The position numbers and the translations under genes are program-made. Under the pieces are notes generated by a model, which was not told the origin of the DNA, did not search any database, and was given only the letters and a program-made list of their open reading frames with translations. Below are positions 1 to 61,919 of a stretch of 61,919 nucleotides of DNA, piece after piece. The stretch is from assembly GCA_013287475.1 (NCBI GenBank), contig JABDDT010000010.1, positions 1 to 61,919 of the forward strand. The letters run 5' to 3'. The stretch's first letter is position 1. Each line of letters begins with the position of its first letter. Origin of the DNA: Bacteroidota bacterium (GTDB lineage Bacteria; Bacteroidota; Bacteroidia; Chitinophagales; Chitinophagaceae).

Positions 1-126
1 TAAACCTGGTTCCCTTGAGATATTATAATGCACTGCAGCTTCATTTACGTGAGATGAGACTGCAATGGATTTTTTATTTCCCCGGGTACTTGTTTTTTCA
101 GAATCGGTTTTAATAGATTTTGCCAT
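1..126 (-). CDS. N-terminal fragment of an unidentified protein (runs off left edge)
   Basis: An open frame of 42 codons begins with ATG at 126 on the minus strand and is still open at base 1, so only the amino terminus is present. It starts MAKSIKTDSEKTSTRGNKKS, is rich in Lys, Ser and Thr, and shows no signal peptide or membrane segment, which suggests a cytoplasmic protein with a disordered, basic leader. I do not recognise the family. The next gene on the same strand ends at 222, about 95 bases upstream, so the two could be co-transcribed. The start codon is the only ATG available; confidence that it is coding is moderate because only a short piece is visible. Confidence 0.45.
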   Translation of the reverse strand, partial: MAKSIKTDSEKTSTRGNKKSIAVSSHVNEAAVHYNISREPGL

Positions 127-221
127 AGCGACATTTTAACCAAAGATAAGGAATATATGTCGTATACCCTAATTAATAGAAGTCGTCCTGCATGAAGATT
201 TTTCCGGTGGATTCTCAGGGA

Positions 222-749
222 CTAATGACGGAGCACCGCATATTTAGTGATCAATGTTCCCTGGTCATTTACTTTTTCACTTTGAATCTGGCGTAAATCA
301 ATATCCAGTTTCGCCCCTGTTGCAAAATTATCTCCCACTCCAAATATTTTTGGCTCGATCGTTAACCATATTTCATCAATTAATTGCGCCTTTAAAAATG
401 AAGTGGCAACATGCGTGCCTCCGATTACCAGCATTTGCTGATGGCCTTTATTTATAAAACGGGTTGTTAATTCAATGGGTGTTTCATTTGTAAATTCAAT
501 TTGCCCCGGAATTGCAAGGCTTTTATATTTTTCAGGCTGACTTGTCATGACAATAATCTGGTGATCTGAAGAAGGGCTAAATTTATCAGTATTAAATGTT
601 TTACTCCCCATTACAATAAGTTTTGATACGCTCCATACTTTTTTATAATAATCCTGATCCTGATGAGATGACCATAATCTGACATTCGGTTCACCCCATT
701 TGGTTACCTTACCATCAAGCGTTGAGACAAATATGAGAATGGTTTTCAT
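222..749 (-). CDS. Dihydrofolate reductase-fold protein (RibD C-terminal family)
   Basis: A 175-residue protein with the N-terminal strand MKTILIFVSTLDGKVTKWG, typical of the RibD_C/DHFR-like fold, and a central VIGGTHVATSFLKAQLIDEI segment that matches the glycine-rich NADPH-binding turn and following helix of the family. Length is normal for stand-alone members. These are presumed NAD(P)H-dependent reductases of unknown substrate; they are not true folate reductases and often carry no proven role. No signal peptide, so cytoplasmic. It sits alone between a DUF488 gene and the left-edge fragment, all on the minus strand. Family assignment is firm, function is not. Confidence 0.85.
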   Translation of the reverse strand: MKTILIFVSTLDGKVTKWGEPNVRLWSSHQDQDYYKKVWSVSKLIVMGSKTFNTDKFSPSSDHQIIVMTSQPEKYKSLAIPGQIEFTNETPIELTTRFINKGHQQMLVIGGTHVATSFLKAQLIDEIWLTIEPKIFGVGDNFATGAKLDIDLRQIQSEKVNDQGTLITKYAVLRH

Positions 750-774
750 TTGAAATAAAATATGTGGTCAATCT

Positions 775-1242
775 TTATTTTCGTTCCTTATTATAATTCA
801 ACTCACCATGTACAACTCTTGCAGGCGATGTATACGAATGTTCTTCTGATTTCCCAATACCTGTAATATGTACTACATTCCATCCCTGGAACTTTAAATA
901 ATCAGAAATCATAGAACGATGACATCGCCACCAAACTGCTTCTGAGCACATATAAGCGGTCCGCTGATTAGATGCACTATTTGTAAGTTCATTGATCCCA
1001 TCTTTAAATAGACCTGTTTCCATATAATCTGCATAACCGCGAAAAGAAATATTCCTCCAACCCGTATTTTTTGAATCCGGATTTGCTTTTCTTCTTCCTC
1101 CAAGATTTATTAAATGAATATATTGAATATTGCTTTGTGGCAGTGATATTTCCAATGACTCTTTATTGAATTGCGGAAACCTTCGCGACCCGGGATAACT
1201 TCTTACATCCGCTATTAAACCAATATTGAATGAATGCAACAT
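775..1242 (-). CDS. DUF488 domain protein, start codon problematic
   Basis: The protein carries the DUF488 signature: RSYPGSRRFPQFNKESL near the start, HLINLGGRR in the middle, and an AYMCSEAVWWRCHRSMI segment containing the conserved Cys/Glu and C-H-R residues. The family is of unknown biochemical role. The first ATG is at 1242, but the frame stays open and conserved 26 codons further upstream: it encodes TIWTIGHSTRSFEELVAM, exactly the N-terminal DUF488 motif. That stretch contains no ATG, GTG or TTG and is preceded by an in-frame TAA at 1321-1323. Either a rare start (such as ATC or CTA near 1311-1317) is used, a mutation has removed the ATG, or there is a base error. Coordinates given are for the first ATG; the conserved region reaches 1317. 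Confidence 0.8.
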   Translation of the reverse strand: MLHSFNIGLIADVRSYPGSRRFPQFNKESLEISLPQSNIQYIHLINLGGRRKANPDSKNTGWRNISFRGYADYMETGLFKDGINELTNSASNQRTAYMCSEAVWWRCHRSMISDYLKFQGWNVVHITGIGKSEEHSYTSPARVVHGELNYNKERK

Positions 1243-1412
1243 GGCAACGAGTTCTTCAAATGAACGGGTTGAATGGCCGATTGTCCATATCGTTTTATTA
1301 TCGACTTTGATATGTAGTTTTTATAAAGTTAATCCAACCTGTCTTTGCCTGAAAGAAGTTTTAACTTTAAATACTGTTTAAAATAGAACCTTAAAAAACG
1401 AATGAACCGGTT

Positions 1413-2258
1413 ATGAGAATCAGATTCATTTTCCCTTTACTGGCCTGTCTTCTCACTTCTTTTAACCCGGTTGAAATAACATGGACGGCCATCGGTGATT
1501 CCATTACCTATTTAAATGAGCATATTGATGAAACGGGCAACAGGATAACCAGCGGGTATATGACTAAATTATCAGTGCAATACCCGAGTATCAAATACAT
1601 TAATCAGGGCCACAATGGATGGACAATAGCAGGCATCGCAAAAGAAATTGAAAATCTCGGGCTGATAAAAACAGATGTGTATTCTGTTTTTCTGGGCACC
1701 AACGATTGGTGGCAGGGACTGCCTTTGGGCACAATCAATGATTATAAAGATAATACCGGGCTCAAAACAACCTATGGCGCATACCGCATCATCATTAACA
1801 AAATCAGGAATCTCAACCCTGCTGCCAAAATAATTTTGATAACACCCATGCAACGCAGCGATTTTGTATATTTATTCGACGCCCACAACAACGCCTATGG
1901 TTCTTATAAATCCAAAAACGGTCAGGAACTTTCACAATTTGCAGATGCCGTAAAAGAGATTGGCAACTATGAGCGTATTACAGTAATTGACCTTTATTAT
2001 AAAAGCGGCATGACGGTGAAAAATGTTGTGAAATTTAAAAGGTTAAAGGATTCTGTTACGGGTGAATACCATAATATTAAATATCCCCGGTACATCGGGT
2101 TTCCATTCCATCCCGGGATTGATGAATATCCATATCCCGCTGAAGCTGTCGATTATACTTATGACGGTCTTCATCCATCAGATAAAGGCCATCAGGTAAT
2201 TGCAGATATGATTATCAAAGTATTTAAAAAGGCCGGATATATAACGGCTGCTAACTAA
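1413..2258 (+). CDS. Secreted SGNH/GDSL hydrolase
   Basis: A 281-residue exported hydrolase. Residues 1-17 form a signal peptide. Block I is AIGDSITY with the nucleophile Ser near residue 30; block III is FLGTNDWW with the catalytic-site Asn; block V is YDGLHPSDKGH with the Asp-x-x-His pair near the C-terminus. All SGNH catalytic residues are therefore present. Such enzymes deacylate or de-esterify lipids, peptidoglycan or polysaccharides; the substrate cannot be told from the sequence. It is divergent from the DUF488 gene, sharing an upstream region of about 95-170 bases, and is convergent with the dehydrogenase that follows. It is monocistronic by context. Confidence 0.88.
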   Translation: MRIRFIFPLLACLLTSFNPVEITWTAIGDSITYLNEHIDETGNRITSGYMTKLSVQYPSIKYINQGHNGWTIAGIAKEIENLGLIKTDVYSVFLGTNDWWQGLPLGTINDYKDNTGLKTTYGAYRIIINKIRNLNPAAKIILITPMQRSDFVYLFDAHNNAYGSYKSKNGQELSQFADAVKEIGNYERITVIDLYYKSGMTVKNVVKFKRLKDSVTGEYHNIKYPRYIGFPFHPGIDEYPYPAEAVDYTYDGLHPSDKGHQVIADMIIKVFKKAGYITAAN

Positions 2259-2335
2259 CTAAAAAATTATTTTGTATGTTTTCCGCCCGTCAATTGAATG
2301 GATCAGGTCTTCCTGACAAAACATTTTTTGATAAA

Positions 2336-3109
2336 TTATAAGGGAAAGTGAATACCGGTGATCTGCTCACACAGGCCAAGAAACTTATCTTGTATTTTCA
2401 CATCGTCAGCATCAGATAAATATTTCTTTTGTTTCTGATGGTAAAAATAATGGCCGCTTACTTTAGCATCATCATCATTACTTACGGCAAGCCATGCCTG
2501 TGTCTGAAAACCTTTTTCGAGATCGTCAGGCGCACCGGACCCGCCCATCTTTGTCGGCACCCATCCTGGATCAACCGAATTAGAATATACATCAGGCCAT
2601 TTGCGCGCCACAGCCTTGCTAAGAATAAGGTCGTGTAACTTAGTGTCAGAATATGTTTGATAGATACCCTTTGCTTTTGTGATACTGGTCAGAATCTCAA
2701 GACTTGGATCTCCATTCGAATGCATACCCGAACTGAGATAGATAAGTCGCTCAGGCTTATGAATCAGACAAGTCAGAATATAAGGTGCCAGTGTGTTGAT
2801 AGTAACTATCATTTGCTGAAATTCCCTGTTAATTGTAAATCCGGACTTCTGGTTGTAAACACCTGCATTATGTATAACTGCATCAAAGCCTCCTGTTGAA
2901 TTAACTTCTTCAGCCAGTTTTTTAGTTTCTTCCATGCTGGATAAATCTGCTATCAAAACCTTTTCCGCGCCAGGCACTTTACTGAGTGCCTGACGTCCCC
3001 GCTCTGCATTTCGTGCATGCAGCACAACACGATGACCCTGGCTGACCAGCAACTTTGCCGCCATGCTTCCCAGGCCATCGGCTGATCCGGTAATGAATAT
3101 GCTTGCCAT
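2336..3109 (-). CDS. Short-chain dehydrogenase/reductase
   Basis: A 257-residue classical SDR protein. The nucleotide-binding motif ITGSADGLGSMAA (TGxxxGxG) is at the N-terminus, NAG appears at about residue 83 (VIHNAGVYN), the catalytic Ser is in IYLSSGMHS, and the Tyr/Lys pair is in YSDTKLHD. The downstream PGWVPTKMGG segment is the usual SDR PG motif. It resembles the protochlorophyllide-reductase-like/WW-domain-oxidoreductase branch, so NADP use is plausible (inference). No signal peptide; cytoplasmic. Substrate unknown. It is divergent from the DoxX-like gene, with which it shares a spacer of about 100 bases. Confidence 0.88.
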   Translation of the reverse strand: MASIFITGSADGLGSMAAKLLVSQGHRVVLHARNAERGRQALSKVPGAEKVLIADLSSMEETKKLAEEVNSTGGFDAVIHNAGVYNQKSGFTINREFQQMIVTINTLAPYILTCLIHKPERLIYLSSGMHSNGDPSLEILTSITKAKGIYQTYSDTKLHDLILSKAVARKWPDVYSNSVDPGWVPTKMGGSGAPDDLEKGFQTQAWLAVSNDDDAKVSGHYFYHQKQKKYLSDADDVKIQDKFLGLCEQITGIHFPL

Positions 3110-3216
3110 AAGTGTTTGCCAATGATCTCAAAAATATGCAACATCCATGCCTGTATGTGAGTTTTAAAACGCTCCTCACAAATGGCCATATGCCGGATTG
3201 GTGAATATATTTGCAG

Positions 3217-3612
3217 ATGAAAATGAAAACCTGGGTATTGATTGCCCGCTGCCTGCTCGGATTTATTTACCTGGTGTTCGGACTTGATTATTTTTTTCAT
3301 TTCATTCCTTATCAACCCCTCCATACAGGTAAACCGGGAGCGCTTGTTGCCGGGCTTAAAGGCACTGGCTATATCTATCCCATGATGAAAACCATCCAGA
3401 TCCTGGGTGGTTTGTCCTTACTCTTTAACCGGTATGCTCCATTCTCAGCGGTTGTCCTTTTCCCGATCAGCCTGAATGTATTGCTATTTCATACCATCCT
3501 GGTTCCCTCAGGTTGGTTGATGGGGGTTACATTGATTGTTCCCAATGTTTTTTTGGGATGGTCTTACCGGAAATATTACAGCGGAATGTTTACTGACAAA
3601 CCAATCATATGA
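3217..3612 (+). CDS. DoxX-like integral membrane protein
   Basis: A 131-residue protein with four predicted hydrophobic helices (about residues 6-24, 54-70, 74-92 and 100-120), matching the size and topology of DoxX-like proteins. The ATG at 3217 is chosen over a TTG two codons earlier. DoxX-family members are inner-membrane proteins linked loosely to quinone or redox stress functions, but nothing in this sequence defines a role. It is a single gene between a divergent SDR gene and a convergent operon. Confidence 0.75.
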   Translation: MKMKTWVLIARCLLGFIYLVFGLDYFFHFIPYQPLHTGKPGALVAGLKGTGYIYPMMKTIQILGGLSLLFNRYAPFSAVVLFPISLNVLLFHTILVPSGWLMGVTLIVPNVFLGWSYRKYYSGMFTDKPII

Positions 3613-3665
3613 TCGTTGCTTAATCGATACATTGGATATTGGCTTTTTACAACCCGTCATGGAAC

Positions 3666-4454
3666 TCAGTGAAACCTGTATCCCAATATCACTTTAAAAA
3701 TTTGATTGCCTGTGCTGGGTGAATTGCCAATGCCATATCCACAATTGAATTCCCAGTCTGGTGACCAGTCCAAATCGATAGCAAAGAATAACTGCTGTTG
3801 TTGCTGGGGAGGAGGATAAATATTGTTTAAAGGACCAATGGATCCATAGTATTCAAATCCTGCAGCCACTACTTTCGTCAGGTTGTAACTGGCTTTTGCA
3901 TTAGGAGAAAATACCAATCCTGCATTTTGATTCGCCCCTTTAAATGACTTATCAAATGTCGGATTAACAGAAACATACAATTTCCCCATCGTTTTATCAA
4001 CGATGGGTCTGATCTCCAGCGTCCAGGTATCCGAACTATATTGACTTTTTTGATAACCGCCCTCAATAGACAAACTTACACCAACAGGCCAGTTCCATTC
4101 TTTTGGAGCCATGATCCTGGGCCGGATATGGCTGCCGACATAGGCCGTCCGGTTATCATTTCCGATGGCATTGAAAAAATAGAATCCAATCTCGAATATA
4201 TTGGAAAAGCCATGAGTAATTTCGACGGTTTCATGCAACATATGATTCGTAGGCAATACGCCCTGGACAGTATCTTTCGTTCCGTCAAAAGTGAAATTAC
4301 TGTGTAGTTCAACCATGGTATGATTTTTTGCAACCGTTTCGGATCCATATACCTGAATTTCATAATTGTCCTGGCTGAAACCATAATAAAAAGAAATCAA
4401 AAGCAATAACAGAGAACCGTTTCGTTTCATCGCTGAATTCGTAAACATTTTCAT
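3666..4454 (-). CDS. Outer-membrane beta-barrel, MetA-pathway (phenol degradation)-like
   Basis: A 262-residue secreted protein: a signal peptide ends near FYYGFSQ (about residue 28), then alternating hydrophobic strands such as EIGFYFFNAI, AAGFEYYGSI and LFFAIDLDWSP, ending in a final aromatic YRFH typical of outer-membrane barrels. The pattern matches the family called putative MetA-pathway of phenol degradation, a group of barrels with no demonstrated catalytic role. It follows the DUF3570 gene by 11 bases and is the last gene of the five-gene ApbE operon, so it is probably the outer-membrane component of that system. A later in-frame ATG at codon 9 could also be the start. Confidence 0.7.
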   Translation of the reverse strand: MKMFTNSAMKRNGSLLLLLISFYYGFSQDNYEIQVYGSETVAKNHTMVELHSNFTFDGTKDTVQGVLPTNHMLHETVEITHGFSNIFEIGFYFFNAIGNDNRTAYVGSHIRPRIMAPKEWNWPVGVSLSIEGGYQKSQYSSDTWTLEIRPIVDKTMGKLYVSVNPTFDKSFKGANQNAGLVFSPNAKASYNLTKVVAAGFEYYGSIGPLNNIYPPPQQQQQLFFAIDLDWSPDWEFNCGYGIGNSPSTGNQIFKVILGYRFH

Positions 4455-4465
4455 ATCAATGTTAA

Positions 4466-5764
4466 TTACTTAAAAACGAGATTCAGCGAAATAATATTTG
4501 AATTCAAATTAGTAGTCTGTGTATAATGTCCATATCTGATTTCCATGATTCTAAGATTGTTCATAAGAACCCCTCGGGGAGGGGCCAGTCTTAATCCTGC
4601 GCCAAATAAATTACTATTAAAAGCGGCCAGTGCATAGTTACTTGTAAAATACTCATCTGTTTCTTTATGAACTGCATAAGGCGCAAAATATCTGGCTGCT
4701 GTCTGCATATAGAATCTGTAAAAAGGGGAAATTGAAAAGAAAGGCGTGATTTTGACAGGCACTTCTAGATTGAATGTATGAGAAACCAGTCCCCAGCTGT
4801 CGGCATAAAACCGGTAATATGTTCTGAGGATAATATTATCTCCCAGGAAATAATTTAAACGAAACCCGATCGGTAATTTAAATCTCTGAGACGGAAGGTT
4901 TTCAATTGTATCCTTTCCCGTATCATAAAAAACCCGGTGAAATGGCAGTCCCAGATAACCACTCTGATAAACCAGATCTAATTCCACGCTTCCCTGCATT
5001 CGCTGGTTGATTATTTGCGTAAATGAAAGCGAAGCAGTATAGGTATCTCTTGGCCTGGACGGAACTACCACACGCGGGCCTTTTCCAACTACCTGGCCGT
5101 TACTGTAATTTATTGCCTCGGTTCTTCCGCTTGCTGAAGTAATATATACGATGCTGTCTGAAGTTGAACTGGATTTTATTGAATCGACGGGAATAAACTC
5201 AGTCGGGTAGATCATTTTTATCTGATCAAAATAGCTCACCACTTTTAAATTGAATTCTCCATTATTCTTTGTTTTTTTCCCAATGCTGGCATTCAATCCG
5301 ATGGAATGATAATAATTACTTTCTGCTGAATAATAAGCCCCTATTCCAAAAGAAGTTCCTTTCAGATCATTTTCTCTGGTCCAGCTAAGGGTTGGGTAAG
5401 TCCGGGTTCCATTGTTGCGGGAAGTTCCGTTTGAATCAACATATGCCTGCGAAGCTGCAGTATGATAGTCAATGCCCAGACCGAAAGCCAGTGTATTTTT
5501 CCTTTGCTTTTTGTCCAAACCGATAAATGTCACATCAATTCCGTTCGCAAAATCGGTTACATCTGCAATACCCTTATAATCTGTTCGTCCACCCATGACA
5601 GCGGATTTATCTGCCGTCTGATCATAATAGCTTGTAACGAAATTGATTTCGTCAAGCTTCAGTTTCCGGGGAACAAAACCAGTGGAATCCACAGAAGGTC
5701 CCTGTGAAAATGCATGAGCCATCATCAGATACATGCCGATCACTGAAAGGGATAATTTTCTCAT
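4466..5764 (-). CDS. DUF3570 outer-membrane beta-barrel protein
   Basis: A 432-residue protein with a signal peptide (to about residue 20, AHAFSQ) and a long series of amphipathic strands. The opening DEINFVTSYYDQTADKSAV, followed by ALGTG-like segments and NNLRIMEIRYGHYTQ near the end, identifies DUF3570, a large barrel family that travels with DUF4266 lipoproteins and ApbE. The C-terminal strand ends LNLVFK, as in outer-membrane barrels. It is 20 bases downstream of the DUF4266 gene. Role unknown; by context it is likely the outer-membrane partner for a flavin-linked or redox-active lipoprotein (inference). Confidence 0.85.
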   Translation of the reverse strand: MRKLSLSVIGMYLMMAHAFSQGPSVDSTGFVPRKLKLDEINFVTSYYDQTADKSAVMGGRTDYKGIADVTDFANGIDVTFIGLDKKQRKNTLAFGLGIDYHTAASQAYVDSNGTSRNNGTRTYPTLSWTRENDLKGTSFGIGAYYSAESNYYHSIGLNASIGKKTKNNGEFNLKVVSYFDQIKMIYPTEFIPVDSIKSSSTSDSIVYITSASGRTEAINYSNGQVVGKGPRVVVPSRPRDTYTASLSFTQIINQRMQGSVELDLVYQSGYLGLPFHRVFYDTGKDTIENLPSQRFKLPIGFRLNYFLGDNIILRTYYRFYADSWGLVSHTFNLEVPVKITPFFSISPFYRFYMQTAARYFAPYAVHKETDEYFTSNYALAAFNSNLFGAGLRLAPPRGVLMNNLRIMEIRYGHYTQTTNLNSNIISLNLVFK

Positions 5765-5784
5765 AATTGAATGGGTTAGGGATT

Positions 5785-6009
5785 TTAATTACAGCCACAG
5801 CCTCCGCCGGTTTTTCCACCATTTGCTCCGGAAGATCCCTCGCGGTAAGTTTCAGCATTTAATTCATTTTTCTCCACATGGCGATTGGAAAGCGTCATTT
5901 CCGAATCATTGATACGACTTTTCTGATATTCCTTAACATGCGCACAGGATCCCAGGCTGATCGCTGCAATAATTAGAAGACAATATTTAATGGCTGAATG
6001 ATTTTTCAT
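5785..6009 (-). CDS. DUF4266 small lipoprotein with Gly/Cys-rich tail
   Basis: A 74-residue lipoprotein. The start at 6009 (MKNHSAIKYCLLI) is preferred over an earlier ATG because it gives a normal signal peptide ending in the lipobox LGSC. The mature protein starts CAHVKEYQKSRINDSEMT, the DUF4266 signature, and ends in a flexible SSGANGGKTGGGCGCN with two cysteines. DUF4266 proteins co-occur with DUF3570 and ApbE. The SGA triplet resembles the core of ApbE flavinylation sites (typically S-G-A-S/T), but here the next residue is Asn, so flavin attachment is a guess. It overlaps the end of the ApbE gene by 23 bases, implying translational coupling. Confidence 0.85.
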   Translation of the reverse strand: MKNHSAIKYCLLIIAAISLGSCAHVKEYQKSRINDSEMTLSNRHVEKNELNAETYREGSSGANGGKTGGGCGCN

Positions 6010-6949
6010 ATTGAATGGATTTAAAATGAATATTCTTAGTGGTATAAATAGTATCATGATCGTCTATCACAATGGCTTCCAGATTATTTATCTGGTTGAT
6101 CATATCCAGACCTGCCGCGATGCCCATAATCATTACAGGCGTGGCCATCGCATCAGCTATTTCTGCATTCGGACTGAAAATCGTAACACTTTTTATTCCC
6201 CTGACGGGAAGTCCTGTTTTTGGATTGATTGTGTGAGAATATTTCCGGCCATTCACCAGGATAAATTTTTCATAGTTACCGGAAGTGGCGACTGCCATAT
6301 CAGTTATATTCATATAAGAGAAAACCTTTCCTTTTGAATCGGGGTCGGCTATTCCGATTGTCCATGGATCTCCGCCGGGTTGAAATCCCCAGGTTGTCAT
6401 ATCACCTGAAGCATTTACAATGCCGCTTTTGACGCCTTTTTCCTTCATGGCAAATTTAGCTCTTTCAGCAGCATAACCTTTCCCGATTCCGCCAAATCCA
6501 ATCCGCATGCCTTTTTCCCTGAGTTTAACGGAAAATTTGCTTTTATTCAATTCAATATTTTTGTAGTTGATCAGCCTCGCCATTTTTTTTGCGGTTGCAA
6601 CATCAGGAAGGCTGTTCATGTTTGTATCAAAATTCCAGAGGCTCTTATCCACTGAGCCGTACGTAATATCAAAAGCGCCCTGGGTAATCCGGGAGATCCG
6701 GATCGAGCGTTCGATGATATCGAAAGTCTCCCTGCTCACACAAACCGGATTCATACCCGCATTCCGGTTGATCAAAGCAGTTTCACTTTCTTCATTAAAG
6801 GTGGTTAGAAGTTTTTCGATTCTTTGGATCTCGGTGATCCCTGCATCAATACAATCATAGGCCCATTTTTCATCATCCCCCACAACACTCAGCTGAAAAC
6901 GATTACCCATTAACCTGAGCGTCTTATGAAATACGGTTTCAACACTCAT
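5987..6949 (-). CDS. apbE: FAD:protein FMN transferase (ApbE family)
   Basis: A 320-residue ApbE-family enzyme. It transfers FMN from FAD to Ser/Thr of target proteins, using a divalent metal. Visible signatures are GIGKGYAAERA (flavin site), GIVNASGDMTTWG, and SHTINPKTGLPVRG followed by ADAMATPVMIMG, the metal and FAD-binding C-terminal motifs. No clear signal peptide or lipobox is seen at the N-terminus, unlike many periplasmic homologues, so the mature location is uncertain. The start codon overlaps the stop of the thioredoxin-like gene by four bases (ATGA). Being next to DUF4266 and DUF3570, its target is probably the DUF4266 lipoprotein or another envelope protein. Confidence 0.92.
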   Translation of the reverse strand: MSVETVFHKTLRLMGNRFQLSVVGDDEKWAYDCIDAGITEIQRIEKLLTTFNEESETALINRNAGMNPVCVSRETFDIIERSIRISRITQGAFDITYGSVDKSLWNFDTNMNSLPDVATAKKMARLINYKNIELNKSKFSVKLREKGMRIGFGGIGKGYAAERAKFAMKEKGVKSGIVNASGDMTTWGFQPGGDPWTIGIADPDSKGKVFSYMNITDMAVATSGNYEKFILVNGRKYSHTINPKTGLPVRGIKSVTIFSPNAEIADAMATPVMIMGIAAGLDMINQINNLEAIVIDDHDTIYTTKNIHFKSIQYEKSFSH

Positions 6950-7398
6950 CTGGTATTTTTGATTGTATACATTTCATTTCGAATATCAAGCGTAAAAGAT
7001 TCAGCTGATTCATCCGGAAATCCTTCCCAGGTCTTCAAAACCTTTCCCTGCGAATCCAATAAAAGAGTGTAGGGAAATATACCCTTCCTGTTATATAGGT
7101 CTGCCATTTCATCATTTGTCTTCTGCTGGCTTACAGATGGTTGATTCTTCTTATTTCTTGGGAAATCAGCATTCACAAGGATCAGCTCCGTGTCGGCCAT
7201 TTTTTTGAAAACATCCACTTCAAATATTTCCTTTCGCATCCGTATACAGGGTCCGCACCAGTCTGAACCGGAAAAATTGAGCAGAATATACTTGTGATCC
7301 GTACCTGCTATTTTCTTCGCATCTTCCAGATTATGCTGCCATTCGCCCGACGAAAAGAAGAATAAAGACATCATCAGCAATAGCTTCATTTTAATCAT
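6946..7398 (-). CDS. Secreted thioredoxin-fold protein
   Basis: A 150-residue protein with a signal peptide (residues 1 to about 18) and one thioredoxin domain. The active-site motif is SGSDWCGPCIRM, the classic WCGPC with both cysteines, so it should be redox-active in the periplasm. PYTLLLDSQGKVLKTWEG contains the conserved cis-Pro region. It is the first gene of the operon with apbE, DUF4266, DUF3570 and a barrel. It may keep the C-terminal CxC of the DUF4266 protein reduced or deliver electrons (inference). The upstream spacer, shared with a divergent sigma-factor gene, should contain the operon promoter. Confidence 0.88.
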   Translation of the reverse strand: MIKMKLLLMMSLFFFSSGEWQHNLEDAKKIAGTDHKYILLNFSGSDWCGPCIRMRKEIFEVDVFKKMADTELILVNADFPRNKKNQPSVSQQKTNDEMADLYNRKGIFPYTLLLDSQGKVLKTWEGFPDESAESFTLDIRNEMYTIKNTR

Positions 7399-7551
7399 TT
7401 TCGGAGTTTAAACAATAACCTAAGGGGAAATACGAACCAAAAAGACGATGGGTTGCCGTAAATTTAGAAGAAAATGCTGCCACATAAGGACTGAAATGGT
7501 TAATTTAAACAAAATTATTCAGGCCCAACCATTTGAAACTGTTATGCATCT

Positions 7552-8121
7552 ATGATTGTAAATGGCACCGATATTTCAATAAGAGAACTGCATATACTCA
7601 TTGCCGGATGCCTGAAGAAAGACAGGTCCTCCCAAAGAAAAATCTATGAGGTTTATGGTTCCAGGATGATGACACTTTGTCTTCGTTACTCAAAAAACCG
7701 TGAAGAAGCGGAAGAAGTGATGCATGACGGATTTCTTCAAATGTACAGATGCATCGGGCAGTTTAAAAACATAGGATCATTCGAAGGATGGCTGCGCAGG
7801 ATCATGATAAATTGCGCCCTTCAGCGATACCGTGGGAAGTCGATACAGGATCACGAGGTGTCACTTACGGAAGATCATTATCTTTTAGTTGGCGAATTCA
7901 ACTCGGATATCGGACTGAATGAAAAAGAAATGATCCGAATGATCCAGGCCTTACCTCCTGCATGTCGCATGGTTTTTAATCTGTACGTATTTGAAGGAAT
8001 GAAACACCGCGAGATTGCCACTCTTTTGAATGTCACAGAGGGCACGTCCAAATCAAATTTGTACGATGCCAGGAGTATTTTAATGAAACAACTTTCAGCG
8101 GAATTAAAAATAGCAAGATAG
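7552..8121 (+). CDS. ECF-type RNA polymerase sigma factor
   Basis: A 189-residue sigma-70 family protein of ECF type. Region 2 covers about residues 25-95 (RSQRKIYEVYG through LRYSKNREEAEEVMHDGFL and FEGWLRRIMINCALQRYR), and region 4 covers about 128-185 (IQALPPACRMVFNLYVFEGM then HREIATLLNVTEGTSKSNLY). It should direct polymerase to a small regulon. It is followed after six bases by a membrane-anchored gene that begins like an anti-sigma factor, so the two probably form a sigma/anti-sigma pair. It is divergent from the thioredoxin/ApbE operon across a 153-base spacer. Confidence 0.92.
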   Translation: MIVNGTDISIRELHILIAGCLKKDRSSQRKIYEVYGSRMMTLCLRYSKNREEAEEVMHDGFLQMYRCIGQFKNIGSFEGWLRRIMINCALQRYRGKSIQDHEVSLTEDHYLLVGEFNSDIGLNEKEMIRMIQALPPACRMVFNLYVFEGMKHREIATLLNVTEGTSKSNLYDARSILMKQLSAELKIAR

Positions 8122-8127
8122 AAGCTT

Positions 8128-9378
8128 ATGGGTGAAAATTTACACAATCATGTTGATAACCGCTTAAGGGAATCTCTCCTGCTGCATAAAACGAATCCTT
8201 CGGAAAATGTTTGGAATAAAATCGAAGATGAATTGGAAAAGGATGAGAAGAGAATAACAATCATCAGGTCCACCCGTTTTGTCACACTGGCCCTTTGTCT
8301 CATTATTTTTTCCGGCATCAGTATATTTAGATACTGGTCAGTCAAAAATGATAAACCTTATATTGCCAGACCTCTTCAAAACATTTCAATTAAAACTCCT
8401 CTTCACAACATTTCTGGTAAAACCGTAGTATCTGTCAAAAATCCTCCAACTATAATTACTAAACCGGAAAAGAATCTTATTTCAAAGCAGAATATTTTAT
8501 TGGAAATCCCTGACGAAGAATATACGATGGCGAATCTTCATTTTCCGGCGGTTCAGGGAAATGAAATGGAAATAAACAGGATTCATATGAATCAGGTTAA
8601 GCAATCAAATGATTTTGCGATTAAAGAAGAACTGCTTATTCATCAGGATAAAAAGAGCTTAGGGAAAAAGTTTTCCTTTACGCCTTATTTTTCACATGAA
8701 TTCGCGGGATATAATCCGGTAGATCACGACACAAGGGGTTCCAATGGAAAAGAAATAGACGTGCAGCAAAGGAATGTTTTTTCTGCTTCAGCAGGTGTTT
8801 ACTTCAATTTTAAAGTCAATAAAAATTGGACTATTCAATCGGGAGTCAGTTATTCCTGGGCTAATAGTTATTTGGATTCTTCAAAATCCTACGCAGTTAA
8901 AGATTATGAAGGGAATATTCAGTTTAAACTAAACACCAATACGGGGTATGGTTATCTGAAACCATCTTCTGTTGTTCCCCCAAATATTGGTGACAGCATC
9001 CTGACCGCTAAAACATACAGCCAGCTTCATTATTTAACCATCCCCCTCGTCCTATCCTATAATATTTCAATGAAAAGATTTTCATTGATGGTGGGCGGAG
9101 GTGTCACATTCAATATAAAAACCAGCGGCATGCTTGAAACTGAGACGTATGGACCCGGTTACCCTGAAAAAGAATATACTGTAAATATTCTCGGCCTTAA
9201 AAAAACAAATTTCGGTATGATACTGAAAGCGGATCTGCAATATCATATAAATTCCAGAATTGGAATCGATCTGATTCCTTCCTTCAAAAATACGCTGGGA
9301 CCTATAAACCTGCCGGGGGCCTTGTCCGCGTACCCGTATAATTTCGGCATTGGACTGGGAGTCAGTTACAGGCTTTGA
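8128..9378 (+). CDS. Membrane-anchored protein with C-terminal beta-barrel-like domain, putative anti-sigma partner
   Basis: A 416-residue protein. Residues 1-45 are charged and helical (RLRESLLLHKTNPSENVWN), as in cytoplasmic anti-sigma tails. A single transmembrane helix follows at about 50-70 (LALCLIIFSGISIF). Then comes a low-complexity linker and, from about residue 180, a strand-rich region (FTPYFSHEF, SASAGVYFNFKV, LTIPLVLSYNI, FGIGLGVSYRL) that looks like a PorT/OMP_b-brl domain with a typical terminal aromatic. The gene is six bases after the ECF sigma gene. A helical inner-membrane anchor and an outer-membrane-type barrel in one chain is an odd topology; it may be a periplasm-spanning signalling protein. 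Confidence 0.75.
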   Translation: MGENLHNHVDNRLRESLLLHKTNPSENVWNKIEDELEKDEKRITIIRSTRFVTLALCLIIFSGISIFRYWSVKNDKPYIARPLQNISIKTPLHNISGKTVVSVKNPPTIITKPEKNLISKQNILLEIPDEEYTMANLHFPAVQGNEMEINRIHMNQVKQSNDFAIKEELLIHQDKKSLGKKFSFTPYFSHEFAGYNPVDHDTRGSNGKEIDVQQRNVFSASAGVYFNFKVNKNWTIQSGVSYSWANSYLDSSKSYAVKDYEGNIQFKLNTNTGYGYLKPSSVVPPNIGDSILTAKTYSQLHYLTIPLVLSYNISMKRFSLMVGGGVTFNIKTSGMLETETYGPGYPEKEYTVNILGLKKTNFGMILKADLQYHINSRIGIDLIPSFKNTLGPINLPGALSAYPYNFGIGLGVSYRL

Positions 9379-9403
9379 TGCTTATACCGGTCTCATCTTT
9401 CTC

Positions 9404-10561
9404 CTATACATAGCTATGCATATATATTTTTTCAAATGCATCTACCGTTTTATGGATATCATGTTTATGCGAGAATTCCAGACTTTTCCTGCCCATATTT
9501 ATATATAACTCATCCTGGCTAATGATCTCATGGATACACTGAACAATCATATTAATATTTCCCGGTTTATATAAATAGCCGTTAACTTTGTCGCGCACCA
9601 ATTCTCCCAACGCACCAATATCTGCAGCAATTACCGGTAAACCGGAAGCCATTCCCTGCAGTGCACTAAGACTTAAGAGTTCCGCAATGCTGGATATAAT
9701 AAAACATCTGCTCAGTTTATATATATAGGGCAGGTCCTCATCCGAAACAAATCCGGTGAAAATTACCCTGTCTGATATACCCAGCTCCAATGCAAGTTGT
9801 TCAAGCCCCTGTTTTTTTATTCCCCGCCCGACAATAACAAAATAAAAATCTACTTTCTTTACCGCTATGGCGACTGCCTGAATAATTTCTTCAATATTCT
9901 TCTCCGGATCCAGCCTCCCTACAAATAATAGAACAGGTTTGTGGGGTATAGAATACTTTGCCCTGACTTCTTCCGTGTCCCCGGATGGATTAAATTTTTC
10001 AAGATCAATACCACTCGAGATTGAAATAACCTTAACATGTAATTTTGGTTTGATCAAACGAACAGCAGTTTCAGAAGGCGTCGTTACAAGAGACAGCTGA
10101 TTAAAAACTTTAGAAAATTGCGACCAGAAATAAGTTGAAAGTATTCGCTTCCACTTTTCAGAATGAATAAAGGAAGTCAGATTTTCTGTCATAAAATGAT
10201 TGGTCCCAATAATCGGGACTCCTGCCTTTTTATTCACTTTGACTACTGCTCTGGAGATAGAAAAATGGTCCTGCAAATGGATAATATCCGGATTAAAGTT
10301 TTTAAGAATCTTTTTTATCCTGTATTTAAGCAGAAATGGAATCGGAAAACGAACGTTTGGATAATGTAAAATTGGTAAAGATGGTAGTCCGTAAACATCC
10401 AGGTAATCAATTTTTTTTAGTGTGGAAAATAATGTTTCCGAAGGGGCAATAACCGCAACAATATGTCCTCTTTCCTGCAGCAGGGGTGCAAGCCGGCGTA
10501 CAAAATAATAAACACCGTTAAGCTGCGGGTAATATGTATCACAAACAAAGAGTATTCTCAT
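9404..10561 (-). CDS. Glycosyltransferase family 4, GT-B fold
   Basis: A 385-residue GT4 enzyme. The N-terminal domain starts MRILFVCDTYYPQLNGVYYF, with the conserved DIIHLQDHFSI and NHFMTENL motifs seen in lipid-linked GT4 members such as diacylglycerol glucosyltransferases and PimA-like enzymes. The C-terminal domain has LLFVGRLDPEKNIEEII and the donor-binding segment AELLSLSALQGMASGLP. In that segment the usual E-x7-E is E-x7-Q, an oddity. No signal peptide; likely peripheral on the inner membrane. It overlaps the DedA gene by four bases (ATGA), so both are translated together. Likely role: adding a sugar to a membrane lipid (inference). Confidence 0.85.
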   Translation of the reverse strand: MRILFVCDTYYPQLNGVYYFVRRLAPLLQERGHIVAVIAPSETLFSTLKKIDYLDVYGLPSLPILHYPNVRFPIPFLLKYRIKKILKNFNPDIIHLQDHFSISRAVVKVNKKAGVPIIGTNHFMTENLTSFIHSEKWKRILSTYFWSQFSKVFNQLSLVTTPSETAVRLIKPKLHVKVISISSGIDLEKFNPSGDTEEVRAKYSIPHKPVLLFVGRLDPEKNIEEIIQAVAIAVKKVDFYFVIVGRGIKKQGLEQLALELGISDRVIFTGFVSDEDLPYIYKLSRCFIISSIAELLSLSALQGMASGLPVIAADIGALGELVRDKVNGYLYKPGNINMIVQCIHEIISQDELYINMGRKSLEFSHKHDIHKTVDAFEKIYMHSYV

Positions 10562-11121
10562 ATTTTTTTAAGCAAAGACCGAATGGAAATAAATAAAATG
10601 ATTCCCAGGGCAGAAATAATAATTATGGAAGCAATTTTGTCGATGTAATGATTGATCTGCAGATATGCATTACCAAAAATTAATCCTGCGCCCAAATAAA
10701 AAACATATTGAATCAGAGATGCGATCAAACATACCCTGATGAATTTCCCATATGAAATCCTGGCATTCCCGGCCATGTAAATACCAGCCACACCAATGCC
10801 CAGCGTTATTTTCGATAAAAAAACAGTTCGCACAGGATTGGAATCAAAATAAATTCTTGCCTTCTCAATGCTTCGCGGACTTAAGCCAAGCCTCCAGGCA
10901 ATCTTCCTGATAAATTTGGGCATCCCCCACCGCCCCATAGAGTAGCAAATTGAATCGCCAATGAGATCTCCAAAAACTATTACCGGAAACACATAGAGAG
11001 GATTTAAAAAACCGTTGCTGCATAAAAACCCGGCAATTACTGCCAGTACCGGACCTTCCACAATCGCCAGAGGAAATAATACCAGGTATTTATAATGCGT
11101 TAATAAAGAAATTATATCCAT
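10558..11121 (-). CDS. DedA-family (VTT domain) membrane protein
   Basis: A 187-residue polytopic inner-membrane protein. The sequence has the DedA hallmarks: an N-terminal re-entrant region (PLAIVEGPVLAVIAGFL), FGDLIGDSICYSMGRWG, and FLSKITLGIGVAGIYMAG with a basic residue before the re-entrant loop. DedA proteins move polyprenyl phosphate or phospholipids across the membrane. It is translationally coupled to the GT4 gene downstream, which fits a lipid-carrier or glycolipid function. It follows the BamA-like barrel gene by 32 bases, so the three may be one operon. Confidence 0.85.
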   Translation of the reverse strand: MDIISLLTHYKYLVLFPLAIVEGPVLAVIAGFLCSNGFLNPLYVFPVIVFGDLIGDSICYSMGRWGMPKFIRKIAWRLGLSPRSIEKARIYFDSNPVRTVFLSKITLGIGVAGIYMAGNARISYGKFIRVCLIASLIQYVFYLGAGLIFGNAYLQINHYIDKIASIIIISALGIILFISIRSLLKKI

Positions 11122-11153
11122 AGCTAAAATAAAACCTGCTCAGCTTTTTTTAT

Positions 11154-12413
11154 TTAGAAAACTTCACCCAGATTGCCATAAAATCCCCGGGACCCGTTCG
11201 TTCCGATAGCGTAATCAATACAAACATTGGTATTTGAGAACTTATTAAATTTAAATCTCAGTCCCAACCCTGCCGCCGGTGAAATGACCTGAAATTTATT
11301 TGTTGTCATTTCAGAGAGGGATTCTGCGTTTGCAAAAACTACAGCTCCGAAAAGTCCGTTTTTTGTAATCCCAAATCTGAATTCTGCTTCCAGGTCAACC
11401 ATTTTCTTACCGATAAACCTGTCATAAATATATCCCCTTCCTGTATTATTATATGTATCCGTTCCTGTGCCGGGGAGATCCAGGTAAGGAGGGTTCCCAC
11501 TCAATGTAAATACATTGTAACTCCAGAATGCCAGAACATTATTATTGGGCATCCTAAAATATTTCCTCACATCTATAAGTACAGAATTCCAATTACTATT
11601 GCTGCCAAGATGTGTACTGTTTTGCAAGAAACTCAAATTGCAAAAAAAGCTGCCTCCTGGCGGATTAGCCGCATTTTTTCTGGAATCATATAATATATCC
11701 AGGGTTATTCCTGAAGATGTAGAAGTATTATAATAGCCATAAAGATCATAATCAGTTTTCCCGGGAGGTGGATTTATTTGGTTTATACCCCAATGATAAT
11801 CGAGCTGATAACCAATTCCTGCATATATATTTTCCCTGATCTTTTTTAATGCGGTCTCATAAAAACGGATGTACTTATAAGTAACAATATAACCGTCTGC
11901 CAGACTGGTATAACCTCCAAATCCATAAGTATCCTGAGGATAATTAAGATAGCGCCAGTCACCGATAAAAAAATATTTATTGGAATGTGTCCAGACAGAC
12001 GATTGAACCGGAAGTAGAAATTGGTTTTTTTGTGTAAACTTCACCGCCGCTAATACGATGGAAGTATTGGTTTGACCTTTCTTACTCGTCAGAAAAGAAC
12101 CGCTGGCAGCAACTCCGATGGTGAATCCTGTCGATAAAGTATATTCAAGAACCGGTCCGATTGAAGGGTATACTTTATTTACTTTAATGCCATTGCTATC
12201 CAGTCTGGTATCTGGATTTTTTCCTAGAATTTGGAAAATGATATCCACTAGATCCATTTGGCTCTTATAATATAACATATTGCCCTGCTTTAAAGCTGAA
12301 CTATCGGTGATAATACCAGAATTTATTTGAGCAGAAACAGACAAACCGATAAAGCAGAGAACTAAGCTTAATTGAGTTAAGGAAATATATTTTATAAACA
12401 ACCATCTTATCAT
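11154..12413 (-). CDS. BamA/TamA-family (surface antigen D15-like) outer-membrane barrel
   Basis: A 419-residue secreted protein: signal peptide to about residue 28 (SVSA), then a barrel of about 350 residues. The region near GPVLEYTLSTGFTIGVAAS, GGTFFCNLS-like strands (PPGGSFFCNLSFLQN), and AAGLGLRFKFNKFSNTNVCI matches the C-terminal bacterial surface antigen domain. There are no visible POTRA repeats, so it is a barrel-only short member rather than BamA itself. These are annotated as BamA/TamA-like and are of unknown role. It is likely first in the operon with DedA and GT4. Confidence 0.75.
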   Translation of the reverse strand: MIRWLFIKYISLTQLSLVLCFIGLSVSAQINSGIITDSSALKQGNMLYYKSQMDLVDIIFQILGKNPDTRLDSNGIKVNKVYPSIGPVLEYTLSTGFTIGVAASGSFLTSKKGQTNTSIVLAAVKFTQKNQFLLPVQSSVWTHSNKYFFIGDWRYLNYPQDTYGFGGYTSLADGYIVTYKYIRFYETALKKIRENIYAGIGYQLDYHWGINQINPPPGKTDYDLYGYYNTSTSSGITLDILYDSRKNAANPPGGSFFCNLSFLQNSTHLGSNSNWNSVLIDVRKYFRMPNNNVLAFWSYNVFTLSGNPPYLDLPGTGTDTYNNTGRGYIYDRFIGKKMVDLEAEFRFGITKNGLFGAVVFANAESLSEMTTNKFQVISPAAGLGLRFKFNKFSNTNVCIDYAIGTNGSRGFYGNLGEVF

Positions 12414-12639
12414 GTATTCATTTAACCCAAAAATTTAGCTGGTACAACCCAAGAATATTGCTAAAATTAAAAGAAAAAGATACCCGCTAAAGAATTATAT
12501 ATTTTTATACCCACCCAACCTTTTTGCAAAGTTCGTAATCCGAATGGATTCTGACTGATATAAATATATTTCCTAATAAGATAGTGGCCGACCCAACTTT
12601 TTTAAGACAATAAGCATCTATAAGGTAAGATGGGGTATC

Positions 12640-13377
12640 ATGTTCGAAAATTTTAAAACAACCATACCTTCAAAAAAAAATGTCTTTGCCGCTGAAGATA
12701 TCAACGTATTTGATAGAGAATTTTATATTGTCCTGACCCTGTTGGCAATTTCTTCCTTTCTGATATACATTCTCACCCGGTATATTTTTTTTCAAACTAA
12801 CAACCTGGTAGATTATAATGTATTCCTTCTGATCCGGCAAATGACAAACCCGACCGTTGTGAAAATAGCAAGGCTAGTAACAATACTTGGAACCGGTAAT
12901 TTTTTAATCCCTGCGTATATTTTAGTCCTCACCTATCTTTCAAAACAAAATTATGCATTGTTAGTCTATAAAATCTTCACTGCCGCCTTTGGTGGATTAC
13001 TATTAGGCTGGTTACTAAAATGGATATTTCACAGAAGCAGACCACTGGAGCATTTGGTAAGCGGAGCCGGCGGATATAGTTTTCCAAGCGGGCATGCGCT
13101 GGGAGGGTTTATTTTTTGTGGAATCATTATATATCTGATCTGGAAACTGAAATTCAGTTATTTTGTCCGGTGGGTCTGTACTGTCATTTTCTCAATTTTG
13201 GGTTTCTCTATAGGGATGTCCAGAATCTATTTACACGTACATTATGCAACGGATGTTCTGGGAGGTTTATTAATAGCCATCTGGTGGCTTTTGTTAATTC
13301 ACATTGTATTTAAAGTATTCTTTAAAAATTCTAATAATACAGTGAAAGACAAACTAAAAGCATATCAGGCTCTGTGA
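12640..13377 (+). CDS. PAP2-family membrane phosphatase
   Basis: A 245-residue polytopic enzyme with the complete PAP2 triad of motifs: KWIFHRSRP (K-x6-RP), SFPSGHALGG (PSGH) and MSRIYLHVHYATD (SR-x5-H-x3-D). The catalytic histidines are in the second and third. About six transmembrane helices are visible. These enzymes remove phosphate from lipid phosphates such as undecaprenyl diphosphate or phosphatidic acid on the periplasmic side. It is divergent from the BamA-like/DedA/GT4 group across 226 bases. Its 3' end overlaps the convergent DUF6526 gene by 13 bases. Confidence 0.92.
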   Translation: MFENFKTTIPSKKNVFAAEDINVFDREFYIVLTLLAISSFLIYILTRYIFFQTNNLVDYNVFLLIRQMTNPTVVKIARLVTILGTGNFLIPAYILVLTYLSKQNYALLVYKIFTAAFGGLLLGWLLKWIFHRSRPLEHLVSGAGGYSFPSGHALGGFIFCGIIIYLIWKLKFSYFVRWVCTVIFSILGFSIGMSRIYLHVHYATDVLGGLLIAIWWLLLIHIVFKVFFKNSNNTVKDKLKAYQAL

Positions 13378-13799
13378 TGATCGGAACGCCAATGTTGAAT
13401 CGCTTTTTTTATTTGATCATTGCTTAGATTTTCCCTCACAATACGATCCACCAAACCCACCATCTCATGGTCCGGAGCAAAGCGCAGAGCGATGATCTGG
13501 GATATCGTCAGCTTCTTATCCAATGGTTTACCCGTCAGGATATAATATCTCAGATTCTCTTCAGCCCTGATCGCCCGGTCCTGAACCTTGAGAGGGAATG
13601 TCCGGATTTTAGCAAAACTGATCGCAAAAGCCATAGCTATCATTAAAAACATGACAGCCTGCTGCCTGCTACCACCATGTGAATATGTATCAACCAGATT
13701 AATAACTGACTGGACAAACAGGTAGATGATAATTGCTAATAATATTATGTGAAAAAGAGGGTCAAGCTTCCGGTGGTTTTTGTAATTCTGTTCCTGCAT
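13365..13799 (-). CDS. DUF6526 family membrane protein
   Basis: A 144-residue protein with two N-terminal transmembrane helices (about residues 15-34 and 46-65) and a cytoplasmic C-terminal half containing RAIRAEENLRYYILTGKPLD and IIALRFAPDHEMVGLVD, the signature of DUF6526. It ends in a helical, charged tail (RENLSNDQIKKAIQHW). Function unknown; the family is common in Bacteroidota. It overlaps the PAP2 gene on the opposite strand by 13 bases. Confidence 0.8.
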   Translation of the reverse strand: MQEQNYKNHRKLDPLFHIILLAIIIYLFVQSVINLVDTYSHGGSRQQAVMFLMIAMAFAISFAKIRTFPLKVQDRAIRAEENLRYYILTGKPLDKKLTISQIIALRFAPDHEMVGLVDRIVRENLSNDQIKKAIQHWRSDHHRA

Positions 13800-13830
13800 G
13801 TGGTAAGTTTATTGGCTAACGGTTGATGGA

Positions 13831-14262
13831 TCAGGCCGATTTCATGATATCAGTATCACAATAGGAAAGTATTTTCCTGGCTGCATGTAAGATATCCTTG
13901 GATGATGTCGCTTTAGTAAGGTATTCGCTGGCACCGATGGCTAAGAATTCTTTTTTATCTTTTAATGAATTGGACGTGGAATAAATAATTTTAGGGATGT
14001 GCTGGTAGCGCTCGCTATTCTGTAAAAAAGCAAGGACCTGTTTGCCGTCCAATCCTGGCATATTATAATCAAGCACAATCACACATGGAAGCTCACTGTC
14101 ATCCATAACCGATAAAGATTCAATCAGTTCTTTTCCGTTGATTACAGTCTTTATATGATGGTTATCTGTCAGTTTCTGAAATGCTTCCGTTAATAATTCA
14201 CGGTCATCAGGATCATCGTCAGCCAGATATATTGTAGGTTTTGACGGGTGAGATTTTTTCAT
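13831..14262 (-). CDS. Single-domain response regulator (CheY/Rcp1 type)
   Basis: A 143-residue receiver. The start at 14262 (MKKSHPSKPTIYLADDDPDD) is preferred because the receiver domain begins there; the frame continues 67 codons further upstream to another ATG at 14463 but that extension resembles no domain. Acidic pocket DDDPDD, phosphoacceptor Asp in VIVLDYNMPGLDG, Thr/Ser in IIYSTS and conserved Lys in YLTKATSS are all present. No output domain, so it acts through protein contact. There is no adjacent kinase; the nearest is about 34 kb away in this window. Confidence 0.88.
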   Translation of the reverse strand: MKKSHPSKPTIYLADDDPDDRELLTEAFQKLTDNHHIKTVINGKELIESLSVMDDSELPCVIVLDYNMPGLDGKQVLAFLQNSERYQHIPKIIYSTSNSLKDKKEFLAIGASEYLTKATSSKDILHAARKILSYCDTDIMKSA

Positions 14263-14719
14263 AATTCCGGTCTTTTGTAATTTATTGTCACTCAGTAATT
14301 CTTTTCCGGGCTTCTCTATACGCAGCACTGTAATAACGATCTTTATATCGTCAAAGATTAAATAATTCTTTCCTGCTTTTAATACTATAAAAAACTGTGC
14401 CAACAACAACCCGATATCATTTATGCCGCATCTGGCAACGATAATCCCGTGTAAATTTTCCACATTCCCTTAACAAAGATAACAGGTTCAATGAAGAGGA
14501 GTTGGCATACAGTTCAGATACACAAACACGCATTGCAGCAAAAAGCCGGAAAACAAAAAAGAAAAAGAAATGAATGGCTTTCAGTCAGGGCTTCTTCTGA
14601 TAAGAGGCGTTTTCTACTAAGTGTAAACCCTTACCAGCACTGGCTAATATTCATTATTTATTTACCTTCTGCAATATACCCGGTACTAAGTCGTTCCGAA
14701 TACTTACGAACCATCATCC
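14263..14719. other. Intergenic stretch before the T9SS surface-protein gene
   Basis: This stretch of 457 bases lies between the response-regulator start and the T9SS gene, which are divergent. It must contain both promoters. Its left part is covered by the upstream reading-frame extension of the response regulator. No clear hairpin, repeat or Bacteroidota-type promoter (TAnnTTTG) could be picked out with confidence. A 78-codon frame beginning at 14491 has an unusually basic composition and looks non-coding. Confidence 0.4.
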
Positions 14720-17700
14720 ATGAATAAGCTATATGCGGGAGTCCTGCTTCTTCTTTCTGTATTCTTTTGTCAAAATTTAAAGGCTGCCCGATTCTGGATT
14801 TCAGCCTCATCATCCAACTGGAATAATACGGCCAACTGGTCAGCCATATCAGGCGGTGTAGGTGGCGCATCTGTTCCCGGTGTTGGAGACGATGTCAATT
14901 TCGATGGTTTTGGTTTAGGCAGTTGCACAATCGATATGGCTTTTTCAGTAAAAAGCTTCACGGTTGCCACCGGATATTCAGGCACGATCAGCCAGGGAAC
15001 GAATTCCATTACAACGGTCAATGCCGCCAGTTTTTCCGGCGGAACATTCACAGGTGGTTCAGCTAATATTACCATCGGCACCACTTTTACACTCAATGGA
15101 ACGGCATTTACATCCACCAGCGGAATCCTGGAAGTAGATGGAGCTACGGCTGCATTTACGGCAGCAGGCTTTGTGCACAACTCCGGAACGGTGAGGCTGA
15201 ACAGTTTTGGCGGACTTGCGCTGACAGGCATCAATCCCACTTTCTTTATATTGGAGTTTGTTGGCCGCGCGAACACCTATACTTTGTCTGGCACTGGTAA
15301 TATCACGGTCTTAAATAGTTTGAATCTAACGGGTACGCAGTTTTATAATATAATGACAGGTATCATCGATGTAAAAGGAAATATCAACAGTTCAAATACA
15401 GCGACGGGTAGCGGAGGTGATGCAACGATCAATATCAATGGAAACAGTGCTCAGACATTTACCGGAAGTACGACGGCTGGCGCCGGCGCGATTCCGCAGT
15501 TAAATATAAATACAACAGGAACGCTGGCGCTGGTAAATTTCCCTGCTGTCTCCAACAACTTTACCTATACCGCCGGAACAGTTAACCCGGGTACATCCAC
15601 TTTCTGTTTCACGCACGGAAATGTGGGCGCCTATTCAATCACCGGTACCCTGACATTCAACAGTATTTCATTCCCTGTCAACACCTCACTGTTAACCCTG
15701 ACGATTGCCAGCACCATTACTGCAACGGCAGACCTCACCATGGCAGGAGCAGGTAATCTTGTGCTGAATACAGGCTCGATCAATGTGAATGGAAATATTA
15801 TTTTGACGAATACCGGAAACGGAGGAGGTGGATCGGCGACAATCAATATCGTCGGGGCCGGTGCCGAAAACCTGGATGGAACAGCGATCACCGTTAACCA
15901 AAGTCGTTTACCCATTTTGAATATCAACAAACTCACCGGAACCCTTTCATTGCTCGGCAATATTTCATTCTCTGCGAATGTGACATACACGGCAGGTACG
16001 ATGGCACCGGGTACCTCCAACTGCTATGTCGTTAATAATTTAACTTTTACAGGAAGTTTTTCTTTATACAATCTATTTATCGAGCCAGCAGGAAATACAA
16101 CAGTGACTGTAGCAGCGGCCAGTGTGGTTACGGCCACTAATACGCTCGATCTGGAAAATGCCGGGAACCTGATCAACATCAACACCGGCACGATCGCAGT
16201 GCAGGGAAATATCATTGACAACAACACAAATATAACCGGTGGCGGCACCGGTACGATCCTTATCAACGGCGCCGGTGCACAGACAATCACCACTTCAGGT
16301 GTCATCGACCAGGGAAGGTTTCCGGCGGTGACGATCAGTAAACCCTCGGGTACACTTACGCTTCCAACGCTGATGACTGTCAGGGGAAACTGGACTTATA
16401 CGGCGGGCACCATCGATGCTACAACCAATAGCTCAACGGTGGTTTTTAATAACACCATGAATATAACGGGCACGCATACCCTGAATAATATCACATTCGA
16501 TGGCAGTAATAACTGGACTTTTACGACAGCTGTCGGTACAACGGTGACCGTACTTGGAAATATAAACATGATCGGTTCCAGCAATATCACCCTGAATACC
16601 GGAACGTATAACCTGGACGGCAATCTTGTATTAACAAATACAGGAGCGGGAGGCGGAACTTCGGATATCGCATTTGTTTCAGCTGTCAACCAATCTATCA
16701 TCAGCTCCTTATTGATAAACCAAAACTGTTTACCTGCTATTACAATCAATAAACCAGGTGGAACTCTTTTGTTTCCGTTACTCATTACAGTTAAGGGTAA
16801 TTGGACCTATACTGCCGGAACCCTGGATGTTACAACAAATAATTCAACGGTGGTATTTGCCAGCCCTTTGGGGAGCGGTGCCTTTGCGTTAACCGGCAGC
16901 CATTCCCTTAACAATGTAACGTTTGAAGGCAATAACAACAATACAGCCAATGTAAATACAGGAACCATCCTTACCGTAACCGGAACCCTGTCTACCATTG
17001 GAGCATTCAACGTTTTTATAAACACAACGATTACAGGTGCTACCGCCATCCAGGCACAGGGTAATATTTCGATTAATAATACCTCCGTTTCGGGTGGAGG
17101 TACGGGGCTGATACTGATCAATGGAGCGGGATCCCAGTTATTTTCCGGAAACTCTCCCGCCTCTCAGGGATTAATGCCTTTTATAACCATTCAGAAATCA
17201 ACAGGAGTTCTTACTATGAGCGGGATCATTTCAGAGAGCCGGGATTGGACTTATATCAGTGGAACGGTCGATGCAACAACAAATACAAGCAGCCTGGTTT
17301 TTGGTGGTAACAATCTCACGATTACAAGCGCAGGAATGAATTTTTATAATGTCACATTTTCTGCAAGTACCAGCACACTTGCAAATAATTTTTCTGTTAA
17401 TAACAATCTGTCCATTGGCGGACTTTCGGTTTTGGCTGCGGCTTCCAATACAATCAACCTCGGAGGGAAATGGACTAACTGGGGAACCCTGGGTTTTAAT
17501 GAAGCAACCAGCACGATAAATTTTAATGGGACTGCCCTTCAAACCATCACAACGCCGGGTGGTGAGAATTTTACAAATGTCATCGTCAATAATTCTGGTG
17601 CTGGTATTCAGTTAGAAAATAATGTACAGGTTGCAACAACATTAACTATGACGGCCGGTAATATTGATCTGAATACAAATTCCCTCACACTTGGACTCAC

Positions 17701-18754
17701 TGCAGTCAACAATGGAACACTCACGAGGACCTCAGGAACCATCATCAATACCGGATCTTTTATCCGCTGGTTCAAAACCGGCACGATTGCCACCGGATCT
17801 GCCGCGGGTCTCTTTCCCATGGGAACTGCTGTTGATTACCGTCCCATATTTATTTCCGCGCCTCTGCTGGGTCCAACAACCGGAGGTACAGTCACGGTAG
17901 GATATAATGATGCTACGACCAATTCAGTTGTATCCTTTGCAGACGGACTTTTTACCGTTGTAGTTCGAAAAGATTTAAACTGGGCAATGTCAACCGCAGG
18001 TCTTGCCGGCGGATTATATAATATGCAGATACAGGGGACGGATTACGGCCTTATCGGCGCCGTCTCCGATCTGCGCCTAACGCTGGTAAATAGTGTGGTC
18101 GGGGTTGCCGGAGTAAATGCAGGAACTGTTTCCAATCCGCAGGTTAACCGGACCGGTCTTTCAGTAGCCAATCTTTCGAATACATTTTATATGGGATCAG
18201 TCAATGCGGTGAGTTCACCATTGCCCGTCACCCTGGTTTCTTTTACAGCTAATTTATCCGGTCAGCGTGTGGATCTCAAATGGGAAACAGCCATTGAAAC
18301 AGATAATGATTATTTCACGGTGTTGCGCTCAAAAGACGGGCTGCAATGGGAAACCATCGCGCGTGTAAATGGTAAAGGCAATTCTGCTTCCAACAGTTTC
18401 TATGAAACCTTTGATGACAATCCTCTCAGCGGACAATCATTTTATAAACTGGAAAATACTGATTTTGATGGCCGGGTTTATTTTTCTCCGGTTGTCCTGG
18501 TGAATAAGGGAAGTGAACCTGATCAGGTCTCCTTATATCCTAATCCCGCTTCCGGTACTTTACTCATTACCCGTTACGGCAATGATTCATACAGCATTGA
18601 AGTCTTTAATAGCCTGGGGCAGTTAATGCAGGTCGTTCCCAATAATATTTCTGCAAAAACTTTGGATGTATCGGGTCTGCCCGCAGGTGTTTATTTTATA
18701 CATGTATTGTTTCCATCTTATGCACTGACGAAAACAGTGGTTATAAGGAGATAA
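14720..18754 (+). CDS. Giant repetitive T9SS type A-secreted surface protein
   Basis: A 1344-residue exported protein: signal peptide to about residue 22 (NLKAA), then a Thr/Asn/Gly-rich beta-rich body, and a C-terminal type A sorting domain (SLYPNPASGTL and LPAGVYFIHV) of about 75 residues for the type IX secretion system. The body contains about five repeats of roughly 140 residues, marked by a W/F-TY-x-AGT motif near residues 279, 419, 556, 693 and 840, each preceded by a GN-I-x-N-T-G-GGG and IN-x-x-G-A segment. The domain before the sorting signal (LPVTLVSFTANLSGQRVDL) is common in such proteins. Likely a surface or extracellular adhesin or sheath protein. Its stop overlaps the convergent carbamoyltransferase gene by 14 bases. 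Confidence 0.85.
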   Translation: MNKLYAGVLLLLSVFFCQNLKAARFWISASSSNWNNTANWSAISGGVGGASVPGVGDDVNFDGFGLGSCTIDMAFSVKSFTVATGYSGTISQGTNSITTVNAASFSGGTFTGGSANITIGTTFTLNGTAFTSTSGILEVDGATAAFTAAGFVHNSGTVRLNSFGGLALTGINPTFFILEFVGRANTYTLSGTGNITVLNSLNLTGTQFYNIMTGIIDVKGNINSSNTATGSGGDATININGNSAQTFTGSTTAGAGAIPQLNINTTGTLALVNFPAVSNNFTYTAGTVNPGTSTFCFTHGNVGAYSITGTLTFNSISFPVNTSLLTLTIASTITATADLTMAGAGNLVLNTGSINVNGNIILTNTGNGGGGSATINIVGAGAENLDGTAITVNQSRLPILNINKLTGTLSLLGNISFSANVTYTAGTMAPGTSNCYVVNNLTFTGSFSLYNLFIEPAGNTTVTVAAASVVTATNTLDLENAGNLININTGTIAVQGNIIDNNTNITGGGTGTILINGAGAQTITTSGVIDQGRFPAVTISKPSGTLTLPTLMTVRGNWTYTAGTIDATTNSSTVVFNNTMNITGTHTLNNITFDGSNNWTFTTAVGTTVTVLGNINMIGSSNITLNTGTYNLDGNLVLTNTGAGGGTSDIAFVSAVNQSIISSLLINQNCLPAITINKPGGTLLFPLLITVKGNWTYTAGTLDVTTNNSTVVFASPLGSGAFALTGSHSLNNVTFEGNNNNTANVNTGTILTVTGTLSTIGAFNVFINTTITGATAIQAQGNISINNTSVSGGGTGLILINGAGSQLFSGNSPASQGLMPFITIQKSTGVLTMSGIISESRDWTYISGTVDATTNTSSLVFGGNNLTITSAGMNFYNVTFSASTSTLANNFSVNNNLSIGGLSVLAAASNTINLGGKWTNWGTLGFNEATSTINFNGTALQTITTPGGENFTNVIVNNSGAGIQLENNVQVATTLTMTAGNIDLNTNSLTLGLTAVNNGTLTRTSGTIINTGSFIRWFKTGTIATGSAAGLFPMGTAVDYRPIFISAPLLGPTTGGTVTVGYNDATTNSVVSFADGLFTVVVRKDLNWAMSTAGLAGGLYNMQIQGTDYGLIGAVSDLRLTLVNSVVGVAGVNAGTVSNPQVNRTGLSVANLSNTFYMGSVNAVSSPLPVTLVSFTANLSGQRVDLKWETAIETDNDYFTVLRSKDGLQWETIARVNGKGNSASNSFYETFDDNPLSGQSFYKLENTDFDGRVYFSPVVLVNKGSEPDQVSLYPNPASGTLLITRYGNDSYSIEVFNSLGQLMQVVPNNISAKTLDVSGLPAGVYFIHVLFPSYALTKTVVIRR

Positions 18755-20582
18755 GTGACGGGTGTAATTGTTTTTGATCTTTCTTATCAAATAAATAGTT
18801 TCCAATTACGAGCAAATCCATTTGGGTTCGCATGAATCCCAAATAGGCGTCTTCCGCATTGCAAACAATGGGTTCCCCTCTTACGTTAAATGAAGTATTA
18901 ATAAGCATTCCGTGACCTGTTATCTTTTTAAATTCATGGAGCAGCTTCCAGAATTTCGGATTGGTTTTCTTGTCAACCGTTTGCACTCTGGATGTAAAAT
19001 CAACATGAGTTATTGAAGGGAAATCGGATCTCAGATGATTCAACATTTCACTTAAATTCATATCGTAATATTTTTCAGGAAGTAATTTTCTGAATTCATC
19101 CCGCAACAGAAAAACAAAAAGCATATAGAACGAAGGTATTCCGGGAGTGAAATATTTGTGAACATCCTCCAGAAGAACAGCAGGTGCGAAGGGTCTGAAT
19201 CCTTCCCGAAATTTGATCTTTAAATTAATTATTTTCTGCATTTCAGGATTCCTGGGATCACCCAGAATACTTCTGTTTCCGAGGGCACGCGGGCCAAATT
19301 CCATCCTGTCCTGAAACCAGCCTACAACATTTCCCTCAGCTATTTTTTTACTGACTACGGACAGCATATGATCGAAATTTTCAAAATACTTATAATCCGG
19401 TTCATACTTTCTTAAGTGATTTAAAATTTCCTTGTCTGTAAAACAAGGCCCCAGATAAGATCCGTTCATATGATCAGTATTTGGAATCAACTTCCTTTCT
19501 TTTTTTGACGGAATATAAAAAGCCGCCAGAGCTGCTCCCAGCGCCCCTCCTGCATCACCCGCTGCAGGCTGAATCCAGATTTTATCAAATATGCCGGTCT
19601 CCAATATTTTAGTATTGGCCCTGCAGTTTAAAGCAACACCACCAGCCATGACTAAATTTTTACTTTGAGTTAAAGTTTTTGCTGTATTCGCCATCGCAAC
19701 AACAATGGATTCAGTAATTTCCTGAATGGCCAAAGCGAGATTTATATGTTCGCGGGTAATCTCTGTTTCAGGTTTTCTCCTGGCTAACCCCAGAAGCAAT
19801 TCTAATTTCCTGTCATTCGTCATCTTTAATTTAGTCGCAAAATCAAAATAGTCCATATTTAATAAGATGGACCCATCCTCCCTGATATCAACCAGGTTTG
19901 CAAGAATTTTATTTTTGAATTCTGTTTTTTGGTCAGATGCTGGATTTCCGTAAGGAGCAAGCCCCATTAATTTATATTCCCCGCTATTTACTGTAAAACC
20001 CAGATAATAAGTAAAAGCTGAATATAAAAGTCCGACCGAATGCGGAAAACGCAGTTCCTTAAATACTTTTATTTGATTTCCATTTCCTTCGCAGATACTC
20101 GCTGTAGCCCATTCGCCCACACCATCAATAGTTAATATGGCCGCTTCCTCAAATGGGGAAGGATAAAAAGCACTGGCCGCGTGGGACAAATGATGCTCTG
20201 TAAATAAAATGGCAGGGGTTTTCCCTTTTCCCTGCTTAAATTTATTTAGTAAAAGTTTCTTTATGTAAATCTTTTCCTTAATCCAAACCGGTACGGATGT
20301 TATGAAATTCGATAAACCTTTTGGGGCAAATGAATGATAGGCTTCCAGTAATCTTTCAAATTTTAATAATGGCTTATCATAAAATGCAACTACTGTCAGG
20401 TCTTCTATTTGAATTCCCCCCTCCTGCAAAACATAGGCAATGGCATTTTCCGGGAATGAAGAGTCATGTTTTTTTCTGGTAAATCTTTCTTCCTGGGCAG
20501 CCGCTATGATATCACCATTAATAATTAAAGCTGCTGCGCTGTCATGATAAAATGCTGAAATTCCCAGGATGATTTCCGCCAT
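18741..20582 (-). CDS. O-carbamoyltransferase, NodU/CmcH/SxtI family
   Basis: A 613-residue enzyme that moves a carbamoyl group from carbamoyl phosphate, via a carbamoyl-adenylate, to a hydroxyl. The N-terminal Kae1-like domain shows GISAFYHDSAAALI, EERFTRKKHDSSFPENAI and the metal-site His pair in TEHHLSHAASAFY; LTIDGVGEWAT and MAGGVALNCRANTKI follow. The C-terminal domain has FGPRALGNRSILGDPR and NTSFNVRGEPIVC. Length equals that of SxtI (about 612). It is the last gene of a minus-strand set with DUF5989, SxtJ-family and SGNH/TPR genes. The acceptor is unknown; a surface glycan, lipid or exported metabolite is more likely than a toxin. Confidence 0.92.
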   Translation of the reverse strand: MAEIILGISAFYHDSAAALIINGDIIAAAQEERFTRKKHDSSFPENAIAYVLQEGGIQIEDLTVVAFYDKPLLKFERLLEAYHSFAPKGLSNFITSVPVWIKEKIYIKKLLLNKFKQGKGKTPAILFTEHHLSHAASAFYPSPFEEAAILTIDGVGEWATASICEGNGNQIKVFKELRFPHSVGLLYSAFTYYLGFTVNSGEYKLMGLAPYGNPASDQKTEFKNKILANLVDIREDGSILLNMDYFDFATKLKMTNDRKLELLLGLARRKPETEITREHINLALAIQEITESIVVAMANTAKTLTQSKNLVMAGGVALNCRANTKILETGIFDKIWIQPAAGDAGGALGAALAAFYIPSKKERKLIPNTDHMNGSYLGPCFTDKEILNHLRKYEPDYKYFENFDHMLSVVSKKIAEGNVVGWFQDRMEFGPRALGNRSILGDPRNPEMQKIINLKIKFREGFRPFAPAVLLEDVHKYFTPGIPSFYMLFVFLLRDEFRKLLPEKYYDMNLSEMLNHLRSDFPSITHVDFTSRVQTVDKKTNPKFWKLLHEFKKITGHGMLINTSFNVRGEPIVCNAEDAYLGFMRTQMDLLVIGNYLFDKKDQKQLHPSLISL

Positions 20583-20588
20583 TGCATA

Positions 20589-20738
20589 TTAAAATAATGT
20601 ATATATTAAGGGAGCTAAAGCAGAAGTGCCGGTAGCAATTATAAGTACAGCTAACAGCAGCAGGATCAATATAAGAGGTATCAGCCAGAATTTTTTTCTG
20701 GTCCTGAGAAATAGAAATAATTCTTTTAAAAACTCCAT
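20589..20738 (-). CDS. DUF5989 small membrane protein (SxtK-like)
   Basis: A 49-residue protein begins with ATG at 20738 (MEFLKELFLFLRTRKKFWLI) and ends LAPLIYTLF. It has a short basic amphipathic N-terminus, a single transmembrane helix (PLILILLLLAVLII) and a conserved small C-terminal tail. This is the DUF5989 pattern found beside carbamoyltransferases and SxtJ proteins. It ends six bases before the start of the carbamoyltransferase and starts 20 bases after the end of the SxtJ-family gene, clearly within the operon. It may recruit the carbamoyltransferase to the membrane (inference). Confidence 0.85.
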   Translation of the reverse strand: MEFLKELFLFLRTRKKFWLIPLILILLLLAVLIIATGTSALAPLIYTLF

Positions 20739-20758
20739 AAAGTATGGGAATTAATAAT

Positions 20759-21157
20759 CTAAAATGTATTTATGAGATCATTATCATTAAAGACATGATC
20801 ACGAATTGTCATAACCGAATGACTGCTTTTTTTAAACTGCTTTAATTTTAAATTATCATATCCGGCAATCCTTCTTATAAGTCCGATGGGAATTACAATG
20901 ATAAAAAAAATTCCTCCCAGCAGTATGGAAGAGCTGATGGTTCCTAAAATCTTACCCAGGCCAAACCAGCAGTAAGCGAAGGGATGAAATACAATGGGCA
21001 GAAGAAACGTTAAAAGAGTTAATACGATAACCGCTTTCATATAATTGTAATCTTTGTAACGCAAAGCCAGAAAGGATAAAATTAAAACTGTTACCAATCC
21101 AAACTCCTTTGTCTGCTCTTTGGAAATTTTAAATCCTCCTCCATTGAATTTTTTCAT
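20759..21157 (-). CDS. SxtJ-family membrane protein
   Basis: A 132-residue protein with three or four hydrophobic helices and the conserved FHPFAYCWFGLGKILGTIS, IPIGLIRRIAGYDNLKLKQF and VMTIRDHVFNDNDL segments. The size and these motifs match the SxtJ family, first named in the cyanobacterial saxitoxin cluster but present in many carbamoyltransferase clusters. It has no known biochemical activity. The gene ends three bases before the SGNH gene ends upstream in transcription order, and it is followed by the DUF5989 gene. Confidence 0.82.
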   Translation of the reverse strand: MKKFNGGGFKISKEQTKEFGLVTVLILSFLALRYKDYNYMKAVIVLTLLTFLLPIVFHPFAYCWFGLGKILGTISSSILLGGIFFIIVIPIGLIRRIAGYDNLKLKQFKKSSHSVMTIRDHVFNDNDLINTF

Positions 21158-21159
21158 TC

Positions 21160-23172
21160 TTAACCCTTTTTAATTTGCTCAAGTAAAGCTAATGCTTCTT
21201 TGTTTTTGGGATCAGCTTTTAAAATTTTTTCAATATATTTTGACGCTCCTTGCTTGTTTCCCATCGTCATATATTTAGTTGCAATCAGGTTTAATATAGG
21301 TAAGCTCGAAGAGTCCAGTGCCATTGCTTTCTGAAGGTTGATAATTTCACCTGCGTATTTCCTTACCGGCAAAAAGTTTACATTAGAAGTATTGTTCTGA
21401 ATGGCATAATCAAGATATGGCATGGCATCTCCCGGCCGGTCAATCCTGAGGTAAATTACAAACAATGTTTTGGCATAATCAAATGTAGGTGATATCGCAA
21501 AAGCCCTTTTAAAATAAAAAGCAGCTTCTTCGTAATAACCCATCTTACCGTAAAGATTAGCCGTCTTATCATAAAAATAAGTTTCGGTTGGATTTTCAAG
21601 GACCAGTAATTCCATAATTGTTTTCGCCTTTGGTAAATCCTTCATGTCAAAATAATAATTATAGAGTTCTTCCATTGCATTTGGCCATAGCCTGTGCTGA
21701 TTAACGACTGAATAGGCCATTTTTTCTTCGACAGAAACAACTTTTGGAGAATCACTGGAAATTCCTTCATTGAAAGGCCAGCTTCGCTTAAGATTAGAAA
21801 TTCTATATACACCAACCAGGGAATCAACTTCGGTTACAGGCATGGTCCGCATTAATTCCTTCAAATTCATTTCATTTGTATTCGCCGGAGGAATGATATG
21901 CTCATTTTTTAATGCCTTATAAAAAGCATCAGATATGATGGCATATCCTGTTAAATTCGGATGAACATGTTCCAGGATGAGTCTATTTCCAATAATATGA
22001 TTTGATGAAACTGAATCAAATGCTGCCTCAGTATCTACTAAGTGTGCCTGTTTGTATTTATCACATAATTTCTTGATCGCATCATTGATCTCCGAAGGAG
22101 CTCTGAACCGAAGACCATCCAGATCTTTGGCCCGGATAAAATATTTTTTTGCCTGAATATAATCACCTTCACCATAAGACAGCTTACCCAGATAATAATT
22201 ACATAGAGCGTGACCATCGTAAATCTGATCCGCCACTTTTAAAGACCGGGCCGCCTGGTCCCAATCTCCGGTATTAAAGGCGCTTACTCCTTCTCTGAAA
22301 TTTTTATTAAACCCAGGTAACTGCGCACTATCAGGAAAAATGCTCACAAAAGGTTTCAGATCCATTTCATTGCAAACGAGGTTGCTTATAAATACCGGAA
22401 TTCCGTTTTTATTAAATAATTCAAGGGTTTTATCCATATTCGAATTGAACTGTTCAATTCCCTTTTTATAAAGTGATGAACCATACTGAATCTGTTGATC
22501 AGCGACCATCCTCTGCATCAATGTCTGGCCCGAAAATTCTTTCTTCAGGTCTGATGAATTCTTTGCCCTTTCAAATAAACCGGTTAACAATTGGACTATT
22601 CTTAATTTTCGCAACTTAAGCACCAGCTGAATGATCCCAGAATTATTTCCAACACTATTGGTAGAACCGACTCCTAATGTCCCGTAATATTCATTATGTC
22701 CTGAGTATATCATAACAGCGTCAGGCTGGTATTTAACTACTTCTTTTGCAAATCCGAACACAGTATAAGAGTTAACAGCTGTCAGGGATAAATTGATTAT
22801 TTCAAATTCTCTGTCGGGAAATTCATGCATCAACCTGTACAATAACCATCTGTGAAATGACCCGTTGTGAAAATATGGATACCCGATCGTAGTGGATTCT
22901 CCCAATACAAAGATTCTTAATGTAGATTTTTCTTTATTCTTTTTGAACAGTTCACTGTTTCCTGTAGGGGCAAATGCCGGATTGATAAAATATCTTTTTG
23001 CGGCTGCCGGGTTTAATACCAGGTAATCAGGCCTGTCAGGAGCTTCCATAAAAAGATCCAGATTATTGCCGTATTGAAAAATCCGGAGTGAAAATTCTAA
23101 CAGAATCAAAATCAGTACAGGCAGCAGTATGGCGATCGTTTTGAAAGCTAGTTTTTGTAGAGATCTTTCCAT
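21160..23172 (-). CDS. Membrane-anchored SGNH/GDSL hydrolase with TPR repeats
   Basis: A protein of 670 residues from the ATG at 23172; an ATG ten codons upstream is also possible. An N-terminal helix (TIAILLPVLILILLEF) anchors it. Block I of the SGNH fold is IFVLGESTTIGYPY, YSGHNEYYGTLG gives the block III Asn, and EHVHPNLTGYAI supplies the final His. Between them and at the C-terminus are tetratricopeptide-like repeats (about residues 300-360 and 540-660; MKDLPKAKTIMELL, YYEEAAFYFKRAF). It is the first gene of the carbamoyltransferase set, two bases before the SxtJ-family gene. It could be an acyl or carbamoyl esterase acting on the same product (inference). Confidence 0.88.
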   Translation of the reverse strand: MERSLQKLAFKTIAILLPVLILILLEFSLRIFQYGNNLDLFMEAPDRPDYLVLNPAAAKRYFINPAFAPTGNSELFKKNKEKSTLRIFVLGESTTIGYPYFHNGSFHRWLLYRLMHEFPDREFEIINLSLTAVNSYTVFGFAKEVVKYQPDAVMIYSGHNEYYGTLGVGSTNSVGNNSGIIQLVLKLRKLRIVQLLTGLFERAKNSSDLKKEFSGQTLMQRMVADQQIQYGSSLYKKGIEQFNSNMDKTLELFNKNGIPVFISNLVCNEMDLKPFVSIFPDSAQLPGFNKNFREGVSAFNTGDWDQAARSLKVADQIYDGHALCNYYLGKLSYGEGDYIQAKKYFIRAKDLDGLRFRAPSEINDAIKKLCDKYKQAHLVDTEAAFDSVSSNHIIGNRLILEHVHPNLTGYAIISDAFYKALKNEHIIPPANTNEMNLKELMRTMPVTEVDSLVGVYRISNLKRSWPFNEGISSDSPKVVSVEEKMAYSVVNQHRLWPNAMEELYNYYFDMKDLPKAKTIMELLVLENPTETYFYDKTANLYGKMGYYEEAAFYFKRAFAISPTFDYAKTLFVIYLRIDRPGDAMPYLDYAIQNNTSNVNFLPVRKYAGEIINLQKAMALDSSSLPILNLIATKYMTMGNKQGASKYIEKILKADPKNKEALALLEQIKKG

Positions 23173-23323
23173 ACAGGCAAATTCGAAATTGAAAACATTC
23201 AAATCAAAGTATAATCACAGATATGCAGGATACTATATGTGCAATTAACATTTAGCTGATTAACCAGACACTTAATATTTAATTAATTTGGGAAAATCAC
23301 CTCTTTTTTAATTTGAAAACTAA

Positions 23324-25873
23324 TCAGGCAATCGTTTCGTGAAAGGTCTTTGTCAACTCAGTTCCGTAAATATCCTTGTATTCCTTTGCGAACTTCAGAA
23401 AGATATTACTGGCCAGGGTGAATCTTTTCAGAATGATCAGACATTTACACTGGTATATCAGCGCATCTTCATTTAAATGATCAAAATGAAAGATGCAATT
23501 GGTTATTTCTATAATAAATTCCGGTTCATGGGTAATTCCATGTTTTTTAATATACCAAAGACATAAATCTATTACTGAATTAGATATTTCAGACTTTATA
23601 CTATCCAGCCAGTCGTATTCTGTCATATATAGAAAAGATCCTCTTTTAATAACTTCAATCAGTGGTCTGATATCATCTTTACCAGGATGCAGGCTTTGTT
23701 GTATGATTGAATTGAAGACTGCAAAATCTATATAAATATTTTCATCCAGCTTTTGGAATTGCCATGAACCTGATTCCTTACTGATGGCACAATTGCCGAT
23801 CTTTTCAAGAATAATCTTCAGTTTCGCAATATTAACCGATCTGTTGTTTTTTGCATCTTTTTCTGACTTGTCATGCCATAGCCTTTCATTGAGCATCTCA
23901 GAACTTATGCCCCTGCCCTTGCGTATGGTGTTTATGCAGACAATAAGGAATAATTCCTTAAGCAACGGAGTAAAAAGTCCCGTTATATCATTTCCCTCTC
24001 TGTCAATAACCTGGAATTGTCCAAAAAGATAAATCGCTGAATGTATTTCCTCTTCTTCTGAATTTTGAAGATAAGTTGTCCTGCCCGCGATTTTAAGATT
24101 GGATTCACGAACAGAAAAAGGAATTTGGTCCATAATATTCCTCAACCGCTTTTTTCTCCTATAAAGAAAATAACCTGCCAGTAATAATGCCCCGGAGAAA
24201 AGAGCAAGAAAAAATATCATGCGATGGTCACCAGACGCTTGTTCAGTTACTATAACATCATCCGCTTCCGGTATAAAATTCAAAGAATATATTCTTATGG
24301 TAGTAATCTTTTGCGGTTCATCGCTTTTTGAATAGTTTAAAACTACCGTTACCAGTTTATTGCTGATGGGCGAATAATACAGATCAGCAAATGATTCAAT
24401 ATCATGAAACGTAAAGGGGATCTTGTTGGCGAGAATTCTGTATGTCGAATCCGTCAGCGAACCTTTGATCAGTTGGAGATTCGAGTTCGAACTGTCATTG
24501 GGGAAAATCAGTCCATAATAATTATTAGTCCTTGGATCGATGACAAGGCTGTTTACAAATGTAAATTGGTTTTCAACCGGTTTTAACGCAAACATTCTTT
24601 TAAATGACTTGTCCTTTACATTAAACCGGAACATATCATAGAAGTTTCGTGGATCCAGCATCTGATCGCCTGTCTGGCTACCATAACCGCCTATTATATA
24701 AACATATTTCCCAGTCGGATCCTCACCCAGCGCAGCAAGGTACCTTGGCGGTGAATAGTCTCCGTAAGTAGTGAGAGAATCCCATTTTTTAGTAGCGAAT
24801 GAATAACGCTGTACCCAGTTTTTATACCTGAGCTGGCCATATCCTCCGAGAATATAGAGTGAAGAATCCATTTTGGAAATGAATTTATTTGCATGCCAGA
24901 ATTCTGTTATTTTCCCGGGTTCAAAATCGCTCTCCCATTGATGGTTCCTGAAATCAAATGCAACGACTTTTTTCTGGTCAATAAATAAATCATATAATTT
25001 ATTAGAACTGGTATCAAATATTGACTGATGACCTACCCTCAGGTTTTCATGTTTATTGTCAACCCATTCCATTAAACCTTTTTCATTGCTTAGATTAAAA
25101 GCAATCACAGAATCTGAGCCCACAACATATACCTTATCTGATTTTGAATCAAATGCAACGCCTGCATATCCATTTAGTGTAAAAGAATTCAGCAATTCCC
25201 ATTTTTGATATTTTGGTTTTAACCAATTCGGATTTTTAACTTTTGCTATCTGCTTATTTACAATATCGTGCCCGATATTCCCCGAGGCTTCATTGAGTGG
25301 CCAAAAATATCTCAGTGTATTATTTTCATAAATCTTAATATCCTTTATCTGCATGGGCGGAATATCCCTGGTTTTATACTTTTCAAAATCATTGGCTCCC
25401 CATAAAAATTTAAAACATCTGAAATTTAGAGGAATATTACACTCCCCCGCCTTTTGATTATTTACTTCGAACATGAGCGTCTGGTTCTCCAGGTTAAACT
25501 TTAAGGAGATGGTGTTCCAGTCTTTGTAAAGTTTAGGACTGTCAATCATAAAACTGATATTGGAGAATGTTTCACCGTTGACAACCCTGAAAGAATGTGA
25601 TTTCTGATGGTAAATCAAATCTATATTATGATCTCCATTACTGATTATACGAAGAATATATCCAAAATAGGTTATATGTTTTGGAAGATAATTTATGTCA
25701 AACCTTAATTCAAAATTCTTTGAAAAGCAGATAGAATCATCCGGAGAAATATCCAGGGAAGTCCTTTTTTCCAGCACTGTTTCATGACTGCTGAAAGTCA
25801 GTCCATAAGACTGGCCGTAGCCGTTTATTTGAATTAAAAGAACGACTGCAATGGAAAAAGCAATCCGTCTCAT
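23324..25873 (-). CDS. Membrane-spanning Kelch-type sensor with cytoplasmic winged-helix/BTAD regulator domain
   Basis: Start at 25873 (MRRIAFSIAVVLLIQ) gives a signal peptide and avoids a long leader; the product is 849 residues. The periplasmic part has a concanavalin-like domain (about 25-200) and then a Kelch beta-propeller (about 215-530; SSLYILGGYGQL, YVYIIGGYGSQT). A transmembrane helix at about 551-572 (FLALFSGALLLAGYFLY) is followed by RRKKR. The cytoplasmic part begins with an OmpR-type winged helix (SAIYLFGQFQVIDREGNDI, ISSEMLNERLW, NIAKLKIILEKIG) and ends in a helical BTAD-like region. It is thus a one-component transmembrane regulator. It sits at the promoter-distal end of the glycan-utilisation gene run. 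Confidence 0.8.
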   Translation of the reverse strand: MRRIAFSIAVVLLIQINGYGQSYGLTFSSHETVLEKRTSLDISPDDSICFSKNFELRFDINYLPKHITYFGYILRIISNGDHNIDLIYHQKSHSFRVVNGETFSNISFMIDSPKLYKDWNTISLKFNLENQTLMFEVNNQKAGECNIPLNFRCFKFLWGANDFEKYKTRDIPPMQIKDIKIYENNTLRYFWPLNEASGNIGHDIVNKQIAKVKNPNWLKPKYQKWELLNSFTLNGYAGVAFDSKSDKVYVVGSDSVIAFNLSNEKGLMEWVDNKHENLRVGHQSIFDTSSNKLYDLFIDQKKVVAFDFRNHQWESDFEPGKITEFWHANKFISKMDSSLYILGGYGQLRYKNWVQRYSFATKKWDSLTTYGDYSPPRYLAALGEDPTGKYVYIIGGYGSQTGDQMLDPRNFYDMFRFNVKDKSFKRMFALKPVENQFTFVNSLVIDPRTNNYYGLIFPNDSSNSNLQLIKGSLTDSTYRILANKIPFTFHDIESFADLYYSPISNKLVTVVLNYSKSDEPQKITTIRIYSLNFIPEADDVIVTEQASGDHRMIFFLALFSGALLLAGYFLYRRKKRLRNIMDQIPFSVRESNLKIAGRTTYLQNSEEEEIHSAIYLFGQFQVIDREGNDITGLFTPLLKELFLIVCINTIRKGRGISSEMLNERLWHDKSEKDAKNNRSVNIAKLKIILEKIGNCAISKESGSWQFQKLDENIYIDFAVFNSIIQQSLHPGKDDIRPLIEVIKRGSFLYMTEYDWLDSIKSEISNSVIDLCLWYIKKHGITHEPEFIIEITNCIFHFDHLNEDALIYQCKCLIILKRFTLASNIFLKFAKEYKDIYGTELTKTFHETIA

Positions 25874-25950
25874 AGGCAATCGTAAAATATAAATATAAAG
25901 AAGTTTCGTTAATAAACGGTTATTTGAACAGGCGATTAAAGCATACTGAT

Positions 25951-28095
25951 TCAGCGCATCAGTATCACTGTACCACTGACTACATTTTTCTTCCCTCCTG
26001 AAAATTGATATGTGCACATCCAAACATAAGCGCCTGTTTCCTGCGCAGCGTTTCCAATCATTCCATCCCAGCCTTTCCCGGGATCACTGGTTTTAAAGAT
26101 CAGTTGCCCAAAGCGGTTATAAATTTTAAACTGATAGATCACAGGCGTCGCTATAATAACTGGTTTAAAAATGTCATTTAATCCGTCTTTATTTGGTGTA
26201 AATGCATTCGGAAAAAATATTTCCATCGGGCAGGATTTTGTTTTAATCTGGATGGAATCGTTACCAGCACACCCGTATTTGTCCACAACATATAATGAAT
26301 ATTTTCCCGCTTCTCCGATTTGTAACGAATTTCCAACCCCGCCTGTACTCCATTTATACATTTCAAAAGGACGCACAGGCCTTATATCCAGGATATCGCC
26401 GATACATATGGTCGTATCTGCCGGCAAAAAAGAAGCGGGTAGCGGTTCAATGGAACCAACCCTTACCGTATCGGTATCAGAACATCCATTTGGATCAGTT
26501 ACGTTCACCCAATAAGTGCCTGAATCAGCAACATCCATAGTTTGCATAACTGATCCATCCTGCCAGAGATAGCTTATGTAACCAGTCCCTGCATCCAGTT
26601 TCATAATATACCCGGAACATAAAACGGTGTCCGAGGGCAAATTAACTTTTGACATCTTTGATGAATCGCAACAACTTAAATATTGAGGACATAATAAACG
26701 TGATTCAAGTGACTCGTCATTCAGACTCAGTGGAAAATCATTAACCATTAATGAAAGGTCGTTATTCAGACTCCATGACATCGGAACCAGGCTGATCTGA
26801 TCTGACTGCAGGCTGAGATTGGTGGCGCCGGAATTACATCCCGCACCCAGGGAATCAAGTTTCAAAAAACTAAGCTCATTAAATCCATCGGCATTTAAAC
26901 CACTTCCAATCCCTGCTATTCCATTTGACGGGGCAGGCGCCAGCTGGTTCCATCCTGAAAAACCCATGTTCAATATTGAAAAATCATACTGCCACGCGAT
27001 TTGTTTATTTCCATCAACACGCATAATTATATTCTTGTGTGCTGATCCGGATATTCCGGATGGCTGGTAAAAATAAATTCCATTATCCGGCCCTACTATA
27101 ATATTTTCTTTACCATTCAACGATCCATAAGGATTGTTTACTAAAAAACTGCCACCGGTATTTCCTTCATTGTCCAAAAAAATAAAATCATTGAGTTGAT
27201 TTTGAGAATAACTATTTATCAGCAAACTATCATTGTAACTATGAATATCCAGGAAAGTAAGTGGCGGCTTCGCCGGATCATTTTTCATGGTCCGGATTAA
27301 CTGTCCGGTATTTTTATCCAGCTGAACAAAGAATGATCTCAGGATATCGAAAGGCGTCACAGCCTGATAAACAGAACCTGTTGCATATATATAATTACCT
27401 TTTTCTAAAATACCGCCTATATCATAGTAAGCATCATTTTCAACGCTTAGTTTTCTGCCCCATACGATACGGCCTGACTGATCTATTTTTATTATGGAAA
27501 TGCCGGAAGGGCTGCCAGACAAAGGGAAAGATCCGATCTCTATTGCGAATCCCCCGTCCGATGTTTCGCAGACAGCAGAAAAATAGTTCATCACATTGGT
27601 TCCGTCGGATAAGGAATGTGCCCAAACTTTATTCCCCGATTTATCCAGTTTAAAAATATTTAAGTAACGGGGATAATTGTCCTGTTGCGACTGAAAGGGA
27701 AATGCGCTTACTAGATATCCTGAATCAGATGTGGAAATGACAAACTGTATAACCTCTTCCTGTCCCGGAGTCATCGCTTTTGACCAGTCCACACAACCTT
27801 TTCCGTCAATATGAAAAAGAGAAGTAGTCCTCGTTACAATATTATTTACAGATGGTTTGTAAAAGTCTCCGGTAAGCAGGTATCCATTTGATTTATCCTC
27901 CGTGATGCAAAATGGTTCCATAGCCTGATCCGGAGGATTATATTGTTTTTGGAAATTGCTGCCATCTGATATAATGGTATCTGCTTCAGGTGAATATTTT
28001 GCTTTTGACACACGTGTATCATGAACATTTAAAGAATAAATATGAAGTGAAAGAATCAGCGCAAATACCAACAATATGGTTCTCTCATAATGCAT
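25951..28095 (-). CDS. T9SS type B-secreted surface protein
   Basis: A 714-residue exported protein from the ATG at 28095, chosen because it opens a signal peptide (MHYERTILLVFALIL) and avoids overlap with the preceding gene. The body contains propeller-like repeats (GGFAIEIGSFPLSG, KIDQSGRIVWGRKL) that recall beta-propeller lectin-type proteins, followed by two Ig/PKD-like modules with SGTYWVNVTDPNGC and AGKYSLYVVDKYGC. The last about 90 residues (FFPNAFTPNKDGLNDIFKP to the end) are the gliding-motility/CHU_C type B sorting domain. It probably sits on the cell surface. It is the fifth gene of the same-strand run that starts with SusC. Confidence 0.85.
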   Translation of the reverse strand: MHYERTILLVFALILSLHIYSLNVHDTRVSKAKYSPEADTIISDGSNFQKQYNPPDQAMEPFCITEDKSNGYLLTGDFYKPSVNNIVTRTTSLFHIDGKGCVDWSKAMTPGQEEVIQFVISTSDSGYLVSAFPFQSQQDNYPRYLNIFKLDKSGNKVWAHSLSDGTNVMNYFSAVCETSDGGFAIEIGSFPLSGSPSGISIIKIDQSGRIVWGRKLSVENDAYYDIGGILEKGNYIYATGSVYQAVTPFDILRSFFVQLDKNTGQLIRTMKNDPAKPPLTFLDIHSYNDSLLINSYSQNQLNDFIFLDNEGNTGGSFLVNNPYGSLNGKENIIVGPDNGIYFYQPSGISGSAHKNIIMRVDGNKQIAWQYDFSILNMGFSGWNQLAPAPSNGIAGIGSGLNADGFNELSFLKLDSLGAGCNSGATNLSLQSDQISLVPMSWSLNNDLSLMVNDFPLSLNDESLESRLLCPQYLSCCDSSKMSKVNLPSDTVLCSGYIMKLDAGTGYISYLWQDGSVMQTMDVADSGTYWVNVTDPNGCSDTDTVRVGSIEPLPASFLPADTTICIGDILDIRPVRPFEMYKWSTGGVGNSLQIGEAGKYSLYVVDKYGCAGNDSIQIKTKSCPMEIFFPNAFTPNKDGLNDIFKPVIIATPVIYQFKIYNRFGQLIFKTSDPGKGWDGMIGNAAQETGAYVWMCTYQFSGGKKNVVSGTVILMR

Positions 28096-28114
28096 TTTAT
28101 ACGGCCCTTCTGCT

Positions 28115-29386
28115 TTATTTATCCGGCAAAGGTGGTAAAGGAATATTTCCATCCAATGGGATTTCTTTCTTTAACATCCTCCCGGCCATTCCTGTCAGAA
28201 ATAAATAATAGTCACTTGGAATTTCCGGTTCGAACGATTCGAATGTACTAAGCCCGACAGGAGGACTTTTTGAAGTTTTAAAAATGGCTGTTCCTTCATC
28301 TATTTCATCGAACATGGCAATATATATCATTTCCGAACCTTCTTCTATAGCTCCAAAAAGCTGCTGCCAGTAGAATCGTCCCCGGTTGCGGGAGATCGGT
28401 GCCTTGTTACTTTCAGGATGCATGTTGTGCCAGCTGAATCCTGGAAAAACCACGGGTGCATAATCCAGTTTATTTTGTTTGCACCATATGATATCATCTT
28501 TGATCCTGCTTTTGAACACAGGATAAGTTTCTTCATTAAATCTCCCGACAAACCAGGGTCGGATAATATCTGCTTTATGAATTAAAGTATGGAGATAAGG
28601 ATCTTTTTCAGTATCCTTTCCAAAATCCCTCCAGTAAGCCGGTACGCCCAGAAGTATCGAACAGCCACCATAAACCGGATCATATTTTAGAAAGTCTATT
28701 ATTCTCTCAATAGATTTCAAATTATTTGTTCTGTCCGGAAATCCGACTCCCCATAAAGCCACCAGAGGTTTATGGCGATGATACAGGTAAGTCTGATGCG
28801 GTCCGCGTGAAGCTATTTTCAAACTGTCTACCAGGTGTTTCCAGTCATTGATGATGACCAGCCAGTCTTTATTCTCTTCATTCACGCCCGAAAAATCATA
28901 CATAACAGCAATGGCCCTGTGAAAATATCGGGACGCATTCAGCGCATTATTCAGAAGATGATCGTCGTGCTTAAGATTTTCAGGATTTTTAATGGCGGTC
29001 ACGGATCGCTGAACAAATACGCCGTCCACTCCATAATCTTTCATCCACTTGAAATGAACATATACACTTTGACTATCGTAAGAACTGAATATATAAGCCG
29101 GTTGTCCGTTAGCAATCTTAAATGGTGTTTCATACACTTTCTGATATTCCTTTACTTCCGGCCAAAAATCAACTTTACAATTTCCAGGCTCAAACACACC
29201 GTTCCTCGCATAGTGATTCCAGCCCATATTAGCCCCGTCGGTAGGGGCATTGAACCATCCCTGGTAACCGGCCATGATCAGTCCTTTAAACGTTTCAAAG
29301 GAAGAATTCTGGCTGTATTTCGGCTGTGCACAAACCATTGAAATCAGGAAACTTCCTGCCAGAAACATCATGAATCTTTTGATCAT
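28115..29386 (-). CDS. Glycoside hydrolase family 71/99-like protein
   Basis: A 423-residue secreted protein: signal peptide to about residue 20 (SMVCAQ), then an (alpha/beta)8-type domain. GLIMAGYQGWFNAPTDGANM at the start and WMKDYGVDGVFVQR, RAIAVMYDFSGV and MIYIAMFDEIDEGTAIF match the GH71/GH99-like group. GH99 members cleave internal alpha-mannosides and GH71 alpha-1,3-glucans. The candidate acidic pair is the Glu/Asp in MFDEIDEGTA. It follows GH92 by 16 bases and is part of the SusC/SusD locus, so it fits an alpha-mannan degrading set. Substrate remains inference. Confidence 0.85.
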   Translation of the reverse strand: MIKRFMMFLAGSFLISMVCAQPKYSQNSSFETFKGLIMAGYQGWFNAPTDGANMGWNHYARNGVFEPGNCKVDFWPEVKEYQKVYETPFKIANGQPAYIFSSYDSQSVYVHFKWMKDYGVDGVFVQRSVTAIKNPENLKHDDHLLNNALNASRYFHRAIAVMYDFSGVNEENKDWLVIINDWKHLVDSLKIASRGPHQTYLYHRHKPLVALWGVGFPDRTNNLKSIERIIDFLKYDPVYGGCSILLGVPAYWRDFGKDTEKDPYLHTLIHKADIIRPWFVGRFNEETYPVFKSRIKDDIIWCKQNKLDYAPVVFPGFSWHNMHPESNKAPISRNRGRFYWQQLFGAIEEGSEMIYIAMFDEIDEGTAIFKTSKSPPVGLSTFESFEPEIPSDYYLFLTGMAGRMLKKEIPLDGNIPLPPLPDK

Positions 29387-29402
29387 CTGTGCTGCTTTTA
29401 CA

Positions 29403-31691
29403 CTATTTATTTTTTACAACCCCGTCTCCCTCAACTCCCCATTTCTTATTTGGTTTAGGTCCCATTTCCAATTCAAGCGTCCCGCCGTTCATGAGTTGAT
29501 CATGCGTAAACCAGGGTGTTTTTAATTGAACCCCGTTGAAGCGACCACTTTGTATATATTTATTTATCTGAGAACAATGATGTGCGAGAACCGTGAATTT
29601 TTTTCCGTTTTCCAATGAAATCGTCACTTTACTGAAAACCGGACTGCCAATTGTATATACCGGGATCCCTGGTGTTAACGGGTAAAATCCCATGGAGGAA
29701 AAAACCACGAAGGCTGACATACCGCCTCCGTCTTCATCTCCGGGAATTCCAAATATGTCGTCTTTAAACCAGGTGTCTAAAAGAAGTCTGATTTTTTGTT
29801 GCGTCTTCCAGGGAGAATTGGTATAGTTATATAAGTAAGGAATATGAAAACTCGGCTCATTCCCCATGGAGAATTGGCCTACCAATGCTGTTGCATCCGG
29901 GAATTTACTCCAGAACGCATATTTTGAACGGCCCAGGTCCTCCCGGAATAATTTATCCAGCCTCGTTTCGAATGCATCCTTACCATTCATCAGGTTGATC
30001 AGGCTGGGAATATCCTGTTGCACCTGCCACATGTATGTCCACCCATTATTTTCATCAAAATAATCCCTGCCACCCTGGCCTCCGTCAAATGCCGGATCTA
30101 TATTTATCCAGTTTCCTTTGTCATCCTTCGGTAAAAAAAACATCTGTTCCTTATTCCATAAATTCAGGTAATTCCTGCTCCATTTATAAAAAAGTTCATA
30201 GTCATTCATTTTCCCCAGTTCTTTCGCCAGCTGGGAAGCCGCCCAGTCATCATAAGATGCTCCCAGTGTTACAGCGACCGACTGCCTTTTTTCAAAAGGA
30301 TGAACCTGGTCTACAGTCTCTTTGGTACCGGGAGGAAGTGCCGGGAAATAACCATGGGTTCTGTAAAAATCATCGAGTACTGTCTTTTCCCCGTTACGCC
30401 ATGGTAACAGTGTGGCGGAAACCGCATTTTTTTTGATGCCCTCATAAGCCGTTTGGATGTCAAAATTTCTCAGCCCTTTTCTGTAGGCATCCAAAAAAAT
30501 GATGGAAGAGTGAAATCCGTTCATGCAGGCATAATCGCCAAACAGGACAGGAAATGTAGGCATCCAGCGGCTTTGTTCATACATGCGAACATATGACTGA
30601 AGCATGTCCTCTTCCAGGGAAGGATGTAAAATCATCCGGAGCGGATGTAATGCCAGATATGTATCCCATGACCAGTCATCAACATAAAATGCCCTGGCAT
30701 CTTTGTTAATTTTTCCGTTGTATCCGCTGAAATAAAATGAGTCTTCACTGATGTTAACCATTCTTTCAGAGCAACGGTATAAAGCAGTATAAAAGGAACG
30801 TCTCTGACTAGCTGTTCCGCCTTCAACATGTATTTGTGAAATCAGATCAGACCATTTTTGTTCTGCATCAGATTTCACTTTCGAAAAACTTTTTTCATTT
30901 ATTTCATGCATGTAATTATCCTTCGCCTGATGCTCACTGATAAAACTGATCGCATATCTGAATTCAACCGATTTACAGTTTGAAGGGAAATTAATATAGG
31001 CCTTAACTGATTCGCCGGAAATGTCATGATCGTTTTTCGGCTGGCCATTTTCTATAAACCCTGTTTTCCCTTCAGAGGAAAATTCTCCGAACATATATAT
31101 CTTAACATCTCCGTGCCAGGTTTCCATTCCGGAAATTGCACTGGCAGAAATGAAGTGAAATGAAGAAGCGCCATTACTGTAATTACTAAACAGGAGTGAT
31201 TTATTTTCTCCCTGAGGAAATGAAAACCGGTAAATCCCGGTCTTTCGGCCTGGTGAGAACTCAACTGTTACTTCATCATTCAGTAAATAAGTGGAATAAT
31301 ACCAGGGCCTCGTAATTTCAAGATCATGATCATAAGGCATTTTCTGGTTCCAGTTCGACACACTGATCTCCCTGACCGTGGGTTGAATTCCAAAAACAGC
31401 GCCCAGCCTGTGTGAGACGATAGTAAGTGGAAAACTCGCTATCTGATCGTCGAGATAATCCTTCCGTATTGGATAAACTCTTATCATCTGGTTCGGCAGA
31501 TAAGCAGCTGGCTGCGTCGGCTCCAGCAGTTGCGCAACATTTCCAATGGTAGGGTCGATGTACTGAAGCAGGTTGTTTTTGGGTGCCGAGGTATCAGTCT
31601 TTTTAAAGTTACCGGCATTTACAAATCCCGATAGAATAGAAAGCAGTACCGATAAAACAACTGTCTTGTTCTTAAACAATAAACTGATCAT
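29403..31691 (-). CDS. GH92 family alpha-mannosidase
   Basis: A 762-residue secreted protein from the ATG at 31691 (a TTG five codons earlier is possible); signal peptide to about residue 22. The N-terminal domain begins with LLQYIDPTIGN and the C-terminal (alpha/alpha)6 domain holds the GH92 motif GDEDGGGMSAFVVFSSMGFY. GH92 enzymes are calcium-dependent exo-alpha-mannosidases with inverting mechanism, acting on N-glycans or yeast mannan in Bacteroidota. The spacer before it contains a terminator hairpin, so its expression is expected below that of SusC/SusD. Confidence 0.9.
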   Translation of the reverse strand: MISLLFKNKTVVLSVLLSILSGFVNAGNFKKTDTSAPKNNLLQYIDPTIGNVAQLLEPTQPAAYLPNQMIRVYPIRKDYLDDQIASFPLTIVSHRLGAVFGIQPTVREISVSNWNQKMPYDHDLEITRPWYYSTYLLNDEVTVEFSPGRKTGIYRFSFPQGENKSLLFSNYSNGASSFHFISASAISGMETWHGDVKIYMFGEFSSEGKTGFIENGQPKNDHDISGESVKAYINFPSNCKSVEFRYAISFISEHQAKDNYMHEINEKSFSKVKSDAEQKWSDLISQIHVEGGTASQRRSFYTALYRCSERMVNISEDSFYFSGYNGKINKDARAFYVDDWSWDTYLALHPLRMILHPSLEEDMLQSYVRMYEQSRWMPTFPVLFGDYACMNGFHSSIIFLDAYRKGLRNFDIQTAYEGIKKNAVSATLLPWRNGEKTVLDDFYRTHGYFPALPPGTKETVDQVHPFEKRQSVAVTLGASYDDWAASQLAKELGKMNDYELFYKWSRNYLNLWNKEQMFFLPKDDKGNWINIDPAFDGGQGGRDYFDENNGWTYMWQVQQDIPSLINLMNGKDAFETRLDKLFREDLGRSKYAFWSKFPDATALVGQFSMGNEPSFHIPYLYNYTNSPWKTQQKIRLLLDTWFKDDIFGIPGDEDGGGMSAFVVFSSMGFYPLTPGIPVYTIGSPVFSKVTISLENGKKFTVLAHHCSQINKYIQSGRFNGVQLKTPWFTHDQLMNGGTLELEMGPKPNKKWGVEGDGVVKNK

Positions 31692-31762
31692 TAAGAAAAT
31701 TTTCAAGTCTGCAATAGGATCCCGTCAAAAACAATTGAATTAATTCCCCTCCGTAAAAAAGC

Positions 31763-31789
31763 TTAACCATGCACGTTATGCATGGTTAA
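31763..31789 (-). terminator. Intrinsic terminator between SusD and GH92
   Basis: A perfect 11-bp stem (TTAACCATGCA with its reverse complement) and a five-base loop, followed on the minus strand by the sequence GCTTTTTT. It lies 26 bases after the SusD stop codon. Partial termination here would make more SusC/SusD transcript than enzyme transcript, as is typical of these loci. Confidence 0.75.
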
Positions 31790-31814
31790 ACTTCACTCAC
31801 AGGATTTTATATTA

Positions 31815-33344
31815 TCAATATCCGGGATTCTGGGTCCATTGCGGATTCTTGAGCATTTCATTTATCGGGATAGGTGCGTAGTATTTGTTTTGAAGGACAA
31901 CAGTCGGACTGATCGGATTCTCCAGAGGATTCCTCGCTGCTACAATTTGCGGAAGTAATTGAAGCCTGACAATATCAAACCATCTTAATCCCCACTCAGC
32001 TGCAAATTCATACGCTCTTTCGTACACCACAGAATCCCTGAACGCTATCTGGCTAAGACCCGCCGTCAGCGGTTGTTCGCCTGCGCGGGCCCTGACAGTA
32101 TTTATCGCAGCATACCCTGCTGCAGTTGGTCCGCTGCCAGCCATATCAGATGCTTCGGCATAATCCAATAATACCTGTGGATACCTGATCACATCGTTTG
32201 TTTTATTCGTGCTTGGATTCATGGCAATGAGCGTTGAATCTGTTTCCAGGCAACCCTCATTATTAATCGCCTGTCTGAATTTCCTGTAGAATGGATGCTG
32301 ATTCCGGGTCAAAGGTGAATTGTAGGGAACAAGAAGAAATGTTTTATTCGGCTGGAGAAGTTTGAGTGTAGTATAAAATTCTTCATCCGTTCTTTTACAA
32401 ACCGGAGCCCCCAGGTAAAAATTAATTTCAGGATAGAATTCTTCCCATCCGAAATTTCCATCTAACCCATATTCTTCCCATGGCATGGAGCAATCACCAA
32501 AAAAACGATCCGGGTTTCCGCCGCTGACATTAAATTCCAAACCGAAAATAGATTCTGAATTATTATTCGTCTGGAATACCTGCGCATAATCGGGAACCAG
32601 CGTATATTGTCCGGACTGAATCACAGAATCTGCTTCAGTGGCTGCCATTGAATAATTGCTGGTTTGATTCAATGGCCATGTTGCCATGGTCATATATACA
32701 TCAGCTAAAACGGATCTGGCTGAATTTTGAGTGGCCTTCCCCGGTTGTCCGGGAAAACTGGTGGGAAGCAGACTGGCGGCCATTTGCAGATCACTTACGA
32801 TTTGCTGGTAAACTACGCTGACGGAATCTCTTGCGGGCCTGTAGTCAGGTCCGACTTCGGTAGTTATTACGGGTACAGGTCCGAATGTTCTTACCAGAAG
32901 ATAATAACTCCAGCCTCTTATAAAATAGGCCTGGCCTGCGGCTCCGTTTTTTGAGGCTGCATCGCTGGAGACTTTCTGATAATTTGCAAGCACATTATTA
33001 CACTGGTATATGGCACCCCATGGTGTACCCCACTGACTGTGCGCTATAGCGTTATTACCTGAACTCGCATTGAACTGATCAAAACTTCTCTGATCTGCCT
33101 TTCCGAGGTTTGGATCGGCTGTCAGATCATCTGAACCAAAAAAAGAATACAGGTGGAAATCGAAGGCGTAGCCGCCATCCACGACCATTCCCTGGTAGAT
33201 GGCGGTAACCGCAGCATCCAGATCAGATTGGGTTTGGAAATAATTTCCCGGTGTAAGCGTTGCCTTGGGATCTTCTTTGAGTTTCGAACATCCCAGGAAA
33301 GCTACGGCGATGATTATAAATGTTATGAAGACTTTTATTTTCAT
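31815..33344 (-). CDS. SusD/RagB family glycan-binding lipoprotein
   Basis: A 509-residue lipoprotein from the ATG at 33344 (MKIKVFITFIIIAVAFLGCS); an ATG ten codons earlier at 33374 is an alternative. The lipobox is FLGC. Conserved SusD features are YFQTQSDLDAAVTAIYQGM at the N-terminus, AYFIRGWSYYLLVRTFGPVPV, SVLADVYMTMATWPL, VRARAG and the ending YYAPIPINEMLKNPQWTQNPGY. SusD proteins cap the SusC transporter on the cell surface and bind oligosaccharides. The gene follows susC closely, so they are co-expressed. Ligand probably mannose-containing, judged from the neighbouring hydrolases. Confidence 0.93.
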   Translation of the reverse strand: MKIKVFITFIIIAVAFLGCSKLKEDPKATLTPGNYFQTQSDLDAAVTAIYQGMVVDGGYAFDFHLYSFFGSDDLTADPNLGKADQRSFDQFNASSGNNAIAHSQWGTPWGAIYQCNNVLANYQKVSSDAASKNGAAGQAYFIRGWSYYLLVRTFGPVPVITTEVGPDYRPARDSVSVVYQQIVSDLQMAASLLPTSFPGQPGKATQNSARSVLADVYMTMATWPLNQTSNYSMAATEADSVIQSGQYTLVPDYAQVFQTNNNSESIFGLEFNVSGGNPDRFFGDCSMPWEEYGLDGNFGWEEFYPEINFYLGAPVCKRTDEEFYTTLKLLQPNKTFLLVPYNSPLTRNQHPFYRKFRQAINNEGCLETDSTLIAMNPSTNKTNDVIRYPQVLLDYAEASDMAGSGPTAAGYAAINTVRARAGEQPLTAGLSQIAFRDSVVYERAYEFAAEWGLRWFDIVRLQLLPQIVAARNPLENPISPTVVLQNKYYAPIPINEMLKNPQWTQNPGY

Positions 33345-33392
33345 TTTCTTATTTTTTATATATGATGTTTTCATTTCAGGCGATTTTAAATG

Positions 33393-36300
33393 TTAGAATC
33401 CAACCCTGAATCCTATGGTATAGGTTCTCGGATTCGGAATGACTCCCATTTCCACACCCTGGGTCATCGCATTCTGCGCATTGGTAAGCTCAGGATCATA
33501 ACCGGGATACTTGGTGATGGTAAATAAATTCTGTCCACTTATATATACATCAACGCTGTGAATTTTTGCATTACCTAAAACACTTTGCGGAATGCTGTAA
33601 TTCAGAGATAAATTTTTGAGTTTTACAAAGTTTGCATTGTAAACAAACCGGCTGCTGTTGGTAGGCCAGCTGCCCGTGGTGCTGAAAGCGGGAACATTTG
33701 TTTCATTTTTAGGAGTCCACATCTGCGTTGCCTCCTCAAGAGTCGCATTGCGTGTACCAGGCGCCTGACCCCAAGTATATGCAATCGTTTGTGAAAATAT
33801 TTGAGCTCCGTTCTGTCCTGCAAACATGAAGCTCAAAGTGAAATTTCCGTAGTTAAAATCGTTGATGAAACCCCAGGTCATTTTAGGTATGCCGTTTCCG
33901 ATCGGCAGATAATCATCCTGGTTAATGACACCATCACCATTCACGTCCGTGTATTTGGCATCCCCGGGTTTGTTGCCATACTTCGCTGCTTCAGTTGCTT
34001 CACTTGCTTTCCAGGTTCCCAGGAATTGATAACCCGTAAATTCTCCCAGCGGAGAACCAACTTTCAGAATTGAAATATTCTGCTGAGGCTGTCCGATACC
34101 ACTGACGATAACATTATCGAGACCATTCAGATTTAATACTTTATTATCATTGAAGGACATTTCGAACCAGGTTGTCCATTTTAATTTTCCTGCATGCGGA
34201 TTCAGGGGATTTCCTGAAATTCCAATTTCGATACCGCGGTTCTGAATACTTCCGATATTACGCTGGTAGCTCCCGCCACCCAGATAAGCCGGCGTCTGGT
34301 AACTGAATAAAAGGTTGGATATTTTTTTATTGTAAGCATCTACCGAGAGGTTCAACCGGTTATTTAAAAACGAGGCGTCAAAACCGATGTCGGTTTGCAA
34401 AGTAGTTTCCCAGACGAGATTAGTTGCAACCGGCGTTCCGAGCGGTGTAGATATGGAAAGTGTGCTGCCATCAAAATAATAACCAACATTACTTGTATTG
34501 ATTACGGGTATAGATGAATAAGGTGGTATTCCCTGATTACCCGTTTCTCCATAACTGGCGCGGAGTTTCAGAGCAGAAAAAACTCTTGAGTTCTCCATAA
34601 AATTTTCTTTCGACACATTCCATCCTACAGCAACAGAAGGGAACGTACTGTATTTGGTTGTTAACCGGGAAGAACCATCATCCCTGATGCTGGCTGTAAG
34701 AAGATATTTATCCTTGTAAGAATAATTTAATCTTCCCATGAATGATTGCAGGTCGCTCGAGGAGTATCCTGAAGTCGTTTGCTGTGTCAGACCCAGACCC
34801 AGGTTATAATATCCAAGGGCATAGGTGGAAAGATTGGATGCAGTGGCATTGATATTCTGATTTGTTGCCTGCGAATATTCATACAGGCCGGTCAGAGTAA
34901 GTGCATGGTCACCAGTCAACAAATTATAAGTAAGGAAGTTACTGGTTTGAAAAGCGCTTAACCAGTTTGTATTTCCTGAGGCATATCCGGATGATAAACC
35001 ATTGATCACTGTCTGGCTGGTACCCAATCCAAAAAGTGAACGGGTCCATCCCCATTGTGATTCATAAGAGTTGGATGAAGTAAAAGTGAGGTTTTTCAAA
35101 ATATGATATGTCAGTACACCCGTACCAACCGCATCGATAGAGTTCGCATCAACTGCCTGATTGGTAGCCTGTGCCACAGGGCTGACACTTAATGTTCCGT
35201 AATTGGAGGTGAGTGTCAGTTTTCCGGTCGTCGGATCATAAACGGGTTTAGTCGGATCCCAGAAAGCCGCTGAAGAAAATGGATCTCCTGTATCACCGAC
35301 ATAGGCCGTATTCCTACTCGATGGAATGGCAGTCATTATATAGAACTTAAGATCCAGTTTATCATTTATTCTGAAATCGAGGTTTGACCTTAAACTTCCT
35401 TTTTTATAATATTGATTAAGAATCAGGCCTGGCTGATCCAGATAATTAAATGAAACAAAATAACTCATGTGAGAACTTCCCCCGGAAACAGAAGCTTCAT
35501 AGTTTTGCACCAGCGGTTTTTGTTGCAGTGCTTTCTGCCAGTTTGTTCCGGGATTGGTCTTAAACCCGTCGAGTTGTGCTGACGTGAAACCGGGAGGAAG
35601 ACCGACTGCTGCATTTTGAATATTTACCGTATTGGCAAAATCGTAAGCATCCATCAAATCAAGATCTTTTGCTATTTCGGCTTTTTGAAACCATGCACTC
35701 AAATTTATTCTGGCAGCTCCCTCATGGCCCGATTTGGTTGTTATGATAACAACACCATTGGATGCCCTTGAACCATAAATTGCTCCTGCCGAAGCATCCT
35801 TCAGAATTTCCATCGACTCAATATCACCCGGATTAATACTGGCAATAGATCCGCCGATATATCCGTCAATAACATATAATGGTTCGTTGGATCCTGTAAT
35901 TGAATTGGTACCTCTGATACGAACACTCAAGGGAGTTCCAGGCATACCATTGGTACTCTGAACGGCTACACCTGGCGCCGTTCCCTGCAGTGCCTGTTCT
36001 ACTTTTACAATGGGCCTGTTTCCCAGTTCATCTGGTTTAACCACACTGATTGCGCCTGTAACGTCCTTTTTCTTTTGCGTTCCATATCCTACTACAATCA
36101 CATCATTCAATGTTTGTGCATTTTGTTTGAGCTGTACATCAAAATAATTTCCATTTCCGATGGATAGCTCAGTATTCAGATAACCTATGAAAGTCACAAC
36201 CAATTGAGCCTTCGCATTGCCCGAATAAGACAGCGCAAAATTCCCGGATGAGTCCGATAAAGTGGAAGCAGCAGTATTTTTAATAGTTATACTAGCCCCT

Positions 36301-36413
36301 GCCAGGGCCTTGCCGTGATCATCTGTAACCTTACCTTTTATCAACCGGTTTTGGGCAAACCCGTAAATACTAAGGCCAAATACCAGCAGTACCAGCAAAG
36401 GAAGTTTTTTCAT
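33393..36413 (-). CDS. SusC/RagA family TonB-linked outer-membrane receptor
   Basis: A 1006-residue TonB-dependent transporter from the ATG at 36413. Signal peptide to about residue 20; an N-terminal CarboxypepD_reg-like domain (GKALAGASITIKN) is followed by a TonB-box region and plug (VVGYGTQKKKDVTGAIS, YVIDGYIGGSIASINPGDIE, LKDASAGAIYGSRASNGVVI). The barrel ends NPRTYTIGFRVGF. It lacks the N-terminal extension used by FecR-type anti-sigma signalling. It imports oligosaccharides together with SusD. A 400-base divergent spacer upstream holds candidate operators. Confidence 0.94.
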   Translation of the reverse strand: MKKLPLLVLLVFGLSIYGFAQNRLIKGKVTDDHGKALAGASITIKNTAASTLSDSSGNFALSYSGNAKAQLVVTFIGYLNTELSIGNGNYFDVQLKQNAQTLNDVIVVGYGTQKKKDVTGAISVVKPDELGNRPIVKVEQALQGTAPGVAVQSTNGMPGTPLSVRIRGTNSITGSNEPLYVIDGYIGGSIASINPGDIESMEILKDASAGAIYGSRASNGVVIITTKSGHEGAARINLSAWFQKAEIAKDLDLMDAYDFANTVNIQNAAVGLPPGFTSAQLDGFKTNPGTNWQKALQQKPLVQNYEASVSGGSSHMSYFVSFNYLDQPGLILNQYYKKGSLRSNLDFRINDKLDLKFYIMTAIPSSRNTAYVGDTGDPFSSAAFWDPTKPVYDPTTGKLTLTSNYGTLSVSPVAQATNQAVDANSIDAVGTGVLTYHILKNLTFTSSNSYESQWGWTRSLFGLGTSQTVINGLSSGYASGNTNWLSAFQTSNFLTYNLLTGDHALTLTGLYEYSQATNQNINATASNLSTYALGYYNLGLGLTQQTTSGYSSSDLQSFMGRLNYSYKDKYLLTASIRDDGSSRLTTKYSTFPSVAVGWNVSKENFMENSRVFSALKLRASYGETGNQGIPPYSSIPVINTSNVGYYFDGSTLSISTPLGTPVATNLVWETTLQTDIGFDASFLNNRLNLSVDAYNKKISNLLFSYQTPAYLGGGSYQRNIGSIQNRGIEIGISGNPLNPHAGKLKWTTWFEMSFNDNKVLNLNGLDNVIVSGIGQPQQNISILKVGSPLGEFTGYQFLGTWKASEATEAAKYGNKPGDAKYTDVNGDGVINQDDYLPIGNGIPKMTWGFINDFNYGNFTLSFMFAGQNGAQIFSQTIAYTWGQAPGTRNATLEEATQMWTPKNETNVPAFSTTGSWPTNSSRFVYNANFVKLKNLSLNYSIPQSVLGNAKIHSVDVYISGQNLFTITKYPGYDPELTNAQNAMTQGVEMGVIPNPRTYTIGFRVGF

Positions 36414-36813
36414 ATTAAGCAATGGTTTTGGTGATTAAAGACACAAATAACGCGGTAAGGCCTTAACGAAATCGCTAATAATTGATTAATAAATCCATTA
36501 ATTGGAACTATTTTAATAAGTTTTTTTTAAATCTTCTCCCTCATTCAATCAAATGAAAAGGGGAATGTGAAGACATTCCCCGTGGAGCAGAGCCAATATA
36601 TTACAGGATCATCTACTCTTGCTTAGACCAAAAAAATAATGGTACAAAATACCTTTCCGCGATTAATCCACTTACTAATAATCGATTAACATTTGTGTTA
36701 ATTATAATAATCCTGATATTAATTGATTATTAAAGGCCTGGTTAATCTCCATCCTGTTTATTGCATCCTTACATCTTAAAGACGCTTCATTCACCACAAC
36801 AAGAATTAAAACA
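36414..36813. promoter_or_regulatory. Divergent control region between susC and the mannonate-dehydratase-like gene
   Basis: This spacer must hold the promoters of two divergent operons. It contains three near-identical 15-base sites: TAATAATTGATTAAT at 36476-36490, TAATAATCGATTAAC at 36676-36690, and the inverted copy at 36718-36732, whose reverse complement reads TAATAATCAATTAAT. The centre of the second is a perfect palindrome (TAATCGATTA). They are the most likely operators for a shared regulator. A hairpin at 36560-36581 is listed separately. No standard TAnnTTTG promoter could be placed with confidence. Confidence 0.5.
36560..36581 (-). terminator. Hairpin with terminator geometry upstream of susC
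   Basis: A perfect 9-bp stem (GGGGAATGT and ACATTCCCC) with a four-base loop, followed on the minus strand by CTTTTCATTTG. No minus-strand gene lies upstream of it, so it may end a small leader RNA or act as an attenuator in the susC 5' region. Confidence 0.4.
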
Positions 36814-38178
36814 ATGCATTCCAACAAATTTTCTTCTTCTTTAAATCGCCGGTCCATTCTAAAAGCTTTAGGATTGGGAACTGCTTCCGGCATCCTGGGA
36901 ATTGCAGGGGGAATCCCTTCACTCAAAGCAGCAGGAATAGAAAATAAAGTACACAATGCAGGCCTGCCTCCGTTAAAAATTAAAAGCGTAAAAGCTATCG
37001 GCACAGCTCCCCAGGGAGCTAACCTGGTTGTCGTTAAAGTTGAAACAACCGAACCGGGACTGTATGGACTCGGCTGCGCCACATTCACCCAGAGAGCAGA
37101 AGCAGTTGTTTCTGCCATCAATAATTATATGGGGGATTTCTGTATTGGTAAGGATGTGGACAATATAGAAGATATGTGGCAATCATTTTTTGTGAGCTCC
37201 TATTGGAGAAACGGGCCGGTACTGAACAACGCGCTGAGCGGGCTCGATCAGGCTTTGTGGGATATCAAAGGAAAAAGAGCCAATATGCCTGTATATCAGT
37301 TACTGGGCGGTAAATCCCGCTTTGCAGTTGATTGTTATGCTCACGCAGATGGGAAGTCACCTGAAGAAGTCTCTGATAATGTCCAAAAATATATCGACGA
37401 GGGATTTCAATATGTACGGATTCAGCAGGGCGGATATGGTTCCTTATATCTCGCGCAAAAACCGGATTTCAAGGATGCAGGATTTGGAATTCCGTCGGAT
37501 GATTTTATGGATGAAAACGCTTACCTGCAGGCAGTTCCAAAAATGTTTAAAGAAGTCAGAAAAAGATGTGGCGAGAGTATAGAACTGTTACATGATACAC
37601 ATGAGCGGGTCCAGCCCATGAATATGATCAATATGTGTAAAAGACTGGAAGAATATAATCCGTACTGGATAGAAGATCCTGTGACCCCGGAAAATATGGA
37701 CTGGTTTAAACAGTTGCGTGCGAGTACAACGGTACCATTTGCCATGGGAGAATTATTTAACAATCAAAATGAGTTTGTAGGTTATATGGCCGATCATTCG
37801 TTTGATTATATCCGCTGTCATCTTTCCCAGATCGGAGGAATTACTCCGGCAATGAAAGTTGCGCGACTCGGAGAATTTTTCAACGTGAAGTCGGGCTGGC
37901 ATGGACCGGGTGATGTTTCGCCTGTCGGTCATGCTGCTCAGTGTCATATCGATCTTGCCATCTGGAATTTTGGTGTGCAGGAATCCATTCAGTTTTCTGA
38001 TAAACTCATAGAAGTTTTCCCGGGCACACCCGTATTAAAAAAAGGATACCTGTATGTGAATGAAGTACCGGGACTGGGTGTGGATATTGATGAAAAAATG
38101 GCGGCTAAATATCCGATAAATAACAAGGCAGGTCATTGGACAATCAGAAAACGCGACGGAACGATTATAAGACCGTGA
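36814..38178 (+). CDS. Tat-exported enolase-superfamily dehydratase (mannonate dehydratase/RspA-like)
   Basis: A 454-residue protein. Residues 10-35 form a twin-arginine signal (NRRSILKALGLGTASG). The N-terminal capping domain is followed by the barrel with YVRIQQGGYGS, metal ligands in LLHDTHERVQP, WIEDPVTPEN and FAMGELFNN, and the His region WHGPGDVSPVGH, all aligned with the D-mannonate dehydratase (ManD/RspA) branch. It should remove water from sugar acids. Export of such an enzyme by Tat is unusual, because most relatives are cytoplasmic. It is first in a plus-strand set with a PQQ dehydrogenase and a BASS transporter, suggesting periplasmic sugar-acid chemistry. Confidence 0.88.
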   Translation: MHSNKFSSSLNRRSILKALGLGTASGILGIAGGIPSLKAAGIENKVHNAGLPPLKIKSVKAIGTAPQGANLVVVKVETTEPGLYGLGCATFTQRAEAVVSAINNYMGDFCIGKDVDNIEDMWQSFFVSSYWRNGPVLNNALSGLDQALWDIKGKRANMPVYQLLGGKSRFAVDCYAHADGKSPEEVSDNVQKYIDEGFQYVRIQQGGYGSLYLAQKPDFKDAGFGIPSDDFMDENAYLQAVPKMFKEVRKRCGESIELLHDTHERVQPMNMINMCKRLEEYNPYWIEDPVTPENMDWFKQLRASTTVPFAMGELFNNQNEFVGYMADHSFDYIRCHLSQIGGITPAMKVARLGEFFNVKSGWHGPGDVSPVGHAAQCHIDLAIWNFGVQESIQFSDKLIEVFPGTPVLKKGYLYVNEVPGLGVDIDEKMAAKYPINNKAGHWTIRKRDGTIIRP

Positions 38179-38219
38179 TTCACCGGTTATCTGCTCCGCG
38201 TCCACAATAAACAGCCGCA

Positions 38220-40424
38220 ATGATTCAACTAAAAAATGTACACTTATTAATATCAATTGTTCTTTGTTCAGCTTTCTTCATTTCATCATCCTGCCGGTTT
38301 TCCGGAGAGGAAGATAAAAAGAGATCCCTTCATCAATCGGACTGGCCGGTCTATGGCGGGAATAAAGAAGGCAACCGGTATTCCCATTTAACCCAGATCA
38401 ATATTAATAATGTAAAAAAATTACAGGTTGCCTGGATCTACAACTCAGATACATCCATCGGTTTCCGCACCGGGATGAAAAGCTCCGAAATGGAATGCCA
38501 GCCGGTTGAGGTTGACAATATATTGTATGCTGTCAGTCCCACATTAAAATTATTTGCACTTCATGCTGAATCCGGAAAAAAAATATGGGAATTTGATCCT
38601 TTTAAAAACACGATCCCAAAACTTACTTATTGCAGGGGAGTTGTCTATTGGAAAAACGGAGAAGATAAACGGATTTTATATTCTGCCGGTTCCACACTCT
38701 ATGCAATCAATGCATTAACCGGTCTTCCGATAGAAAGTTTCGGCACATCCGGAAAAATTGATCTGCATACAGGCCTGGATATTCATCATGATGTAAGCAA
38801 CCTCTATGTTGCAGCAACAACGCCCGGTATCATTTATAAAAATATACTGATCATTGGCTCGGCAGTATCGGAAGGCGGAGATGCAGCCCCCGGGTATATC
38901 CGTGGTTTTGATGTCATATCCGGTAAATTGAAATGGGTATTTCATACGATACCTGAGCCGGGAGAACCGGGTTATGAAACCTGGCCAAAAGATGCGAATA
39001 AAAAAGTGGGAGCCGCTAATAACTGGAGCGGTTTAACCGTGGATGAAAAAAGAGGCGTTGTTTATCTGGGTACAGGTTCTCCGGGTTCTGATTTTTATGG
39101 CGGTGAACGCGCTGGAATAAACTTATTTTCAGATTGTATTCTTGCGCTGGATGCAGCGTCTGGTAAATTGAACTGGTACTACCAGATTATCCATCACGAT
39201 CTCTGGGACCGTGATATTCCCTGTCCGCCAAATTTAGCTACGATCGTTCATGAAGGAAAAAGAACAGAGGTGGTTGTACAGGCAACCAAAGATGGTCTGA
39301 TCTATGTATTGGATCGTGATTCGGGAAAATCCATTTTCCCTGTAGAAGAAAAAAAAGTTCCTTCAAAAGGACTGCCCGGCGAACATCCATGGCCTTTTCA
39401 GAAATTTCCGGTCAGGCCCTTACCATTTTCCATGCAGGTTTTTAATGAAGAGGATATCACAAATATTTCAGCCGAATCACATGATTATGTAAAAAAAATA
39501 TTTGATTCGACTGAACATGCCAACAAGTTCACTCCCCCCAACGAAAAAGGAACCCTTCTTTTTGGTTATAGCGGAGGAGCAGAATGGGGAGGAAATGCTA
39601 TTGACTCCGAAGGCATCCTCTTTCAAAATACAAATAATGGATTGTGGAAACTTCAAATGGAATCTTCAGCAAAACATTTGAAGGAAATGGAATCATTTCC
39701 TGAAGGGCAAAATTTGTATATCACTTATTGCTCATCCTGTCATGGAAAAGATAAAAAAGGAAATGGTGCAGAAATTCCAGGTCTTCTCCAAACAGGTAAA
39801 CATGTAAAGGAAAATGAAATAGATCAGATCATCCGGGAAGGTCGCAGAAGAATGCCCTCTTTCACGCAGTTTACAACGGGCGAGCGAAATGCCATTGTTC
39901 ATTTTTTGCTCCATGATCAGGAAACAAAATCCGACAAAAGTCTGAGCGCTGTTAAACAAATGAATGACAGGAATAAAAAGAAAACTGATTTCCCCTACCT
40001 GCCCCCATGGCGCGCAAAAGTCTGGACGAAAATATTTGACCAGCAGGGATACCCGGGCATTAAACCTCCCTGGGGAACACTCAATGCCATTGATTTAAAC
40101 AGTGGTGAATACAAGTGGCGCATTCCTCTTGGTGAATTTCCGGAACTGACTAAAAAAGGCATACCTGTTACCGGAACGGAAAACTATGGAGGACCGATCG
40201 TAACAGACGGGGGGCTTGTTTTTATTGCGGCAACCAGGGATGAAAAAATCCGGGCTTTTGATCAACAAACCGGAGCGGTTGTCTGGGAATTTCCGCTTCC
40301 TGCAGCCGGATTTGCTACTCCCATTACTTACGAAATAAATGGTAAACAGTACCTGGTTATTGCAGCAGGAGGAGGAAGGGGATTGAAATCAAGTGGAATC
40401 TATATGGCTTTCGCCCTTCCTTAA
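38220..40424 (+). CDS. PQQ-dependent dehydrogenase with haem c domain (lipoprotein)
   Basis: A 734-residue lipoprotein (signal peptide with SSSC lipobox near residue 22). The beta-propeller of the glucose/quinate/shikimate type starts with WPVYGGNKEGNRYSHLTQIN; WIYNSDTSIGF, LDAASGKLNWYYQIIHHDLW and GGPIVTDGGLVFIAATRDEK are conserved PQQ-binding blades. A cytochrome c insertion near residue 500 has the haem motif CSSCHG, with the distal Met in RRMPSF. It oxidises sugars or alcohols outside the inner membrane and passes electrons to the haem. It follows the dehydratase gene by about 40 bases. The window contains no pqq biosynthesis genes. Confidence 0.9.
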   Translation: MIQLKNVHLLISIVLCSAFFISSSCRFSGEEDKKRSLHQSDWPVYGGNKEGNRYSHLTQININNVKKLQVAWIYNSDTSIGFRTGMKSSEMECQPVEVDNILYAVSPTLKLFALHAESGKKIWEFDPFKNTIPKLTYCRGVVYWKNGEDKRILYSAGSTLYAINALTGLPIESFGTSGKIDLHTGLDIHHDVSNLYVAATTPGIIYKNILIIGSAVSEGGDAAPGYIRGFDVISGKLKWVFHTIPEPGEPGYETWPKDANKKVGAANNWSGLTVDEKRGVVYLGTGSPGSDFYGGERAGINLFSDCILALDAASGKLNWYYQIIHHDLWDRDIPCPPNLATIVHEGKRTEVVVQATKDGLIYVLDRDSGKSIFPVEEKKVPSKGLPGEHPWPFQKFPVRPLPFSMQVFNEEDITNISAESHDYVKKIFDSTEHANKFTPPNEKGTLLFGYSGGAEWGGNAIDSEGILFQNTNNGLWKLQMESSAKHLKEMESFPEGQNLYITYCSSCHGKDKKGNGAEIPGLLQTGKHVKENEIDQIIREGRRRMPSFTQFTTGERNAIVHFLLHDQETKSDKSLSAVKQMNDRNKKKTDFPYLPPWRAKVWTKIFDQQGYPGIKPPWGTLNAIDLNSGEYKWRIPLGEFPELTKKGIPVTGTENYGGPIVTDGGLVFIAATRDEKIRAFDQQTGAVVWEFPLPAAGFATPITYEINGKQYLVIAAGGGRGLKSSGIYMAFALP

Positions 40425-40453
40425 TCAAATTGATCTCTTAAAACATTTCATAC

Positions 40454-41566
40454 ATGACAAGGACGCTTTTCCTGTTTCTGGCTGCTTTAGTTTTGTTATT
40501 CGTTTACTTATATTTTTTTCTCTTTGGAAATTTTATTTATGCCGGATTATTATTAATGGGGTTTTTCATTTTGCTTGCGATTGCTTTTCGCAGCTCCCGG
40601 CTCTTAAAAGGATTTTCCTTTACCATGATGATTTTTGCTGCAGTAAGCCTGGCAATGTATTATCCGGCATATTTTCAAAAAGCCGGAGGGTTTCGATTAT
40701 CAGGACTTATTCTTCCTCTCCTGCAAATTATAATGTTTGGCATGGGAACGGAACTCAGTGTCAAAGAATTCAAAAATATATTACATAACCCAAAAGGTGT
40801 TTTTATTGGTATTTTCTGTCACTATACAATCATGCCTCTTCTCGGGTTTTTACTCGCCAGTATTTTCAGGTTCCCAAAGGAAATAGCTGCCGGCATCATA
40901 TTGATCGGATGTTGTCCCAGCGGCCTTGCTTCCAATGTAATGTCTTACCTGGCGCGGGCAAACCTGGCTCTTTCAATCACTGTAACTGCTGTATCAACCA
41001 TGCTGGCGCCACTCCTCACTCCCCTGCTCTTACAATTTCTCGGTGGTGAGTTTATTGAAATTAAATTTTGGGCGATGGTCTGGGATATTACCAAAATTGT
41101 AATCCTGCCCATTTCTGCCGGATTAATATTCCATCAATTCGTAAGAGGCCGGTTTTCATTTATTGATAAAGCCATGCCAAAAATCTCCATGTTTGGAATC
41201 GGTTTCATCATCGTCATTATTACGGCAGCAGGAAGGGACAGTTTGCTGGAAGTCGGTCTGAAATTAATTCTCGTAACATTCATTCAAAATACAGCAGGAT
41301 ATATACTGGGTTATTGGTCGGCGCGCCTTTTCAGATTAAGTGAAAAAGACTGCCGCACTGTATCACTGGAAGTCGGTATGCAAAATGGCGGACTTGCTTC
41401 GGGGCTTGCATTAACCATGGGAAAACTGGCAACCGTCGGTCTGGCGCCGGCAGTATTCGGACCAACCATGAATATTACCGGATCATCACTTGCCAGCTGG
41501 TGGCACAGGAGACCGCCAAAAGAACCGGATTATAAAACCACAATCCCCTTGCTCTCCAAATACTGA
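40454..41566 (+). CDS. Bile acid:sodium symporter (BASS) family transporter
   Basis: A 370-residue inner-membrane protein with about ten transmembrane helices. MFGMGTELSVKEFKNIL and GCCPSGLASNVMSYLARANLALSI with the paired Gly/Asn segment, and LEVGMQNGGLASGLALTMGK, are BASS family signatures. The family moves organic anions such as bile acids, pantoate or keto acids with sodium. Thirty bases after the PQQ dehydrogenase gene; a candidate importer for the oxidised sugar product (inference). Its end overlaps the convergent MscS gene by 37 bases. Confidence 0.9.
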   Translation: MTRTLFLFLAALVLLFVYLYFFLFGNFIYAGLLLMGFFILLAIAFRSSRLLKGFSFTMMIFAAVSLAMYYPAYFQKAGGFRLSGLILPLLQIIMFGMGTELSVKEFKNILHNPKGVFIGIFCHYTIMPLLGFLLASIFRFPKEIAAGIILIGCCPSGLASNVMSYLARANLALSITVTAVSTMLAPLLTPLLLQFLGGEFIEIKFWAMVWDITKIVILPISAGLIFHQFVRGRFSFIDKAMPKISMFGIGFIIVIITAAGRDSLLEVGLKLILVTFIQNTAGYILGYWSARLFRLSEKDCRTVSLEVGMQNGGLASGLALTMGKLATVGLAPAVFGPTMNITGSSLASWWHRRPPKEPDYKTTIPLLSKY

Positions 41567-44019
41567 TATACTTCCGCTTTTATAGTTTCTGCAGAGGCAT
41601 TGCTTTTATTGAATTCTTTGGTCCAGAATAAAATCTTCAGCTCCATATTTTTTGAATTCAGATTCGTTATTGTTATATCAGGCGCTCTTTCTGAGAGCAC
41701 ATTTTCATTTTTCAAAACGATGTCTTTAATAGCATCTGCAGATATGTCTTTTGAATGATCGGATTTTTCCATTGAAAATGTCAGTGACTCCCTGATATGA
41801 TTATTGCTCAGCGTCCAGTTAATAATATTACGGGAAAGTACATCACCATTTGGAATGATCACTTCAGCCCCTTCATCTGTAAGCAGTGTGCTGGTGCGAA
41901 TTCCAATCTCTTTTACCCTCCCCTTCTTATCACCGAGTTCAACGGTGTCTCCGATTCTGAGAGGCCGGTCAAAAATCAAAATAACACCGGAAACAAAATT
42001 GTTGACAATACTTTGCAGACCCAGACCGATACCCACACTGAGTGCGCCAAGTATAACTGTAATCCGGTCTACGGGAAGTCCCGAAGCAGCTACGGCCAGT
42101 AAAAAACCTGCTATCAATAAAATGAGACGTGTGATCATCAGCCTGGAACGCTGTCCTCTGTCATCGAAGGCAGAGTCATCACCAATATCACCAAAAAAAT
42201 ATGCGATGTATTTCTGGAGAAAATTCGCCAGCCATATGATGCCTATGAAAAGAACCATTCCACCGATAGTAAAAGAAAAATTACCCAACTGGCGCGTGGT
42301 TGTAAAGAAATCTATAATAAAATCGTTTAAAGCATCAAAGAGGTTCATGCTTGTAACAAAAACAATGAGCCATAAGGGTATGGCAACGATCATCGAAAGT
42401 CTCCTCAGGGATTTCGCGACGGTGCTATATTCGAATGCCTGCGGATATTTTTTCCGGGTGCGACTGGTTTGGATCTGAAGCAAAAATGCTTCTTCCATGA
42501 TCTTTACAAAAACAGCGAGGCTGATAGTTTGCGCAAAAGAATATGCGGCAGTGTATCCGAAAATCTGTGACAGGGTTACCCTTCCAAATAAATTCGTCAG
42601 GACAGCCAGAAAGTTCAGTATCATGTACAAACCGATGGCTGCAGATACCCATTTTTCAATCTTTTTTTTGTAGCGTACAAAAAACAGTAAACTGAATATA
42701 AAAGCAGTGCTCTCGATAAAAAAGTTTACCCACCGCTGCATATCCAGGGGTAACATGAGAGCCCTGGATAAGAACAACAGGAAAAATAAGAATATGAAAA
42801 TACACCAGCCATAGAATACGCGACGGCCCAGGTGTTTCCAAAGAATAACACTGAGTACGATCATTTGAAAGAATTCTATGGTCTCTATATACAAACTGGG
42901 AGCGTGTAAATCAAGGAAAGGTGCCAGACTGAGTACAAATATCATGGCAGCGGAGAAAGGCAGCGCATGGATAAAAGTTAAGTTGAAGGGTTCAACCACC
43001 TGCAATTTATTATTGCGTATCAGGTACCTGAAATTCCACCAAATCCAAAAAAAGAAAAGCAATCCCGAAACAGGTAACCATATCCATCTGTTGCCCGTAA
43101 AAGAAAAATAAATCCCCGCTAGCTGCCATTCATTTGCAAATGATTCTTTAAAATTATCATCTGAATGATTTTCCTCTCCCGAACCTGTTTCCCATAAAAA
43201 ATGACGCTCTTTCCCAAAAGCGGCTGATGCACCTGTTTGCAATTCCAGGTCCACCCTGGAAATTAATTCCCCGATTGTAATCACATGGGCGGAGGCCTGT
43301 GATTTCAACGTATTTATTTCCTTGCTGTTCTCAGCAACCAGACTGTCAACTTCCCTCCACTTGATTTTTAATTGCTGCAGCTGTGGTTCGAATGAATTTT
43401 TCAAAGAAGAGTCCCTGAATATCTTAAGCATCAGGGTATCTTTCTGCAAAGCGATTATTTCTTTTTTCACAACGTTCAGTGCTGTATCATATTCCCTCAG
43501 ATAGAGGGTATAATAAGCCGTGTTTTTGTCCAGCTCGTCGAGCAGGGTGTTAAACATCTGCAGATTCCGGATATTGAATGTCCGGTCGCTCTCATACAAT
43601 CTTTCCTTCAGTAAATCCAGTGTTGAATCACCCTGATCCATAAACTCATGCATGGACTGAAGTTTTACGAAAGAACCAGTAACGCCGGGAATTTTACTTA
43701 GCAGCTGGTAAACCCGTCCAAGATCTTCCGCATAGTCACTCGTCGAAACGGTATTGTTATTTTTAAAAAGCGTCGAATCAAATTTTCTGCGTTCGCGCCT
43801 GATTGTATCCCTGAAGTATTCGATTTTTTTTCGATCGGGAGCTGCCATATTACCTACTCCCTTCCGTATTCGATGCCCCGTTCTGATCGTATCTGAAGAG
43901 ATTTTATGCCTGATCGTATCAGAAGATATTTTCTGCCCGATCGTATCAGAAGATATTTTCTGCGCTTTAACGATACCGGCCGTCAGAAAAAAAATTAAAA
44001 GGAAAATAATATACTTCAT
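41530..44019 (-). CDS. Large MscS-family mechanosensitive channel
   Basis: An 829-residue protein: signal peptide (to about 19), three 9-residue repeats (KISSDTIRx, about residues 20-46), a helical periplasmic region (about 60-290), then about eight transmembrane helices and the MscS pore-beta domain (about 600-760; VILGALSVGIGLGLQSIVNN, FDRPLRIGDTVELGDKKG, VIIPNGDVLSRNIINWTLSN). This architecture resembles MscK-type channels. It opens on membrane tension to release osmolytes. It follows a 128-residue membrane protein with a 4-base ATGA overlap, so the two are coupled. Confidence 0.9.
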   Translation of the reverse strand: MKYIIFLLIFFLTAGIVKAQKISSDTIGQKISSDTIRHKISSDTIRTGHRIRKGVGNMAAPDRKKIEYFRDTIRRERRKFDSTLFKNNNTVSTSDYAEDLGRVYQLLSKIPGVTGSFVKLQSMHEFMDQGDSTLDLLKERLYESDRTFNIRNLQMFNTLLDELDKNTAYYTLYLREYDTALNVVKKEIIALQKDTLMLKIFRDSSLKNSFEPQLQQLKIKWREVDSLVAENSKEINTLKSQASAHVITIGELISRVDLELQTGASAAFGKERHFLWETGSGEENHSDDNFKESFANEWQLAGIYFSFTGNRWIWLPVSGLLFFFWIWWNFRYLIRNNKLQVVEPFNLTFIHALPFSAAMIFVLSLAPFLDLHAPSLYIETIEFFQMIVLSVILWKHLGRRVFYGWCIFIFLFFLLFLSRALMLPLDMQRWVNFFIESTAFIFSLLFFVRYKKKIEKWVSAAIGLYMILNFLAVLTNLFGRVTLSQIFGYTAAYSFAQTISLAVFVKIMEEAFLLQIQTSRTRKKYPQAFEYSTVAKSLRRLSMIVAIPLWLIVFVTSMNLFDALNDFIIDFFTTTRQLGNFSFTIGGMVLFIGIIWLANFLQKYIAYFFGDIGDDSAFDDRGQRSRLMITRLILLIAGFLLAVAASGLPVDRITVILGALSVGIGLGLQSIVNNFVSGVILIFDRPLRIGDTVELGDKKGRVKEIGIRTSTLLTDEGAEVIIPNGDVLSRNIINWTLSNNHIRESLTFSMEKSDHSKDISADAIKDIVLKNENVLSERAPDITITNLNSKNMELKILFWTKEFNKSNASAETIKAEVYQYLESKGIVVL
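43884..43964 (-). repeat. Three 27-bp tandem repeats inside the MscS gene
   Basis: Three consecutive 27-bp units at 43884-43910, 43911-43937 and 43938-43964; the last two differ at only two positions. In the protein they give the 9-residue unit KISSDTIRH/Q/T right after the signal peptide. Since 27 is a multiple of three, copy number changes keep the frame. Confidence 0.9.
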
Positions 44020-44402
44020 AGAGGTTTGTTACTTTTTCTCCCTGTTACTAAAAAAAACACAGCCACAAGAATCCATGAAACGAAAGGGACTATTAAGAAA
44101 ATAAATGCCGGTTTTGAACCCGGTAATTTCATTTTTACCATATAGGCAATCGCCGAAAATAATGCTATAAAAAGCATTAAGAAATAGCGCCATACTTTAG
44201 CAGTTGACAGGTAAGCTTTGGAATATAATTCAACCCAGACGAGTGCTATAAAAGGAGATAAAACCCATCCTAAAAATAATATTTTCAATAGTGCAGATTT
44301 ATTATTCGATCCGGCCCGCAAAGTACATGCAGCCGAAACAATTGCAACAACGATCACGCTGAATAATGCCAATAAGCGAAGAAGCCTGGTTTTTGATTTC
44401 AT
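44016..44402 (-). CDS. Small polytopic membrane protein of unknown function
   Basis: A 128-residue protein with four hydrophobic helices (about 10-28, 40-58, 68-86 and 98-118) separated by short charged loops. No known family recognised. It overlaps the start of the MscS gene by four bases (ATGA), implying coupled translation, and may work with that channel. Upstream, a 121-base spacer separates it from a divergent small membrane-protein gene. Confidence 0.7.
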   Translation of the reverse strand: MKSKTRLLRLLALFSVIVVAIVSAACTLRAGSNNKSALLKILFLGWVLSPFIALVWVELYSKAYLSTAKVWRYFLMLFIALFSAIAYMVKMKLPGSKPAFIFLIVPFVSWILVAVFFLVTGRKSNKPL

Positions 44403-44523
44403 GTAATATTATCCAATGCGATAGAAATTCCAACTCAGTTTATGTTACATACCTCAAAAAAGAACTAATTTTAAATGTGTCTGACATTTATTTTTCGGTC
44501 TTTTTGAAGAATCCTGAATTCAA

Positions 44524-44844
44524 ATGAATAAAATTAAACCACTTTTTTTAACTTCCCTGACAATCGGCATTCTTTCCGGGATTTCTATTGCCTTCATAGA
44601 TACAAGACCCCATTGGGATGATGCCGGAATCTCCGCACTCATGATTTTGATTTCCGCATTTATTTGCGGGTTTATATCACCACAAAGCACCTGGTTAATA
44701 GCTTTAGCAGTAGGTATTTGGATTCCCTTATTCAATATAATATCAACCCATAATTTTGGCTCATTGTTAGCCTTGATACCAGCTTTTATTGGCGCCTTCT
44801 CCGGCTATTTCGCAAAAAATGCATATAAGGGAATAATCAAATAA
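44524..44844 (+). CDS. Small membrane protein of unknown function
   Basis: A 106-residue protein with three helices (about 6-24, 36-56, 58-98): MNKIKPLFLTSLTIGILSGI, ISALMILISAFICGFISPQS, LLALIPAFIGAFSGYFAKN. The last contains Gly/Ala-rich packing motifs. I do not recognise the family with certainty. It is a single gene, divergent from the MscS pair, and convergent with the DNA ligase gene. Confidence 0.72.
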   Translation: MNKIKPLFLTSLTIGILSGISIAFIDTRPHWDDAGISALMILISAFICGFISPQSTWLIALAVGIWIPLFNIISTHNFGSLLALIPAFIGAFSGYFAKNAYKGIIK

Positions 44845-44913
44845 AGCCCTGGCATTTCCTTTTGATGGAAGTGAAATGAATTGATATCGTAATCGTGGGT
44901 GTGGCACCAATTT

Positions 44914-45942
44914 CTAAAGATGTTTATTCTTTCTCCGCGGTTTTATTTCTTTTTCAATCACAGCGATTGATGTAGGAATTTCTCTGACCACATCTTCAGG
45001 TCTTTTATCTTTTCGAAAGCCAAGAAAAGTGGCGGGTTTCCGGATGCGGCCATTCTTTGTCCAGGTAGCAAATTCAAAATTGGCAACAAGCCTGGGTTTG
45101 ACAAAGTGCATCTTTGCGCCTTTTGTATCGAGTACTTTATTTTCAAAAGGCGACTCAGCGATCTCCAGGGCCTGTAATTGCTTTAAAATTCCGGGCATTT
45201 CTTTGTCCTTGTATCCGCCACCGGAGCGTCCAATCCACTGCAACTTACCTTTGGAATAGGCACCAAATAATAAGGAGCGGAAAGAACGGCTTTTATCGGA
45301 TTCTGCCCATCCCCCGATCACAAATTCCTGGCGTTTACGCGTAGGTGTTTTTAACCATTTCTCTCCGCGTTCACCCGGCACATAAGCACTGCTCTTCAGT
45401 TTTGCTACCACACCCTCCAGGTTTTTTTCATTCACCCACTGATAAAGTTCATGACCATTATCAAAAGAATCACTATAACGCAGGATTTTGTTTCCTTTTA
45501 ATAATTCCTGCAGGATTTGTTTTCTTTCAATGAGAGCCATCTGTTTTAAATCAAAACCATCCAGCCATAAAATATCAAACAGACAATAAGACAAAGGCGT
45601 ATCATGACCATTATATTTTTGCAGGGCGTCAAAATCCGGCCTGCCCTCTTCGTTAAATACGACTACCTCGCCGTCAAGCACCAGATCTCGACCGAGATCA
45701 CTGAGCGCCCTGGAAAGAATGGGATATCTGTGGGTATAATCCAGCGCACTTCTTGAATCCATTCTTACTTTTCCTTTTTGAACATAAGAAATGATCCGGT
45801 AGCCATCCCATTTTAATTCATAAAGATATTTTTCATCCTCAATAACCTCTCTTGTCAGCGTGCAAAGCATGGGATCAACCGATCCGGGGATCTTTGATTT
45901 TTTACCTTTCCGAATAAGCTTCTCAATAAAATCCTTTGGCAA
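44914..45942 (-). CDS. Stand-alone ATP-dependent DNA ligase (LigD ligase-domain type)
   Basis: A 342-residue ligase. The adenylation motif is ELKWDGYRIIS with the catalytic Lys near residue 44. LDGEVVVFNEEGRPDFDAL, NLEGVVAKLKSS and KWLKTPTRKRQEFVIGGW are motifs III-V, and the OB-fold follows. It lacks the polymerase and nuclease domains of LigD and no Ku gene is nearby. It joins DNA ends, probably in repair. The most upstream start is TTG at 45942, immediately after an in-frame TAA; the next ATG (45870) would cut away 24 residues. Confidence 0.88.
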   Translation of the reverse strand: MPKDFIEKLIRKGKKSKIPGSVDPMLCTLTREVIEDEKYLYELKWDGYRIISYVQKGKVRMDSRSALDYTHRYPILSRALSDLGRDLVLDGEVVVFNEEGRPDFDALQKYNGHDTPLSYCLFDILWLDGFDLKQMALIERKQILQELLKGNKILRYSDSFDNGHELYQWVNEKNLEGVVAKLKSSAYVPGERGEKWLKTPTRKRQEFVIGGWAESDKSRSFRSLLFGAYSKGKLQWIGRSGGGYKDKEMPGILKQLQALEIAESPFENKVLDTKGAKMHFVKPRLVANFEFATWTKNGRIRKPATFLGFRKDKRPEDVVREIPTSIAVIEKEIKPRRKNKHL

Positions 45943-45991
45943 TTTTTATTGTTTGAATCGGATGAAAAGATTCAAAAAGACTGCTAATTGT

Positions 45992-46615
45992 TCAATCCGC
46001 ATTTTCAAAATTAAAACAAAGGCCGGCACTAAAACCAAACTGGTAAATCGAAGAATAGGAAGTAACCGAAGTTACAGAACCATCCTGACCAACATAAAAA
46101 GAACCGCCCGCGGCCTGAATGATGGAAAATAACTGCGCCTGAACTTTTATGCCAACTGCAGGTGAAACTTTAAAATTCAGACCGAGTTTCGCATCCCAGG
46201 CAAACCTGGTCTCATTGCTGTAGGATTTATTATTGATAAATCCTGCGCCAATACCGATGCCCCCGTAAGGCTCTACAGGACCCATCATGAAATGATGCAT
46301 GGCGTTTAACATCAGATAAGACATGACGGTCTTATCTTTTCCTGCATTGGCCTGAGTATTAGGTAATGCCAGATAATAGACCGGTACATGAGTAGGTTGC
46401 TGCTGATAAAGCAACTCAATCCCGTCCCCGCGTCCATTGATTCCCTCGAGCGAAACACCCCAGTGACCACTCTCATTGAGATAACCATAAGCATTGCCAT
46501 AATTCAATCTTTCCTGAAAAGTATATCCGCCATATCCTGTCAGCGAAATGGTTTGCGCAGATCCAAAAAAGCCCGTGATACTGGCTAAAATAAGTATGGG
46601 CAATATCCTTTTCAT
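45992..46615 (-). CDS. Outer-membrane beta-barrel protein
   Basis: A 207-residue protein: signal peptide to about residue 20 (FFGSAQ), then strands such as ISLTGYGGYTFQERLNYG, VEPYGGIGIGAGFINN, LGLNFKVSPAVGIKVQAQLF and FGFSAGLCFNFEN. This is a typical eight-stranded barrel of the OMP_b-brl/OprW type with no enzymatic motif. Role unknown. It lies 49 bases upstream of the ligase on the same strand and is divergent from a response-regulator gene. Confidence 0.75.
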   Translation of the reverse strand: MKRILPILILASITGFFGSAQTISLTGYGGYTFQERLNYGNAYGYLNESGHWGVSLEGINGRGDGIELLYQQQPTHVPVYYLALPNTQANAGKDKTVMSYLMLNAMHHFMMGPVEPYGGIGIGAGFINNKSYSNETRFAWDAKLGLNFKVSPAVGIKVQAQLFSIIQAAGGSFYVGQDGSVTSVTSYSSIYQFGFSAGLCFNFENAD

Positions 46616-46689
46616 ATTGATTTATTTAGAGAGATAGGAGGATGAAAAAACAATGCCAGGCCCGGCACGGTTATTTAACCAAAGAAATT

Positions 46690-47049
46690 ATGTCACAACA
46701 AAGGAAAATGCTGATTGTGGACGATGAGTTGGACTTCTGTGCACTTGTAATCCTTATGCTGAAGGGGGAATCCTTTCAAATCGAATGTGCCCATACCCTG
46801 TTCGAAGCATCTAAATTTTTGAGAAAAGATCATCCTGAAATTATATTACTAGATCACAATCTTCCGGATGGCACTGGCCTCGACTATTTTAATAAAAACC
46901 GTAAAGATTTTGATGAGGCGAAAATTGTGTTGATTACCGCAGATCCTTCACCGGATTTAAAGTCACAGGCAGAAGCTGCCGGACTCGAATTTGCACCCAA
47001 GCCATTTGGACTAAAAAAGATAAAGGATATTATCAGGACTGTCGCTTAA
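46690..47049 (+). CDS. Single-domain response regulator
   Basis: A 119-residue receiver (start at 46690, MSQQRKMLIVDDELDF). An earlier ATG at 46642 has an AGGAGG right before it, but that spacing is too short and it would add a leader without domain. Acidic pair VDDE, phosphoacceptor in ILLDHNLPDGTGL, Thr in LITADP and Lys in FAPKPFGLKKI are all conserved. It has no output domain. It may be a target of the CHASE3 kinase that follows after the YceI gene. Confidence 0.85.
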   Translation: MSQQRKMLIVDDELDFCALVILMLKGESFQIECAHTLFEASKFLRKDHPEIILLDHNLPDGTGLDYFNKNRKDFDEAKIVLITADPSPDLKSQAEAAGLEFAPKPFGLKKIKDIIRTVA

Positions 47050-47056
47050 GGCTTCA

Positions 47057-47089
47057 GGCGGGGAGATTTATCCACAGAAATTCCTCGCC
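47057..47089 (+). terminator. Weak terminator hairpin after the response regulator
   Basis: GGCGGGGA pairs with TCCTCGCC (one G-T wobble) around a 17-base loop, followed by CTCTTTTTACG. The long loop makes this weak. Confidence 0.3.
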
Positions 47090-47156
47090 GCTGTTATACT
47101 CTTTTTACGCGTTAATGGCTAACTTGGAGTATAAATAAAACAAATCAATAGCAAAT

Positions 47157-47732
47157 ATGAAAAAGACTATTTTGTTAATAACAGCCACTTTTTTCGGCCT
47201 GGGTGTATTCGCTCAAACTACCTGGACCAACGATAAAATGCACTCTAAACTTGGGTTTACTATAACCCACTTAATGGTATCTGATGTGGATGGCATATTT
47301 AAAGATTTTACCTGTACCATTGTTGCAAGTAAACCAGATTTCAGCGACGCCAAATTTCAGTTAACGGTTAATACCGCATCAATAAACACCGATGTAGATT
47401 ACCGCGACAATGATCTGAAAGGTGCGAACTATTTCGACGTTGCCAAATTCCCGACAATGACATTTACCAGCACTTCTATTACACCCGTTTCAACAAATCA
47501 TTATAAATTAGGCGGTGACCTTACACTGCATGGTGTCACCAAACCCGTTACCATGGATCTTTGGTACCGCGGTACAGTCACTAACCCCATGAGTAAAAAG
47601 GATGATGCGGGTTTCAAGCTGACAGGTATAATGAAAAGATCTGATTTCAATTTTGCCCCGCAGGCCGGATCCGCGATGTTAAGCGATGAAATCACCATTA
47701 CCGCCAATGGCGAATTTGGTAAGGCGAATTAG
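47157..47732 (+). CDS. YceI family periplasmic lipid-binding protein
   Basis: A 191-residue protein: signal peptide to about residue 21 (LGVFAQ), then the YceI lipocalin-like barrel with SKLGFTITHLMVSDVDGIF, NTDVDYRDNDLKGANYFDVA, GGDLTLHGVTKPVTMDLWYR and FKLTGIMKRSDFNF. Family members bind polyprenoid or quinone-like lipids in the periplasm. It stands between the response regulator and a histidine kinase on the same strand. Full length. Confidence 0.92.
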   Translation: MKKTILLITATFFGLGVFAQTTWTNDKMHSKLGFTITHLMVSDVDGIFKDFTCTIVASKPDFSDAKFQLTVNTASINTDVDYRDNDLKGANYFDVAKFPTMTFTSTSITPVSTNHYKLGGDLTLHGVTKPVTMDLWYRGTVTNPMSKKDDAGFKLTGIMKRSDFNFAPQAGSAMLSDEITITANGEFGKAN

Positions 47733-47791
47733 ACGATGGCTTATAGTCAGACTGTTTACAGGCAATGCCTGACGGGAAATCATAAGTTTTA

Positions 47792-49177
47792 ATGGAACCA
47801 GCCAAAAATAAATGGTCAGCCAATTTTAACTATTGGGCCTTTATCGCATCCTCCCTGTTTTTGCTTTCGCTCGCCATCTTTTCCCTGGTGTGGTTCCAGA
47901 AAGAAAAAGAAGCACAGGATTCGATTGCCCATACGTATGAGGTCAAACTAAAAATAGAAAAATGTTTCGGCTTGCTGTTGGAAGCAGAGTCCAACCAGAG
48001 AGGATATATTCTAAGTAACGACGTTGCATACCTCAAAAATATCAATCACGCAGAAACCCTCCTTAATACCAGCCTGAATCAACTGGATTCACTGGTGGCT
48101 GACAATGAAAAACAGGTTATTAATGCCGGGACTCTACGAGCTCTTATTTATTCCCGCGTTTCAAGGCTGCATATCCTGCTGGATTCATTCGAAATTTCAA
48201 ATAATTATCCATTCGCCCGATTTACTTTGCCAGGAAAGCTGATCATGGATTCCATCCATCACCAGGTTATAGTTATGCAGGCGGAGGAAAATAGCTTGTT
48301 GGGACAAAGAACCTTCTTTAAAAAAATAGACAACGAAAGAGTAATCACCTTTTTTGTTTTATTCTCTGTTATCGCTTTTGCAATATTAATGTGGTCATTT
48401 CTCAAGATAAAAAAAGAAAACGCATTGCGTTTAAAGGCGCAGATGGAAATAAAAAACCAAAATGAAAAACTGGAAAGAAAAAATCACGATCTGACCATGT
48501 TTGCCAATATCGCCAGTCACGACCTGAAAGAACCCCTTCGGAAAATACAAATGTTTACAAATCTGATTGTGGAAATGAATCCAGGACAGTTGACAGGCAA
48601 ATCATTAGGATATTTCGAAAAGATTTCTCAACAAAGCAGTCGTATGCAGGTTTTGATTGAATCGGTTTTAAAATATGCGCAAACAGAAGAAGGTAATTAC
48701 GGGTTTCAGAACACGAATTTGCATGAGATTGCCCATCTCGCGATCGATAATTTAAGCGAAATTATTAAAGAGAAAAATGCTTTGGTCAGTGTTCGATACC
48801 TGCCAACTATTTTCTGCAGTCCGACTCAAATGGAACAATTGTTTATTAATCTCATTGATAACGGAATCAAATATGCAAAACCAAATCATACACCCTCCAT
48901 AGAAATAAACACAACCGGGTCTGATGGAATCTGGAAAATAGATTTCAGGGATAACGGAATCGGTTTCGATGAAGCTTATGAAAAGAAAATATTTGAAGTT
49001 TTTCAAAGACTACATACGGGTGATGAATATTCGGGAACCGGGATTGGCCTCGCCATTTGTAAAAAGATCGTTGAAAATCATCGTGGAACGATCAGTGCCA
49101 AATCCATTTTGGGTGAAGGATCGGTTTTTTCAGTTGTCCTGCCAGTCGAAAAGTCAGCTCCTAAACACCAAAAATGA
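47792..49177 (+). CDS. Sensor histidine kinase with CHASE3 domain
   Basis: A 461-residue inner-membrane kinase: transmembrane helix near 16-36, periplasmic CHASE3 domain (about 40-185, LLLEAESNQRGYILSNDVAY), second helix near 190-210, coiled-coil (about 215-230), then HisKA with the phosphoacceptor His in ASHDLKEPLRK, N-box LIDNGIKYAK, G1 DNGIGFDEA and G2 GTGIGLAICKK. Complete. The stop codon overlaps the ATG of a response-regulator remnant (ATGA), showing that a cognate regulator was once encoded here. Confidence 0.94.
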   Translation: MEPAKNKWSANFNYWAFIASSLFLLSLAIFSLVWFQKEKEAQDSIAHTYEVKLKIEKCFGLLLEAESNQRGYILSNDVAYLKNINHAETLLNTSLNQLDSLVADNEKQVINAGTLRALIYSRVSRLHILLDSFEISNNYPFARFTLPGKLIMDSIHHQVIVMQAEENSLLGQRTFFKKIDNERVITFFVLFSVIAFAILMWSFLKIKKENALRLKAQMEIKNQNEKLERKNHDLTMFANIASHDLKEPLRKIQMFTNLIVEMNPGQLTGKSLGYFEKISQQSSRMQVLIESVLKYAQTEEGNYGFQNTNLHEIAHLAIDNLSEIIKEKNALVSVRYLPTIFCSPTQMEQLFINLIDNGIKYAKPNHTPSIEINTTGSDGIWKIDFRDNGIGFDEAYEKKIFEVFQRLHTGDEYSGTGIGLAICKKIVENHRGTISAKSILGEGSVFSVVLPVEKSAPKHQK

Positions 49178-49218
49178 TTCGAACAAATCGTGTATTGCTG
49201 ATTGATGATGATAACTAA
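49174..49218 (+). pseudogene. Truncated response-regulator remnant
   Basis: ATG at 49174 overlaps the histidine-kinase stop by four bases and reads MIRTNRVLLIDDDN then TAA. LLIDDD is the acidic start of a receiver domain. The rest of the receiver is missing; the frame after the TAA has no receiver-like sequence and the next gene ends two bases away on the other strand. This looks like a deletion that fused a foreign 3' end to an operon. Confidence 0.75.
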
Positions 49219-49219
49219 G

Positions 49220-49510
49220 CTATTGGTGCAAAGCCGTCTCCTCATTCAGCAGGAGTATATATAAGGATTCCATCAAACAGGTCCAGAAATAAGAATGGTA
49301 TTTGCCCTGGGGATCCAGTGCCGGTTCCAGAACGATCCATCCGTTTTTTCTGATCTCTTTAAAATTATGCACCAAACCAAATTTATCCTGGAGAATGGGA
49401 TCTGCAATATTAACTTTATAGTAAGGCATGACACCGGGTGGTTCGAAATATTCAACTTCTGCCTCGTAGGTCTTGTCCATAAAATTAAATGGCACGTCTG
49501 TTTTCGTCAT
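49220..49510 (-). CDS. Hypothetical protein
   Basis: A 96-residue protein from the ATG at 49510 (an earlier TTG at 49558 is less likely). It has no signal peptide or membrane helix and reads as a compact alpha/beta protein: FNFMDKTYEAEVEYFEPPGV, PYYKVNIADPILQDKFGLVH and FKEIRKNGWIVLEPALDPQG. I do not recognise the family. It ends two bases beyond the truncated response-regulator remnant, on the opposite strand, and is 57 bases downstream of the small YtxH-like gene, so the two may be one transcript. Confidence 0.65.
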   Translation of the reverse strand: MTKTDVPFNFMDKTYEAEVEYFEPPGVMPYYKVNIADPILQDKFGLVHNFKEIRKNGWIVLEPALDPQGKYHSYFWTCLMESLYILLLNEETALHQ

Positions 49511-49567
49511 AAAAATTGCATTTTGCTGTAATAATGCAATTCTCTTGCCCCGTCCCAAATATGACCG

Positions 49568-49741
49568 CTACGCTACCCATTTTTTACTTTTGTCGATCAG
49601 CTTACTCATATCATTCAGCGCTTTGTCCTTGATATCATCCAGGGATTCAGCAAGTTTTTTCAATGTTTTAGTGCCTTTTTCTGAATTTAAAAGAAGTCCT
49701 ACGGCAGCGGCCGCTATGAATATGAAGATTACCTTTTTCAT
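49568..49741 (-). CDS. Small YtxH-like membrane-anchored protein
   Basis: A 57-residue protein from ATG at 49741 to TAG at 49568: MKKVIFIFIAAAAVGLLLNS, then a charged helix with GTKTLKKLAESLDDIKDKAL and DKSKKWVA. One N-terminal helix with a coiled-coil-prone tail is the YtxH/gas-vesicle-protein-like pattern. These are often stress-induced. The frame, ATG and helical periodicity make it credible as a real gene. Confidence 0.75.
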   Translation of the reverse strand: MKKVIFIFIAAAAVGLLLNSEKGTKTLKKLAESLDDIKDKALNDMSKLIDKSKKWVA

Positions 49742-50051
49742 ATGAATGTTTTAACTATTCTAATTCAAATATGGGGCCACCTGAATTATTGATATGTAAT
49801 AAAAATTGCCCTGTACAGGAATTTCGAAAAATAAAAAAAGAAAGTCGACGCTTTTTCACGGTTTATTGGATATTTAAAATCACGTTGTCTAAATTCTACT
49901 CAGAGTTTTCTAAGGATACGCCGACTTTAGTTTTCACAGTTGGATGGATGTTTTAGATAGGATTGGATGGTTTACAGGGTACGGGTTCTTCGCTGGTTAT
50001 GGGATTTTATATGGTTTTTTCATTATTATATTTTCAAGGATCTCTCACTAC
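49742..50051. other. AT-rich spacer
   Basis: About 310 bases between two minus-strand genes. It holds the promoter of the small YtxH-like gene but no gene or strong hairpin that I can see. A 61-codon plus-strand frame beginning at 49771 lacks coding character. One copy of GGATTGGA (49962-49969) matches a motif repeated near 55.5 kb. Confidence 0.4.
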
Positions 50052-50082
50052 TTGGTAACCGCCGCGCTTCCATATGTAACCT
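50052..50082. repeat. Left copy of a 31-bp direct repeat
   Basis: Begins TTGGTAACCGC and ends TGTAACCT, 31 bases. The same layout recurs at 50761-50791 with 23 of 31 positions identical, so the pair brackets the TPR-like gene between them. It reaches the first base of the stop codon of that gene. Confidence 0.55.
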
Positions 50083-50741
50083 TATTTACGATTATTTTTT
50101 AACGCTATGATTTTCATATCGATATCCGATATTTTAATGGCCAGGGGATAATAAGTATGATTGGGATCTGCTTTAATTTTATTGATCAGCTGTATACTTT
50201 TAAGATCCTGATGATTCATCAGGTAAGCGAGTGACAAATAATACTCTGTTTCTTCCTGAAATGAATGATCATCAGATTTTGTATACAGCAATTCTTCAAA
50301 AAGGGTAACGGCTTCCTGGAAATGATTTAATTGCATTTCAGACATGGCAGCCAGGAAAGTATTTTTATTTGACTTGTTATTACCACTGCGATAAATCTTT
50401 ACTACTTCATTCCAGTTCCCGCTTCTGTATGCCTCAGTTTCTGATTCGCGGTTTTGGGCTCCACGGGTATTTGTGAGTTCAAAGCTTAAAAACTGTCTGT
50501 CATAAACCGACTGGTCATTCGTAGCTATAAATTTATATAGGGTTGCAGAACCAACTACAAGAAGGAGAATGGCAGCTACCCGCAAGCTGGTCCTGTATAA
50601 ACTGCGTACAATGGCCTTTTCAGGCTTATTTTTAAGGGAAAGCCTTACGGTTGATACTTTCTCATTGATCACATTCAGTCGAATGGTATCGATGGCAAGC
50701 TTCTGGTATTCATTTTCGATATTGGTTGGCATTTTGTCCAT
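50082..50741 (-). CDS. Membrane-anchored TPR-like protein
   Basis: A 219-residue protein: cytoplasmic N-terminus (about 1-50), one transmembrane helix (LRVAAILLLVVGSATLYKF, about 52-70), then a helical periplasmic part with TPR-like pairs (AYRSGNWNEVVKIYRSGNN, NHFQEAVTLFEELLYTK, EETEYYLSLAYLMNHQDL). Such proteins usually accompany ECF sigma factors as part of the anti-sigma or TPR accessory layout, but none is adjacent here. It is flanked by two 31-base direct repeats. Confidence 0.75.
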   Translation of the reverse strand: MDKMPTNIENEYQKLAIDTIRLNVINEKVSTVRLSLKNKPEKAIVRSLYRTSLRVAAILLLVVGSATLYKFIATNDQSVYDRQFLSFELTNTRGAQNRESETEAYRSGNWNEVVKIYRSGNNKSNKNTFLAAMSEMQLNHFQEAVTLFEELLYTKSDDHSFQEETEYYLSLAYLMNHQDLKSIQLINKIKADPNHTYYPLAIKISDIDMKIIALKNNRK

Positions 50742-50760
50742 CAGAAGTAATTCTTTCTGA

Positions 50761-50791
50761 TTGGTAACCGCAACGTCATCTTTTGTAACCT
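50761..50791. repeat. Right copy of a 31-bp direct repeat
   Basis: TTGGTAACCGC plus 13 variable bases plus GTAACCT, matching the copy at 50052-50082. On the minus strand it reads GGTTACAAAAGATGACGTTG, which lies about 20-50 bases upstream of the ATG of the TPR-like gene and could be its promoter or operator. Confidence 0.55.
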
Positions 50792-51181
50792 CCCTTTATA
50801 AAATAAAATAGGGCCGGATAGAAATCCAGCCCGTTATAAAATCCAATATCCTATGAAAAACCGGAATAAGATGTTCAAATTGAATGCCAGCTCCTAACAG
50901 CCTTGAATAATCGCTTTCCAATCATTTTTCTTCCTTCTGTGGGAAATATTTTCCAATAAATAGACCATTTTATACCCGTTATGTGAGGTTCACAATCCGG
51001 TCAATTGTTAACACCGCTGAAATAGTGTAATTCTTGTTCAGGTAAAGAACAGCAGACCTAGCATTTTCTAATCTGTTAAGAATGGCTGATTCTTTGATTA
51101 TATTAATATTATATCCAACCTTTAGTTAACGACCCAACCGCAGTAAAAAATCAAAATCCTGACTCTTTATAAATAAAAAAC
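50792..51181. other. Divergent spacer with hairpin
   Basis: About 390 bases between the TPR-like gene and the S53 peptidase gene, which are divergent. An imperfect hairpin lies at 50811-50832 (GGGC-GGAT pairs with ATCC-GCCC, one mismatch). A 14-codon frame starts with ATG at 50853 (MKNRNKMFKLNASS) on the plus strand, without clear homology. The peptidase promoter must be in the right part. Nothing else recognised. Confidence 0.4.
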
Positions 51182-51188
51182 AGGAGGT
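51182..51188 (+). promoter_or_regulatory. Strong Shine-Dalgarno site of the S53 peptidase
   Basis: AGGAGGT lies five bases before the ATG at 51194. It is nearly fully complementary to the 16S 3' end, unusual in this phylum where most genes have none, and unlike its neighbours. Confidence 0.8.
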
Positions 51189-51193
51189 ATATT

Positions 51194-52825
51194 ATGAATG
51201 GTCGTAAAATATTTCAGGACAGCGTAACACCGCTTCCTGACAGGGAGGGATTGACTCCGCAGGGTTTCATGATGAATTTCGCCAGGCCGGAGGATTATGA
51301 AAAAATAATGCGCATCGTTTTTTCTCTCTCCATGCCAAAAGATCTCGAGGATACACTGGAACAAAAAGTGGCTGGAGGCGAAGTGGTTTCACCGGCCGAA
51401 CTGCAAAGAACCTATGTTCCTCCGGCAACTGATATCACTGCTTTTATAAACTGGCTGAACGCAGAAGGATACTTTGATGTTAAAATTTCTCCCAACGGAA
51501 CCGGCATATATGCAAGTGCAAAAGTCTCGCTGATCGAACAAAGCCTGCAGATAAAAATGGTACGCGTTACGCGTGAAGGTATTACTTATACGGCAGCACA
51601 AAATGCCCCCAGTCTTCCATCGGAAGTTGCGAACAGTGTGCATGCGATTATCGGTCTGCAACCTTTCCGTCATGCGAACAAACATCGCTCATTTCGAGCA
51701 CCCATTGGAAACAACAGGAAGTTTACAAATATGTCCGCGCAGGGAGGACAAAAACTGAATCCTAATATTTCGAACGCACCACCTTATAATATTGCTGAGA
51801 TTCTGAAAGCCTATAATGCCAATGGTTTGGACGTTACGGGAAGCGGGCAGACTATTGCGATTCTGATCGATACCGTTCCTGCAGATTCTGACCTGATCGC
51901 TTTCTGGAAAGAAAACAAACTATCTGTAACGGCGGATCAGATTAAGGAAATCAATGTAAATAATGCAACCCTTCCTACGGCCGAGGGGGAAGAAACACTG
52001 GATACAGAATGGACAAGTGGCATTGCTCCGGGAGCAAATATCCGGATATATGCCAGCGGATCGCTGGACTTTGTAGATCTTGACAACGCACTTGACAATA
52101 TACTTACTGACATCGGGAATTTCGCGGGAATGAGACAGGTATCCATCAGTCTGGGCTTGGGTGAAACATTCCTGGGAGGACCAACGGGTGAAGTAGCTAC
52201 CCAGCATCAGAAATACCTGCGGCTTGCTGCTGCCGGCGTAAATGTTTTCGTATCCAGCGGAGATGCGGGATCGAACCCTGATGATTCGGGTCATAACGGT
52301 AACGGGCCCACGCAGGTAGAATATGCTGCCTCTGATTCCTGTGTGATCGGTGTCGGAGGCACTTCACTTGTGCTGGCTGCGAACGGCGCTGTCTCTGAAG
52401 AAACCGGCTGGACAAGCGGCGGAGGCGGGCAAAGTATTTTTTTCGACCGGCCCTCATGGCAGAAAGGTAAGGGTGTCCCTGCAGGCACAAAGCGACTCGT
52501 TCCGGATGTCAGTCTCACGGCAGATCCAAACTTTGGAGCCCTTGTTATTCTTGGCGGCCAGTCTCAACAGATCGGAGGTACCAGCTGGAGCGCGCCGGTG
52601 TGGGCAGCATTTTGTGCACTGATCAATGAAGCAAGGGTTAACGCCGGAAAACCCATGCTGCCATTTTTAAATACATTGATTTACCCTTTGATCGGAACGA
52701 ATTCGTTCCGCGATATTCTGGCCGGAAGCAATGGTGCATTCAAGGCAGGACCAGGATATGATGAAGTAACCGGGATCGGCGTGCCCAATATGCGTGCGCT
52801 GATTCAGGCTCTGAGCTCATTCTGA
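51194..52825 (+). CDS. S53 family serine-carboxyl peptidase (sedolisin/kumamolisin)
   Basis: A 543-residue peptidase precursor with prodomain (about 1-185) and catalytic domain. The catalytic Glu and Asp are in GEETLDTEWTSGIAPGA (E-x3-D spacing), the oxyanion Asp is in VFVSSGDAGSN and the nucleophile Ser is in GGTSWSAPVWAAF. The calcium loop (RDILAGSNG to GPGYDEVTGIG) is at the C-terminus. All active-site residues are present. No signal peptide is visible at the N-terminus (NGRKIFQDSVTPLP), whereas most homologues are secreted. It has a strong SD, and its code appears richer in G and C than its surroundings, suggesting transfer (visual impression only). Confidence 0.9.
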   Translation: MNGRKIFQDSVTPLPDREGLTPQGFMMNFARPEDYEKIMRIVFSLSMPKDLEDTLEQKVAGGEVVSPAELQRTYVPPATDITAFINWLNAEGYFDVKISPNGTGIYASAKVSLIEQSLQIKMVRVTREGITYTAAQNAPSLPSEVANSVHAIIGLQPFRHANKHRSFRAPIGNNRKFTNMSAQGGQKLNPNISNAPPYNIAEILKAYNANGLDVTGSGQTIAILIDTVPADSDLIAFWKENKLSVTADQIKEINVNNATLPTAEGEETLDTEWTSGIAPGANIRIYASGSLDFVDLDNALDNILTDIGNFAGMRQVSISLGLGETFLGGPTGEVATQHQKYLRLAAAGVNVFVSSGDAGSNPDDSGHNGNGPTQVEYAASDSCVIGVGGTSLVLAANGAVSEETGWTSGGGGQSIFFDRPSWQKGKGVPAGTKRLVPDVSLTADPNFGALVILGGQSQQIGGTSWSAPVWAAFCALINEARVNAGKPMLPFLNTLIYPLIGTNSFRDILAGSNGAFKAGPGYDEVTGIGVPNMRALIQALSSF

Positions 52826-52847
52826 TTTTACCTCATTCTGATTTTAC
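52816..52847. repeat. 16-bp perfect tandem duplication at a convergent gene junction
   Basis: CTCATTCTGATTTTAC occurs twice in a row (52816-52831 and 52832-52847). The TGA stop of the S53 gene lies in the first copy and the stop of the convergent hydrolase gene lies in the second. Confidence 0.9.
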
Positions 52848-54122
52848 ATAAAAGGGTATGTTAGCCGTAGCCACTTTGTTATGCCCATCGCTTAGATATA
52901 AGAATAAACGGTAAGGACCTTCCATTTTAGGCGTTTTCAAAACTGCTTCATGTACGTTTTTTTCAACGACTGATGCAGGAATGGGTTGTGGACGTGATTC
53001 ACGGTCACCACCATTTTTAAGGTCGGTGCTTTCTGGAAGCAGTTCCCATCGCGCGGTCATTTTATACTGATTTGGGTCATACGCAAATACGGTTATTAAA
53101 TAATCTTTATCCGGTTGCAGATAAATAAAATCGCTTGCTTTTTTATTGTTTAGCAACATGGAATCCAGATGAGGCGCCCTGTTATCAGGCCAACTACCGG
53201 TCCATAAATATTGCATCACATCTATAACTTCCGATTCTTCTCCCTGTTCAGTAAAAAGGCCATACCATGTAGGAGTTCTTTCCTGTTTTTGTCCCCATAA
53301 AAACACGTATGATCCAACACAATGCGTATCCTGTTTTATTGATGCTTCATACCGGCTTTTATATACTGCAGCTTTTTGGCTGCTGGTTTCTTCTATTGAT
53401 GCCTTCCATGGAGTTTGCATACTTTCCCAATGGCCTGTAGGCCCCCACTCAGTTACCATATACGGTCCCTCCCATCCGGCAGCACGCAATGTCTGCGGTA
53501 CCCTGGCCAATCCGCCATATACCTGCACGGAAAGCAAATCAAGGTCCGGGCAACGGGCCTTTATATATTCAATCTCTCTTTTGTTTACTCCGGCCAGCAT
53601 CGTAGTAACCGGGTGGTTAGGATCTTCCAGGTGAATCATTTTGGCAATATTGTTTACTGCATCCCAGACTCTGGGGTTTTTATATTCCAGATTAAGTTCA
53701 TTGCCTATACCCCAAATTAATAAGGCCGGATAGTTTTTGTATTTATGAACATCCTGTCGCAGACTTTCTAATTGTTGCTTTACTGCTATTGTATCATCGT
53801 AATTAAAACCGTGACGCTCACGCGCTACATTTAAACCCATGGTTACTGTCAATCCAACATTATACGCTTTACTCAATATTTCTTCTCCATTTTTACTATC
53901 CCAGGTACGAATTGAATTTCCTCCATATTTTGCCAAACGGTCTATATAACTGGTACCTCCTGCCCCTTTAATAAAATAAGGTTTTCCGGCTCTTAGCAAT
54001 ATAAAACCAGAGTCTTTGGCAACTATGGTTGTTTTTACTGGATTATAAATGTCTTGTGAATAAAGATCATGTAAGCCGACCAGCAATAAAAAGATTAGAT
54101 TAATCTTACGATAACAAATCAT
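52833..54122 (-). CDS. GH2-like (TIM-barrel) glycoside hydrolase
   Basis: A 429-residue secreted protein: signal peptide to about residue 22 (LHDLYSQ), then a single TIM-barrel domain with IKGAGGTSYIDRLAKYGGNS, WGIGNELNLEYK (acid/base Glu) and MVTEWGPTGHWE (nucleophile Glu) as in GH2 clan A enzymes, followed by a small C-terminal beta domain (FAYDPNQYKMTARWELLP). The GH2 sugar-binding and immunoglobulin domains are missing. Substrate unknown. It ends seven bases from the convergent S53 gene. Confidence 0.8.
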   Translation of the reverse strand: MICYRKINLIFLLLVGLHDLYSQDIYNPVKTTIVAKDSGFILLRAGKPYFIKGAGGTSYIDRLAKYGGNSIRTWDSKNGEEILSKAYNVGLTVTMGLNVARERHGFNYDDTIAVKQQLESLRQDVHKYKNYPALLIWGIGNELNLEYKNPRVWDAVNNIAKMIHLEDPNHPVTTMLAGVNKREIEYIKARCPDLDLLSVQVYGGLARVPQTLRAAGWEGPYMVTEWGPTGHWESMQTPWKASIEETSSQKAAVYKSRYEASIKQDTHCVGSYVFLWGQKQERTPTWYGLFTEQGEESEVIDVMQYLWTGSWPDNRAPHLDSMLLNNKKASDFIYLQPDKDYLITVFAYDPNQYKMTARWELLPESTDLKNGGDRESRPQPIPASVVEKNVHEAVLKTPKMEGPYRLFLYLSDGHNKVATANIPFYVKSE

Positions 54123-54265
54123 GCTGTATAATTTTTGGTATAGTTAAATAATTTTAACCAATTAAAAGTTACAAAACTTTTTAAATACTTATCCGGTAGT
54201 AATTATATCCGTGTACTGCACCCGAAAGATCTACCTTCACTACCAATTTAATTTATACATCAATC

Positions 54266-54733
54266 ATGGAAATCTCAGAAAAGCGAACACCATTCAGTAT
54301 CAAAAATATTTTTAAATCTGATTACGAACACTGGGATGGAGCTCCCAGAATCAATATTTATCTTTTAAGACTGATGTTTATATTGATGGTTGTGTTTCTT
54401 GGAAAGGATTCATGGACACATATTCTCAGTTTTAAAGGCACATGGAATCCTTCAAATGCTATGGCCTGGTGTATCTGGGCATCATATTCAGTATTAGCTA
54501 TTTTAGGAATAATACACCCATTGAAAATGCTGCCTGTTGTGATGTTAGAAATATTTTATAAAGTGCTTTGGCTGATCATAGTTGCTTATCCCTTGTGGAA
54601 ATCAAATCAATTAACCGGTTCACCTGCGGAAGGCATGACCAATGCATTTTTATGGGTTCTCCTTCCAATGATCGCCATGCCATGGAAGTACTTTTTCAAA
54701 GAATATATTTTACCATCTAAAAGAAATAAATGA
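54266..54733 (+). CDS. Membrane protein of unknown function
   Basis: A 155-residue protein with four hydrophobic helices (about 30-46, 66-86, 88-108 and 124-142) and cytoplasmic N- and C-termini. LLRLMFILMVVFLGKDSWTH, WASYSVLAILGIIHPLK and NAFLWVLLPMIAMPWKYFF are characteristic segments but I do not recognise a named family. It is divergent from the GH2-like gene and convergent, with one base between, with the next small gene. Confidence 0.7.
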   Translation: MEISEKRTPFSIKNIFKSDYEHWDGAPRINIYLLRLMFILMVVFLGKDSWTHILSFKGTWNPSNAMAWCIWASYSVLAILGIIHPLKMLPVVMLEIFYKVLWLIIVAYPLWKSNQLTGSPAEGMTNAFLWVLLPMIAMPWKYFFKEYILPSKRNK

Positions 54734-54734
54734 G

Positions 54735-55106
54735 TCATTTTTTATTCCTGTATTGTCCATATACAGATTGCGGGCTGTTAACGGAAATAGAAGATTTATT
54801 TGTGGGAACCAATGTGTATTCCGGGGACAAAATATCATCATACTGATTAAAAGCTTTTTGTTGTCTGTCACGAATATATTTCCTGTAATCCGGGGATCTC
54901 TTGGAAATCTTTACGCAATCAAAAGCATTTAACTTCCGCCCCCATTTCTCTTCGCATTTTACATTGAGTATATGCCATATCCTGTCCAGATCTGTTTCTT
55001 TGAATTCTCTAACAACAGAAATGGTCTGCTTTGGATCTTTTTGTTCCGTACTTTTTAGTCCTATCGTGATTTTATAGAAAGGCAATGGCAGGTTTTGAAG
55101 ACCCAA
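54735..55106 (-). CDS. Hypothetical basic protein
   Basis: A 123-residue frame that contains no ATG; the first available start is TTG at 55106. Its middle is predicted helical and charged (SVVREFKETDLDRIWHILNV, KCEEKWGRKLNAFDCVKISK), and the C-terminal third is disordered. No family recognised, no signal peptide. It starts about 115 bases from a divergent FlbD-like gene. Coding potential is judged from its length and composition only. Confidence 0.5.
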   Translation of the reverse strand: MGLQNLPLPFYKITIGLKSTEQKDPKQTISVVREFKETDLDRIWHILNVKCEEKWGRKLNAFDCVKISKRSPDYRKYIRDRQQKAFNQYDDILSPEYTLVPTNKSSISVNSPQSVYGQYRNKK

Positions 55107-55222
55107 GTATACTAAATTATTTAGTAATAATATATTTTAATTTTCAGGATCAGTATATTTTGGCGAACATTTTTTGCATTTACTTTGGGTTGTTTTATTT
55201 CAACCAAACAATAATCTTTTTT

Positions 55223-55396
55223 ATGGCAAACCAGTTTATAAAAGTAGATATACAGGGGGTGCCTGTTCTGATCAACAAATCCCATATTATCATCGCAAAA
55301 TTTGGCAACACGACGGTAACCAGGATCCAATTAACCAGTGGGGAGACTATAGAAGTGAAGCACACCCCGCAATTATTCAAGGATATGCAGACCTGA
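55223..55396 (+). CDS. Small FlbD-like protein
   Basis: A 57-residue protein (start at 55223: MANQFIKVDIQGVPVLINKS). The later part has strand-turn-strand segments FGNTTVTRIQLTSGETIEVK, which resemble FlbD and related small beta-proteins of Bacteroidota that have no flagellar context. Function unknown. Upstream frame to 55085 adds hydrophobic residues of no sense and is rejected. A terminator hairpin follows at 55424. Confidence 0.65.
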   Translation: MANQFIKVDIQGVPVLINKSHIIIAKFGNTTVTRIQLTSGETIEVKHTPQLFKDMQT

Positions 55397-55423
55397 ATAA
55401 TAACCAGGTTTTAAAAAAGAAAA

Positions 55424-55447
55424 AACCGCTAGTTGACAGTAGCGGTT
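55424..55447. terminator. Hairpin terminator after the FlbD-like gene
   Basis: AACCGCTA pairs perfectly with TAGCGGTT around an eight-base loop. It is preceded by an A-run on the plus strand (so a T-run on the minus strand) and followed by TATTCAAAAAAC, giving plausible terminator geometry in both directions. Confidence 0.55.
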
Positions 55448-55482
55448 ATTCAAAAAACTAGGATTTTAAATGTCTTTCTAAA

Positions 55483-55532
55483 GGATTGGACTGGTTTTTT
55501 TCGGATTGGATCGGTTATTTCATCGGATTGGA
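55483..55532 (+). repeat. Three GGATTGGA boxes with 20-22-base spacing
   Basis: GGATTGGA occurs at 55483-55490, 55503-55510 and 55525-55532; the second and third are preceded by TC. The spacing is about two helical turns. A fourth copy is at 49962-49969. Role unknown; could be protein-binding boxes or remnant of a mobile sequence. Confidence 0.4.
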
Positions 55533-55650
55533 TATATCAAATGTATGGCAAAGAAGGCTCAGGCGAAAGCGCGTGAACACTCGATTTCATCGTAAGATTA
55601 CGAATCGTACTTTCCTATATAGTTGAATTTCAACAGGGTGTAAAATATGA

Positions 55651-56079
55651 TTAATTCTTTTCCACTTTCAAAAATTTACCGCTGCTGTCGAATATTAAAT
55701 CCCTGCCCTCTATTTCAGCCTCATAGGTAATGGTACCACCGGCACTCGTAATCTTAGCTGATTCTTTAACAGATTTCCCTTTATAATTCGCCTGGATATA
55801 GCTTTGCGATGCTGCGGGTAATGCTGACTCTTTAATACTTATCTCGGATTCCAAAAACGTTCCACCAGGTTGAAACGTGGCGGACATTTGATTACCATCT
55901 TTTTTAAAATTCGCTTCATAATTCCCATCTTCTTTTTCCCATTTGGCAGAAATCCCCGGATACCTGTTTGCAAAAGATGTCTTAACAGCTGCAGGCACTT
56001 CAGAGTCCCGGATTTTTTGTCCTAGTCCTTTCAAACAAAAAAGCGCAGCGGCGATTGAAATAAAAATAATCTTTTTCAT
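55651..56079 (-). CDS. PepSY-like periplasmic protein
   Basis: A 142-residue protein from the ATG at 56079 (MKKIIFISIAAALFCLKGLG) with a signal peptide and two PepSY-like repeats: one with VPAAVKTSFANRYPGISAKW and one with LPAASQSYIQANYKGKSVKE. The second has GGTITYEAEIEGRDLIFDSS and the first YEANFKKDGNQMSATFQPGG, the matching strand parts. Such proteins are thought to bind or modulate envelope proteins; no enzymatic motif. It lies 45 bases downstream of the YncE-like gene region on the opposite end of the same strand. Confidence 0.8.
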   Translation of the reverse strand: MKKIIFISIAAALFCLKGLGQKIRDSEVPAAVKTSFANRYPGISAKWEKEDGNYEANFKKDGNQMSATFQPGGTFLESEISIKESALPAASQSYIQANYKGKSVKESAKITSAGGTITYEAEIEGRDLIFDSSGKFLKVEKN

Positions 56080-56124
56080 AAATAAAGTTTTTAACAATTA
56101 AAAGCTGAAGTCAATTTCCCTGCA

Positions 56125-57132
56125 TTAATTCATCTTGTATACCAGCACCTCAAAACTTCCGGGAATAATATTTCTTGTGCCGGGCTGAAAGGCGGCAACG
56201 CTCAGATAAATCTTATGGGTATCCTTATCCAGTGCCATAGTTTTTGCGCGCACTTTCGTATACAGCGTCTGCACTACTGCATATTCTTTTTCAGATTTCT
56301 GTTTGATAATAGTCGTGGTGCTGTCTCCATTGGAACAAAAGATCAGTTTGGTCATCGGGTCATAAACCACCGCATCCACACCGGCTCCGATAGGCAAAGT
56401 TGAAACTACTTTTCCGGTTTTGACATCCACCACGCTCATGCCTTTATTTTCACGGCATCCTGTAAATATCAATTGATGTTTTGCATCATAGGCAAGACCT
56501 GTAGGGCCTCCACAGGGAGCAAGAGGATAATTACGAACCACCTTCATGGTTACCGCATCGATCACATTCAAACTATTTTTGTCTTCCAGATTATTGTAGA
56601 TCATTCCTTTCCCATCCGGCACCGCAAACTCAGGCCCACCTCCCAAATCTACCGTTCCGATTTCTTTCAGGTCATTCACATCAATGACTGAAGCGGCATT
56701 TCCACGTCCGCAAAAAGCAAAAACTCTTTTTGAAAATGGATCAAACATGATTCCATCCGGGCCTTTCGGAGTCACAGGAATCACTTTAATCGTTTTGAAT
56801 GTCTGAAGATCGAAAACGACCACTGAATTGTCCCTGCCATCGGTAATAAAACCTTTGTTTACTTCATTATCTATCGCGATACCGTGTACGCCTTTCATAT
56901 TATCGATTGAACCGATTACTTTTTCAGTTTTCAAATCAATAACATTTACTGATTCGCCATGTGAAACAAATAAGTGTTTGTTTGCATCATCAATGGAAAC
57001 ATAGTCATAACCACCATCACCCGGAACTGAAATGCTTTTATCAAAAGAATACAATGCAGTATTCTGGGCATTGGAAACGAGGCTTAAAAAAAGAAAACCT
57101 GCCAACAGTATTTTAAGGGAATAAATTCTCAT
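56125..57132 (-). CDS. YncE-like beta-propeller protein
   Basis: A 335-residue secreted protein from the ATG at 57132 (MRIYSLKILLAGFLFLSLVS); signal peptide to about residue 23. It has the seven-bladed propeller with GGYDYVSIDDANKHLFVSHG, GSIDNMKGVHGIAIDNEVNK, RDNSVVVFDLQTFKTIKVIP, and so on; the repeated V-x-V-x-D-x-x-T and KG motifs define YncE/YVTN-type repeats. No catalytic residues; possibly a binding or scaffolding protein. It lies 45 bases upstream of the PepSY-like gene. Confidence 0.85.
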   Translation of the reverse strand: MRIYSLKILLAGFLFLSLVSNAQNTALYSFDKSISVPGDGGYDYVSIDDANKHLFVSHGESVNVIDLKTEKVIGSIDNMKGVHGIAIDNEVNKGFITDGRDNSVVVFDLQTFKTIKVIPVTPKGPDGIMFDPFSKRVFAFCGRGNAASVIDVNDLKEIGTVDLGGGPEFAVPDGKGMIYNNLEDKNSLNVIDAVTMKVVRNYPLAPCGGPTGLAYDAKHQLIFTGCRENKGMSVVDVKTGKVVSTLPIGAGVDAVVYDPMTKLIFCSNGDSTTTIIKQKSEKEYAVVQTLYTKVRAKTMALDKDTHKIYLSVAAFQPGTRNIIPGSFEVLVYKMN

Positions 57133-57282
57133 ATTAATTTTTTCTAAAATTGGGGCCATATTCTGAAGGAATATTGAAGTTCGGGTTATTGAATAATGAA
57201 CCAACCATTTGCATTAAACTTGCATCTATCCTGAATAGACGGTAATCGGCAGGTATTGATTTCCCCTTTGAATTTTCTGCAT

Positions 57283-57558
57283 ATGAAGCGGTCTAAAGTT
57301 GTAAGCAGGATTGCCGGATCAGGTGTTCTGATTTTTAATTCAATTATCCTTCTTCCAACCGAAATTAAATATCAGGGCTGGAAACTTTTTGAAAATGGCC
57401 TGATAATTTTCACACTTCTGTGGATGATTCCCGCAATAACTACCTGGATAAGTAAAAACCGAACTGATTTTTATCTGTGTTTACTCAATTTATTCGGATT
57501 TGGATGGTCCATGTTCGTTTTATTTATTTCTTATATTATTCCGCATATTGACAATTAA
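57283..57558 (+). CDS. Small membrane protein of unknown function
   Basis: A 91-residue protein from the ATG at 57283 (an in-frame TTG 27 bases earlier is possible). Three hydrophobic segments: RIAGSGVLIFNSIILLP, LIIFTLLWMIPAITTWI and LCLLNLFGFGWSMFVLF. No family recognised. It is divergent from the YncE-like gene and followed by a 239-base spacer. Confidence 0.6.
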   Translation: MKRSKVVSRIAGSGVLIFNSIILLPTEIKYQGWKLFENGLIIFTLLWMIPAITTWISKNRTDFYLCLLNLFGFGWSMFVLFISYIIPHIDN

Positions 57559-57797
57559 TGCCTGGCAATCCTCACCAGGCTCAATATGATAGTCAAACAT
57601 TTTAGTTTTCGATTTCCATTCATATACCATTAAAAAAACGAACACCGTATTTATACTAAGAACCGATTGTTAAAATTATCCAGAGAGGATTTTTTTTGCT
57701 GAGTGGTACGTTTCTTGTGTATTTGGATAAATTATAACTCTCCCATTTGAACGTTGATTTCTACCCCCATTCATTATTTGACTTAAAAAAAACGACA

Positions 57798-58700
57798 ATG
57801 AAACGAACAAGAAACACCGTTTTCGTATGCCTCTCTGTTATTGTAATCTCTCTTGCATTCATCACAGCCTGTAACAAGGAAAATTCAAATTCATCATCTT
57901 CTATTCCTCCAGGTCATCAAAAGGTTTCCGTTACTTTAAATGACGGACCTGTTCTCAACCTGACCAGTGTGATCGTAGATATACGATATGTAGAAGTAAA
58001 AGTCGATACTGGAAAAGCAAGACATGATGACGATTTTTATGATGACGACCATGAAGGCGATGATAACCAGGGCGATGACGAAAATCATCATGGAGACCGA
58101 TTTGGAGTATGGGATACTGTCGGTGTGACGCCCGGCTTATATGATTTGGTCAAATTGCAAAATGGTATGGATACCCTGATTGCTACCGGTATAACACAGG
58201 CTGGTAAAATAACCAAGATCCGGGTAACACTTGGAAACAACAATAGTGTATCTACAGACAGCACCCATCATTTCCCGCTTCCTATTTGTGACCACAGTCC
58301 ATATGTCTATGCCAATATCAGAACTGTTTCCCTGGACAGTATTGGTAACAATCAGTTTATCGTTCATCTGGATTTCAACATTGCCAGGTCAATCAGATTT
58401 GATGATGGTCAGTATTGTCTGAAACCCATTATAACACCATATAGTAACAATAATTCCGGATCGATAGAAGGCATTGTTCTTCCTGCAGCGGCACATGCTT
58501 ACGTAGAAGTATTAAATAATTCAGATACCGCTCTTGCCATTCCGGAAGATGAAGGTGAATTTAAAATAAAAGGCCTTGCTCCTGGAGTCTATTCGGTATT
58601 ATTTAAATCAGTAGCACTATACCATGATACCACACTGACTAATATAACTGTTTTGCTGGGCGAAGAAACAAAACTCCCAACAATCGTATTACACCCTTAG
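57798..58700 (+). CDS. DUF4382 lipoprotein with Asp/His-rich insert
   Basis: A 300-residue lipoprotein from the ATG at 57798 (MKRTRNTVFVCLSVIVISLA); lipobox ITAC. The DUF4382 domain has VSVTLNDGPVLNLTSVIVDI and a long conserved strand set (ICDHSPYVYANIRTVSLDS, QFIVHLDFNIARSIRF). Inserted after VDTGKA is a segment rich in Asp, His and Glu (RHDDDFYDDDHEGDDNQGDD and ENHHGDR), which could bind metal. A C-terminal Ig-like domain follows (SGSIEGIVLPAAAHAYVEVL). Function unknown. Confidence 0.85.
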   Translation: MKRTRNTVFVCLSVIVISLAFITACNKENSNSSSSIPPGHQKVSVTLNDGPVLNLTSVIVDIRYVEVKVDTGKARHDDDFYDDDHEGDDNQGDDENHHGDRFGVWDTVGVTPGLYDLVKLQNGMDTLIATGITQAGKITKIRVTLGNNNSVSTDSTHHFPLPICDHSPYVYANIRTVSLDSIGNNQFIVHLDFNIARSIRFDDGQYCLKPIITPYSNNNSGSIEGIVLPAAAHAYVEVLNNSDTALAIPEDEGEFKIKGLAPGVYSVLFKSVALYHDTTLTNITVLLGEETKLPTIVLHP

Positions 58701-58716
58701 AAAATGTCATATTACA

Positions 58717-58750
58717 AGAACAGCCGCCGGCACACGCAGGCGGCTGTTCT
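58717..58750. terminator. Strong intrinsic hairpin between convergent genes
   Basis: A perfect 12-bp, GC-rich stem (AGAACAGCCGCC with GGCGGCTGTTCT) and a ten-base loop, followed by ATTATATATAT. It sits 16 bases after the DUF4382 stop and 41 bases before the end of the FecR gene, so it can end both transcripts. Confidence 0.8.
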
Positions 58751-58791
58751 ATTATATATATTCCTGTTTCAATTGCCACGCGCTGCCTGCT

Positions 58792-60015
58792 TTATTGAAC
58801 AATTATTTTTCTGCCCTCCAGTTTTGTTTCAACACCATATGCCTTTAAATCATTTAAGACTATTGAAAGTGGCACATCGCGGCGTATTGATCCATAAAAT
58901 TGTTTATCAGGAACTGTTCCTTCATATTCGATATCTACATTGTACCATCTTGAAATTTCAGTCATGAGCTGCTGAACAGTCATACCCGTCAAAGCCATCT
59001 TTCCATAGCGCCAGGCCATCACTTCATTCATATCCACACCATTTTTAATCGTCACCGACTCACCTTCAACTGAAGCTATTTCCTGCTGGCCCCGAAAAAG
59101 CAGATTTGTTTTGGTGCCCACAGAAATCTTTGCACTGCCATGCAGGATTGTGGTCGTTATAGCTCCTTCATCCGGATAACCATTAATATTAAATGAAGAT
59201 CCCAAATCAGTAATCACCTGGTTGCCTGCCTTAACAACAAAGGGCATATTCGGATTATGCAACACTTCAAAATAGACTTCACCGGTAACTTTTACAAACC
59301 TTTGGTTTCCTTCAAAAGCAACAGGATATTTAATGGAAGAGGCCGCATTGAGCCAGACTTTTGTCCCGTCTGTCAACTCTAATTGATATTGACCACCTCT
59401 TGGTGTAGTTAAAATGTTTTCTTCATTGGTCGTTTTATTTAATGGCTTATTATTGCCAACAATGTATGACAGTCGTCCGCTATCCGTTTTTGAAATCATC
59501 GTATTACCCTGGTGAGCAAGGTTTCCAATCGCTTCACTATCGAGTATCATGGTAGCTCCATTACCTAAGGTCAGTGTTGCTCTGTTACCACCAGGGGCAA
59601 TATCTGTTTTTGGAAAAGCAGTTTCTATGGCCTGAGAATTTGTTCTGTGACGGATCAAAAAATAAGTACCGATGGATATTCCAACAATTACTGCTGCTGC
59701 AGCAGCCCAGTTTAATTTTCGGAAGGGCATTTTTTTTACATGTGTGTCAGGGAGTGTCCTGTCACTGAGAAGTACGGCAGGCACTGTATTCCCTTTTACT
59801 ATGGCCCTTTTCATTTGTTCCCATTCTTCAGGACTGTATTCATAACCTGAATAAATATCCGGCCTCTCCTCCCGCAACTCTTTTAATATATTTTTATATT
59901 CTTCCTCCCTCCCTTCATCTAATATCATAGCATAAAAACGATCTCTGTCCTCTCCTGAAATTTCTCCAGAAATGACTTGTAATAAAAGTGCTCTAAAGTC
60001 TGAATTGGATGCCAA
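58792..60015 (-). CDS. FecR-family anti-sigma protein
   Basis: A 407-residue protein: cytoplasmic N-terminal FecR_N-like helices (about 1-90), one transmembrane helix (WAAAAAVIVGISIGTYFLI, about 103-121), and the periplasmic FecR domain with TTPRGGQYQLELTDGTKVW, VTGEVYFEVLHNPNMPFVV and DLGSSFNINGY, then a C-terminal DUF4974 part (ALTGMTVQQLMTEISRWYN). It regulates an ECF sigma factor by responding to a TonB receptor. No cognate sigma or receptor gene lies beside it. Start is TTG at 60015, ten bases after the SGNH stop, suggesting coupling; there is no ATG before codon 29. Confidence 0.88.
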   Translation of the reverse strand: MASNSDFRALLLQVISGEISGEDRDRFYAMILDEGREEEYKNILKELREERPDIYSGYEYSPEEWEQMKRAIVKGNTVPAVLLSDRTLPDTHVKKMPFRKLNWAAAAAVIVGISIGTYFLIRHRTNSQAIETAFPKTDIAPGGNRATLTLGNGATMILDSEAIGNLAHQGNTMISKTDSGRLSYIVGNNKPLNKTTNEENILTTPRGGQYQLELTDGTKVWLNAASSIKYPVAFEGNQRFVKVTGEVYFEVLHNPNMPFVVKAGNQVITDLGSSFNINGYPDEGAITTTILHGSAKISVGTKTNLLFRGQQEIASVEGESVTIKNGVDMNEVMAWRYGKMALTGMTVQQLMTEISRWYNVDIEYEGTVPDKQFYGSIRRDVPLSIVLNDLKAYGVETKLEGRKIIVQ

Positions 60016-60025
60016 TGATCGTTTT

Positions 60026-60703
60026 TTACAAATATCCCTGCTTTTTCAAATAATCCACCCAAATCGGATATGCAGGCGGTTTTAAATGAAGCCCTTCGTA
60101 AGTATATTGGCTTTTAAGGCGGCCCTCAGCGTCGGCAAACAAGTGAAAAATGTCGACATAAGTGTAATTACCATCTTTAGCATGAGAGGCGAGTAATTTA
60201 TTCAGTGACAGTATATGCTCCTGCTTGTCATAGTGCTGCGGAAAATGTGGTAGTTCCGGATTAATTGGAAGCACGCTCTGCACATAAATAATGGTGTTGG
60301 GGCATTTATCATGGATTTCCCTTACAATTTTCAGATAATTGTAAGCTATCACGACATCAGGAATATCTTTTCCTATATCATTTATTCCTAACAGGATAAA
60401 AATTTTTGATGGGTTACGGTCGGTAATGTCTTTAAGGCGTTTTAATACGCCATAGGTGATGTCTCCACCAATGCCGCGATTAATAACAGTACTGTCATTC
60501 AATACTTTTTTCCAATCGCCCATTTCTGTAATGCTGTTACCCAGGAAAATTATCCTCCCCGTAACTATCGGCTCCTTCGCAAACTGGGCCAGCCTTTGCG
60601 GGGTATGTTCGGGTAAAAAAGGGACGGTATCAAATATATTTTGGTTAGTAACACTTTGTGCTGTCGTTATTATCGGAAGTAGGAGGAGAAGGATAAGTTT
60701 CAT
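60026..60703 (-). CDS. Secreted SGNH/GDSL hydrolase
   Basis: A 225-residue secreted protein: signal peptide to about residue 16 (LPIITTAQS). It has IIFLGNSITEMGDW as block I (Asn in place of Asp in GDS), GGDITYGVLKRLKD as block II, IFILLGINDIGKDIP as block III with GIND, and TYEGLHLKPPAYPIWVDYL with the Glu-x-x-His variant as block V. Likely an acyl or glycan esterase. The start codon lies one base from a 14-bp repeat tract. It is co-transcribed with the FecR gene. Confidence 0.85.
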   Translation of the reverse strand: MKLILLLLLPIITTAQSVTNQNIFDTVPFLPEHTPQRLAQFAKEPIVTGRIIFLGNSITEMGDWKKVLNDSTVINRGIGGDITYGVLKRLKDITDRNPSKIFILLGINDIGKDIPDVVIAYNYLKIVREIHDKCPNTIIYVQSVLPINPELPHFPQHYDKQEHILSLNKLLASHAKDGNYTYVDIFHLFADAEGRLKSQYTYEGLHLKPPAYPIWVDYLKKQGYL

Positions 60704-60704
60704 T

Positions 60705-60753
60705 GGGTTATGGGATATGGGTTATGGGATATGGGTTATGGGATATGGGTTAT
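60705..60753 (-). repeat. 14-bp tandem repeat next to a start codon
   Basis: GGGTTATGGGATAT occurs three and a half times without change (60705-60718, 60719-60732, 60733-60746, and half to 60753). The repeat ends one base before the ATG of the SGNH gene (60703). Because 14 is not a multiple of three and lies in the leader, copy number changes could shift promoter spacing or ribosome access. Confidence 0.95.
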
Positions 60754-60858
60754 TATTTCGTCTTCCGCCATTAGATAAATTTACTAAAACATTTTTAGAC
60801 AAAACGATCTGATACCCATCTCTTTCGGCAAGGTTATTTATAATGATTATTTTTGTTC

Positions 60859-61404
60859 ATGCAAAATAAATATGGTCGTGTTGCCTTGATTGTTCTTTGC
60901 TTTTTGTGCTTTACTGTTTTCTCATTCGCCCAGACTGTCGTTATCATCCGCCATGCTGAAAAACCACTGCAGGGAAAAAATTTAAATTGCCAGGGACTGA
61001 ACCGCTCCCTGAAACTTCCGGCTGTACTATATTCCAAATTCGGTATACCGGGTAATGTTTATGTACCCTCGCTCGACAATAACATATCAACCGGTCACGC
61101 AAGGATGTTCCAGACGGTTATTCCACTAGCCGCAAAATATAATCTTAAAATAAACAGCAGGTATACGGAAATGGATATAGCCGCTCTTGCAAAGGAAATA
61201 AAGAGTAAGAAAGGGTTCGTGCTGGTGGTATGGCAGCATAGCGCCATACCTTCCATCGTCCGTGCGCTCGGCGTAGTGGGATTTAACATGCGCTGGGGTG
61301 ATAATGATTATGACAGCATATGGATCATACATTTCCAAAATGGAATTGCAAAAATAACATTTGACAAAGAGGGTCTGATGCCTTCAAACAGTTGTCCTGA
61401 TTAA
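60859..61404 (+). CDS. Secreted histidine phosphatase-superfamily protein
   Basis: A 181-residue protein from the ATG at 60859 (a TTG two codons earlier is an alternative); signal peptide to about residue 25. It has the phosphohistidine motif VVIIRHAEKPLQGKN at its N-terminus and a second His in VWQHSAIPSIVRAL. The two conserved His and Arg are there, so phosphatase or related activity is plausible. Length is shorter than phosphoglycerate mutases; it is closer to small SixA-like members. Single gene, divergent from the SGNH/FecR pair, and preceded by a 155-base spacer. Confidence 0.8.
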   Translation: MQNKYGRVALIVLCFLCFTVFSFAQTVVIIRHAEKPLQGKNLNCQGLNRSLKLPAVLYSKFGIPGNVYVPSLDNNISTGHARMFQTVIPLAAKYNLKINSRYTEMDIAALAKEIKSKKGFVLVVWQHSAIPSIVRALGVVGFNMRWGDNDYDSIWIIHFQNGIAKITFDKEGLMPSNSCPD

Positions 61405-61559
61405 TTTCCTTCCAATGGTCCGCCGCATTCGTGTAGTTTAAACATATCCATCCACCGTTGAATAAGTGTTTCAACTTAGTCGTTCCATTAACAATTAATT
61501 TTTTTTAAAAATTATAACCTTCCACAGATACGATTGTTATAATTCTAAAACCTACCGAA

Positions 61560-61778
61560 ATGGAAAAGCCGCCTGAAATTCCAAAACAAAAAACTGAACT
61601 TTCAATTGAGCCTTTAATTGAACCCGGTATACATGCAGATGAAATTTATAAAGATCTAGAAATTGTACAACGAACACAAAAGCCACCTTCCGAAGAACTG
61701 ATTGCAAGGCTTAATCAACTGGCTTCAAAGCCTCCCTTCAGCTATACTCAGAAGTTTAAGAAAAATGATCCCCTTTAG
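61560..61778 (+). CDS. Small hypothetical protein
   Basis: A 72-residue, Pro/Glu/Lys-rich protein (MEKPPEIPKQKTELSIEPLI), no signal or membrane segment, with the helical HADEIYKDLEIVQRTQKP and PSEELIARLNQLASKPPFSY. I do not recognise the family. It is a single small gene about 155 bases after the histidine phosphatase gene and is convergent with the CBM6-like fragment. Confidence 0.6.
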   Translation: MEKPPEIPKQKTELSIEPLIEPGIHADEIYKDLEIVQRTQKPPSEELIARLNQLASKPPFSYTQKFKKNDPL

Positions 61779-61808
61779 CATTATTTCCGGAGGGCCGTCA
61801 TTTATCTG

Positions 61809-61919
61809 TCATGGCTGAATATCCAGATCCATATAATCGAGGTTCATATTTCCGTTCGTAACAATGTGCAGGGTGAGTACATGAATACCTTTTTCCAGCT
61901 TGACCGACCCAATGGAATC
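61809..61919 (-). CDS. C-terminal end of a CBM6-like protein (runs off right edge)
   Basis: A frame entering from the right edge and ending with TGA at 61809-61811. Its last 36 residues include GSVKLEKGIHVLTLHIVTNG and NMNLDYMDLDIQP, the pattern of the last strands of carbohydrate-binding module family 6 (hydrophobic strand, Gly-x-H, then N-L-D-Y/W). The rest, probably a secreted glycosidase, is outside the window. Confidence 0.65.
   Translation of the reverse strand, partial: DSIGSVKLEKGIHVLTLHIVTNGNMNLDYMDLDIQP

What the first reader, a model, noticed from the sequence alone, without database searches (positions are those of the whole stretch)
18741..23172. Four-gene carbamoylation module with the same families as sxtI-sxtJ-sxtK-sxtL
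Seen: a 613-residue carbamoyltransferase, a 49-residue DUF5989 protein, a 132-residue SxtJ-family protein and an SGNH hydrolase lie end to end on one strand with spacers of 2-20 bases. Known: the saxitoxin cluster has a carbamoyltransferase (SxtI), the hypothetical proteins SxtJ and SxtK, and a GDSL lipase (SxtL) together. Inference: this is an ancestral, non-toxin module in which the two small membrane proteins bring the enzyme to the membrane and the hydrolase edits the product. The 49-residue gene is easily missed by gene callers.
Basis: partly seen in the sequence, partly recalled or inferred. Interest (0 to 1): 0.72.

Follow-up and report, generated by a model that had tools for sequence, protein, structure and literature searches.

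The report
Carbamoyl relay with acyl-shuttle microprotein
Four neighbouring genes look like a relay that may carry a small chemical group made inside the cell across the membrane, on the tail of a 49-residue protein, to an outside enzyme; this would give a job to a widespread protein family of unknown function.

Summary
In detail: SGNH, SxtJ, DUF5989 and carbamoyltransferase (CTase) genes lie end to end. CTase, SxtJ and DUF5989 form a real unit. In 296 Bacteroidota genomes SxtJ never occurs without the other two (93 of 93), and all 103 genomes with DUF5989 and CTase have SxtJ, also where the genes are scattered. The new point is DUF5989: one helix, predicted N-in/C-out, whose C-terminus is FXYXXF, the acyl-shuttle hexapeptide of DltX and bacterial MBOATs. 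Tyr stands at -4 in 144 of 146 copies read, strict motif in 126; the window copy reads LIYTLF. Twelve Planctomycetota loci fuse SGNH to DUF5989 beside the CTase; a model of one puts the tail on the SGNH side. One locus fuses CTase to SxtJ. No MBOAT was matched in 12 of 24 triad genomes. Best reading: an MBOAT-free relay, CTase/SxtJ to DUF5989 tyrosine to SGNH serine to an outer acceptor. Transfer and cargo are inferred. SGNH genes adjoin only 24 of 73 modules.

The parts
21160..23172 (-). SGNH protein, 670 aa: N-terminal hydrophobic stretch, SGNH domain (GESTT at 91 with Ser93, GHNEY at 158, EHVHPN at 401) with TPR repeats between and after the blocks; proposed extracytoplasmic terminal transferase
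   Evidence: Lipase_GDSL_2 1.1e-8
20759..21157 (-). SxtJ family membrane protein, 132 aa; proposed membrane adaptor/passage between CTase and DUF5989
   Evidence: Pfam PF19588 2.4e-7; co-occurrence with CTase and DUF5989; CTase-SxtJ fusion in L071
20589..20738 (-). DUF5989 microprotein, 49 aa, one TM helix, C-terminal LIYTLF (family FXYXXF); proposed acyl (carbamoyl) shuttle
   Evidence: Pfam PF19451 2.4e-22; tail statistics; charge asymmetry
20592..20609 (-). codons of the C-terminal hexapeptide LIYTLF with the candidate carrier Tyr46, followed directly by the stop codon 20589-20591
   Evidence: read
18741..20582 (-). O-carbamoyltransferase, 613 aa, TobZ/GdmN/NovN family, inside the module CTase clade

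Best explanation
The four genes encode an MBOAT-free acyl-shuttle relay. (1) The cytoplasmic carbamoyltransferase makes an activated carbamoyl group from carbamoyl phosphate and ATP, as recalled for its relatives TobZ and GdmN. (2) SxtJ holds the enzyme at the membrane and, with DUF5989, forms the passage. (3) The group is loaded onto the tyrosine of the FXYXXF tail at the outer C-terminus of DUF5989. (4) The aryl carbamate is handed to the serine of the SGNH protein, which carbamoylates an outer-surface acceptor, probably a glycan or lipid. Shown by computation: that the triad goes together, the conserved tail, a topology by charge and one model, the SGNH link by neighbourhood and fusion, and the presence of triads in genomes without an MBOAT match. 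Inferred: loading of the tyrosine, carbamoyl as cargo, passage through SxtJ, the acceptor.
For: Triad: SxtJ genomes with both partners 93 of 93; DUF5989+CTase genomes with SxtJ 103 of 103 once 10 Pfam misses were rechecked with a wider profile; all present but unlinked in 20 genomes. Module CTases, four dispersed ones included, fall mostly in one clade apart from most standalone ones: 4 label changes against 18.4 in shuffles, 0 of 500 as low. Tail: Tyr at -4 in 144 of 146, FXYXXF in 126 of 146, after dropping 4 spurious of 150 read; no other ORF of 35 aa or more in the 80 loci ends so (9946 ORFs in all). MBOATs as positive control: 51 of 61, including the three matched in the window's genome, all FIYFQF. 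That the FXYXXF Tyr carries an acyl group to an SGNH protein is reported for DltX and PatA (PMC12148441, abstract and passages). Topology: mean 4.54 K/R on the N side, 0.01 on the C side, 80 copies. SGNH link: 24 of 73 blocks; 12 SGNH-TM-DUF5989 fusions, each beside a CTase, with Ser, Asn and His of the active site kept in 12 of 12; model of one, pLDDT 86.9, pTM 0.82, four helices in the membrane after SGNH, so the tail is on the SGNH side. An isolated DUF5989 beside a relative of the window's SGNH-TPR gene (L286). CTase-SxtJ fusion L071. No MBOAT match in 12 of 24 triad genomes.
Against: No direct evidence of a modified tyrosine. The window copy has Leu for the first Phe of the motif. The CTase is cytoplasmic while the tyrosine is predicted outside, and SxtJ shows no invariant His like that of MBOATs (nearly invariant only W64, L80, P90). 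In 49 of 73 blocks no SGNH gene is adjacent; around 19 isolated DUF5989 genes of scattered triads none was found within 4 kb; none beside six modules in the window's own J-D-C order. The hydrophobicity scan shows four peaks after SGNH in only 5 of 12 fusions and three in 7, which taken literally would put the tail on the other side; the aligned segment is present but below threshold. One genome (G298, Chryseobacterium, L098) has DUF5989 next to an SGNH gene without a Pfam SxtJ match. DUF5989 shows no sequence kinship with DltX (no Pfam DltX hit up to E 10), and its profile match to MBOAT tails covers 13 columns around the motif. The module SGNH profile also matches many plain hydrolases.
Confidence: 0.5

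Rival explanations
1. One reading: SxtJ and DUF5989 only recruit the CTase to the inner face of the membrane, where it carbamoylates a lipid-linked or small substrate; the SGNH protein hydrolyses (edits) the product.
For: CTase-SxtJ fusion L071; SGNH proteins are often esterases (one search lists many); SxtL has been proposed as a decarbamoylase (PMC2679770, passages); SGNH not adjacent in 49 of 73 blocks.
Against: Does not explain an almost invariant tail, predicted outside, ending exactly three residues after Tyr, or SGNH-DUF5989 fusions with both ends on one side of the membrane in the model.
Confidence: 0.2
2. DUF5989 is a shuttle for acetyl or another acyl group loaded by an MBOAT encoded elsewhere; the CTase modifies the same polymer independently.
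For: Three MBOATs with FIYFQF tails are in the window's genome.
Against: 12 of 24 triad genomes have no MBOAT match; most MBOATs looked at carry their own tail (51 of 61); DUF5989 co-occurs with CTase in 103 of 106 genomes.
Confidence: 0.08
3. The tail of DUF5989 is a non-covalent docking peptide that guides the SGNH protein or SxtJ, and carbamoyl transfer runs another way.
For: SxtJ also ends in an aromatic residue (55 of 55 aligned), so terminal aromatic tails in this module may be docking signals.
Against: Docking would not obviously require Tyr rather than Phe; Tyr is kept in 144 of 146 while the flanking Phe positions vary more.
Confidence: 0.17

Closest known systems
Dlt system (DltB-DltX-DltD), D-alanylation of teichoic acids
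   Same: membrane microprotein with a C-terminal FXYXXF near the outer face and an SGNH partner (DltX/DltD facts from PMC12148441, passages)
   Different: no MBOAT and no carrier protein among the four genes; proposed loading enzyme is a carbamoyltransferase; no sequence kinship of DUF5989 with DltX found
PatA/PatB and AlgI/AlgJ/AlgX type MBOAT-SGNH acetylation
   Same: FXYXXF tail (FIYSSF, FIYANF in PatA) handing an acyl group to an SGNH protein; module SGNH profile matches AlgJ and AlgX chains, 5 of 66 adjacent genes match Pfam ALGX
   Different: tail sits on a separate microprotein or on the SGNH protein, not on an MBOAT
sxtI-sxtJ-sxtK-sxtL of the saxitoxin cluster
   Same: CTase, SxtJ family, a protein of about 54 residues (165 bp) and a GDSL protein together (PMC2679770)
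   Different: gene order; TPR-bearing SGNH protein here; the sxt sequences themselves were not fetched or compared
TobZ / GdmN / NovN O-carbamoyltransferases
   Same: nearly whole-length homology, E down to 3e-82
   Different: those act on antibiotics (recalled); module CTases fall mostly in a clade tied to SxtJ and DUF5989 (TobZ, GdmN and NovN not in the tree)

Membership tests
SxtJ (PF19588) | profile score above the curated cut-off | tested here: met
   31.8 against 24.4 bits
DUF5989 (PF19451) | full-length profile match above the cut-off | tested here: met
   79.1 against 27 bits, positions 1-49 of 49
NodU/CmcH/TobZ O-carbamoyltransferases | Carbam_trans_N and Carbam_trans_C in one protein | tested here: met
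SGNH/GDSL superfamily | Ser of block I, Asn of block III, His of block V | tested here: met
   window: GESTT 91, GHNEY 158, EHVHPN 401, Pfam 1.1e-8; the acid residue of the triad is uncertain
saxitoxin sxtIJKL cassette | sequence orthology of the four proteins to SxtI, J, K, L | not tested
   sxt genes not fetched; family names, sizes and neighbourhood only
MBOAT-SGNH acylation systems (Dlt, PatAB) | an MBOAT that loads the tyrosine | tested here: not met
   none among the four genes; no MBOAT match in 12 of 24 triad genomes; but three MBOATs lie elsewhere in the window's genome
MBOAT-SGNH acylation systems (Dlt, PatAB) | C-terminal FXYXXF acyl-shuttle hexapeptide | tested here: met
   family: 126 of 146 strict, 144 of 146 Tyr at -4; the window copy LIYTLF departs at the first position
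MBOAT-SGNH acylation systems (Dlt, PatAB) | SGNH protein as partner | tested here: met
   in the window, in 24 of 73 blocks and in 12 fusions; not adjacent in 49 of 73 blocks
DltX (Pfam DltX) | profile match | tested here: not met
   no hit up to E 10 for 10 DUF5989 members; HMMER filters drop most weak hits
acyl-tyrosine shuttle | covalent acyl or carbamoyl tyrosine | not testable with these tools
   needs labelling or mass spectrometry

The most novel reading that the evidence does not exclude
A third route of envelope acylation beside MBOAT-SGNH and AT3-SGNH: a soluble carbamoyltransferase docked on SxtJ pushes a carbamoyl group across the membrane onto the tyrosine of a DUF5989 microprotein, and an SGNH protein places it on an outer polymer. 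It would be present in a dozen or so phyla (by the record titles), in some lineages as a scattered core set, and the cassette sxtIJKL would be one borrowed case.
Probability: 0.43. Interest if true: 0.9.

Novelty: new variant of a known kind. Interest (0 to 1): 0.78.

Why it matters
DUF5989 is a Pfam family of unknown function, and the term occurs in no paper of the library searched. If the reading is right, DUF5989 and SxtJ become a shuttle and its adaptor; extracytoplasmic O-carbamoylation becomes a widespread envelope modification; MBOATs are not the only way to load the FXYXXF tyrosine; and the published guess that the SGNH member removes carbamoyl groups would need another look. Each step can be tested with one peptide or one point mutant.

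Tried and rejected
Long open frames ending in DUF5989 in Planctomycetota: 20 stretches fetched, chosen mainly for a long frame; 12 are SGNH-DUF5989 fusions (L189-L200; in L199 and L200 the open frame runs on upstream over the CTase, so I used only the part from about the SGNH start). The other 8 (L187, L188, L201-L206) were not counted: in several the extra length overlaps the CTase in another frame, the rest match no SGNH in that ORF.

SGNH hits by the whole window protein (36 of 80 loci) were not used as a count because TPR-only proteins matched (L106, L112, seen); one search uses SGNH-domain profiles.

Full homology of DUF5989 with DltX or MBOAT tails: not found (global profile alignment probability 3, local 48 over 13 columns). 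The 80 loci were found with a seed that contains the tail motif, so they were not used for the motif statistics. The 150 copies used (90 best, 60 lower-scoring picked by me, of about 290 places listed) were also first found with a profile that includes the tail.

SxtJ topology: three hydrophobic segments with a positive N-terminus and a positive C-tail (3.4 and 6.9 K/R) do not fit three plain TM helices; left open. Rows dropped before the tree: CTase hits under 540 or over 720 aa, 4 of 73. Phages: no DUF5989 match; plasmids: two records.

A structure for SxtJ and a fold search for the fusion model could not be run.
Full report
What is there. The four ORFs exist at the stated coordinates with 2-, 20- and 6-base spacers on the minus strand. 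Pfam confirms CTase (both halves), DUF5989 (full length), SxtJ (above cut-off) and an SGNH/GDSL domain with TPR repeats. NCBIfam gives no match above a curated cut-off for any of the four; the CTase's best is NodU, 139.8 bits against 1000.

Is it a unit? I searched 296 genomes of the window's phylum (which I take to be Bacteroidota), drawn evenly, with three Pfam families. DUF5989 matched in 106, SxtJ in 93, Carbam_trans_C in 128. SxtJ never occurs without both others (93 of 93); DUF5989 has a CTase in 103 of 106; Fisher p 3e-63 (SxtJ with DUF5989) and 6e-51 (DUF5989 with CTase), not corrected for relatedness. In 55 genomes all three lie within 5 kb of one another on one strand; in 20 all three are present but none are neighbours; the rest are partly linked. 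For 19 of those 20 I looked at about 8 kb around DUF5989 and found no CTase, SxtJ or SGNH gene there, so the scattering is not a contig-end effect on the DUF5989 side. The 10 genomes with DUF5989 and CTase but no Pfam SxtJ all have a SxtJ gene within about 2 kb of DUF5989 when a wider profile is used: L299; L010, L012, L016, L017, L018, L025, L307, L308, L309. So 103 of 103. The three DUF5989 genomes without CTase are one copy with a stop inside, close to a contig end (G047), and two sub-cut-off matches (G140, G273). CTases occur without DUF5989 in 25 genomes. Of 12 genomes behind named loci, 11 have a Pfam SxtJ, among them seven of the eight (L066, L090, L096, L098, L100, L101, L104, L106) where the DUF5989 locus showed none; the exception is L098. 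A quick tree of 104 CTases (84 labelled module; 20 standalone, two of them second copies in triad genomes) puts 81 module rows and 2 standalone rows in one branch with support 97; four dispersed CTases (L323-L326), cyanobacterial L082 and the window protein lie inside; 3 module-labelled rows (L036b, L066, L074b) fall with standalone ones. Long branches among the standalone rows make the exact edge of the group unsure.

Spread. With DUF5989 as bait, the 80 best named loci came, by record titles, from Bacteroidota, several proteobacterial classes, Nitrospira, Nitrospina, Elusimicrobia, Omnitrophica, Sumerlaeota, Terriglobia, Phycisphaerales, Acidimicrobiia, Cyanobacteria, Latescibacteria and others, many of them metagenome bins. 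By whole-genome search DUF5989 is in 55 of 299 genomes of the phylum of a Burkholderiales locus and 92 of 199 of the phylum of a Phycisphaerales locus. Where the genes are scattered, the neighbourhood that I annotated most fully (L276, five genes) is parA-parB-like, two MacB-type permeases and ribose-5-phosphate isomerase, i.e. housekeeping; three other such loci have other neighbours.

The tail. The 30 Bacteroidota copies seen first all end in PFIY[TA][LI]F. I then took 150 copies found by the Pfam profile, 30 best and 20 lower-scoring from each of three phyla, dropped 4 spurious matches, and read the C-termini: Tyr at the fourth residue from the end in 144 of 146, strict FXYXXF in 126 of 146. 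Some deviants are conservative (LIYTMF, FIYTLY, YIYAMF), others less so, mostly in low-scoring Planctomycetota copies (FQYDMY, FEYREY, FLYPNE, GAYPIW). The window copy is LIYTLF. No other ORF among 9946 listed in the 80 loci (DUF5989 included in that total) ends in FXYXXF. A recent paper (PMC12148441; abstract and passages read) calls FXYXXF the acyl-shuttle motif: the Tyr of DltX and of the C-terminus of PatA carries the acyl group to the SGNH protein; PatB uses an acetylated FIYANF peptide. As positive control, 51 of 61 MBOAT loci have a longest ORF ending so (55 of 61 with Tyr at -4; in the other six the longest frame is probably not the MBOAT), among them the three MBOATs matched in the window's genome, all FIYFQF. 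The profile similarity of DUF5989 to MBOAT tails is confined to 13 columns around the motif (single-pair E 1.8e-4, probability 48), and there is no Pfam DltX match. So: works like, not member of.

Topology. Across the 80 copies the N side of the helix has 4.54 Lys/Arg on average and the C side 0.01, which by the positive-inside rule puts the tail outside.

Link to SGNH. Among 66 same-strand genes within 250 bases of module blocks (73 blocks), Pfam Lipase_GDSL_2 is the commonest family (18), with Lipase_GDSL in 11 and ALGX in 5. With SGNH-domain profiles, 25 of 126 adjacent or interleaved genes are SGNH, against 19 of 597 other genes in the same loci (odds ratio 7.5, p 1e-9), in 24 of 73 blocks, 24 of the 25 on the module's strand (orders). 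Relatives of the window's SGNH-TPR protein sit beside modules in L295, L302 (opposite strand) and L305, and beside an isolated DUF5989 in L286, where CTase and SxtJ are elsewhere; but none was found in L287-L292, which share the window's J-D-C order. In 12 Planctomycetota loci SGNH and DUF5989 are one protein of about 510-530 residues next to the CTase (12 of 12) and mostly SxtJ (10 of 12). Three fusions were scanned with Pfam: SGNH-type families pass the cut-off in L190 (GDSL_2, ALGX) and L200 (ALGX), and stay below it in L189. Ser, Asn and His of the active site are kept in 12 of 12 fusions. AlphaFold2 of one (L190; 32-row alignment) gives pLDDT 86.9 and pTM 0.82, with helices 2-27, 398-417, 425-450, 453-491 and 495-515 and a short last helix 521-527 whose end (526-528) is below 50. 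Four membrane helices after the SGNH domain bring the tail back to the SGNH side. A plain hydrophobicity scan gives four peaks there in 5 of 12 fusions and three in 7, so this rests on the model and the alignment.

Link of CTase to SxtJ. L071 has both in one ORF of 773 residues. SxtJ ends in an aromatic residue in 55 of 55 aligned proteins and has a positive C-tail; I read it as the adaptor, but its topology is not settled.

No MBOAT needed. Of the 24 triad genomes among the 61 Bacteroidota searched for PF03062, 12 have no match. Hence the tail is maintained where no MBOAT was found to load it.

Mechanism. Recalled family knowledge says that TobZ-type enzymes form carbamoyl adenylate; an aryl carbamate on Tyr is a good donor to a serine hydrolase, and carbamoyl-serine enzymes hydrolyse slowly, which suits a transferase. 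That is inference. The weakest step is how the group meets a tyrosine predicted outside; a SxtJ-DUF5989 passage capped by the CTase is my proposal.

Relation to sxt. The sxt papers (passages only; PMC2679770, PMC2684587; [quoted passage not shown] The suomilide paper reports sxtJ, K, L-like genes together in another cyanobacterial cluster (PMC10157211, passages). Literature searches for DUF5989, for carbamoyltransferase with SGNH and polysaccharide (listing), and for DltX, microprotein or shuttle motif with carbamoyl (listing) showed nothing that makes this link; only open-licence papers are searched.

Noticed in passing
L253-L256, L189:2250-2381, L191:1793-1921, L197:3743-3925, L206:4025-4516: Planctomycetota have variant and tandem DUF5989-like microproteins (tails such as FVYDMY, FQYDMY, FEYREY, FVYSIF), some directly after an SGNH-DUF5989 fusion.
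   Followed up: partly
window 20759-21157 and alignment A5: SxtJ proteins end in an aromatic residue in 55 of 55 (F 21, W 21, Y 13), often PW, PY, PF or QF: a second conserved C-terminal residue in the module, of unknown role.
   Followed up: partly
L276 (and similar-sized neighbours in L278, L279, L281-L285): In several genomes with scattered triad genes DUF5989 lies next to what in L276 are parAB-like genes and MacB-type permeases, as if a vertically inherited core gene; of these loci only L276 was scanned with Pfam.
   Followed up: partly
L341, L342 (genomes G211, G227): CTases inside the module clade in genomes without a DUF5989 or SxtJ match: loss, or members too divergent to find.
   Followed up: no
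window 28115-36422: Near the module lie a SusD-like gene and a TonB-dependent receptor gene with a GH99-like gene, as in a glycan-use locus, and proteins with type IX secretion tails at 14720-18754 and 25951-28152.
   Followed up: no
one of the 66 adjacent genes (locus not identified): One gene adjacent to a module matches CPSase_L_D2 (6.7e-102), a domain of carbamoyl-phosphate synthase that other ATP-grasp carboxylases share too (recalled); a possible local supply of the donor.
   Followed up: no
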